Assembly: GCA_009927665.1 (NCBI GenBank)
Contig: RFMM01000109.1
Span: forward strand, 1-41,659
Length of the DNA stretch: 41,659 bases
Source: Actinomycetota bacterium
Lineage (GTDB): Bacteria; Actinomycetota; Acidimicrobiia; Acidimicrobiales; Ilumatobacteraceae
Reading direction: 5' to 3'
The translations under genes were made by a program, and so were the position numbers. Shown here in pieces: positions 1 through 41,659 of the stretch (its first letter is position 1; each line of letters begins with the position of its first letter). The notes under the pieces were generated by a model. That model was given only the letters and a program-made list of their open reading frames with translations, was not told where the DNA came from and ran no database searches.

Positions 1-612
1 GTTGCCCCACTGGTCGCTGCCGCCCATTTGCATCTCACAGTCGTGGTGTTCACACAGGTGACGGAAGTCGTTGGCTTGCAGCAACATGTAACTGAACTCG
101 GTGTACGACAGACCGTTTTCGTCAGCAAGACGCGACTTCACGCTGTCTTTGGCCATCATCTGGTTGACGGTGATGTGCTTGCCAACGTCGCGCAGAAACT
201 CAAGGACTGGCACGTCGCGGGTCCAATCGGCATTGTCGACGAGCGTCGCGGCATTCGATGCGCGGTCAAAGTCGAGCAGCCGTTCAAGTTGTCGTTTGAT
301 GTTGGCGACGTTTGCCGCGAGCGTTTCAGCGTCGAGCAGGTTGCGCTCTTCGCTGCGGCCCGATGGGTCGCCGACCATGCCAGTGGCACCCCCGGCGAGC
401 ACGATCGGGCGATGGCCGAGTAGTTGCAAGCGACGCAACGAGATTTGCCCGAGCAGATTGCCGATGTGCAGCGAGTCAGAGGTGGGGTCAAAGCCGACAT
501 ACGCGGCAAGTTGTGCGGTCGTTGAGCGCTGCGAGAGCTCGCCGCGGTCAGTCGAGTCGTGAATCAGACCTCGGCTGGCGAATTCGGTGACGACATCACC
601 GAACTGTGGCAT
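1..612 (-). CDS. tyrS: Tyrosyl-tRNA synthetase, N-terminal part (continues beyond left edge)
   Basis: Reverse-strand translation from ATG at 612 reads MPQFGDVVTEFASRGLIHD...AAYVGFDPTSDSLHIGNLLG...GGATGMVGDPSGRSEER...FSYMLLQANDFRHL...QMGGSDQWGN; class I aaRS HIGN and GGSDQWGN motifs. Open at the window edge. Confidence 0.95.
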   Translation of the reverse strand, partial: MPQFGDVVTEFASRGLIHDSTDRGELSQRSTTAQLAAYVGFDPTSDSLHIGNLLGQISLRRLQLLGHRPIVLAGGATGMVGDPSGRSEERNLLDAETLAANVANIKRQLERLLDFDRASNAATLVDNADWTRDVPVLEFLRDVGKHITVNQMMAKDSVKSRLADENGLSYTEFSYMLLQANDFRHLCEHHDCEMQMGGSDQWGN

Positions 613-635
613 GCTTCCAGAGTAGAGCGCGCGGT

Positions 636-695
636 GTGGCGCACTGCGGCGCCGAGTGGCGCACTGCGGCGCTGAGTGGCACAGCGTGGCGCACC
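636..695. repeat. 20-bp direct repeat (2 full copies plus GTGGC half units) upstream of tyrS
   Basis: GTGGCGCACTGCGGCGCCGA (636-655), GTGGCGCACTGCGGCGCTGA (656-675), then GTGGCACAGC and GTGGCGCACC. Confidence 0.8.
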
Positions 696-703
696 ACGCT
701 GCC

Positions 704-1102
704 CTACGCCGTGGCGAGTTGCTCGTCTTGTCGCAGTGCCGAACGCACCCAGTCGGGCACTGGCACGACCTGTGGCGCCCCGGGCGTGGTCGACACATAG
801 ACGATGGTCGTATCGAACGACGGCTCGCCAGCCACGTGGCCGCTAATCACCACATCGAATGACGAGTTGCCCCAGCGCGTGACCGTGCAGTCGAGTTGTG
901 CGGTATCGCCAAGGCGCAGTGGGCGATGCCAGACAATCTTGACGGTCTTCAGCATGCAATCGAACTCATGCATACGGTCGCCCAGTCGCGTCGAAAACCA
1001 ACACATCACCGCGTCGTCGGAGTATGCGAGGTAGTGGGCGTTGAAGACCACCTTCTGCATGTCGCAATCGCCGTAGCGCACCCGCACTTCGTGGCGATAC
1101 AT
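704..1102 (-). CDS. Acyl-CoA thioesterase, 4HBT/hotdog fold
   Basis: MYRHEVRVRYGDCDMQKVVFNAHYLAYSDDAVMCWF...; typical hotdog N-terminus (RYGDCDxxxVVFNAHYL). The ORF track extends to 1372, but the homologous region starts at the internal Met at 1102. Confidence 0.85.
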   Translation of the reverse strand: MYRHEVRVRYGDCDMQKVVFNAHYLAYSDDAVMCWFSTRLGDRMHEFDCMLKTVKIVWHRPLRLGDTAQLDCTVTRWGNSSFDVVISGHVAGEPSFDTTIVYVSTTPGAPQVVPVPDWVRSALRQDEQLATA

Positions 1103-1112
1103 GCCCGAGATG

Positions 1113-1445
1113 CTAAGGCGCCGTTGTCTCCCGCAATGCATGGCGCATCTTGGGCACGTCCATTGCGGAATAGACGAAGATGAAAACAGGGTTGATGGTG
1201 CGGAAGTGATGCGCCAAACGGTTGCGCAACTTTCGCAATTCTGGCCACGCAACGGTCGGGTACTGACCTCGTGCTTCTGATGCGAGCTGGCACGTTCCCT
1301 CCGCAATGCGATAGAGCCGCCAAGCGACCACGTCTTGATCGGCCTGATTGGCGATAAAGGCTTCCACCCCACCCGAGATTGCGGTGGTCATCAGTTCATC
1401 GCCCTGTGCCAGCTCGGCTCGAAGTTCGCTGATCGTCCAGCTCAT
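1113..1445 (-). CDS. HepT-like HEPN-domain toxin (DUF86 family)
   Basis: Small protein with RNRLAHHF (R-X4-H HEPN motif) followed by TINPVFIF; overlaps the upstream nucleotidyltransferase-like ORF by 4 nt. Confidence 0.75.
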   Translation of the reverse strand: MSWTISELRAELAQGDELMTTAISGGVEAFIANQADQDVVAWRLYRIAEGTCQLASEARGQYPTVAWPELRKLRNRLAHHFRTINPVFIFVYSAMDVPKMRHALRETTAP

Positions 1446-1762
1446 AGTGGCAACGCATCCTTTCGCGCGATTCGGCTTTCTTCACATTCGACAGAAAGTT
1501 CGTGAATAAACGTGTCGAACCCGAGCAATTGGTCAAGTGCTACTTCTGCAGTAAGGATGTTGCCGAGCCCACGCTCAATCGGGAATTCGGCCACGAACTC
1601 CGCGCCGTGAAGATCAACTCTTCGCAAGGTTGATTCATCACTCAAAACGCCGATCAGCGTTGCGCCAAGGGCGGCGAAGATTTGGAAGATGTCGTCGCGG
1701 TGGCGATGCACGACGGCGAGTCGTGCCGCATCGTCGAGCGGTGGATGCGTGGTGCTGGTCAT
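1442..1762 (-). CDS. MntA-like nucleotidyltransferase-fold antitoxin, catalytic motif degenerate
   Basis: ALGATLIGVLSDESTLRRVDLHGAEFVAEFPIERGLGNILTAEVALDQLLGFDTFIHEL aligns in pattern with MntA (LVEFPxxxxLxDLxxLxxxLExLLGRxVDLV) but lacks GS-X10-DxD; translationally coupled to the HepT-like ORF. Confidence 0.6.
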   Translation of the reverse strand: MTSTTHPPLDDAARLAVVHRHRDDIFQIFAALGATLIGVLSDESTLRRVDLHGAEFVAEFPIERGLGNILTAEVALDQLLGFDTFIHELSVECEESRIARKDALPL

Positions 1763-1799
1763 GGGGCGGCAAGATAGCCCCGTGGCGAGGTTTGTCAAG

Positions 1800-2561
1800 T
1801 CACCGGCTGGCGCGCTGCACCATGCGTGCCACGGTCATCACTGCATCGGCATGCACGCGGGCTTCCCCAGCCGACAACGTCGGGCCGAGCTCGACGACGA
1901 ACGCCATGGCCGCCTCGCCGACATTCCGTTGCCAGGTGGCAGCCACCCCGGTGTAGCGACCGCCGGTGATTCGCACCAGAGGCAGACCCGTGAGCGCTGC
2001 GTATCGCGCGCGTACGCGACCTTCGAACCCGGTGCCAGGCGAGATCATGTTGAGGTCTTGGTGATACCAAATGCCAAGCGTCGGCCGAATCTCACGCACG
2101 AACTTCACCATCGCTTGGGTCTCTGGTTCTGATGCTCGCGAGGGTCCGGCATATTGCCAATAACCAGGCTCGCCCATCTTTGCCCAGCCGAGCGGAAAGT
2201 TTCGGTTGAGATCGACACGATTGGCGTTACCACGCTGCTGCAGCGCCGTGCCATCAGGATTCATCGAAGGCACGATCCACAGATCGACCTGCGCTGGTGC
2301 AGAAAGTGTGCGCAACGCCGAAGTAACCAGCAGCCCCGCGTCTTCATCGCCGTGAATCACACCAACGACCATCACCACTACCCCACCTGGCGTGCCGTAG
2401 CGATAGGCAACGAGTGGGCGGCCTTGAACTGAGGTTCCAAAGACACGCTCTTCGAGCAGTCGGGGTTCATCAACGGCATGCGCGGGCATCACACGCGTTC
2501 CAATGAAGCCGATTGCACTAACGAGAGCCGCCACGACGAGCGCGAGTGCGCGTTTGGTCAT
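1800..2561 (-). CDS. Secreted M14-family zinc carboxypeptidase
   Basis: Signal peptide MTKRALALVVAALVSAIGFIGTRVMPAHA; HGDEDAG, NPDGTALQQRGNANRVDLNRNFP, WYHQDLN, FVVELGP motifs. ATG overlaps the argH stop by 4 nt. Confidence 0.88.
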   Translation of the reverse strand: MTKRALALVVAALVSAIGFIGTRVMPAHAVDEPRLLEERVFGTSVQGRPLVAYRYGTPGGVVVMVVGVIHGDEDAGLLVTSALRTLSAPAQVDLWIVPSMNPDGTALQQRGNANRVDLNRNFPLGWAKMGEPGYWQYAGPSRASEPETQAMVKFVREIRPTLGIWYHQDLNMISPGTGFEGRVRARYAALTGLPLVRITGGRYTGVAATWQRNVGEAAMAFVVELGPTLSAGEARVHADAVMTVARMVQRASR

Positions 2562-3973
2562 GCGAGTCGTGCGGTGAGCGCAGCCACGGTGCGACGCAGT
2601 TCGTCGCGTTGCGCAGCGGTGGCGGCGGGCCCGGCTGCCCCGTGGCTGATGCGACGCTGCACGGCAACCCCGGGTGCAAACAATGCGGCGGCATCGGGGC
2701 CGAGTGCAGCATCGGCACGCACGAGATCGACGAGCGGCGTGCCACTCGCGAGCGATCGCGACACAAGTTCGCCGACCTTGGCGTGGGCTTGGCGAAACGG
2801 CATGCCACGGGCGACGAGCCACTCGGCGATATCAGTGGCAACTGCTGCGGGTGCATCGGCTGCGGCGCGCATCGCAGCAACGTTGAAGACTGCGGCCAAC
2901 ACCATGTCGGCCATCGCCTCAAGACCTCGGTTCACTTGGTCGAGTGAGTCGAAGAACGGCTCTTTGTCTTCTTGCAGGTCTCGGTTGTAGGCGAGCGGAA
3001 GCCCCTTCAGCGTCGTGAGCAGACCAGTGAGATTGCCCACCAGTCGACCGGCCTTGCCGCGGGCCAATTCAGCGATGTCGGCATTTTTCTTCTGCGGCAA
3101 CATCGACGAGCCCGTGGCGTGACGGTCGCTCAAAGTCGCGAACCCGAACTCTTCGGTGGTCCACAGCACCCACTCTTCGCCGAGGCGCGAGAGGTGCAGG
3201 CCAACCATCGCCAACGTGAAGAGCGCCTCAGCCACGAAGTCGCGGTCGCTCACGGCATCGAGTGAATTGGCAAAGACGCGCGCAAAGCCCAATCGACGTT
3301 GCGTATCGGTCGGATCAATGGGCAACGACGTGCCTGCCAATGCCCCAGCGCCGAGGGGCGAAACATCGAGTCGTGCGACGGCATCAAGCAAACGCTCGAC
3401 ATCACGGGCAAGAGCCCACGCGTGTGCGCGAAGGTGATGCGACAAGAGAACCGGCTGTGCGCGCTGCAGATGGGTGTAACCCGGCAGGTAGGCGTCACCA
3501 GCGTCATCGGCGCGGCGGTCGAGCACATCGATGAGCGCGAGCGTGCGGTGTGCGGTGGCAGTAATCTCACGCTTTGCGAAGAGTCGTAGCGCGGTGGCAA
3601 CTTGATCGTTGCGGCTGCGGGCTGTGTGCAGCTTCGCCCCCGCTGTTCCGGCGAGTTCAGTGACTCGCCGCTCGATTGCAGTATGAATGTCTTCGTCGCT
3701 CGCGACAAACCTGAAGGTGCCACCGTCGAATTCGGCGTGCACCTGACGCAGCGCAGCGACGATGGCATCGGCATCGGCGCGCGGCAAGACCCCAGTGGCA
3801 CCGAGCATCTCAGCGTGCGCGATCGACCCGATGATGTCGTCGCGCCAGAGGCGAACGTCAAAACCAATGCTCGCGGTGAATGCCATCAGTGAGTCGGCGG
3901 GTGCTTCGTTGAAGCGACCGTGCCACAGATGCTTTGCGGCGTCGATGTTCTCGTGGTCGGGTGTGGCAGGCAT
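2558..3973 (-). CDS. argH: Argininosuccinate lyase
   Basis: LWHGRFNEAPADSLMAFTASI..., TARSRNDQVATALRL, GYTHLQRAQPVLLSHH, TGSSMLPQKKNADIAELARGK. Confidence 0.97.
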   Translation of the reverse strand: MPATPDHENIDAAKHLWHGRFNEAPADSLMAFTASIGFDVRLWRDDIIGSIAHAEMLGATGVLPRADADAIVAALRQVHAEFDGGTFRFVASDEDIHTAIERRVTELAGTAGAKLHTARSRNDQVATALRLFAKREITATAHRTLALIDVLDRRADDAGDAYLPGYTHLQRAQPVLLSHHLRAHAWALARDVERLLDAVARLDVSPLGAGALAGTSLPIDPTDTQRRLGFARVFANSLDAVSDRDFVAEALFTLAMVGLHLSRLGEEWVLWTTEEFGFATLSDRHATGSSMLPQKKNADIAELARGKAGRLVGNLTGLLTTLKGLPLAYNRDLQEDKEPFFDSLDQVNRGLEAMADMVLAAVFNVAAMRAAADAPAAVATDIAEWLVARGMPFRQAHAKVGELVSRSLASGTPLVDLVRADAALGPDAAALFAPGVAVQRRISHGAAGPAATAAQRDELRRTVAALTARLA

Positions 3974-3978
3974 GTGGC

Positions 3979-4449
3979 TTACTTCCCCAGCCCGGCGAGT
4001 GCTCGCAGATCTGCAGCCAAGCGCTTTGCGCCGTATGCCGACTCAGCGATGCAGAACAACGTGTCGTCACCCGCCACGGTGCCAAGTAAACCTTTCAGTC
4101 GCGATCGATCAAGCGCCGAAGCCACGACATGTGCACAACCCGGCGGCGTGCGCACCACCACCATTGGGTCGCTGTGCTCTACCTCGGCAACCCACTCTGA
4201 CATCACGCGGCGCAGTTGCTCGCGTGGCGCGATGCGATCGGGTTCAAAGTCGGGAATCGCATAGGCGCTCTTGCCTTTGCCCACGCGCACGCGCACGGCC
4301 CCCAAGTCTTCGAGGTCGCGCGACACCGTGGCTTGCGTCGCCTCGATACCTTCTTTCTTCAGCAACTTCGTGAGCGCCGCTTGGCTGGTCACCTCACGTT
4401 GCGAAATCAGCCGCACGATGATTTGCTGCCGTTCGACCTTGCTCGTCAT
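3979..4449 (-). CDS. argR: Arginine repressor ArgR
   Basis: RQQIIVRLISQREVTSQAALTKLLKKEGIEATQATVSRDLEDLGAVRVR winged helix; C-terminal GTVAGDDTLFCIAES. Confidence 0.96.
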   Translation of the reverse strand: MTSKVERQQIIVRLISQREVTSQAALTKLLKKEGIEATQATVSRDLEDLGAVRVRVGKGKSAYAIPDFEPDRIAPREQLRRVMSEWVAEVEHSDPMVVVRTPPGCAHVVASALDRSRLKGLLGTVAGDDTLFCIAESAYGAKRLAADLRALAGLGK

Positions 4450-4465
4450 GGTACCTTCCCTTCAC

Positions 4466-5389
4466 TCATTGCGCATCGCCTTTGGTGATGTCGTTGACTT
4501 CACACAAAAATGCCAGCAGCCCGCGGGCAGCGTGCATGCGGTTGTGGGCTTGGCGCACCACCCTGCTCGCCGGGCCATCGATGACCTCGGCCGTTACCTC
4601 TACCCCACGGTGCGCAGGCAGACAGTGCATGAAGATGACTTCTGGGTCGGCAACTGCCATCATCGACTCGTCAACTTGAAAACCAGCGAAGTCACGCATG
4701 CGACGCTCGGTCTCGGCCTCTTGACCCATGCTCACGAACACATCGGTGTGCACCGCGTGGGCACCGCGAACGGCATCTTGCGGCGAAGTGGTCTGTTCGA
4801 GGGATGCCGCGCCGAGTGAGCGAAGACGCGCCAGCTCATCGTCTGATGCGCCGTAGCCCGCCGGACAGCCGAATCGCACGTGAGCACCTTCGAGAGCGCA
4901 GGCTTCGGCCAACGATCGCGCGACGTTGTTGTAGTCGCCGACCCAGGCAATGGTACGGCCCTTCAATGAACTGAACTCTTCGCGCATCGTGAGCACGTCG
5001 GCGAGACTCTGCAACGGGTGTGAGTAGTCGCTCAACATGTTGACTACCGGCACCGCATCGGTCGACGCCATTCGTTCGAGCACGCCGTGGTCGAACACCC
5101 GTGCGGCAAGAATCGCGTGATAGCCAGCGAGGATTCGCGTGATGTCTTCCACCGATTCACGCACGTCAAAACCCACTTCTTCACCGCGGGTGAAGATCGG
5201 GTGCCCGCCGAGTTGCACGACCGCCATCTCCATCGATTGCCGAGTGCGATTCGACGGCTTTTCAAAGATGAGCGCCACGCCGTAGTCAGCCAACGGCCAG
5301 CCAAGCGCCTCGGGTCGCTGTTTGGCGAGCGCGAGCACCGTGCCGATCTCGATGCGGGTGAGGTCGCTGGTGTTCAGAAAGTGCCTCAT
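4466..5389 (-). CDS. argF: Ornithine carbamoyltransferase
   Basis: MRHFLNTSDLTRIEI..., FEKPSNRTRQSMEMAVVQLGGHP, DVLTMREEF, TDVFVSMGQE, FMHCLPAHRGVEVTAEVIDGPAS. Confidence 0.96.
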   Translation of the reverse strand: MRHFLNTSDLTRIEIGTVLALAKQRPEALGWPLADYGVALIFEKPSNRTRQSMEMAVVQLGGHPIFTRGEEVGFDVRESVEDITRILAGYHAILAARVFDHGVLERMASTDAVPVVNMLSDYSHPLQSLADVLTMREEFSSLKGRTIAWVGDYNNVARSLAEACALEGAHVRFGCPAGYGASDDELARLRSLGAASLEQTTSPQDAVRGAHAVHTDVFVSMGQEAETERRMRDFAGFQVDESMMAVADPEVIFMHCLPAHRGVEVTAEVIDGPASRVVRQAHNRMHAARGLLAFLCEVNDITKGDAQ

Positions 5390-6582
5390 GACAGCACCCC
5401 GCGCAACAGACTGAGCGCTTCGTTCATCTCATCGATCGTCACCGTGATTGGTGGTGCAAGTCGCAAAGCTGTAGCAGTCACCGCGTTGGTAACCAACCCG
5501 CGCGACAACAGGTCAAGCTGCGCCGCCTTGGCGTCGGCACCTGCGCCGAGTTCGACACCGAGCAAGAGCCCGCGACCACGCACGTCGTGCACCTTGGCCA
5601 TGGTGCGCAACTGAGTGGTGAGATACTCGCCCTTTTCGCGCGCCAAGCGGGGGGCATCGATCTCACGCATTACCTCAATGACTGCGCACACGGCCGCTGT
5701 GGCGAGCGCCGTGCCGCTGTAGGTGCTGCCATGGTCGCCCGGTTGAAAGACCGCGGCAATCTCGCGCCGCGCCCACAACGCACCGACCGGCATGCCATTC
5801 CCCATCGCCTTTGCCAGCATCACCACATCGGGTTGCACGCCGGCGTGTTGAAACGCAAACCAATCACCCGTGCGCGCAAAGCCAGTCTGCACTTCGTCGA
5901 TCATCATCAAGGCGCCGCGCTCGGTGCACAGCTCACGCACAGCCCGCAACCATTCGTCGCTGGCAGGCATGACACCGCCCTCGCCTTGCACGCATTCCAC
6001 CAAGACCGCGGCGACTGAACCGTCGACGGCGGCCGTCAAGGCCGAGAAATCGCCGAAGGGCACGTGCATGAAGCCCTCAGGCATCGGCTGAAACGGTTCG
6101 TGCTTGGCGGGTTGCCCGGTCGCGGCGAGTGCCGCCAGGGTGCGGCCGTGAAAGCTGCCGAGCATGCTGACCACCTTGTGGCGACCGCGACCGCCGAATT
6201 TGCGGGCCAGTTTGATGCCCGCTTCATTCGCCTCGGCCCCTGAGTTGCAAAAGAACACCTGGCCGCCGCCACCGAGCAGCTCGTCGACCAACACCGCAGC
6301 GCGCGTGGCGATGGGGTTCGCAAAGAAGTTGCTTACGTGCAGCAACGTGTGTGCCTGTTCGGCAATCGCATCGGCCACGATGGGGTGGGCGTGACCGAGA
6401 GATGTCACGGAGATACCCGAGAGAAAGTCGAGATAGCGCTTGCCGTCGGAATCCCACAGTTGTGTACCCTCACCGCGCACGAACATGACTTGTGGTGCAC
6501 CGAACACCGGCATAAACGGGCAATGGCTACCGGCCATCGAGGCAACGTTCGATGATGAATGAAACGCGTGACTCGTGGTCAT
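5386..6582 (-). CDS. argD: Acetylornithine aminotransferase
   Basis: MTTSHAFHSSSNVASMAGSHCPFMPVFGAPQVMFVRGEGTQLWDSDGKRYLDFLSGISVTSLGHAHP...FCNSGAEANEAGIKLAR...MIDEVQTGFARTG...GNGMPVGAL. Start at 6582 overlaps the argB stop by 4 nt. Confidence 0.96.
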   Translation of the reverse strand: MTTSHAFHSSSNVASMAGSHCPFMPVFGAPQVMFVRGEGTQLWDSDGKRYLDFLSGISVTSLGHAHPIVADAIAEQAHTLLHVSNFFANPIATRAAVLVDELLGGGGQVFFCNSGAEANEAGIKLARKFGGRGRHKVVSMLGSFHGRTLAALAATGQPAKHEPFQPMPEGFMHVPFGDFSALTAAVDGSVAAVLVECVQGEGGVMPASDEWLRAVRELCTERGALMMIDEVQTGFARTGDWFAFQHAGVQPDVVMLAKAMGNGMPVGALWARREIAAVFQPGDHGSTYSGTALATAAVCAVIEVMREIDAPRLAREKGEYLTTQLRTMAKVHDVRGRGLLLGVELGAGADAKAAQLDLLSRGLVTNAVTATALRLAPPITVTIDEMNEALSLLRGVLS

Positions 6583-7454
6583 GAAGCCACCTCGTTGGCA
6601 ACCACCATCGTGCCGACACCGGTGTCGGTGAGTAGCTCGAGCAACGTCACGTGTGCCAGCCGGCCATCGAGAATGTGCGCGGCCGCGACTCCACCGCTGA
6701 CCGCATGCAGACAACTCTCAAGTTTCGGAATCATGCCACCACTGATCACGCCATCGCTCGTGAGTTGCGCGACCGTCGCCGGAGAAAGTGTTGGGATCAG
6801 CGACTCTGGGTCGGCCGGGTTGCGCAAGACGCCAGCGATATCGGTGAGAAACAGAATCTTTTCGGCCTTGAGCGCCACTGCGAGTGCACTGGCCGCAGTA
6901 TCAGCGTTGATGTTATAGCTCTGGCCTGCCGCATCGGTGCCGAGCGTTGCCACCACGGGCACCACGCCGTCGTCGAGCAGACCCTGCACGGCCATCGGGT
7001 TCACCGACACGATGTCGCCGACGAAACCGAGCGCTGGGTCACGCTGCACGCACTGAAAGAGACCCACATCGTTGCCTGATACGCCTGCAGCATTCGCGCC
7101 CGATTGGTTGATGAGCGACACGAACATCGGGTTGACTGACCCGAGCAGCACCATGCTGACGATTTCCATTGTCTCAGTGTCGGTGACACGCAGACCATTG
7201 TGGAATCTCGCTTCTTTGCCGAGACGGTCCATCATCGCGGTGATCTGTGGCCCGCCACCGTGCACCACGACGGGCTTCATTCCAACGGCATGCAAAAGGG
7301 CGATGTCGCGGGCAAAGACTTCCATCGAGTCTTCGGTCGAGTCGGCAAGCGCGTTGCCACCGTATTTGACGACGATGACCTTGCCGGCAAACCGTTGCAG
7401 GTGCGGCAACGCCTCGCTCAACACCGCGGCACGAGTCTTGGGTGCAATCTTCAC
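6579..7454 (-). CDS. argB: Acetylglutamate kinase
   Basis: VIVKYGGNALAD..., VVVHGGGPQIT, GVSGNDVGLF, INADTAASALAVALKAEKILFLTDIAGV, GGMIPKLESCLHAVSGGVAAAHILDGR. Confidence 0.97.
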   Translation of the reverse strand: MKIAPKTRAAVLSEALPHLQRFAGKVIVVKYGGNALADSTEDSMEVFARDIALLHAVGMKPVVVHGGGPQITAMMDRLGKEARFHNGLRVTDTETMEIVSMVLLGSVNPMFVSLINQSGANAAGVSGNDVGLFQCVQRDPALGFVGDIVSVNPMAVQGLLDDGVVPVVATLGTDAAGQSYNINADTAASALAVALKAEKILFLTDIAGVLRNPADPESLIPTLSPATVAQLTSDGVISGGMIPKLESCLHAVSGGVAAAHILDGRLAHVTLLELLTDTGVGTMVVANEVAS

Positions 7455-8488
7455 GGATACACCCCTACCGCCGACAACCCCGTTGTCTCGGTGATGCCGA
7501 GTGCCACGTTGGCTGCCTGCACTGCCCCACCCGCAGCACCCTTCGTGAGGTTGTCAAGAGCACACAGCGCCATCACGGTGCCGGTGCGTTCATCAAATCG
7601 TGCCGTGAGATGTGCCGCATTCGAGCCAAGCGTGGCTTTCGTCGATGGCGATGCGGGCCGCACGACGACGAATGGCTCGCTGTTGTAGAACTTCGCAAGC
7701 ACCGCCAACACCGACTGTGACGTGGGTTTCGTGCCGGCGGCCGGCTTGGCGTAACACGTGGCGAGAATGCCGCGATTCATCGGCGCAAGATGCGGAGTGA
7801 AGAGCACCTTAGCGCCGGTGACTTGCTCGATCTCGGGCGTATGGCGGTGATCAAGCAGGCCGTAGGCGGTGAAGTCTTCATCGACGGTGTTGAAATGAGT
7901 GTTGAGTTTTGGCGTGCGGCCGGCGCCAGAGACGCCCGACGCTGCGTCGACGATCACCGATGAGGGGTCGATGACGCCGGCACGCACCAACGGTGCGAGC
8001 GCCAACGATGCCGCGGTCACATAACAACCTGGCGTTGCGATCAGAGATGCACCCGCGAGTGCGCTGCGATACAACTCGGGCAAGCCATACACCGCCCGCT
8101 TCAACACCTCAGGCTGATCGTGGGTGAAGCCGTACCACTGCGGATACTGCGACGAGTCGACCAAGCGATACGCGGCAGAGAGATCGACGATGAGGCGAAC
8201 CTTGTCGATGAGTTGCGGCACCAGCGCCATCGACGCCTCGTGCGGCAGCCCCAAGAAGAGCACATCGCACTTGGCGGCCTGCACAGGGTCGTACTCGGCA
8301 AAGACAAGAGACGGGTAGGCAGCCGCCAACGACGGATACAACGATGACGCGAGCGTGCCAGCCTGCGTGTCACCGGTGGCGTACACCACATCGAGCACGG
8401 GGTGACTGGCTAGGAGGCGCAACAATTCGACGCCGGTGTACCCCGAGGCGCCGATGATGCCCGTGCGCAAGGTTCCCGAATTTCCCAC
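7451..8488 (-). CDS. argC: N-acetyl-gamma-glutamyl-phosphate reductase (GTG start)
   Basis: RTGIIGASGYTGVELLRLLASHP..., LGLPHEASM, ATPGCYVTAASLALAPL, SGVSGAGRTPKLNTHF. Confidence 0.97.
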   Translation of the reverse strand: MGNSGTLRTGIIGASGYTGVELLRLLASHPVLDVVYATGDTQAGTLASSLYPSLAAAYPSLVFAEYDPVQAAKCDVLFLGLPHEASMALVPQLIDKVRLIVDLSAAYRLVDSSQYPQWYGFTHDQPEVLKRAVYGLPELYRSALAGASLIATPGCYVTAASLALAPLVRAGVIDPSSVIVDAASGVSGAGRTPKLNTHFNTVDEDFTAYGLLDHRHTPEIEQVTGAKVLFTPHLAPMNRGILATCYAKPAAGTKPTSQSVLAVLAKFYNSEPFVVVRPASPSTKATLGSNAAHLTARFDERTGTVMALCALDNLTKGAAGGAVQAANVALGITETTGLSAVGVYP

Positions 8489-8489
8489 T

Positions 8490-8523
8490 TGTATGACGAT
8501 ACAGGCTATTGCATAACTATGCA
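8490..8523 (-). promoter_or_regulatory. Two tandem ARG-box-like operators upstream of argC
   Basis: TGTATgacgATACA (8490-8503) and TGCATaactATGCA (8510-8523); both are perfect 5-4-5 palindromes of the form TGNAT-N4-ATNCA, centres 20 bp apart, directly upstream of the argC GTG. Confidence 0.8.
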
Positions 8524-8539
8524 GTCGTGCCTGTCGCGC

Positions 8540-9499
8540 TCAAGCGAGACGATTGGCGAGCTCGGCATACAGCGGTATGCCGATGATCAGGTTGAACGGA
8601 AAGGTGACTCCTAGAGCAGCACCCAGCACAAGCCCCTGATCGGCATCTGGCAACCCGACTCTCACCGCGGCGGGGGCGGCGATGTAGCTGGCGCTGGCAG
8701 ACATCGTTGCCAAGACGGTGACACCACCTACCGAGAGACCCACCATCGTGCCCGCGACGGCCCCGAGAGCGCCAAAGAGCACGGGCAGACCAATCGCATA
8801 AACCACCAGGCGCCAACCCGCCTCGCGAATGCGCTCAAGACGCTCGCCGGCCAGCACCCCGAGATCGAGCAAGAACAACACCAACACACCTGGAAACAAC
8901 CCGACGAAGAGCGGCTCGACGACTGCAGCGGATTCACCGTTGACGATGAGGCCGATCACAACACCACCAATTAAGAGCACGATGCTGCGACCGGTGACCA
9001 CCTCGTGCACAGCCGACTTCATCGACTTGCCGCCGAGTGCGCGGCTCGCAATAACGAGAGCAACAACAATGCCCGGCACTTCGAGCAGGGCGACGAGGGC
9101 AGCAAGATACTCCTCGCCGAGTGTGCCCGCAGAACGGGCAAACGTTTCCGCGGCAGTGAACGTGACCGCAGAGACTGATCCGTAGTGGGCGGCGATTGCA
9201 GCGCCGTCACTCGTGTTGAATCGCAGAAACCTACGTGCGACCAGATATGCCACCGCCGGAGTGATGACTCCGAGTGCCACGGTCGCAAGTATTGGCAAGA
9301 CAAGGTCGTCAAAGGCTGCGTCACGCAGTCTCAGTCCACCCTTGAGCCCGATGGCGAGCAGCAGATAGGTCGACAACAGTGAGGTGATTGACTCGGGGAA
9401 CCTCAAGTCGCTTTTCAAGCGAACGGCCACGGCACCAAGCACGAAGGCCAACACGGCAGGTGATGCCAGATTTTGACCCACGAGGTCTCCGAGCGTCAC
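8540..9499 (-). CDS. SbtA-family sodium-dependent bicarbonate transporter (DUF897)
   Basis: LASPAVLAFVLGAVAVRLKSDLRFPESITSLLSTYLLLAIGLKGG..., AAIAAHYGSVSAVTFTAA, multiple TM segments. Confidence 0.88.
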   Translation of the reverse strand: MTLGDLVGQNLASPAVLAFVLGAVAVRLKSDLRFPESITSLLSTYLLLAIGLKGGLRLRDAAFDDLVLPILATVALGVITPAVAYLVARRFLRFNTSDGAAIAAHYGSVSAVTFTAAETFARSAGTLGEEYLAALVALLEVPGIVVALVIASRALGGKSMKSAVHEVVTGRSIVLLIGGVVIGLIVNGESAAVVEPLFVGLFPGVLVLFLLDLGVLAGERLERIREAGWRLVVYAIGLPVLFGALGAVAGTMVGLSVGGVTVLATMSASASYIAAPAAVRVGLPDADQGLVLGAALGVTFPFNLIIGIPLYAELANRLA

Positions 9500-9547
9500 G
9501 GCACTTCAGTCTTGCCGATTGTCTAGCCCTGTGGTGAACTTGGCTCA

Positions 9548-10105
9548 ATGAGCACAGCGGGGCGGCTGCTGGTGGCAACGCCACCGATGAACGACCCGAA
9601 CTTCGAGCGTGCCGTGGTACTGATGCTCACCCATGACGAGACCGGCGCCTTCGGGCTGGTGCTCACGCGCACCACCGAGCTCGCCTCGCTCGATGACGAG
9701 GGCACGCTCAGCGACTGGATTGCGGCAACATCAACACCCAGTGTGCTCTTTGAAGGGGGTCCGGTGCAGCGCGACTCGGTGATTGGCCTTGCGCGCCTGC
9801 CAGACGACGATGACCGATCGTGGGCCACGCAAGTGGGCACGAGCGGTGTGTATTCCGTTGATCTCAACACCGACTCGATAAACGCCTCAGAGTGCAGCAG
9901 CCTGCGGCTCTTCGTTGGCTACTCAGGCTGGGGGCCAGCGCAACTCGACGGCGAGATCGCCAGTGAGCACTGGTTTGTGCTCGATGCCGCACCGGGTGAC
10001 GCCTTCGACGCCGAGCCGCACAGCCTGTGGCGTCGAGTGCTCGAACGATCGTCGGAGCATCGCGAGTGGGTGCAGCGTTTCCCCGACGACCCGGGGGCGA
10101 ACTAG
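9548..10105 (+). CDS. YqgE/AlgH family protein (UPF0301)
   Basis: GRLLVATPPMNDPNFERAVVLMLTHDETGAFGLVLTR..., FEGGPVQRDSVI, RLFVGYSGWGPAQLDGEIASEHWFV. Confidence 0.93.
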   Translation: MSTAGRLLVATPPMNDPNFERAVVLMLTHDETGAFGLVLTRTTELASLDDEGTLSDWIAATSTPSVLFEGGPVQRDSVIGLARLPDDDDRSWATQVGTSGVYSVDLNTDSINASECSSLRLFVGYSGWGPAQLDGEIASEHWFVLDAAPGDAFDAEPHSLWRRVLERSSEHREWVQRFPDDPGAN

Positions 10106-10238
10106 CCAGCTCGGGGCAGCACGCAGACGGGTCGCCTTGACGGGCGTCCCCGCGGATGTTGGCGCACCTGCCCAGCGGGGCGTGCCTGCGCAAGGTGACG
10201 TGCCCGCCTCGCGAGACGCCCTCGCCTATCGTTGGCTC

Positions 10239-11003
10239 ATGGAACAACGCATCGCCAAACTTCGCACGCTCAACGTGTTTGCCGGGTTGCTGCACCTCGC
10301 ATCGTTCATCACCATCTTGGCGCTCGCCACCAAAGTCACGTTGCCCGTTCGCGCGACATATCTCTCTGACGCACCGGGCACCGGAAACTTTGGGGATCCT
10401 GTCGAGCTGTTTTCGCTGAACATTTCGTGGATGGTCGCCGCATTCATGGGGCTATCGGCGTTCTTCCACTTTCTCGTGGCGTCGCCGGTCGGCTTCCCCC
10501 GTTACTCGGCTGGGCTCAGCAATCACATCAACATCTTTCGATGGGTGGAGTACTCAATCTCGTCGTCGATCATGATCGTGCTGATTTTGCAGTTGAACGG
10601 TGTTGCCGACTTCGTGGCACTGTTGGCAGTGTTCGGGGTTAACGCCAGCATGATCTTGTTCGGGTGGTTGCAAGAGCGCTACACGACGCCAGGAGACGGC
10701 CAGCTCTTGCCGTTCTGGTTTGGCTGCATCGCTGGCATCGTGCCCTGGATCGCGGTAGTGATCAACCTCTTTTCACCGAAGGGTCCCCCAAACACCGAGG
10801 TGCCGGGCTTCGTGTTCGGCATCGTCGTGTCGCTGTTTCTCTTCTTCAACTGCTTCGCCATCGTGCAGTGGTTGCAGTATCGCGCCAAGGGCCGTTTCGC
10901 CGACTATCTCGTGGGCGAGCGCACCTACATCGTGCTGAGTTTCGTCGCCAAGTCGGCACTCGCCTGGCAGGTGTTCACGGGCGCGTTGATTCCACCCGCC
11001 TGA
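10239..11003 (+). CDS. Heliorhodopsin (254 aa)
   Basis: Seven hydrophobic segments; FRWVEYSISSSIMIVLIL (Glu104 at the TM3 counterion position), FGVNASMILFGWLQE, LPFWFGCIAGIVPW, FFNCFAIVQWLQY, GERTYIVLSFVAKSALAWQ (Ser234...Lys238 retinal-binding pattern). The ORF track start at 9915 overlaps the upstream gene; the natural start is 10239. Confidence 0.93.
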   Translation: MEQRIAKLRTLNVFAGLLHLASFITILALATKVTLPVRATYLSDAPGTGNFGDPVELFSLNISWMVAAFMGLSAFFHFLVASPVGFPRYSAGLSNHINIFRWVEYSISSSIMIVLILQLNGVADFVALLAVFGVNASMILFGWLQERYTTPGDGQLLPFWFGCIAGIVPWIAVVINLFSPKGPPNTEVPGFVFGIVVSLFLFFNCFAIVQWLQYRAKGRFADYLVGERTYIVLSFVAKSALAWQVFTGALIPPA

Positions 11004-11006
11004 CGC

Positions 11007-11020
11007 GTGGGTTCACCCAC
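11007..11020. terminator. Candidate shared hairpin between convergent genes
   Basis: GTGGGTTCACCCAC self-complementary sequence in the 33-bp gap between the convergent heliorhodopsin and 11037-11684 genes; no strong U-tract. Confidence 0.35.
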
Positions 11021-11036
11021 CAAAACCTCGAAGCTT

Positions 11037-11684
11037 CTATTCGACAACGTCAACGAGGGGCGCACGCAGCGGAGAGTTCGCCTGCACCCGTTGCAGGATT
11101 TCAGCATCAAGCCCGAGCGCGACCGCCTGCGCAACGCTGCGTCGCCCCGTGAGACAACGCAACAGATCGAAATCACTGAGACCAGCCGCAAAGAGCGCCG
11201 AGTGGCCACCGGGCACTCGCCCTTCAACCCACACCCCCAACCAACCCAGTGCCGCGCGCACTGCTGACGAGTCGCGCGCGCCCGGCACCCCCACGGCATG
11301 GCGCAAGTCGTGCTCGTGAGTCACTGCATCCATCGTCATCTGCGAACGCGCCATCGGTGGAATATGCGGAAGCATCGGGTCGAATCGCGCAGCAACCGAC
11401 TCGAGTGCGTCGGCGATTTCACCCACGGTGCGACTGCGACTGCGCTCTACCTGAGCTTGTGTCCACGCATCGCTCGCCACACCTTCCATGCGACCGCTCA
11501 CGATGTCATCGGGCACGCCAAACATGTGGGCGGCGAGGTTGTGAACGGTCCACTGCGGACAATGCGGCACCGTGATGTCGCCAGCATCAGCAGGCAGCGA
11601 CCGCAAGAGGCTTACGACACGCGCACGCAACTCGATATACGCCGATGCGACCTGCTCGTCGGGCAAGAGCGCAGGCGATTGCAT
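11037..11684 (-). CDS. Maleylpyruvate isomerase-type mycothiol-dependent (DinB-like) family protein
   Basis: LPADAGDITVPHCPQWTVHNLAAHMFGVPDDIV..., MDAVTHEHDLRHAVGVPGARD; start at 11684 overlaps the pheT stop (TAATG). Confidence 0.8.
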   Translation of the reverse strand: MQSPALLPDEQVASAYIELRARVVSLLRSLPADAGDITVPHCPQWTVHNLAAHMFGVPDDIVSGRMEGVASDAWTQAQVERSRSRTVGEIADALESVAARFDPMLPHIPPMARSQMTMDAVTHEHDLRHAVGVPGARDSSAVRAALGWLGVWVEGRVPGGHSALFAAGLSDFDLLRCLTGRRSVAQAVALGLDAEILQRVQANSPLRAPLVDVVE

Positions 11685-14089
11685 TAGCCGCGCAGTGTGC
11701 AGCCGAGTTTTTCGGCAGAAGATATACACGACGTGCGCACAGCAGCAACCTCAGCGTCAGTGAGTGTGCGATCGGTGGCGCGCACTCGCACCCGAAACGC
11801 AAGGCCGCGCGAACTATCAGTGGGCGTCTTGCGAAACACGTCGAAGAGCGACACATCTTCACCCAAGGCGCCTGCGGCCTGACGCAATGCGCGCTGCACG
11901 GCGGCGGCGGTGACGCTCGCGGGCACGGCAAAAGCGAGATCGAAGTCGCTCGCCGGAAACCGACTGACAGGTTTGGCGGCCGGCACCTTGGGCGACTCGG
12001 TGAGCAACAACGACGCGTTGACTTCGAGGCATGCGACTCGCTCATTGATGCCGTGTGCGGCAAGCATCAACCGGTCGAGTTCGCCGACGTAACCAACCAC
12101 GTGCTTGCCACGCGTCAGCGAAGCGCCACGGGTGACGTGATAACCATCGGGCACGCGCGACTGATCGAGTTGTGCTCCGACACCGAACACCGAAACGATC
12201 TGCGACCACCAGTCGACGGCAACACTTGCGTCTACACCCACCGCCATGATGCACAGTTGCTCATGTTCGTCGGGCAGCTCGCTGCTGCTGGGCGGGTACA
12301 CATGACCGAGCTCGAAGAGCGAAATGTGGTCGGCGCGGTGCGCCAGATTGAAGGCGACGGCCTTCAACATGCCCGGTCGAAGCGAAGTGCGAAGCACACT
12401 CTCTTCGGCCACGAGCGGGTTTTCCAACTCGAGAGCTAGACCTGCTCGACCGTCGGAGCCTGCGACCACTACACCGGCCTTCTCGTGGTCACCTGGCGCC
12501 AAGAACGGGTTCGGCATCACCTCACAGGCGCCGAACGACAGCATGAGGTCGCGCAGCGACCGGCGACGCTGTTGCACCTGCGAGAGCCCGCCGGATTGCG
12601 TCGACTGCGGCACGCGCTTGCCGAGCGCGTCGTATCCGACGTGTCGTGCGACTTCTTCGACAAGATCGATTTCGTCGGTGCAGTCAGGTCGCCACGACGG
12701 CACCTTGACACTGAAGCCGGGCCCTGCAGCGACAGCCGAGCCCTTCTTGGCGGCGATCTTTTTCGAGGTGCAGGCGAAACCGATACGTGTGAGCAGGCTC
12801 GACACGTCGCGGGCGCCGAGCGATGTGCCGAGCACTCGATTCACCTGCGCCACACGCAACGTGACGACCGCAGGCTTTGGCAGGTGCTTGGTCTGCGGGT
12901 CGCTTGCCCCGCTGTGCACCACGAGTTTGGGGCACGACTGGCGCAAGATTGCAGCGAAACGAGCGATGGAATACTCGGTGCCCTGCGGATCAACCCCACG
13001 TTCGAAACGTGCCGACGCTTCGGTGCGCAGCGCCAGTCGCTGACTCGTCAACCGCACAGTGGTGGGGTCGAACCACGCGGTCTCGAGCGCAATCTCGGTG
13101 GTTTCGGTGGAGATTTCCGTGTTTGCGCCACCCATGACGCCAGCGATGCCGATGGCGCGGTCGTCACCATCACAAATCAGCAGATCATCAGCCGTGAACG
13201 TGCGGTCTGTGCCGTCGAGGGTGACGAGCCGCTCTCCTGACTTGGCGAAGCGAATGCGAAAACCTGAGGCCACCTTTGATGCGTCGTACGCATGGTTTGG
13301 TTGATTGGTCTCGAGCATCACCAGGTTTGACGCATCAACCACGTTGTTGATCGGCCGCATGCCTGCGGCGAGCACGCGTCGCGCGAGATGATCGGGCGAC
13401 GGCCCGACCACGATGCCACTCATCACGGTGACGTTGAATCGAGCGCAGGCCTTGTCGTCGACAATCTTGACCGACACCTTGCGCGCGGCGCCCTTCTTCG
13501 CGCCATCACCTTTGGGCGGGGTGAGTTTCTTGCCGAGCTTGGCTGCGACGTCACGCGCCACGCCGAGGTGACCTGTGCAGTCGGGGCGATTGCGTGTCAC
13601 GTCGAGATCGAACACGACGTCACGGGCGATGCCGAGTGCGTCGAACACGTTGCGGCCAAGTTTGGCCGTGGGCGGAAGAATCAGGATTCCTGACGCATCA
13701 CTCGCCACGCCGAGTTCGGCGGCCGAGCACAGCATGCCTTCAGAGTCAACGTTGAACATGCCTCGTCGCAATATGTCACGACCGTCGGGCATTTTGGTGC
13801 CAATCGTGGCGAGCGGCACGAGATCGCCAGCCTTCATGTTGAACGCGCCGCACCACACGTGACGCTCGCCGCCATCACCAGTGTCAACCCACACACGGTG
13901 CACTTTGTTGGCCTCAGGGTGGCGCTCGGTGCGCAACACCTTGGCGACAACGACACCTGCGATTGGCGTGCCCACCACCTCGGTGGTTTCGACCGAGAGA
14001 CCAAGGGCAGTGATGACATCGGCCAGCTGCTCGTCGCTCAACTTGCGCACGTCGACGAAGTCCTCCAACCACGAACGAACGATGCGCAC
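11684..14089 (-). CDS. pheT: Phenylalanyl-tRNA synthetase beta subunit
   Basis: MRIVRSWLEDFVDVRKLSDEQLADVITALGLSVE..., DLDVTRNRPDCTGHLGVARDVAAKLG, CDGDDRAIGIAGVMGGANTEIS, C-terminal FDX-ACB domain. Confidence 0.97.
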   Translation of the reverse strand: MRIVRSWLEDFVDVRKLSDEQLADVITALGLSVETTEVVGTPIAGVVVAKVLRTERHPEANKVHRVWVDTGDGGERHVWCGAFNMKAGDLVPLATIGTKMPDGRDILRRGMFNVDSEGMLCSAAELGVASDASGILILPPTAKLGRNVFDALGIARDVVFDLDVTRNRPDCTGHLGVARDVAAKLGKKLTPPKGDGAKKGAARKVSVKIVDDKACARFNVTVMSGIVVGPSPDHLARRVLAAGMRPINNVVDASNLVMLETNQPNHAYDASKVASGFRIRFAKSGERLVTLDGTDRTFTADDLLICDGDDRAIGIAGVMGGANTEISTETTEIALETAWFDPTTVRLTSQRLALRTEASARFERGVDPQGTEYSIARFAAILRQSCPKLVVHSGASDPQTKHLPKPAVVTLRVAQVNRVLGTSLGARDVSSLLTRIGFACTSKKIAAKKGSAVAAGPGFSVKVPSWRPDCTDEIDLVEEVARHVGYDALGKRVPQSTQSGGLSQVQQRRRSLRDLMLSFGACEVMPNPFLAPGDHEKAGVVVAGSDGRAGLALELENPLVAEESVLRTSLRPGMLKAVAFNLAHRADHISLFELGHVYPPSSSELPDEHEQLCIMAVGVDASVAVDWWSQIVSVFGVGAQLDQSRVPDGYHVTRGASLTRGKHVVGYVGELDRLMLAAHGINERVACLEVNASLLLTESPKVPAAKPVSRFPASDFDLAFAVPASVTAAAVQRALRQAAGALGEDVSLFDVFRKTPTDSSRGLAFRVRVRATDRTLTDAEVAAVRTSCISSAEKLGCTLRG

Positions 14090-14091
14090 GG

Positions 14092-15111
14092 CTAGAACTG
14101 CCTCACGAACCGCAGATCGTTGGCGTACATGTCGCGCAGGTCGGCGACCGCGTGACGTTCTTTGGCCATGCGGTCGATGCCGAAGCCGAAGGCGAACCCG
14201 GTGTACACCTCGGGGTCAATGCCACCGGACCGCAAGACGTTGGGGTGCACCATGCCGCAGCCGCCGAGTTCCACCCATTTGCCGCTGGCGCTGCGCACAT
14301 CGAACTCAGCGCTCGGCTCGGTGAAGGGGAAGAAACTCGGTCGCAGTCGACTGGTGAAGTCGCTACCGAAGAACGCCTTGGTGAACGCCTCGATGGTGCC
14401 CGCCAGATGCGCAAACGTGATGCCCTTGTCGATGACGAGGCCTTCGATTTGATGGAACACCGGCATGTGCGTGGCGTCGGGCGTATCACGACGAAACACG
14501 CGGCCAGGCATCACCGCGTAGATCGGCAGTGGCCACTCTTGCATCACGCGAATTTGCACGGGTGACGTGTGCGTGCGCAGCAAGGTAGAACCTGCCGCGC
14601 CGTGTTTCACGAACAACGTGTCGAACCCGCTGCGCGCCGGGTGATTCGGCGGCATGTTGAGTGCGGTGAAATTGTGGAAGTCGGTCTCGACTTCGGGGCC
14701 TTCGGCCACTTTGAACCCCATGCCAACAAAGACGTCTTCCAAGCGCTCCCATGCCTGGGTCACGATGTGCGAATGCCCGCGCGTGCGGCGACCGAGATGT
14801 TCGGTGAGATCCATCGCCTCGCCTGCGGCTGCTCTGCTGGCTGCATCACGCTCGAGTTCGCTGAGACGCTGTGCCACGAGAGCGTCGATGGCCTGAGTCG
14901 CTTCGTTGATGGCGCGGCCCGCAGCCTTGCGGGCCTCGACGTCGGTGATCGACCCCAGCGACGACTTGAGCCCGACGAGCACGCTGCCCTTGCCGGTGTG
15001 CTCGTTCGCCACCCGCCGCAACGTGTCGACGTCGGGGGCCGCCCCGAGAGCGTCTTGGGCGACTTTCAGCACCGCAGCGACTTGGGCTGCCGGCGAACTT
15101 GCTTCAGACAC
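14092..15111 (-). CDS. pheS: Phenylalanyl-tRNA synthetase alpha subunit (GTG start)
   Basis: GHSHIVTQAWERLEDVFVGMGFKVAEGPEVETDFHNFTALNMPPNHPAR..., LRTHTSPVQIRVM, GRVFRRDTPDATHMPVFHQIEGL, GFAFGFGIDRMAKERH. Confidence 0.97.
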   Translation of the reverse strand: MSEASSPAAQVAAVLKVAQDALGAAPDVDTLRRVANEHTGKGSVLVGLKSSLGSITDVEARKAAGRAINEATQAIDALVAQRLSELERDAASRAAAGEAMDLTEHLGRRTRGHSHIVTQAWERLEDVFVGMGFKVAEGPEVETDFHNFTALNMPPNHPARSGFDTLFVKHGAAGSTLLRTHTSPVQIRVMQEWPLPIYAVMPGRVFRRDTPDATHMPVFHQIEGLVIDKGITFAHLAGTIEAFTKAFFGSDFTSRLRPSFFPFTEPSAEFDVRSASGKWVELGGCGMVHPNVLRSGGIDPEVYTGFAFGFGIDRMAKERHAVADLRDMYANDLRFVRQF

Positions 15112-15138
15112 TTCCGAGAGTTTACGGCAAGCTACGGC

Positions 15139-15915
15139 CTAGGTAGCCGATACGGTCTTGCGAATCTCGATACAGGCGGCGTCTGCGCCGTTGAGCACGA
15201 ATGATTGGTCTGACCGCACGAGCACGAAGTTGAGCTCGAAGTTGCGATAACTCTCCACGTCTGAGGACTTACCGACGAAGATTCCGACTGACTTTCTTGC
15301 AATTTTCACGCCACGAGCGACGGCGCTGATCGCAGCCTGCACTGTCACGTCGGATACGTCTGTCTTGCCGAGGGAGATACACAAGTCGACGGGCCCAATA
15401 AAGACACCATCGATGCCGGCAGTGCCGGCAATGCCTTCGGAATGTTCGACGGCTTCGGCATCCTCAATTTGGGCCACTACGACCACTGATGACGCCGTCG
15501 CATCGAGGTGCGCACGAATATCGCGGCGTGTGTAGTCGGCTGCTCGAGTGGAACCCGCAAAGCCTCGTCCGCCCGACCCGAAGTGCGAGATGCGCGCCAC
15601 ATGCTGTGCTTCTTGCGGCGTTCTCACATGAGGAACGACGACACCCGCCGCACCCTGATCGAGCGCCTGCTGGATACTGACGGGGTCGGAGTGAGTCACA
15701 CGTACGAGAGCTGGCAAGTTCCCCTCCCTCGCCGCGAGCAGGCAGAGGTCGAGGTCTCGACGAGAGAACGGCGCATGCTCTGCGTCAAGAACAACGAAAT
15801 CGATCGCAGATCGTGCCAACACCTCAACAATTGCGGGGTCCGGCGTCTTTACGAAGGTGCCAATTATGAAGTCGCCTGAGCGAAATCGTGTGGCGAAATT
15901 AGCGATAGTTCTCAT
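15139..15915 (-). CDS. HpcH/HpaI-family aldolase
   Basis: GDFIIGTFVKTPDPAIVEVLARSAIDFVVLDAEHAPFSRRDL..., ALDQGAAGVVVPHVRTPQEA, VVVAQIEDAEAVE, GTAGIDGVFIGPVDLCISLG. Confidence 0.92.
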   Translation of the reverse strand: MRTIANFATRFRSGDFIIGTFVKTPDPAIVEVLARSAIDFVVLDAEHAPFSRRDLDLCLLAAREGNLPALVRVTHSDPVSIQQALDQGAAGVVVPHVRTPQEAQHVARISHFGSGGRGFAGSTRAADYTRRDIRAHLDATASSVVVVAQIEDAEAVEHSEGIAGTAGIDGVFIGPVDLCISLGKTDVSDVTVQAAISAVARGVKIARKSVGIFVGKSSDVESYRNFELNFVLVRSDQSFVLNGADAACIEIRKTVSAT

Positions 15916-16927
15916 CGCGCTCCAATTGGCTGCACATCTCGCTCGCTCTCGCGATCACGTCGACACCGAGTTGTTGCCAAACGTGCAGCATGTCGACCAG
16001 AACCCAATTCTCGCGTATTAGTCCGTGCTCTACTCGCCAAAAGTCGAGACTGCGCATGGTGATGTGCTGACCCGTTGGATTGATGCCCAACCAGCCATCA
16101 CCAGAAACCGACATTTTCATTCCTGGCCATGCAGTGAACGCCACATATGGGCCTTGCCCGAAGTAGTAGCCGCCGCCGACGTTTCCACTCCTGTCTGGCA
16201 GTGCCCGCAAGAATGGGATCTGGTGACCGTTACGGAAGCCCTCAATGCCTCTGCACGTTCCGATGGCTGCTGGGCCGTACCAAGACATGCGGGGGTGCCA
16301 GAAGTCTTCGAGCCTCATCACGCTGGCGGGTTCCTGCGGGTGACGACCCATCGCCGTCAACATCTCTGCGACTATTCGAAGCGACTCAGCTGAAGCTTCA
16401 GACGTCGCGGCTGGTCGGTGCATTCCATCCTGAGGTATCGGCGCGGGAACGTTCCAGGCTCGTCGCAACGCCGGCGCCATCGGCCATGCTCCAGCTTGCA
16501 TGAGAAGTTCAGGGATGTCCCAGACCGCCTGGACCTCTTGAACACCGTCTGCACCAAGCCTGAAGAATTCGTGAAAGCGCATCGTCACCTGTTGGCCCGT
16601 AGGTCGAATGCCGAGGTAGGGCTTGCGGAATGCCCCCGTGTAGTAGCCGCACACTCCGACCATCTCGTCACCAGCGGCTGCTCGACCCTGCACTTTGATG
16701 GTCATCCGCCGTTCCAAATCGGGAATCGCAGTTGCGAGTGGCCGGTAGACCTCGTCGACGAGTTGATCGACATCGGACAGCGTCTCGTATGGATGCGTGA
16801 AATGGAGTTTGGCTCCGCTCACAAGAGCCTCTTTAAAAAGGTGCGTTGCGTCTTCAATCTCAAAGTCACGGAAAGCTTCAAACAGGGCATCAAGACGTGC
16901 CCGGGAGGCCTCAAATGCTCTCACCAT
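15899..16927 (-). CDS. Tandem SnoaL-like (NTF2 fold) protein, two domains
   Basis: 342 aa; first half ...MVGVCGYYTGAFRKPYLGIRPTGQQVTMRFHEFFRL..., second half ...GTCRGIEGFRNGHQIPFLRALPDR...GDGWLGINPTGQHITMRSLDFWRVEHGLIRENWVLVDMLHVWQQLGVDV. Confidence 0.85.
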   Translation of the reverse strand: MVRAFEASRARLDALFEAFRDFEIEDATHLFKEALVSGAKLHFTHPYETLSDVDQLVDEVYRPLATAIPDLERRMTIKVQGRAAAGDEMVGVCGYYTGAFRKPYLGIRPTGQQVTMRFHEFFRLGADGVQEVQAVWDIPELLMQAGAWPMAPALRRAWNVPAPIPQDGMHRPAATSEASAESLRIVAEMLTAMGRHPQEPASVMRLEDFWHPRMSWYGPAAIGTCRGIEGFRNGHQIPFLRALPDRSGNVGGGYYFGQGPYVAFTAWPGMKMSVSGDGWLGINPTGQHITMRSLDFWRVEHGLIRENWVLVDMLHVWQQLGVDVIARASEMCSQLERDENYR

Positions 16928-18063
16928 AAAATCTCAGAGGCCAGCTCGGCGCCTACTTTCATTGCTGCAAACTTTGCGAAGACAATTTCCGTGTCAATTC
17001 CTGGATAGCCGGCAAATGTCGAGAATCCACAATCAGTTCCGGCGATGACTCGTTCACGCCCGACCACGCGCGCAACGTTGATGATTCGCTGAGCGATGAG
17101 CCTCGGATGTTCGACGAAATTCGTCGTTGTATCGAGTACACCCGGGATGAGCACCTTGTCGTCAGGAATCTGAATCGACGAGAGGTCTTCCCACTCGTGG
17201 GCGTGGCGCGGGTTTGCAGTCTCAAACAACAAGCCCTGCGGTTTGGCGCGCAGTGCTATCGGCAGCACAGTCGTCAATGGCGCATCGTGGGTATGAGGGC
17301 CCTCGTAGTTTCCCCAACACACGTGCATACGCACACGATCGCTCGGAATGTTGCGCAGAGCATGGTTGAGAGCCTCGACGTTTTCGTTGACACGGGCAAG
17401 ATAATCGGCTTCTGACAGCTTCTTAAACATCATGTGCCGTCCGAGACCGAGATCAGGCGAATCGATTTGGAGAATGAAGCCCGCTGCGACGATCGCTTCA
17501 TATTCGACTCGCATCGCCTCGGCGACGGCCCCGAGGTACGAGGCGTGGTCAGGGTAATAGGCGTTCGGCTGAAACATCGCGATGACTCCCGGCGATGCGG
17601 AATTAAGAAATGCTTCCATCGGCTGGTGTTTGTCGACTGCACGCCTGAACGTGGCGCATTCTTGTGCAACTGGCTGGCGGTCGACATGGCGAATCTCGGC
17701 GACGCATTGGGGTCGCTTGTAAGTCGGAGTCCCGCCTGATTTCGCCTGCTGCTGCAGGAAGGTTGGGAAGTCCTCTAGGTCGGCGGGTGGAGTGCGCGGA
17801 CTGTCGCCATCGAAGCCTGAGATGCGGTACTTGATGTACGTCGCGTACGAGATCTTGTCCATTTCGCCATCGCTCACTACATCGATACCCGAGTCAACCT
17901 GCCGCTTCACGACGTCGCTGACTGCGCGATCAATGATTGCGATGTGTTGCGTGACATCGAGAGTTTCGCCGTGCTCGCGCCTAAAGATCAAATCTGTAAC
18001 GTCTGCCGGTCGCGGGAGACTGCCGACATGCGTCGTCAGGATTCGATCACTGCTCACCTTCAT
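16921..18063 (-). CDS. Cobalamin-independent methionine synthase-like / epoxyalkane:CoM transferase-like zinc enzyme (COG0620)
   Basis: ILTTHVGSLPRP..., SGIDVVSDGEM, MHVCWGNYEGPHTHDAPL (H-x-C), VIAGTDCGFSTFAG (distal Cys); short single-domain form. Confidence 0.85.
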   Translation of the reverse strand: MKVSSDRILTTHVGSLPRPADVTDLIFRREHGETLDVTQHIAIIDRAVSDVVKRQVDSGIDVVSDGEMDKISYATYIKYRISGFDGDSPRTPPADLEDFPTFLQQQAKSGGTPTYKRPQCVAEIRHVDRQPVAQECATFRRAVDKHQPMEAFLNSASPGVIAMFQPNAYYPDHASYLGAVAEAMRVEYEAIVAAGFILQIDSPDLGLGRHMMFKKLSEADYLARVNENVEALNHALRNIPSDRVRMHVCWGNYEGPHTHDAPLTTVLPIALRAKPQGLLFETANPRHAHEWEDLSSIQIPDDKVLIPGVLDTTTNFVEHPRLIAQRIINVARVVGRERVIAGTDCGFSTFAGYPGIDTEIVFAKFAAMKVGAELASEILW

Positions 18064-19229
18064 AGAAGTGATTCCTCAGTTTCAGCATCGAACACGTGCA
18101 GCCGGCTGGGCTCCATGGCTAGGCGAACCGTCTCGCCCTCCTGCGCACGCGAAGCCGGATCAACGCACGCGATCAATCGTGTCTCATTAGCGAGAGTCAC
18201 TTCCTCAGACTCGGAGGAAGTCTTGCCCCCAAACCTCTCGGCGTCGACTGCAATGTGAAGCACGGTTTCCGTGCCCAATGACTCTCGCAAACGAACAACC
18301 CCTTGAATCACTTCCCCATTCGGAACCGGAGTGACAATGGGGTCCTTCAAGTAGTGCGGACGTATACCAACGACCACCCGCCGACCCGCGTGGGAACGAA
18401 GACGCCCAGATTGGTTCCCGGGCTGGGTTATGAGCTTGATGGACTGCGAGCCGATGCGCAGCGAGTTTTCTTCCCCACTCTGTTCAAGTTGGCCATAGAC
18501 GAGGTTCATCGACGGTGAACCAATGAACCGTGCGACGAAAAGATTCTTAGGTCTTCCGAATACCTCTTCGGGAGAGCCCATCTGCTGTAGACGGCCATCC
18601 CTCAGAACTGCAACGCGATCACCCATCGTCATGGCTTCGGTCTGGTCGTGGGTGACGTAGACAGTCGTGGTTCTAAATTCTCGCTGTAGCGCGCGAATAT
18701 CGCCACGCATCTGAACTCGCAATTGCGCATCAAGATTTGATAGCGGCTCATCCATTAATGAGAGTTGCGGTTGGCGAATGAGTGCGCGACCCATGGCTAC
18801 TCGCTGACGCTGACCACCTGAGAGCTGCGCAGGTTTTTTCTCGAGCTGAGTCATTAACTGGAGAAGCTCAGCGACTCGGTGCACTTCCGCAACTCGCTTG
18901 TCTTTCGGCATCTTGCGCAGTTTCAACGGAAACTCGATGTTCTGAAAAACTGTCATCTGCGGGTACAACGCATAGTTCTGGAACACCATTGACATATCGC
19001 GATCGCGCGGTGCAACGCCGGTCAGTGGCTTCCCAGCCAACCTAACTTCCCCACTTGAAGCCGTCTCTAGACCTGCGACAAGGCGCAACGCCGTCGACTT
19101 GCCGCAACCCGATGGTCCGACAAGCGCGAGGAACTCGCCCGAGGCGAGGGAAAGACTCAGCGAGTCGAGCGCGACGAATCCGTCTCCAAAGCTCTTGGTA
19201 AGTCGATCGAGTTCAAGCGTTGCCATCAT
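18060..19229 (-). CDS. ABC transporter ATP-binding protein, MalK/UgpC type with TOBE domain
   Basis: VGPSGCGKSTALRLVAGLE, DRDMSMVFQNYALYPQMTVFQNI, LSGGQRQRVAMGRALIRQPQLSLMDEPLSNLDAQLR, YVTHDQTEAMTMGDRV. Confidence 0.96.
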   Translation of the reverse strand: MMATLELDRLTKSFGDGFVALDSLSLSLASGEFLALVGPSGCGKSTALRLVAGLETASSGEVRLAGKPLTGVAPRDRDMSMVFQNYALYPQMTVFQNIEFPLKLRKMPKDKRVAEVHRVAELLQLMTQLEKKPAQLSGGQRQRVAMGRALIRQPQLSLMDEPLSNLDAQLRVQMRGDIRALQREFRTTTVYVTHDQTEAMTMGDRVAVLRDGRLQQMGSPEEVFGRPKNLFVARFIGSPSMNLVYGQLEQSGEENSLRIGSQSIKLITQPGNQSGRLRSHAGRRVVVGIRPHYLKDPIVTPVPNGEVIQGVVRLRESLGTETVLHIAVDAERFGGKTSSESEEVTLANETRLIACVDPASRAQEGETVRLAMEPSRLHVFDAETEESLL

Positions 19230-19762
19230 CGGCTCCCTTCGGGCCGAGGAGCGACTCGTTCACCCAGGTCGTAAGCCTCCCAGCCCTCACCTGAGAAGAC
19301 GTCCACGCCAAGTTGTTTCATCACCCATGCAAAGTCGACACTGACGTAGTTGTCAACGATTCTGCCGTCGACGACCTTCCAAAAATCCATGTAACGAATC
19401 TCGACTCGCCTCCCAGTCGCGGCGATGCCCATGAATTCTCCGGAATGAACCGCTTCTTGGCGTCCAAACGCTGCCGCCCACTCACCCATGAAGATGCGAG
19501 CCTCGTCGATGCATACCTTGTCGCTGAACGCGGCCTGAAACGGTCGCTGCCAGTTGTCCTGAAACTCCCGTAACCCATGCTTTGTGCCGCAACCGAAATT
19601 GCCCATCCAGCGAAAGCCTTCCGAGAAGAACTCTCCGATGTCGTCAATTCGGTGGTCGTTTAGACCGTCAACCATCTCCTCGATCACCCGCCGCGTTTCG
19701 TCTGTTTTAGCTATGTCCGTGTTCTTCGTGAGGGCGGCCTGCTCGGGACGTGAACCCTTCAT
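19226..19762 (-). CDS. SnoaL-like (NTF2 fold) protein, single domain
   Basis: FRWMGNFGCGTKHGLREFQDNWQRPFQAAFSDKV...GIAATGRRVEIRYMDFWKVVDGRIVDNYVSVDFAWVMKQLGVDVF; start at 19762 overlaps the upstream gene by 4 nt. Confidence 0.85.
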   Translation of the reverse strand: MKGSRPEQAALTKNTDIAKTDETRRVIEEMVDGLNDHRIDDIGEFFSEGFRWMGNFGCGTKHGLREFQDNWQRPFQAAFSDKVCIDEARIFMGEWAAAFGRQEAVHSGEFMGIAATGRRVEIRYMDFWKVVDGRIVDNYVSVDFAWVMKQLGVDVFSGEGWEAYDLGERVAPRPEGSR

Positions 19763-20790
19763 GTGGTGTGACCTTTCGTAGTCGTGGAATATCCGTGAAT
19801 ATGCGCCGGCAGTGCACCGATCGAAGTCAAGAAGTCGACGATGTCGATGAACACCCAATTCGTCGTGATCTTGTAGTTCGTCACCTCGTAGAAATCAAAG
19901 ACTCGAAGCGTCACCGGCTTGTTGCTCGCGGGAAGTCCGAGCCATCCGTTGCCCGTGTGAGTCGCCTTGACACTCGGCCAGCCACCAGTCACCGCCCAAG
20001 CCCCCTGTGCAAATTTCACGAAATGCCCCGTGCTCCCTGAGTTGTCGCCCGGTGGTAGCGCACCACCCCCAACACGATCAGGAAAGGCTCGACGGAAAGG
20101 AAGCTGATGGTGATCGACGAATCCTTGACTCGCTTCAGTGACGCCAATGCCGCCTGGACCGGCCCAGATGAAGTCAGATTCCCAATGACGAAGGTGCGCT
20201 GCAGTCAGCATTTGCTCGCGAGTAGACGCGTCATCGTGTAGGTCAGACTGCATTGCTCGAACCACTTCGAGCGTCTCGGCAGACTTGCCAGCGCTCGGGT
20301 CAACCTTCGGAAGCGGCCATCGCTCAGCGACACCGAGGGGTGCAGCGGTGAGCAGCTGACCAGTTTGGACAGCAAGATCAAGTAGATCAACCATTACCGT
20401 GCAGCGATCGAGCCTCTCGTCGACCACGTCAGCCACTAGCCCGATCCGCAATTCAACCGTCGAGTGGCTGGGTCGCAGTCCGCACAACGGGGCCGCGAAG
20501 TTTCCTTTGAGTGTGCCCCATGAAGCAGACTGCCATCTGCCTTCGATCACTTCTGAGTCAAGTCGCATTGCAGTAGTGAACACAGAGTCGGAGATGGCGC
20601 TCGTGATTGGTCCGGCGATTCCGCCTTGCCATGCACGCACACCGCGCGAGGCCTCAAACGGCGCAGAGACGCGGAACAAAGTGGATGCGTCGGCCAGCGA
20701 AACACATTCTCCGTTCGAAGCAAACAACGATGAGTCGTCGAAGTCGGCTCTGTCGCTCTTTCGGTTGGTGGTGAAACTGACCCGCGTCAT
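19759..20790 (-). CDS. Tandem SnoaL-like protein with divergent N-terminal half
   Basis: C-terminal half: FIWAGPGGIGVTEASQGFVDHHQLPFRRAFPDR...TGNGWLGLPASNKPVTLRVFDFYEVTNYKITTNWVFIDIVDFL; similar in pattern to the 15899-16927 product. Confidence 0.8.
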   Translation of the reverse strand: MTRVSFTTNRKSDRADFDDSSLFASNGECVSLADASTLFRVSAPFEASRGVRAWQGGIAGPITSAISDSVFTTAMRLDSEVIEGRWQSASWGTLKGNFAAPLCGLRPSHSTVELRIGLVADVVDERLDRCTVMVDLLDLAVQTGQLLTAAPLGVAERWPLPKVDPSAGKSAETLEVVRAMQSDLHDDASTREQMLTAAHLRHWESDFIWAGPGGIGVTEASQGFVDHHQLPFRRAFPDRVGGGALPPGDNSGSTGHFVKFAQGAWAVTGGWPSVKATHTGNGWLGLPASNKPVTLRVFDFYEVTNYKITTNWVFIDIVDFLTSIGALPAHIHGYSTTTKGHTT

Positions 20791-21791
20791 CCTTTCACCG
20801 CCCCAGAGCCGAGCCCTTTGACTAGATGTTTTTGAAACATGATGATGACGATGACGATCGGAAGCGTGATTGATATTGCGGCAGCCGCTGCTTCAGTGAT
20901 GCCTTTTGAACTCTCCCCTCCTGCGAGTGCGACGATGCCGACAGGAAGCGTCCAATTCGTTGGCGCCAGCACCCGCACAAATAAGAACTCGTTGTAGGCC
21001 AGAAGCAAGGTGAAGAGGCTTGTTGCAATGATTCCGGGCTTCATCGTCGGAATCACGACTCGCACAAATGCTTGCAATCTCGTGGCGCCGTCCATCATCG
21101 CCGCTTCTTCGAGTTCTTTGGGAACTTCGAGGAAGAATGTTCGCAGCATCCAGATGGTGAATGGTTGATTCACTGCGACGAGCGCGAGCACAATGATGGC
21201 ACGCGAGTCGAGTAAGCCTAAAGATTTTGCGATGATGAAAAAAGGCAGTACGAAGGCAAAACGTGGAAGCGCGCGGAACGCCAACGCAGAGATGAGAATG
21301 ACCGCGCCAGACTTTCCGGAGTACCTGGCCAAGCCGTATCCGCCCAGAAGACCGATGCTGATCGACACACAGATTGTGGCGGCGGTGACAATAATGCTGT
21401 TGATAAAGAATTCGAACTGATCGCTCGTCTCCCAGCGCATATCCACGTAGACGAGTGTGGCGACGATGGCAGCAATCGCGAGCGTGTTGAGATACGCAGG
21501 TCGCCTCATGCGTCGCGCGACCATGAGCAACCCACCAACAATCAATGTCGACAGTACGACGACCATCAGCACCTGCCACATGTTGGTGGATTGGTCGTCG
21601 AACCAATACGCCCTGTAAGCGGCTGCCGTCGTGTCATAACCCCAGAGCACCGGTTCGCGCGCCGCCACATCACGTGTGAACTTGATGGACGTCTGAAACG
21701 TCCATAACAGTGGCAGAACGCTCCACACCACCACAATCGCGAGAGCGCTATGCAGCGTCACCCGGCCGGCAACCATCTTCACCCGCGTCAC
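20787..21791 (-). CDS. ABC sugar-type permease, MalG/UgpE-like
   Basis: Membrane protein with the EAA-loop region ELEEAAMMDGATRLQAFVRVVIPTMKPGIIATSLFTLLLAYNEFLF. Confidence 0.93.
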   Translation of the reverse strand: MTRVKMVAGRVTLHSALAIVVVWSVLPLLWTFQTSIKFTRDVAAREPVLWGYDTTAAAYRAYWFDDQSTNMWQVLMVVVLSTLIVGGLLMVARRMRRPAYLNTLAIAAIVATLVYVDMRWETSDQFEFFINSIIVTAATICVSISIGLLGGYGLARYSGKSGAVILISALAFRALPRFAFVLPFFIIAKSLGLLDSRAIIVLALVAVNQPFTIWMLRTFFLEVPKELEEAAMMDGATRLQAFVRVVIPTMKPGIIATSLFTLLLAYNEFLFVRVLAPTNWTLPVGIVALAGGESSKGITEAAAAAISITLPIVIVIIMFQKHLVKGLGSGAVKG

Positions 21792-22654
21792 GTGCGATCT
21801 GCAATCTGTTCTTTGTAGCTGCGCACCAAGAATGGGATGAGCGCAGCAAAGATTCCCACAATCGTGAGAATTGCGATTGCGTGCCCTTTGCCCAGACGGC
21901 CGATTTTGGCGTCAAGGGCCTCTACGGAGTTGTACACCGACAGGGTGTGGCTGTTGTCGAATCGATTGCCGGCAAAGACAAACACACTGTCAAACACTCG
22001 GTAGCTGTCCATAATCGAGATGATTGCGACGAAGAACAGCACACTCTTCAAATGCGGCAACGTCACGTGCAAAAACGTGTCGAAGAACCTGGCGCCATCC
22101 ATAGATGCTGCCTCGATCCGCTCCTGCGGGAGCGTCTGCAGACCGGCGAATATTGCGACGAACGCAAAAGGGGTGACGTGCCACACGGCGTGGAGCATTA
22201 TTAGAAAACGAACATTTGAAGCATCAACGACAAAAAGGTTCCCAGTGACGAGTTCAATCAACCAACTGACTAGACCACCGCGTGAGAAGAGGTTTCGAAA
22301 CAATAAGGTGCCGACGACCGGGGTCACGATGAACGGCAGCAGCATTGCTGCCAGGTAAACCGATCGAAATCGGCCCACTCGGTCAAGTAGCAAGGCGAAG
22401 ATCAGGCCCAAGACCATTTCGAGCGGTACTGTCACGCCAACAAAGAAGAGGGTGAATCTCGTTGCCGACCAGAAGTTTGGGTCAGACAAGACTTCGCGGT
22501 AGTTCTTTAGCCCAACGAATGGCGCGGAACTGAGGTCGCGCAAGAACAAATCGGTCGTACTGAGCCAAACTGTGGTGACAAGCGGGATCACCATGAGGAA
22601 CGTCATCACCGACACACTTGGCAAGACGAACCCAGTAAAAGCCCGCCGATTCAT
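21788..22654 (-). CDS. ABC sugar-type permease, MalF/UgpA-like
   Basis: Membrane protein with LPQERIEAASMDGARFFDTFLHVTLPHLKSVLFFVAIISIMDSYRVFD (EAA loop). Confidence 0.93.
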   Translation of the reverse strand: MNRRAFTGFVLPSVSVMTFLMVIPLVTTVWLSTTDLFLRDLSSAPFVGLKNYREVLSDPNFWSATRFTLFFVGVTVPLEMVLGLIFALLLDRVGRFRSVYLAAMLLPFIVTPVVGTLLFRNLFSRGGLVSWLIELVTGNLFVVDASNVRFLIMLHAVWHVTPFAFVAIFAGLQTLPQERIEAASMDGARFFDTFLHVTLPHLKSVLFFVAIISIMDSYRVFDSVFVFAGNRFDNSHTLSVYNSVEALDAKIGRLGKGHAIAILTIVGIFAALIPFLVRSYKEQIADRT

Positions 22655-22683
22655 CGCGCCCCCTCACTCACAGATTACGAATT

Positions 22684-22720
22684 GCGGCGGGGCGGGAGCC
22701 CGAAGACCCCACCCCGCCGC
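22684..22720. other. GC-rich intercistronic hairpin between solute-binding protein and permease genes
   Basis: GCGGCGGGG ... CCCCGCCGC perfect 9-bp arms, with an additional GGG/CCC inner pairing. Confidence 0.75.
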
Positions 22721-22744
22721 TCTCATTCGGCTTGGCTGAAACTG

Positions 22745-24106
22745 TCAGCTCAGCAGATTCTGAGCCTTGGCTTCTTTCAAGTACGCGGCTTCTGCCTCAG
22801 CGATTACATCGGCCGGCTTGGCGCCGTCAAGAATCTTTACCAGAGCCTTACCGATCTCTGCGCGGTAAATGCCGGCAGCCGGGTGAGTCTGGTCAGCGCC
22901 ACGACCTTGCGAGGTCGAGACGTTGAGGGCTTCGCCGTTACGTGGACCCTCAGGGTTCGAGACGCCACTTCGCGTCACACCGCCGAACTTCGCGGCCGCG
23001 GTCTGCGACTCTTCGTCAGAAGCACCGAGCATCGCCAAGAAGACCTTCTCTGGGTCGACCGTTCCGTTTGCAGGAATGGCGTAGCCGTCGACATAGGCCG
23101 GCGCTCCAAGCACCGTGCCCGCAGTCAGTGCAGGCGCAAATTTAATCTTGCCTAACACTTCGGCGGTCGTTGCCTCGGCGTCATCCATTGACGCAGCACG
23201 TGATGCCCAGAGGTGACCGATCACGTACTCGCCGGTCTGGAATGCGTTCTGCACGTCATCGGTGCTGTAGGTACCAATGGTCTTACCACCGCACGTGTTG
23301 ACGATGTCGGCAAGTATCTGAGCGGCCTTGACTCCCTCAGCCGAGTTGAAGTTCGGCTGACCGGTCGTATTGTCAATTGGCTTCACACCAAGCGAGCCGA
23401 GCACGTTGTCGTACTCGATCTGCCACGCCCAGTCGGCCGACAACATCATCTGAAAGCCGGCGTAGCCACCATCGATAAGTGCGGGGCACATTGCGATGGC
23501 TTCTTCGTATGTCTTCGGCACTGACAACCCGAGCTTGCTGAGCACCTCTTCGTTGTAGAAGAGGTGCTGGGTGTTGGCCACCATCGGAATCGAGTAAATG
23601 TTGCCGTCAACACTGACGAGATCCCACATGCCTTGCGGGATGCTGTCGAGGTTGAATTGGTCTCGATACTTCTCAATCAAGTCGTTGAGGGGCAAGAGCA
23701 ATCCCTTATTGGCAAGTTCAACGATGAATTGGTTTGAGCCCTGGACCATTTCGAACGAAGGAGTGCCCGTCTCGAGGTCAAGGTTGATCTGGTTTTGAGC
23801 TTCCGCTGAGTCAAGGAACTGAATGTTGAAGGTGTAATTCGCCGCTTCACACTCTCGAAGTTCTGCCGCGTACTGCGTGATAATCGGGAATTCCCAACCC
23901 ATGAGGTCAATGTTGACGGCCTCATCGGCAACCGGAATCGCGCATTCTTCGGAAGCCAGAACGACCTCAGGCGTTGCTTCTTCGACTGGGGCCTCGGTGG
24001 CCTCCGTTGCCTCTTCGGTGCTGTCATCTGAGCCACAGGCTCCAACGAACATCACCGAGACAGCAACTGCGGCGAGCGTTCGCCGCATTGCGGATTGCTT
24101 TTTCAT
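22745..24106 (-). CDS. ABC transporter extracellular solute-binding lipoprotein (family 1-like)
   Basis: Lipoprotein signal MKKQSAMRRTLAAVAVSVMFVGACGSDDS; body IYSIPMVANTQHLFYNEEVLSKLGLSVPKTYEEAIAMCPAL...; SD-like AAGGGGG upstream. Confidence 0.93.
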   Translation of the reverse strand: MKKQSAMRRTLAAVAVSVMFVGACGSDDSTEEATEATEAPVEEATPEVVLASEECAIPVADEAVNIDLMGWEFPIITQYAAELRECEAANYTFNIQFLDSAEAQNQINLDLETGTPSFEMVQGSNQFIVELANKGLLLPLNDLIEKYRDQFNLDSIPQGMWDLVSVDGNIYSIPMVANTQHLFYNEEVLSKLGLSVPKTYEEAIAMCPALIDGGYAGFQMMLSADWAWQIEYDNVLGSLGVKPIDNTTGQPNFNSAEGVKAAQILADIVNTCGGKTIGTYSTDDVQNAFQTGEYVIGHLWASRAASMDDAEATTAEVLGKIKFAPALTAGTVLGAPAYVDGYAIPANGTVDPEKVFLAMLGASDEESQTAAAKFGGVTRSGVSNPEGPRNGEALNVSTSQGRGADQTHPAAGIYRAEIGKALVKILDGAKPADVIAEAEAAYLKEAKAQNLLS

Positions 24107-24171
24107 GTATTCCCCCTTGAAGTTGACGGATAAGTTTCTGCAACCGGGTGTGTGACCGAATGCATACCGAC

Positions 24172-24202
24172 GGAGCCTATGACTACGTAGTCACCATGTC
24201 AA
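24172..24202 (-). promoter_or_regulatory. Promoter TTGACA-17-TAGGCT with LacI-type operator filling the spacer
   Basis: On the minus strand: TTGACA TGGTGACTACGTAGTCA TAGGCT; contains the perfect 14-bp palindrome TGACTACGTAGTCA (24180-24193). Confidence 0.85.
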
Positions 24203-24360
24203 GCCCAGAATTTCGGGCTTAGGTGCCTCACTGGGTTCTCTCGACACCCAGGTTCTTGGTACATGCCCCACGCTCCTAGGGCGATATCTCTTACCCCGAG
24301 GGACAACGCCTCTGGCGTTAGCCCCAGGTTGCGACGACCAATAGCGATGGATTCGATGCG

Positions 24361-25479
24361 TCAGCCGAAGTGGCGTTCAACGAGTTCTCTCGGGGCCACA
24401 CAACCGCTGGCATCCAGCACATAACCAAGGTCGCGAGCAGCCTTGACAAGAGTCGGAGACCATTCGATCGGGCATCGACCGTCGCCATTCGACGCAATGA
24501 CGAACTCAGCCGGTCCCCCTTTGGGATTCCGCACGTCGCGCCACTCACCAGCGGGCAGAGATACCACCGATCCGGCCGGAACCTCACAGCTCACCACAGC
24601 TGCGTCGCCGAGTTCAACAACAAGATCAGCATCCATCGCCAATAACGCCACCGGCGATGCCACTCTGTGCCGTCCGAGCGATGATCCCGCGTCGAGTCGC
24701 AGCCAGTTGACCGAAAATCCGTGTGGGTAGGTGATTGCGATGTGATGGCGCCGGTGCTGATTGAATCCGACACCAATCACCGGGGCGACACATGAGTGAT
24801 GCTGCGGAATCACCGAGGCGAGGAGTGCGTGCTCCTGCCACCGGCGAGCGTCGTTGCGCACCACACGAGCTTCAATCTCCTCAGGCGAATAGCGATCTAT
24901 TTTCGCGAGTGCCTCGGGCGAGACTGGCTTCAGTGTCAATGCACCGCGAACAACGTCTTCAACTTTGGTGACTTTTTCCGTCTCGTCAAGCACCAAGCCC
25001 GACTCCCGAGCCAGCTCCAAGACGCGAGGAGACCAGAGAATTCCACCGGGATCGTCACCTCCGAGAAACGTATACAAGAATCCGTCAGATGTTCCGACGT
25101 TCTCGAAGCTCCGGAATACCCACGTCGGCACTGCGAAGATGTCGCCAGGCCCGATTGTGAGCGCCAGCTGATCATCGAGACCGATTGCCATCTTCCACAT
25201 ACCACTTCGACAGACAAAAACCTCTGCCGTGTAGTGCAGATGCGCATTGTTGATCATCCCTGGTTGCAGGCCGGCTGCTCCTACGCAGAACCCGTGCGGT
25301 TCAACGATGTTGGTCTTTGCGTCTTCGTTCTGGGTGACCCCTGCACCGATGAAACTGAAACTCGTCTTTCCCGCCGAGCGCGGCAAATGTACGTCAACGA
25401 ACGCAGAAGTGTCAGCGACAAAGTCGGCAGGCGTCACGACGCGTCGACGAAGTTCAGATTCCAACGACATGGAACCCAT
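24361..25479 (-). CDS. Bicupin protein (two cupin domains)
   Basis: INNAHLHYTAEVFVCRSGMWKMAIGLDDQLALTIGPGDIFAVPTWVFRSFENVG (cupin motifs 1 and 2); second degenerate cupin GSSLGRHRVASPVALLAMDADLVVELGDAAV.... Confidence 0.8.
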   Translation of the reverse strand: MGSMSLESELRRRVVTPADFVADTSAFVDVHLPRSAGKTSFSFIGAGVTQNEDAKTNIVEPHGFCVGAAGLQPGMINNAHLHYTAEVFVCRSGMWKMAIGLDDQLALTIGPGDIFAVPTWVFRSFENVGTSDGFLYTFLGGDDPGGILWSPRVLELARESGLVLDETEKVTKVEDVVRGALTLKPVSPEALAKIDRYSPEEIEARVVRNDARRWQEHALLASVIPQHHSCVAPVIGVGFNQHRRHHIAITYPHGFSVNWLRLDAGSSLGRHRVASPVALLAMDADLVVELGDAAVVSCEVPAGSVVSLPAGEWRDVRNPKGGPAEFVIASNGDGRCPIEWSPTLVKAARDLGYVLDASGCVAPRELVERHFG

Positions 25480-26768
25480 CAAGAACCCGCTCCGACCCCC
25501 GAGTATCGACGCACACGTATGTCGGCCTGTTCTTTGTGTCCCCAGAAGCGTTCGATAGCGCACAACCTAGAGCAGTACTCGCCGACCATCGCCGAGGACT
25601 GCGGATTCGTGACTCGCTGGTACGTCACCGTCTTGATGAACTTTCCGACCCAGAGGCCGCCGGTATAGCGCGCAGCCGATTGCGTTGGCAGGGTGTGATT
25701 GGTGCCGATGACTTTGTCGCCGTATGAGACGTTCGTCATTGGCCCAAGGAACAGCGCCCCATAGTTCTGCATGTTCTCAAGGAAGTAGTCGTCATTGCTC
25801 GTCATCACTTGGACATGCTCAAAGGCGAGATCATCAGCGACCTCGAGCATCTCGGCATGATCTTTGCAGAGAATGACCTGACCGTAGTCAGCCCACGACT
25901 TTGATGCGATATCGGCAGTCGGCAAGGTCTTCAGTTGCAACTCGACTTGACGAATGGTCTCGTCGGCGAGTCGACGGGAGTTCGTCACGAGGATCGCCGG
26001 CGAGGTTGGTCCGTGTTCCGCTTGACCGAGCAGGTCGACTGCACAGATTTCGCCATCGACCGTTTCATCGGCGACCACCAGCGTTTCGGTCGGACCAGCC
26101 ATCAGGTCGATTCCTACACGTCCGTAAAGCTGCCGTTTGGCTTCGGCAACTAGCGCGTTACCGGGGCCAACAATCATGTCAACCCGGTCAACGAATTCAG
26201 TACCAATCGCCAGCGACGCAACGGCTTGCACACCGCCAAGCACGTAAATTTCATCTGCTCCTGCCAAAGCCATGGCGGTGATGGTTTCGGCTGGCAGTTC
26301 ACCATTGATTGGCGGGGTGCAGGCTGCCACCCGCTTCACGCCAGCGACCTTTGCCGTGAGAACGCTCATGTGCGCGGAGGCGACCATCGGGTAGCGCCCG
26401 CCTGGCACGTATGCGCCGACCGAGCCAACTGGTATCAGTTTGTGACCCAATGTCACGCCAGGAAGGGTTTCCACTTCCACCGGATTAAGGCTGGCCAATT
26501 GGGCTTTTGCGAAGTTACGAATCTGCTTCTGAGCGAACTCGATGTCGTGGATCGTCTGCTTGCTCACGCCCGCGATGACCTTTTCGACCTGCGCGTCAGA
26601 GAGACGGAACTGTGCTGGTTCCCATTTGTCAAACTCGGCTGACATCCGTCGCACCGCATTTTCGCCGTCGACTTCCACCTCTCTGAGTAGGTTGCTCACT
26701 CGTGAAGTGAGCTCGGCATCCGCGCCGTGGGCAGCCTTTCGTGTCGCCTTCTTGATGTACTCAGCCAT
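25479..26768 (-). CDS. Histidinol dehydrogenase-family enzyme, resembling sulfopropanediol (DHPS) 3-dehydrogenase HpsN
   Basis: [43 protein letters not shown]..., [86 protein letters not shown]. No his operon context. Confidence 0.85.
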
Positions 26769-27810
26769 GACTAGTTTCTCCTCTCGTGGTATTTGCGATA
26801 CGTAGCTCTCCCTCGATTGTCACAATTTGATCAACCGCGCTGAGAGAGAGCAGTTGGAGCACGCTCGCGACCATCTGCTCGATCGGCTGCACGAGCGTGG
26901 TCAGACCATAGCCCTCCCAAGCCGATTGCGGGACACCGTCGAAACCCGTCACGCGCACGTCACCTGGCACACTGACACCGTGCCTGCGCAGGCCGTCGAT
27001 TACACCGAAGGCAATCTCATCGGCCGCAACGACCAGTGCATCAGGAATTCTGCCAACTTCGGCGAGGTTTGCTCCGATCTTGTAGCCGGCGTCGTAGGTA
27101 AACGAGCCAGCTTCGATGTAGGGAAGGGAGATCTCTCTCGCTCCGAATTGTTCGACGGCCCCTCGATATCGAAGCTGATCAGTAGACGCCGAGGAAACTC
27201 CACCCACGAATGCGGCACTCTTTACTCCAAGTTCAATCAGGTGACGCGCCAGAGCAGCTGCACCGCCCTGGTTGTCTACGGTGACGAGCGGTGCAATGCC
27301 GGCTGCTGCAGGCTGGTTAAACGCCACGACCGCATGGTTAGGCTGCGTCAACCTCGAGATTTGTCCGACACCGATCGTCGACGAAGCAAGCACCAGCCCG
27401 TCGAGCCGGTACCTCGAAATAGATTGAATCGCTCCTTCGACCGCCTGGACGTCGCGAAATGTGGTCACGAGCAACTGCCGCGAGCCCTCGCCCACTTGTC
27501 GTGCGAATGCAGAGATGACACTCTGCCAGTATTCGCCTTGAGCAGGTACCACTACTCCGACAAGCCCCGACCGCTGGTTCCGCATGCCACCGGCGATTGC
27601 ACTCGGCACATAACCCAGCTCTCTAGCGGCGCGGCTCACTCGGTTGCGCGTGGCCTCGGCGACGAGAGCGGGACGGGCGAAGACTCGTGCAACCGTTGAT
27701 TGAGAAACTCCAGCACGTTTCGCAACGTCGAAGGAAGTCACGTCGCCTCGGGCGTTGTGATGAACGCCCGGATGGCGGACTCTCGAAGTCGAACGATGTG
27801 AAGAGCCCAC
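26761..27810 (-). CDS. LacI-family transcriptional regulator
   Basis: [66 protein letters not shown]. The TTG at 27819 overlaps the predicted -10; GTG at 27810 or a later codon is more plausible. Confidence 0.93.
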
Positions 27811-27818
27811 GCCGCTCA

Positions 27819-27848
27819 ATCTTATGAATACGTAGTCACGATTTCCAA
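27819..27848 (-). promoter_or_regulatory. Promoter of lacI-type gene with second copy of the operator
   Basis: Minus strand: TTGGAA-18-TAAGAT with GTGACTACGTATTCA in the spacer; TATGA(A)TACGTAGTCAC(G)AT is 18/20 identical to the site at 24178-24197. Confidence 0.8.
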
Positions 27849-27855
27849 AGCCTGC

Positions 27856-28809
27856 TCAGGTAGAAAGAATCTGGCGCCAAACTGCAACCTCGTCGAGCAA
27901 CAAGTACAGCCGGCCAATGTTGGGTCCCACGAAATCAGCGTGCCAGATCGACATGACCCGCACCTCCTCACCTGAAGGCTGACCGAAACCACCCGCACCT
28001 TCGTGTACGAACGTGGTGGTACAACGAACCGCTGCGCGCACTCCACGCGACGGGTCGGCGTGACCGATCGCGTGGTCTACCTGCGTCTCAATGCATCGCA
28101 GCGGGGCCAAGAGAACCCGTATGCTGCTTACGCCCGAGTCGCGCCAATGTGCAACCTCGCCGCCCGGCAACTCAAAGTGGCAGGCACGATCGATGTCTTC
28201 TCGGGCCTCGTCAAACCGACCGGTGAGGAGTCGCTCGGCGAGACGCGCCAACGTGCGCCCTGCGACATGGTCGTTGCCACGCGAGCGATAGACCGGCGCC
28301 GCATGGGCGAACATCACATCTGTCATGCGGGTCGATCCACCAGCCTCTGCAACAATCTTGCGGGCGACTTCTTCGGGCGTGCTTCCCATTTGGCGCACGA
28401 TCGCCCCAAAGTCACGCACGAGCCACTCATCGAAAATGATGTTGTCGCGCACTGCACAGTCTGCAATCACTCGATAGTGAAGTGAGCGACCTGTCGGGTC
28501 ACCGAAGTAGCCGCGACCGAGATGTGTGGCGGTCGAAAAAATACGATGCGAAGACAGCCATTCATCCGAGCTGCCTGTGTGAATGACGTCTTCCCCAATG
28601 AGCTGACGGTCGGGAAACTCGACAAGCGTGGCTTTCGTGGAATCGATGACCGATTGAGAACCTGTGGTCATCCCACTCGGCGACTTGACAGGCACCGCAT
28701 CTGCGTAATAGGTACGAATCGCTTCAATGTCTCGCTCTTCCCAAATCTGGTGCGTGAGGCGCAGGATGAAGTCGGCGTACGGGTCACCCGTTGTAAACAC
28801 CTCGCTCAC
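27856..28809 (-). CDS. Tandem SnoaL-like protein (GTG start)
   Basis: LTHQIWEERDIEAIRTYYADAVPVKSPSGMTTGSQSVIDSTKATLVEFPDRQ...TGRSLHYRVIADCAVRDNIIFDEWLVRDFGAIVRQMG plus a second NTF2-like half. Confidence 0.75.
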   Translation of the reverse strand: MSEVFTTGDPYADFILRLTHQIWEERDIEAIRTYYADAVPVKSPSGMTTGSQSVIDSTKATLVEFPDRQLIGEDVIHTGSSDEWLSSHRIFSTATHLGRGYFGDPTGRSLHYRVIADCAVRDNIIFDEWLVRDFGAIVRQMGSTPEEVARKIVAEAGGSTRMTDVMFAHAAPVYRSRGNDHVAGRTLARLAERLLTGRFDEAREDIDRACHFELPGGEVAHWRDSGVSSIRVLLAPLRCIETQVDHAIGHADPSRGVRAAVRCTTTFVHEGAGGFGQPSGEEVRVMSIWHADFVGPNIGRLYLLLDEVAVWRQILST

Positions 28810-28813
28810 AGAT

Positions 28814-29077
28814 TTAGCCCTGCACGATGGCGACGCCCGTTTGGGCTGAGGCGTTTTCGAGCGACCCGAGGTCAGTTATGTCGGTGATGCCGACCTCCCG
28901 CATTCGCTCGGCGGCCTGCGCTGAGCGGTTGCCCGAACGGCAGTAGACGATGTACGACGCAGTGGTGTCGAGCTTGGCGATTTCGGCGTCAAACGACGGA
29001 TTCTTAAAGTCGATGAGCACCGCACCATCAAGATAACCGGCAGCGAACTCTTCGGGGGTGCGTACGTCGATAATCAT
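28814..29077 (-). CDS. Rhodanese-like domain protein
   Basis: [24 protein letters not shown]...[29 protein letters not shown]; catalytic CRSGNRS loop. Confidence 0.93.
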
Positions 29078-29658
29078 CGGGCAACGCCGACGGGGCACGA
29101 CACGCCGGTGCCGCCCAGACCGCAGTAGCCGTTCGGGTTCTTGCCGAGATACTGCTGGTGGTAGTCCTCCGCGTAGAAGTAGTCGCGTAGCGGTGCAATC
29201 TCCGTAGTGATCTCGCCGTATCCGGCTTTAGTGAGTTCTGCCTGGAATGCGTCGCGTGACTTCTCTGCGGCCGTTCGTTGTGCATCGTTGGCGTAGTAGA
29301 TCGCGCTGCGGTATTGCGTGCCGACATCGTTGCCTTGGCGCATCCCCTGGGTCGGGTCGTGATTCTCCCAGAACACGCGCAGCATCGCCTCGAGCGACGT
29401 CTGCGTGCGGTCGAAGACTGCCATCAGCACTTCGGTGTGGCCCGTCAGGCCGCTACACACTTCTTCATACGACGGGTTCGGAGTGAAGCCGCCCGCGTAG
29501 CCGACCGAGGTGGAATACACGCCGGGTGCCTGCCAGAACTTGCGCTCTGCACCCCAGAAGCAACCCATGCCGACGACGAGCGTCTCGCAGTGCTCTGGCC
29601 ACGGGCCAACGAGCGGCGCACCGTTCACGAAGTGTGATTGATTCGCTTGACCCATCAT
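29074..29658 (-). CDS. msrA: Peptide-methionine (S)-S-oxide reductase MsrA
   Basis: [64 protein letters not shown] catalytic motif. Confidence 0.96.
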
Positions 29659-31085
29659 GATCGTCTGTTCTCGGTGACTACATCATCACGATCGAGCAAC
29701 TTTCCATCAACTGGTACCCGCACCACGGAATCCAACCCTCCTCCTGGCGCCTGTTTTAACCCCACCGCAAAGGATGCCGCGCGAGACAACTGGGCCACGA
29801 TTGCCAGCCCCAAACCGGCGCTCTCCGAGGACGGCTCAGTTTGTGCTCGCCAAAATCGCTCAAAAGCCATCCTGCGCTGGGTCTCGTTCAATCCCGGTCC
29901 CTCATCTCGCACGATGACTTCTACTTCGTCCATACGACGAGTCGCAATTATTGACACGGTCGAGCGCGGTGGAGCGTGATTCAGAGCGTTATCTAGGTAA
30001 TTTGCGACAATCTCGTGCAACGCGAACCTGCTCGCGTCGACACGCAAGCCTCCATTGGTTTCGGCGACAACACTCACTTGAGACTCACCGGCAAGTGCGC
30101 TCCACTCCTCCACAATTTCACGACAGAGTATTCCTACATCGAAATTTTCCGTCACGAGAACTTGACCCTCGGAACGCGCCAACTGAAGCATTCGTTCAGT
30201 AAGCATCGAGAGTCTGTCAGTCTCTTTCAATGCGGCCTCGAGATTACTCCCCGCTGCGGCCGTGTCCACGCGTAGATTTTGATGAGCTTGCTCAAGACGC
30301 AATCGGAGTGCAGTCAGCGGCGTTCGCAATTGGTGTGCAGCGTCACCCGCAAATCGCTTCTGTTGACTGAGCATTTGCGACACTCGATCTGACATTGAGT
30401 TGAATTGTCGCGCCAAGGCACGAAGTTCCTTGGGTCCGTCAGGCTTCACCACCGCATTTCTGCCCTGCGCCAAGTCTTCAGCAGCATCCTGTAGCCGCCG
30501 CAGTGGTGCCGAGACGACTCCGGCAAGCGCAACGCCAGCAATGATGGCGATCAGAACGGCGACTCCAGCGGCAAGTACGAGTTGTCGAACTTGTGAATTC
30601 ACTTCACGATCTATCACTGTTTGTGGCCTGGAAAGACGAACAACTCCCGCAACAGAATCTCTGAAAAATATCGGAATTGCTGCATATACCAGAGTGTCCG
30701 AAACCGTTACCGATTGTCGGCCTCCGAGAGCGAAATTTCCCAAAAGTGCTGACGCGATTTCTGGACGATTTTTGAAGTCCTCACCGACACGATTGGCCGA
30801 GACACTTGACGCGATCAATATGCCGTTCTTGTCAGTTACAACGACGTCAATTGCACTGTTGGCAGAGAATTCGTCGACGAGTGAGACCGCTTCACTTGCG
30901 CCGAGGTTTCCATTCACATCCACTAGTTCACGCGCTTGCCCCGCAAGGACATATGCGTCGCGCTCAAGTCTTGTGATCTGACGCTCACGTTCCACTCGCG
31001 CCACATGCGCGATAAACGGGACATCTCGCACAATCACCACGAGCGCCACTATTCCAACAATGACCAGAATGAAATTGCGTTTCAT
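29655..31085 (-). CDS. Membrane sensor histidine kinase (HAMP)
   Basis: N-terminal TM, periplasmic sensor, HAMP, H-box [22 protein letters not shown]-box [12 protein letters not shown]-box DEGPGLNE / [12 protein letters not shown]. Confidence 0.95.
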
Positions 31086-31738
31086 CTGGGCTCGGTAAAT
31101 CGAAATCCAATTCCGCGCACTGCCTCAATCCAACGCGGATCTCCGAGCTTCTTGCGAATCGTCGCGATATGCACGTCTAACGTTTTGGTCGAACCGAACC
31201 AGTTTGAATCCCATACGGATTCCATGATTTCCTGACGGCGATGGACTCGTCCGGGCTCTCTCGCCAATAACTCAAGCAAGTCAAACTCCTTTGCGGTCAG
31301 GGGAATCTCGGTGTTCCGCAACAATGCGCGACGCGCGACCGGATCAACTACGAGTCCACCGACGACGACCGTGTCACTCTCCGGCTGGCCAACGGAACGG
31401 CGCGAAACAGCGCGAATGCGTGCAGTGAGTTCACGCAACGAGAATGGTTTCGCGAGATAGTCATCGGCTCCGGATTCGAGCCCGAGCACTCGATCAATCT
31501 CCTCGTTCCGTGCAGTCAGCATGATGATCGGGACATTTGACTTCTTGCGCACACTTCTACATACATCGAGACCGTCAATGTCTGGAAGGCCAATATCAAG
31601 GATCATCAATTCATAATTCATCGCATCAATCGCCGCCTTACCTGTTGACACGTGCTGGACAGTGTGCCCGACTGCGCTCAATCCCTCCCGCAATGACTCC
31701 GCGATTGCAACGTCATCTTCAACTAGCAGCACTCGCAC
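31082..31738 (-). CDS. OmpR-family response regulator (GTG start)
   Basis: MRVLLVEDDVAIAESLREGL...LMILDIGLPDIDGLDVCRSVRKKSNVPIIMLTARNEEIDRVLGLESGADDYLAKPFSLREL; C-terminal winged helix. Confidence 0.97.
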   Translation of the reverse strand: MRVLLVEDDVAIAESLREGLSAVGHTVQHVSTGKAAIDAMNYELMILDIGLPDIDGLDVCRSVRKKSNVPIIMLTARNEEIDRVLGLESGADDYLAKPFSLRELTARIRAVSRRSVGQPESDTVVVGGLVVDPVARRALLRNTEIPLTAKEFDLLELLAREPGRVHRRQEIMESVWDSNWFGSTKTLDVHIATIRKKLGDPRWIEAVRGIGFRFTEPR

Positions 31739-31861
31739 TCTTACAGTCTCGCCGAAAACCGACTCCCCAACGGGCTAGGTGACCCTCTTCACCGCAGAAC
31801 TTACCGAAACTTGGATGTTGATTGGATTTCCTTTGTAGTAGCCCGCTCTACGTTCGAAGTC

Positions 31862-32437
31862 ATGAAAACTCGGTCTGCAACCCTCATCTCGGTTTTCGCC
31901 GTCGCCTCGGCAGCAGCTGTTGCTCTGGCTGTGAACACGAACCTCTTCGCGAGGACTACCGCCCTGGCCGAAACGCAATCGACTATTCCAGAAGTCAATG
32001 CAATAGAAGTTCTCGATCCATCAGGCGAGACGAACACCGTTACTTCCAATACCGAATTCAGTGCTGCAATTAGCTCACCATCAAACGGGACTCAGACGTC
32101 TTACGATCTTCCCGGGGTCGGGAGCGTAACTCTTACTAGAAAACTTGACGAACTCACCATCGACTCGACGTCGATTGAAGACGGATACAACGCAGAAGTT
32201 CAGATCGCCAAAGGAACGCTGGTAAAAGTTGAGTTCAGAGGCGGCGAGAATCACTACGAGTTCAGAGCAATGGTCGTAGCCGGCGAGGTAGTCACCGACG
32301 TCTCAGTGCACGGCTTCCCGCAACCAGGAGGTCGCGTATTTCCAGGCCACCATGACCGTGATTCTGACGACGATGGCTCACGTGGGATGAATTGCGACCG
32401 AGATCATGAGGAGGAAGATCATGAATCCGACGACTGA
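31862..32437 (+). CDS. Secreted/anchored protein with His/Asp/Glu-rich C-terminal tail, unknown function
   Basis: MKTRSATLISVFAVASAAAVALAVNTNLFA signal/anchor; tail PGHHDRDSDDDGSRGMNCDRDHEEEDHESDD. Start chosen at the internal ATG (31862), preceded by TACGTT. Confidence 0.7.
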   Translation: MKTRSATLISVFAVASAAAVALAVNTNLFARTTALAETQSTIPEVNAIEVLDPSGETNTVTSNTEFSAAISSPSNGTQTSYDLPGVGSVTLTRKLDELTIDSTSIEDGYNAEVQIAKGTLVKVEFRGGENHYEFRAMVVAGEVVTDVSVHGFPQPGGRVFPGHHDRDSDDDGSRGMNCDRDHEEEDHESDD

Positions 32438-32795
32438 ATCTCGACTCGCATCGTTACGCGCACGCACGCGCCGAGACAAACATCCGGCTCGTTCTGCGCG
32501 AATTCTGACTGCTGGGCTCTCGGTAGCTTCAGTGCTCGGAATAGCCTCGCTCTTGCGGCTCGGTACTGTCGCGACTGCTTCACAGTCGGGTTCGGACACG
32601 GCGAATCAGCCACATTCCGATTCGCCTGCTCGTCAGCCATCCCCGGTGATTTCTGGCCCGCCCGAGAACCTCACATCTTCGATTTCACCAATTTGGCCGG
32701 CGGTGCCCTCGAGTAAAGCTCGCACTAGCGGCAGCATCATCTTGGAAGTTCCGCAATCCGCAGCGCCTTCTGCAAGGACGAGCGGCTCGAAGTGA
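32421..32795 (+). CDS. Single-pass membrane protein with Ser/Pro/Thr-rich tail, unknown
   Basis: AGGAGG 6 nt upstream of ATG at 32421; TM segment ILTAGLSVASVLGIASLLRLGTVA; 4-nt overlap with the downstream apbE-like gene. Confidence 0.65.
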   Translation: MNPTTESRLASLRARTRRDKHPARSARILTAGLSVASVLGIASLLRLGTVATASQSGSDTANQPHSDSPARQPSPVISGPPENLTSSISPIWPAVPSSKARTSGSIILEVPQSAAPSARTSGSK

Positions 32796-33706
32796 CAACG
32801 ACAATCACTCGAAAATCATTTCCAGCGATGGGCGCAACAGTTTTCATCACTTTGGTAAGTGAACTCGGCGAGCGCAATGAGAGTGAGCTTCTACGGTCCG
32901 CTCAAAATCTCATCGAACGACTTGAAACTCTCTGGAGTAGGTTTCAGGAAACTAGCGAGATTTCCCAGCTCAATCGGGGCCGATCGACGGAAGACCTCAG
33001 TGAGGAAACTCGGATGCTTCTGATGCACGCCGAGATTGCCTCAATCGCAACTGATGGCATGTTTGATCATCGCGTTGGAAACGAAATGATCCGAGTTGGG
33101 TACGCGAGATCTCTCGTCAGTCATTGTTCGCCGATTGAGACAGACGCAATTAAACGCTCGGCGACAACATTCATCCCGCCGTCAACATCAATTGATGTTG
33201 GTGGAATTGGCAAGGGGTTTGCTGCTGACCTCACGGCGAAGTTTCTCCTCGAGTCCGGGGCCAATGGTGCGCTCGTCAGCATTGGCGGAGATCTGCGTTG
33301 TATTGGTTCACCTGACCAGGAGCAGGGTTGGACAATCGAGGTCGAACACCCATCCGGACACGGCGCCATAACTCATCTGACACTTGAAAACGGAGGTGTT
33401 GCAACGTCCAACCTTCTCGCACGTAGATGGAACGGAGCTTCTTTGCAGACAAGCCACCTCATTGACCCCAGAACTGGCTTCTCAATAGATCCCACAAGAG
33501 CTGAGATCGTCCAAGCAACAGTCGTCGCCGGGAGCGCCGCATGGGCCGAAGCCTTCGCCACTGCATGTCTCGTAGCCGAGGCTTCGGCCGCGATTGCCTT
33601 ACTCGATCGCAACGGAATTGCAGGCTTGCTTGTCAGGGCAGATGGATCATCTGTCCACAACTCCAACTGGAGCAGCTTTTCACCGTCTGCTAGCAGTCGT
33701 CGATGA
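32792..33706 (+). CDS. ApbE-family FAD:protein FMN transferase (GTG start)
   Basis: FPAMGATVFITLV..., SRFQETSEISQLNRG, STSIDVGGIGKGFAADLTAKFLLESGANGALVSIGGDLRCIG, SHLIDPRTGF. Confidence 0.94.
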   Translation: MTTTITRKSFPAMGATVFITLVSELGERNESELLRSAQNLIERLETLWSRFQETSEISQLNRGRSTEDLSEETRMLLMHAEIASIATDGMFDHRVGNEMIRVGYARSLVSHCSPIETDAIKRSATTFIPPSTSIDVGGIGKGFAADLTAKFLLESGANGALVSIGGDLRCIGSPDQEQGWTIEVEHPSGHGAITHLTLENGGVATSNLLARRWNGASLQTSHLIDPRTGFSIDPTRAEIVQATVVAGSAAWAEAFATACLVAEASAAIALLDRNGIAGLLVRADGSSVHNSNWSSFSPSASSRR

Positions 33707-34295
33707 ATCCTGGCTCTTTTTTGTGATCACAAATACCCAATTCTGGTGGCATCTTGCTCGCGCGTCCGGTGTTGTTGCATGGGTGCTACTGGGTCTCAGC
33801 GTGATGTGGGGCATCCTTCTAAGTTCTCGCGTCTTGCGCACCATTGACCGACCGGCGTGGTTGCTGGACCTTCATCGCTGGCTAGGGACATTGACATGGG
33901 CGACAGTCGGCGTGCATCTCCTCTGCCTCATTTTTGACAGCTACGTACAGTTTTCAATCGGCGATCTGCTCGTCCCGTGGCTATCTAATTGGAAGCCAGC
34001 CCCGCTGGCGTGGGGGATTTTCGGCCTTTACCTAATCGTTGTAGTTCAAGTGTCTTCGCGATTCATGAAGCGACTTCCACACAAGGTCTGGCACACCGTT
34101 CATCTTTTGAGTTACCCGTCGTTTGCAGTTGTCTCGATGCACTCATTCATGGCAGGGACTGATTCACACCGTGCGTGGTTCACAACATGTGGTGCGCTGC
34201 TGATTACTGGACTAGCTGTGCTGACTCTTGTGCGAATCATCCTCATTCGCCAAACGAGACTGACGAGTCAGGGGCGGGCGCGAGCCATTTCGTAA
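33642..34295 (+). CDS. Ferric-reductase-like transmembrane heme protein (MsrQ/YedZ-like topology)
   Basis: HLARASGVVAWVLLGLSVMWGILLSS..., DLHRWLGTLTWATVGVHLLCLIFDSY..., KVWHTVHLLSYPSFAVVSMHSFMAGTD. Start uncertain (ATG 33642 or GTG 33723). Confidence 0.85.
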   Translation: MDHLSTTPTGAAFHRLLAVVDESWLFFVITNTQFWWHLARASGVVAWVLLGLSVMWGILLSSRVLRTIDRPAWLLDLHRWLGTLTWATVGVHLLCLIFDSYVQFSIGDLLVPWLSNWKPAPLAWGIFGLYLIVVVQVSSRFMKRLPHKVWHTVHLLSYPSFAVVSMHSFMAGTDSHRAWFTTCGALLITGLAVLTLVRIILIRQTRLTSQGRARAIS

Positions 34296-35038
34296 CTGAT
34301 GATGGTGGCGGCCATTGCCACATTCAGGCTCTCTGCTCGCCCAGCGTGATCGATGCGTATCCATCCGTCGACGTTCGTTGCGAGTTCGGCAGACACACCA
34401 TGTGCCTCGCTGCCGAGCACCACGCACACTGCCCCGCTGAGATCGGCACCATCGAGCGCCGCAGAACCGGCTTGCTCGTGCGACGACGTTGCGAGCACTC
34501 GATAGCCAAGTGCCTTCACATCAGAGAGTGCCGCACCCTCAACGACTGCGACATGAAACAGCGCACCCGCTGACGCCCGCACCACCTTGGGGTTGAACGG
34601 GTCGACCGTGCCGCCACCAAGCACCACACCTGCAGCCCCCATGGCTTCAGCGCTGCGCAAGATGGTGCCAAGGTTGCCCGGGTCACTTACCGCGTCAAGA
34701 AACATCACCCACGGTGCGCCAGCTGCAGAGCTTTCGCCACGCGACCCAAGCCCAGCCGACGGTTTGAGTCGCGCAAGCGACGCCGTTCGCCTCGACACCA
34801 CCGCCAGGTTTGGCTGCGGTGATTCTGTCGAGGCAATGCGATCGAGCACGCCTTCACCAAGTTTGAACACCGGCGCGTCGCACTCGGCGACAGGCGCAGC
34901 ATCACCCGAGAAGAACTGTGCGAGCACATCCCACCCGCCGCGAAGAGCTTCGCCGATGAGCACCGCGCCTTCGACGACGAACGCCGACTCATCGACACGC
35001 GCCGAGCGTCGCGCCAACAGTCGGCGCAGCTGCTGCAC
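34268..35038 (-). CDS. SpoU/TrmH-family RNA 2'-O-methyltransferase
   Basis: FVVEGAVLIGEALRGGWDV..., FLDAVSDPGNLGTILRSAEAMGAAGVVLGGGTVDPFNPKVVRASAGALFHV, VVLGSEAHGVSAEL, MAATIISYEMAR. Confidence 0.95.
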   Translation of the reverse strand: MQQLRRLLARRSARVDESAFVVEGAVLIGEALRGGWDVLAQFFSGDAAPVAECDAPVFKLGEGVLDRIASTESPQPNLAVVSRRTASLARLKPSAGLGSRGESSAAGAPWVMFLDAVSDPGNLGTILRSAEAMGAAGVVLGGGTVDPFNPKVVRASAGALFHVAVVEGAALSDVKALGYRVLATSSHEQAGSAALDGADLSGAVCVVLGSEAHGVSAELATNVDGWIRIDHAGRAESLNVAMAATIISYEMARARP

Positions 35039-35070
35039 CCGCTGGTGACTGAACCCCAGCGTGTCGTCGG

Positions 35071-35427
35071 TCAGACCAACGCCGCCTTCGCAGTGTCGAC
35101 CAGCTTCTTGAACGTCGCGGCATCGGTGACGGCGAGGTCAGCCAGCACCTTGCGATCGACTTCGACGCCCGCCTTGTTCAGGCCATCAATGAAGCGGCTG
35201 TACGAAAGGTCGTGCTGACGGCAACCGGCGTTGATGCGCTGAATCCACAGACTGCGGAATTCGCCCTTCTTCGCACGACGGTCGCGAAACGCGTATTGAC
35301 CCGCATGCAGAACGGCTTCGTTTGCGGCGCGGAAGGTGCGGCTGCGATCGCCGAAGTATCCCTTCGCCTTCTTGAGAATTGCCTTGTGCTTCTTCTTGGC
35401 GTGTACGCCACGCTTCACTCGTGCCAT
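35071..35427 (-). CDS. rplT: 50S ribosomal protein L20
   Basis: [70 protein letters not shown]. Confidence 0.98.
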
Positions 35428-35469
35428 GGTGGGTGCTCCTTAGGTGTTGGTGGGTGGATGTGACTTGGT

Positions 35470-35667
35470 TTATCGCTCGGCGAGCAGGCGCTTGATCTTG
35501 CGCGCGTCACCGGGGTGAACGTCGACGGTGCCATCGAGACGGCGCGTGCGAGTTGACGGTTTGCTCTCGAACAGGTGCTGACGCATCGCTTGCTGACGGC
35601 GCAGCTTGCCCTTGCCGGTCTTGCGAAAGCGCTTCTTGGCGGTCTTTGATGTCTTCATCTTTGGCAT
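35470..35667 (-). CDS. rpmI: 50S ribosomal protein L35
   Basis: MPKMKTSKTAKKRFRKTGKGKLRRQQAMRQHLFESKPSTRTRRLDG. Confidence 0.98.
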   Translation of the reverse strand: MPKMKTSKTAKKRFRKTGKGKLRRQQAMRQHLFESKPSTRTRRLDGTVDVHPGDARKIKRLLAER

Positions 35668-35695
35668 GTCGTGTTCTCCTTCGTGGTTTGCGTGA

Positions 35696-36271
35696 TTAGG
35701 CGATCTGAGTGTTGGGCTTGGCTTGCACCGTTTTCTTGGCGTTCGCTGCTGCCTTCTTGTCGGGCGAGAGCACCATCGTCATGCTGCGGCCGTCGAGTTT
35801 CGGATGCGTATCGACCTTGGCAATCGGGCCGAGTCGTTCGAGCACCGATTCCAAGACCTTCGCCCCGAGTTCGGGGTGGGCCATCTCGCGTCCACGGAAT
35901 TGCAGCGTCACTTTGACCTTGTGACCTTCTTCCAAGAACTCGAGCATGTGTCGCACTTTCGTGTCGAAGTCTCCGGTGCCGATCTTCGGCCTGAACTTCA
36001 CCTCTTTGGTGACGATCTGGATGGTCTTTTTGCGCGACTCTTTGACTCTTTGGGCTTCTTCATATCTGAACTTCCCATAGTCCATGATTCGGCAGACCGG
36101 CGGGTCGGCTTGGGCTGCGACTTCGACGAGGTCGAGATCGGCGGCTCGTGCCCTGGCGAGGGCATCTTCGATCGACACGATGCCAACTTGCGAACCGTCT
36201 GCATCGACAAGTCGCACTCGGGGAACCCGGATGCGCTCGTTGTAGCGCGGCTCATTGGTTGACGTGCTTAT
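35696..36271 (-). CDS. infC: Translation initiation factor IF-3, probable non-canonical AUA start
   Basis: Core MRLVDADGSQVGIVSIEDALARARAADLDLVEVAAQADPPVCRIMDYGKFRYEEAQ. The conserved N-terminus NEPRYNERIRVPRV lies in frame upstream of the GTG at 36217 with no ATG/GTG/TTG before the in-frame TGA; ATA at 36271 is the best candidate. Confidence 0.92.
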   Translation of the reverse strand: MSTSTNEPRYNERIRVPRVRLVDADGSQVGIVSIEDALARARAADLDLVEVAAQADPPVCRIMDYGKFRYEEAQRVKESRKKTIQIVTKEVKFRPKIGTGDFDTKVRHMLEFLEEGHKVKVTLQFRGREMAHPELGAKVLESVLERLGPIAKVDTHPKLDGRSMTMVLSPDKKAAANAKKTVQAKPNTQIA

Positions 36272-36291
36272 GACTGCTCACTGCTGTTCAA
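36268..36291 (-). CDS. Putative 7-codon leader ORF (TTG AAC AGC AGT GAG CAG TCA TAA) preceding infC
   Basis: AGGAGG at 36301-36306 (minus strand) is 9 nt upstream of TTG; the TAA overlaps the ATA of infC (ATAA). Confidence 0.4.
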   Translation of the reverse strand: MNSSEQS

Positions 36292-36357
36292 GCGGCTGGG
36301 CCTCCTGTGTAGTTGGAATACTGCGGAAGTCAGGAAGCCGCTGGGGCGTGTGCGTGC

Positions 36358-36392
36358 GTCGAGCACGACGCACCGCGTCGAAGGCGCTCGAC
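36358..36392. other. Nested hairpin in infC leader region
   Basis: GTCGAGC-A-CGACGC-ACC-GCGTCG-AAGGC-GCTCGAC: 6-bp inner and 7-bp outer perfect stems. Confidence 0.6.
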
Positions 36393-36529
36393 CCACACCC
36401 ACTCACCAACCGACATCGCTGCCTTCGTTGGAATCTTGTGGCGAGGTGGAAAGGTGGCTTGCGCCTCCGATCACTTTGCCTTGCGTTGGCCGCCGAAACG
36501 GTGGCAACGCCTCCAATAGCGTAGCGGCG

Positions 36530-36877
36530 ATGAGTGACGACTTCCTTGGCGACGAACTCGACGGCAGCGGTCATGCCGACGGTGATTCGACCGCGTTGTC
36601 TGAAGCACAGGCCGCACTCGATGACGCCCGCCGCCGCATCGCCGAGGCACCCGCCCAGGTCGTCGTGGTCAACCACGTGATGGGGCTCTACGAACTCGCG
36701 GCGATTCACCTGTCGTCGACTCCCCCGAAACTCACTGAGGCGTCGCTGGCAATCGACGCCATGGCCGCCATAGTCGAACGGCTGGGTGAACGACTCGGCG
36801 AGCACACCGAAACCATGCGCGATGCGCTGGGCAACATTCAGATGGTTTTTGTCGCGCTGCAATCGAAACAGGGGTAG
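36530..36877 (+). CDS. DUF1844-like protein
   Basis: VVVVNHVMGLYELAAIHLSSTPPKLTEASLAIDAMAAIVERLGERLGEHTETMRDALGNIQMVFVAL; next to infC as DUF1844 genes often are in actinobacteria. Confidence 0.7.
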   Translation: MSDDFLGDELDGSGHADGDSTALSEAQAALDDARRRIAEAPAQVVVVNHVMGLYELAAIHLSSTPPKLTEASLAIDAMAAIVERLGERLGEHTETMRDALGNIQMVFVALQSKQG

Positions 36878-36905
36878 CGAACACCCGCTTGGTACTGTCG
36901 CCGCC

Positions 36906-38098
36906 ATGGAGATTGTGCTCACCGTTGCTGTTGTCATCCTCACTGCTGTCGTGGTCTTTCAGGCTCGGCGTAAGCCAGCGTCGACGCCAGCCGTCACAAC
37001 GCCCCCGGTGTCACCCGACGACCTCACCACTCGCGTCGAGCTCGCCGCACAAAAGGCGCTCAACGACGCCGTCGCTCGCCTCAGCACCCAAGCCGAACAA
37101 GATCGCCAAGAGGCGATTCGTCTGGCCACCGAAACGGTTACCAAACAGAGCAACGATCTACTCGGAGCCAAGGCGCAAGTCATTGACGCGACATTGAAGG
37201 GCGTCACGCAAGACGTCACCAAGCGTCTATCAGAGATCAATACCGAATTGCAGAACCTTCGTGAGTCAAGCAGTAAGCAATACGGCAGTGTCGAAGAAGC
37301 CGTCTCGGCACTCGCCAAACGCACCGACAATCTCAAAGACATTCTCTCCAACTCACAGAAACGCGGTCAATGGGGAGAGCGCCTGGCAGAAGACATCCTT
37401 CGCTCTGCTGGGTTCGTTGAAGGAAAGAACTACTCCAAACAACAACAAATCGAGGGCGGCGGAAAGCCGGACTACCGGTTCGAGATGCCACCTGATCGGG
37501 TGCTGTTCATGGACGTCAAGTTTCCGCTCGACCAATACTCGCTCTACATCGCCGCCGAAGACGAAGCCGTGCGAGCAAACGCCAAAGTGCAGTTTCTCAG
37601 TGCTTACACGGCCACATCTCTGCGCTCGCCAAGCGTGAGTATGTCGACAAGGCCGAGAACAACACCATCGACTACGTGCTCATGTTCGTGCCGAATGAGA
37701 GCATCAGTTCATTCGTGCACGAAGCTGATCCCGAATTGATTGATACGGCGCTTGAACAAAAGGTAGTGCTCTGCACACCACTTACCCTGTACGCCTTCCT
37801 CGTTGTCATTCGCCAGGCCACTGACAGCTTTCATACCGAGAAAAACGCGGCTGACATCATGCGGCGAATCAACCTGTTTCACAAAGAGTGGGACAACTAC
37901 ACCAAAGCTGTCGACACCGTCGAAGACCAGTTCAAGAAGCTGGTCAGCGCAATTGAGTCGATCAACAAAGATGGCACCCGATTCAAGAAGCTCAACGTGC
38001 AGGTGCGGGAAATCGAGAAGATTCGCAAGCGTGAGGGCATCGCCGAAGTCGATGCTGCAGTTGCAGAAACTCTCGAACTCGAGTCAGGCGACGAGTAA
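36906..38098 (+). pseudogene. rmuC: RmuC family protein, interrupted by a -1 frameshift near 37610
   Basis: Frame A: N-terminal TM, coiled coil and GQWGERLAEDILRSAGFVEGKNYSKQQQIEGGGKPDYRFEMPPDRVLFMDVKFPLDQY...FLSAYT; frame B resumes at HISALAKREYVDKAENNTIDYVLMFVPNESISSFVHEADPELIDTALEQKVVLCTPLTLYAFL. Inserting one G at 37610-37611 restores the frame. Confidence 0.9.
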
Positions 38099-38156
38099 AG
38101 CGCGAATCAGCCATGCGATTCGGAGCTCGCGGTTCGCTGTTGACGGCGACCACGGC

Positions 38157-39965
38157 TCAGCTGCGCGGCGTCAGCCAGTACTTCCAGATCATCACCATCG
38201 CTGCGGTGTCGAGCCCGCAGTAGCGGTAGAGGTCGATCGCCAGCTGCTCGCGGTGCGCATCGTCTCCCCGCCTCGTGCCATAGATCAGATCTTGATACGC
38301 CCGCATCGCACCGACACCGTTGGTGACGCCACCACCATCGCCCTCATCTTCTGAGGTCTCTGCCAGCAGGTCGGTGGTCTCTGCGCGCACCAACGTTTGA
38401 TATGGGTCGATTGGCTGACCGTCTTCGCCGGGCCTGTAATACTGACGAAACCACGGATGCGACCAGAGTTCGCTCGCCTCTGACCAGACGGCATCAAGCA
38501 CCTTTTTGATCGAGTGACTGCCGCCCATCTTCGGGTGGCAGAAGAACCGCTTAGAGAGCTCAAGCATGTCGACGAGGCGTGGCCCGTCGGGCATGTCTTT
38601 TTCTTTCTCGTCGGGGCCGGCAAGCGGCCCGACCACACCCTGAAACCACGCGGCGAGCGACGCATCGAGCAACCCGCGTTCGCGCAACTGGCGACGCACG
38701 CCACGCAAGGTCGACTTTTCGTAGTGGCTCCACACCAGCACCGTGCCGCGCTCGCCGATGGCGTTGCGCAACTCGCGAATGAATTCTTCATTGGGGTATA
38801 CGTCTCGCAGATTGAGCCATTGCGAATGCTGTAGCTCGGTCGCATCGGGCGAAGTCAGCGTGTGGCAGCTGAATTGAAATGCCACCTGCTCGTAGGGCTT
38901 CATGCCGGGCAGATACGGCACGGGTATTCGCGACGCTTCAAAGTCGATGAAGTGCAGCGGATACTCCAGTGACTGCAGTTTCTCGACGAGTTCTGGCTCT
39001 TGCACCGGCTTGTTGGTGCGCAACGTCTGCACGTGGTGTCGACGCGGCGGGCCGTATGACTTGCCACCCTCAATCACTGCGTCGGGAATGTTCGCGAGCT
39101 CATAGTCGCGCCGGTCGAGCATTGCTGCTACAGCCGCGCCAAGTTCTTTGCCTCGAATGCCGTGCGGCAGGTCAATGACGTGTGCCCCACTCGGCGGGGT
39201 CTCACCCCAGCACTCGTTGAAACCGTTTGGCGCAAGGTGTGCACCGCGAAACTCACACTTCTTACACGGGTTTGCGGTGAGTGCGGGCGTGATGTCGGGT
39301 CGCTTGCCGTCCATGAACTCGAGCAGCATCGCCGCCGATTCGACTACCTCATTCATGAGGAGGTCAACGACGGCGGTGCAGTCGATGAACTCAAGAAAGT
39401 GATCGGCTGCGAGGGCCTTTGCGTCACCGGTGAACACAGCGCGGGGCTTGCTGCGATCAGCGTCGTCGTCAAGCAGATCGATGTTGGCGTAGATCGCTTC
39501 GAGGTTGCTTGGCTTGGTCTTGTTTACCATGCACAATTTCGGCGTGATCTGTAGACCTGGGTTGGCGGCCCGTGCGACCATCACCTGAAACGTGATGTCG
39601 AGCAAGTACTCACGCCAGTTGCCGAGTATCTCACCGTTCGTGCCGAAGAATTGTGCTGGGTCACCCGACTCGACACTTTTGGCCTTGATTTCCGTCAGCG
39701 TGGCGTGCTTGCCATCGGTCTCCCAACCATCGACGCGTGCGCTGTAGCGACCGTGCGTGAACGTCTCTTCAAACGTCGCGGCAGGATTGCGCTGCAACAT
39801 CACTGCGTGGGCGATGGCCTCGACCATGAATCCACCCTCGGCAAAGAACTCGAGCATCTCGTTGTCTTGCAGCGTGCTCGGGTACTTGGCCTTGTAGTAC
39901 CGCAGCTTGAACGGGCAGTCGCAGCCGAGTTTGAAGTTCGATTTGGTCAGGTGGTGTTGGGTCAT
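38157..39965 (-). CDS. DUF2779-type protein: Cas4-like PD-(D/E)XK domain with Cys cluster fused to RNase H-like exonuclease domain
   Basis: HLTKSNFKLGCDCPFKLRYYKAKYP..., ARVDGWE...LTEIKAKS, NPCKKCEFRGAHLAPNGFNECW, YPLHFIDFEASRIPVPYLPGMKPYEQVAFQFSCH, YRYCGLDTAAMVMIWKYW. Confidence 0.85.
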   Translation of the reverse strand: MTQHHLTKSNFKLGCDCPFKLRYYKAKYPSTLQDNEMLEFFAEGGFMVEAIAHAVMLQRNPAATFEETFTHGRYSARVDGWETDGKHATLTEIKAKSVESGDPAQFFGTNGEILGNWREYLLDITFQVMVARAANPGLQITPKLCMVNKTKPSNLEAIYANIDLLDDDADRSKPRAVFTGDAKALAADHFLEFIDCTAVVDLLMNEVVESAAMLLEFMDGKRPDITPALTANPCKKCEFRGAHLAPNGFNECWGETPPSGAHVIDLPHGIRGKELGAAVAAMLDRRDYELANIPDAVIEGGKSYGPPRRHHVQTLRTNKPVQEPELVEKLQSLEYPLHFIDFEASRIPVPYLPGMKPYEQVAFQFSCHTLTSPDATELQHSQWLNLRDVYPNEEFIRELRNAIGERGTVLVWSHYEKSTLRGVRRQLRERGLLDASLAAWFQGVVGPLAGPDEKEKDMPDGPRLVDMLELSKRFFCHPKMGGSHSIKKVLDAVWSEASELWSHPWFRQYYRPGEDGQPIDPYQTLVRAETTDLLAETSEDEGDGGGVTNGVGAMRAYQDLIYGTRRGDDAHREQLAIDLYRYCGLDTAAMVMIWKYWLTPRS

Positions 39966-40091
39966 GTGGGCTCCGGGGTGAGACGGGCATCGGGCCCGAT
40001 TCCTCACCTTACGCATGGGGCATCACACGCTGTGACAGGCATGGCGCAGACTTCCCGGAATTCGACAGATCACGAGCTGTGCTGCGGGCCG

Positions 40092-40184
40092 CGTCACACC
40101 CGCCCTGCGATCGAGCCGTCACACCCGCCCTGCGATCGAGCCGTCACACCCGCCCTGCGAAGGTGCGTAACACCCTCGTGGCAC
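40092..40184. repeat. 25-bp tandem repeat, 3 copies plus a diverged fourth unit
   Basis: CGTCACACCCGCCCTGCGATCGAGC at 40092-40116 and 40117-40141, CGTCACACCCGCCCTGCGAAGGTGC at 40142-40166, then CGTAACACCCTCGTGGCAC. Confidence 0.92.
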
Positions 40185-40303
40185 GATTGCCATGGCGTCG
40201 GAAACGGCGTCACTTCATCCAGACGACCTGAGGGGCCCGGCCCGTTGAAGGTCACCAACCGACTTCGAGTCGGTGGTAACGCCGGATGCGATGAGGAGAC
40301 ATC

Positions 40304-40780
40304 ATGACCACCAGCAATGACCCCACCAACCCCGCACCGATCGACGGTGTCGACCCGAGCCAGTTCCTTTGGCAACTCACTCGGGCGCACGTCGACAAGG
40401 TGCTGCACTACACCCACTACATTCCGATTGGCAGGGGCTTCACCCAGAAGTTCCTCGCGCTCGAGTATCCGGGGTGGACTCTCGGCCAGTTGATCGGCTT
40501 GTTTGACGACGCGGGTATTCGCATTGCCCCGGCGGAGAACGAAGGCGCGTCAGGCGCACCGCACGGCGGACGATGCCACTGGCAAGTGGAAGCGTTCTAC
40601 TTCAGCGATGCCACCACCTATCACGTGGTGTGGAACCGTGAACTTCCCTTCGACAAGGACTTCCTCGCCATGAAGTGCCAGACGGCGCCTGCCGGCGAGG
40701 GTCCGCGTGGCGGCAAGGTGATCACAGCAGTCGCAGCACCTCGCCCGGTCGACTTGTCGGGAAAGAAGTTCTTCGACTGA
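40304..40780 (+). CDS. Hypothetical protein, 158 aa
   Basis: GAGGAG SD upstream of ATG; MTTSNDPTNPAPIDGVDPSQFLWQLTRAHVDKVLHYTHYIPIGRGFTQKFLALEYPGWTLGQLIGLFDDAGIRIAPAENEG...; no family recognised. Confidence 0.75.
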   Translation: MTTSNDPTNPAPIDGVDPSQFLWQLTRAHVDKVLHYTHYIPIGRGFTQKFLALEYPGWTLGQLIGLFDDAGIRIAPAENEGASGAPHGGRCHWQVEAFYFSDATTYHVVWNRELPFDKDFLAMKCQTAPAGEGPRGGKVITAVAAPRPVDLSGKKFFD

Positions 40781-40860
40781 CGACGAGATTCTGCGCGACA
40801 CGGGTGAGGCACAACAGCGTCACCTTCGTGCGTAACAACGGTGTGGCACACTCGAGGCAG

Positions 40861-41504
40861 ATGAAGGAGAAGATTCCGCCGCGTTGGCAACCAGGTATCG
40901 CGTTGCATTGCGCTTACATGGTTGCCGCGCGCGAGTTCGCCGGCATCAGCCGCAAGGGCGGTGATATTCCCTATCTCTCGCACCTCATGGCGGTGTCGGC
41001 GTTGGTGATGGAACACGGCGGCACCGAAGATCAGGCCGCCGCTGCCCTGCTGCACGACGTGCTCGAAGACAGTAAAGATGTCTCGGTGAATCGCTGACCT
41101 GGGAACTGATGGCCGCCGAGGTGCCTGCCGAGTCGGCGCACAACATCGTTGCAATCGTGCAGGGCACGAGCGACGGTGTCTACGGCCAAGAGCGAACCGA
41201 AGCGACCTGGCACGAACGAAAGACTGCGTATCACCGACACTTGGCAGCCAAGCCGTCTGATGATCCCTCGATTTTGGTTTCACTCGCCGACAAGGTGCAC
41301 AATGCCGAGTCAACCCTCGTGCAGGTGCGCGCTGGTGAGACGCTCGATGACATCTTCGCCAACTTCAACACCGGTCGAGTAGGTCAAGAGATGAACTACC
41401 GCGGCTTGCTCGCAGCGTTCAAGAAGCACGCCACCAGCAACCCAAGCCTCACACGACTCGTCACCCGGCTCGAGCGAGCCATCGAGGAGATCTTCACCCC
41501 ATAA
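40861..41504 (+). pseudogene. HD-domain hydrolase (RelA/SpoT-type HD, MESH1-like), interrupted by a -1 frameshift near 41085
   Basis: Frame A: IPYLSHLMAVSALVMEHGGTEDQAAAALLHDVLEDSKDVS; frame B: GESLTWELMAAEVPAESAHNIVAIVQGTSDG...ILVSLADKVHNAESTLVQVRAG. Inserting one G at 41085-41086 restores DVSGESLTWELM. Confidence 0.85.
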
Positions 41505-41521
41505 CGAAAGAGAGGCCCGCC

Positions 41522-41659
41522 ATCAACCGCGTCGACGAACACCCCTTTGAGCAGATTCGCCGGCTTCTCGCCTCGCGAATCGGACCCGAACTGCCCCGAG
41601 AAGTCATTGACGACTGGCCCGATGCCGAAACGATCGACATCACCATCGACAACACCGCC
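41522..41659 (+). CDS. Partial ORF running off right edge
   Basis: Open frame (I)NRVDEHPFEQIRRLLASRIGPELPREVIDDWPDAETIDITIDNTA; SD-like AGAGAGG upstream but no ATG/GTG/TTG at the expected place; start unresolved. Confidence 0.35.
   Translation, partial: MNRVDEHPFEQIRRLLASRIGPELPREVIDDWPDAETIDITIDNTA

Follow-up and report, generated by a model that had tools for sequence, protein, structure and literature searches.

In the lac operon of Escherichia coli, the operator lies at +11, the repressor bound to it blocks RNA polymerase, and the regulator gene is found next to the operon. Local, autoregulated repressors of sugar uptake are described for the LacI family more widely, and in the available text of one survey (PMC4052901) typical members recognize even palindromes with a central CG, placed 30-140 bp from a start codon, and control their own genes. 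The locus considered here lies in a window of 41,659 nucleotides (the whole stretch of DNA that was analysed) from a member of the Acidimicrobiia. It shares with the lac operon a symmetric operator at the core promoter, a predicted block to RNA polymerase and a regulator gene that adjoins the operon, but differs in the placement of the operator (within the -35/-10 spacer, not at +11), in the length of the regulator (326 rather than 360 amino acids) and in its predicted autoregulation. The likeness to the sugar-uptake regulons in the available text of the survey (PMC4052901) extends to the LacI helix-turn-helix (HTH) and periplasmic-binding-like domains of the regulator, the even palindrome with a central CG, the sites before both the transporter operon and the regulator gene, and the local extent of the regulon; the operator itself is different, with a TGNNTACGTANNCA core in place of the CcpA/GalR-like TGNAANCGNTTNCA. 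The regulatory design is ordinary, textbook LacI biology. The regulon and the pathway, however, appear to be undescribed, as literature searches on the cluster and on the operator sequence returned nothing pertinent and the available text of the survey (PMC4052901) does not name a cluster of HisD-like, SnoaL and MetE-like genes.

The gene cluster and its two predicted operators

The genes of the cluster all lie on the minus strand, in the order SnoaL-like, lacI, HisD-like, cupin, then O1, the solute-binding protein (SBP), two permeases, two SnoaL-like, UgpC-type ATPase, MetE-like, SnoaL-like and HpcH-type. The features are as follows.

27856..28809, minus: SnoaL-like protein, upstream of lacI; another operator stands in front of it in some relatives
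27819..27848, minus: lacI promoter, -35-like TTGGAA (27848-27843), 18-bp spacer, -10 TAAGAT (27824-27819) (sequence; relatives have TTGACA/TA---T there)
27825..27838, no strand: operator O2 (predicted autoregulatory), minus-strand sequence TGACTACGTATTCA, differing from O1 at one position (sequence and relatives)
26761..27741, minus: lacI-type repressor, 326 aa, GTG start (PF00356, PF00532, PF13377; sole LacI HTH in the genome)
25479..26768, minus: HisD/HpsN-like zinc dehydrogenase, overlapping the end of lacI (PF00815; closest solved relatives are sulfopropanediol 3-dehydrogenases)
24361..25500, minus: cupin protein, start uncertain, final gene ahead of O1 (PF07883)
24174..24202, minus: promoter of the transporter operon, -35 TTGACA, 17-bp spacer, -10 TAGGCT (sequence; geometry kept in relatives)
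24180..24193, no strand: operator O1 (predicted), perfect palindrome TGACTACGTAGTCA, filling the spacer (sequence, relatives, genome scan)
22745..24106, minus: ABC solute-binding protein (SBP), CUT1-type, first gene downstream of O1 (PF01547)
21788..22654, minus: ABC permease 1 (PF00528)
20787..21791, minus: ABC permease 2 (PF00528)
19759..20790, minus: SnoaL-like (ester cyclase) protein (PF07366)
19226..19858, minus: SnoaL-like protein, ORF given with a TTG start, the actual start probably internal to it (PF07366, PF12680)
18060..19229, minus: UgpC/MalK-type ABC ATPase (PF00005, PF17912)
16921..18063, minus: MetE-like protein of the cobalamin-independent methionine synthase family (PF01717)
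15899..16927, minus: SnoaL-like protein (tblastn similarity to the cluster's SnoaL-like proteins)
15139..15915, minus: HpcH/HpaI-type aldolase-like protein, closing the cluster (family assigned from the translation)

The cluster looks catabolic. Given the short gaps and overlaps between them, its genes may form two transcription units, with lacI-hisD-cupin read from O2 and the SBP gene onward read from O1. The sequence-only reading had proposed a consensus promoter whose 17-bp spacer holds a perfect 14-bp palindrome, about 75 bp before the SBP gene and about 2.6 kb from a lacI gene, and each of these statements holds. On the minus strand, TTGACA (24202-24197) is followed by the spacer TGGTGACTACGTAGTCA (24196-24180, 17 nt) and TAGGCT (24179-24174), with the palindrome at 24180-24193 inside the spacer; the SBP ATG at 24106 is 74 bp from the near edge of the palindrome and 67 bp from the end of the -10, and the end of the lacI gene is about 2.6 kb away. 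O1 is an even palindrome whose halves, TGACTAC and GTAGTCA, meet at a central CG, as described for LacI-family operators in the available text of the survey (PMC4052901). Its -10 fits TANNNT but matches TATAAT at just three of six positions, which is why a generic sigma-70 scan does not pick up the O1 promoter; the scan found no promoter excess either, and is therefore uninformative.

Perfect 14-bp palindromes number four in the window and are not rare by themselves, and palindrome rarity alone was accordingly dropped as evidence. The combination is more telling. TTGACA-N16-18-TANNNT is present twice in the window, with a palindrome inside the O1 copy only, and TGNNTACGTANNCA, for which base composition predicts 0.023 occurrences in the window, is observed twice, both times at promoter positions of the cluster. 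Across the whole assembly (1.77 Mb, about 91% complete) O1 and O2 are the only copies.

O2, absent from the earlier finding, emerged as the one further copy in a one-mismatch scan of the window and strengthens the LacI-operator reading. It occupies the same place within the lacI promoter as O1 does in its own, although the -35 there (TTGGAA) is weak, and it lies 84 bp before the lacI GTG (27741); both distances, 74 bp and 84 bp, fall within the 30-140 bp range given in the available text of the survey (PMC4052901). A degenerate operator-like sequence with two mismatches is also present at 29059-29072, between msrA and the first SnoaL gene, where several relatives have a good operator before the SnoaL gene.

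Proposed repression from the promoter spacer

The lacI product combines an HTH with a periplasmic-binding-protein-like domain (PF00356, 2.4e-14; PF13377, 2.1e-19; PF00532, 5.8e-15), and its solved relatives include CcpA, PurR and LacI. It contains the one LacI-type DNA-binding domain in the genome, at about 91% assembly completeness. The HTH begins at the GTG at 27741, and orthologues align from there too; a longer ORF from the in-frame TTG at 27819 is not credible because this codon overlaps the -10 and would not be transcribed.

Judged from sequence, the palindrome is almost certainly the docking site of this neighbouring LacI-type repressor, and we consider it highly probable that a local, autoregulated LacI-family repressor blocks RNA polymerase from the spacer until it is released by ligand. 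The operator overlaps the -35/-10 interval in the window, as it does at the promoter-linked sites of relatives. A repressor dimer on O1 would cover the DNA between the two hexamers (17-bp spacer) and keep sigma-A RNA polymerase off the promoter, so that the transporter operon (SBP, permeases, SnoaL proteins, ATPase, MetE-like and HpcH-like) would be off. Through O2 in the lacI promoter, the repressor would control itself together with the downstream hisD-like and cupin genes. Binding of the transported compound or a metabolite to the periplasmic-binding-protein-like domain would then release the repressor and turn both operons on. LacI, with 360 amino acids, has a tail that tetramerises; the 326-residue protein is too short for such a tail, making looping between O1 and O2 (3.6 kb) unlikely.

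The same operator could instead serve a LacI-family protein that is mainly a ligand-requiring co-repressor or an activator, in the manner of PurR-type members, which bind DNA with their ligand according to the available text of the survey (PMC4052901). We regard this as unlikely, since a site between the -35 and the -10 speaks against activation and since, in the same text, the majority of LacI regulators that govern uptake and catabolic operons are repressors released by their ligand; the present cluster is catabolic in appearance.

Conservation of the predicted operator with its regulator

Using the aligned LacI protein and its 53% relative as queries, we recovered 11 orthologous loci in other Acidimicrobiia genomes (two of which, L040 and L041, look identical), each with hisD and/or cupin-transporter genes in its neighbourhood. 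A search of related genomes for the motif, a check called for by the sequence-only reading, found at least one TGNNTACGTANNCA upstream of lacI at 11 of 11 orthologous loci and at none of 28 paralogous LacI loci, a few of which have TGNAAGCGCTTNCA-like palindromes in its place. Conservation of the DNA core is accompanied by that of the recognition helix, SQ[AS]TV[AGT]R.

These observations bear on the possibility that the palindrome belongs to a regulator of another family (GntR, CRP or TetR type) and that lacI is nearby incidentally. Its GTGA...TCA(C) half-sites do resemble other palindromic operators, but the motif tracks the LacI orthologue at every one of the 11 loci and across phyla, stands upstream of lacI as well, fits the 14-bp frame of LacI operators, TG-N4-CG-N4-CA, and has no other copies in the genome; we judge this explanation very improbable. 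The reading of the palindrome as a LacI operator is instead tied to this protein by orthologue conservation, by O2, by the single LacI HTH and by the grouping of the regulators from three phyla described below.

At each of the 11 loci the promoter-linked sites place the operator within a spacer of 17-18 bp, flanked by TTGA- and TA---T. The core positions in this tally are fixed by the search pattern, while the flanking -35 and -10 constitute independent evidence; the downstream hexamer TA---T is far from TATAAT. In 221.6 kb of loci, about 20 sites were found where base composition predicts about 0.1, and all of them precede lacI, the SnoaL gene upstream of it or, at the window's O1, the SBP gene. 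Among the Acidimicrobiia, an operator directly before the SBP gene is seen in the window only; relatives have their sites ahead of lacI or of the SnoaL gene, and transcription of their SBP genes appears to start from these. A scan of 396 genomes of the class for TTGA-N5,6-TGNNTACGTANNCA-TA gave eight matches, all at the lacI gene cluster, of which one is O1 and the other seven fall at the SnoaL-lacI-hisD junction. The site is thus linked exclusively to this LacI and its cluster. Although four perfect palindromes in the window and a generic promoter scan without excess would allow for a chance palindrome within chance promoter-like sequence, this can practically be dismissed given a joint pattern kept in eight class genomes, no match to the reversed control pattern in the 396 genomes and about 200 times more motif sites at orthologous loci than expected.

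A second operator lies 23 bp downstream at four orthologous loci. Tandem operators with centres 23 bp apart are seen at L042:4690-4726, L043, L046, L047 and L050-L052, the second of each pair overlying the stretch immediately past the -10.

The window's repressor departs from its orthologues in the hinge helix (27565-27610), which reads AGGMRNQ versus ARSLKSQ or a close variant at ten orthologous loci. A hinge leucine normally enters the minor groove at the central CpG step, and is family-typical rather than strictly defining. This leucine is not present in the window's repressor (AGGM for ARSL), so that its affinity could differ, though the operators stay consensus; methionine in its place is a conservative change.

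Beyond the class, the gene set with a LacI-type regulator is found on plasmids of Marinovum, Ruegeria, Paracoccus, Octadecabacter and Deinococcus, and tblastn recognized the same gene set on a plasmid of Ensifer that lacks annotation. The sites that precede the transporter or cupin genes are TGCATACGTATGCA in Deinococcus and Ruegeria, TGCATACGTATTCA in Ensifer, TGCAAACGTATGCA in Marinovum and Ruegeria, and TGCACACGTATGCA in Octadecabacter; the Paracoccus sites are weaker, with one or two mismatches. Set against 20 paralogues, the LacI proteins from Acidimicrobiia, Alphaproteobacteria and Deinococcus fall into a single group with 99/99 support. Taken with the shared cluster and sites, this grouping indicates that regulator, operator and pathway appear to have stayed together across phyla.

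The dehydrogenase, the pathway and the genomic island

The closest solved structures to the cluster dehydrogenase are those of the R-DHPS 3-dehydrogenase HpsN (PDB 8v35, E 2.7e-109). The zinc ligands and the catalytic Glu-His are alike in the two enzymes. In HpsN, His126 recognizes the sulfonate and sets DHPS dehydrogenases apart (PMC11382572), whereas this histidine, looked for after the GRYA motif, is replaced by Met in the window (GGRYPM) and in the other cluster HisD proteins read, which share GG[RK][YF]PM. The substrate therefore probably differs from DHPS, and DHPS catabolism, though suggested by the similarity to HpsN, was not adopted as the pathway since the diagnostic His126 is missing. 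A biosynthetic HisD identity was likewise set aside, as HpsN entries score far better and a second HisD-family gene is found elsewhere in the genome. The GG[RK][YF]PM motif also occurs in plasmid proteins of Rhizobium, Emticicia and Deinococcus annotated as histidinol dehydrogenases, an annotation that is probably wrong. The annotated surroundings of the closer HisD homologues, on the Rhizobium and Emticicia plasmids, are different clusters; in the Deinococcus clusters, a gene comparable to the HpcH/HpaI-type one is annotated as belonging to the aldolase/citrate lyase family. Matches of the SBP to the PDB are generic sugar binders only, and no ligand is therefore called. A transporter of CUT1 type would point to a compound resembling a sugar or polyol.

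The 14-kb cluster (15139-28809) sits between pheS and msrA in the source genome. In four congeners (G003, G005, G006, G007) pheS is directly beside msrA, and none of the congeners examined has the lacI of the cluster; the cluster is thus an accessory island that brings along its regulator and operators. Another congener, G004, carries a different catabolic island at this pheS-msrA junction (L077:2267-10067), whose translated ORFs include a sugar ABC system and molybdenum-hydroxylase (CoxL/CoxM-like) genes. The junction looks like an insertion hotspot. A second accessory block is found at 29655-34295 of the window, between msrA and a SpoU-type methyltransferase gene that are adjacent in G003, G005 and G007; its translated ORFs are histidine kinase, response regulator, small secreted-protein-like, ApbE-like and ferric-reductase-like.

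On balance, and with modest confidence, we favour the view that an undescribed LacI regulon, conserved among Acidimicrobiia, Alphaproteobacteria and Deinococcus, governs an entire pathway of uptake and catabolism built on a third HisD-type subfamily (GG[RK][YF]PM), neither histidinol nor DHPS dehydrogenase. The specificity of the operator motif makes it a tag for a catabolic gene set common to three phyla, including marine Roseobacters and streamlined Acidimicrobiia, and the motif together with its single repressor offers a ready reporter for finding the compound that is consumed. The locus also provides a clean example of an operator held in a 17-bp spacer across a large evolutionary distance.
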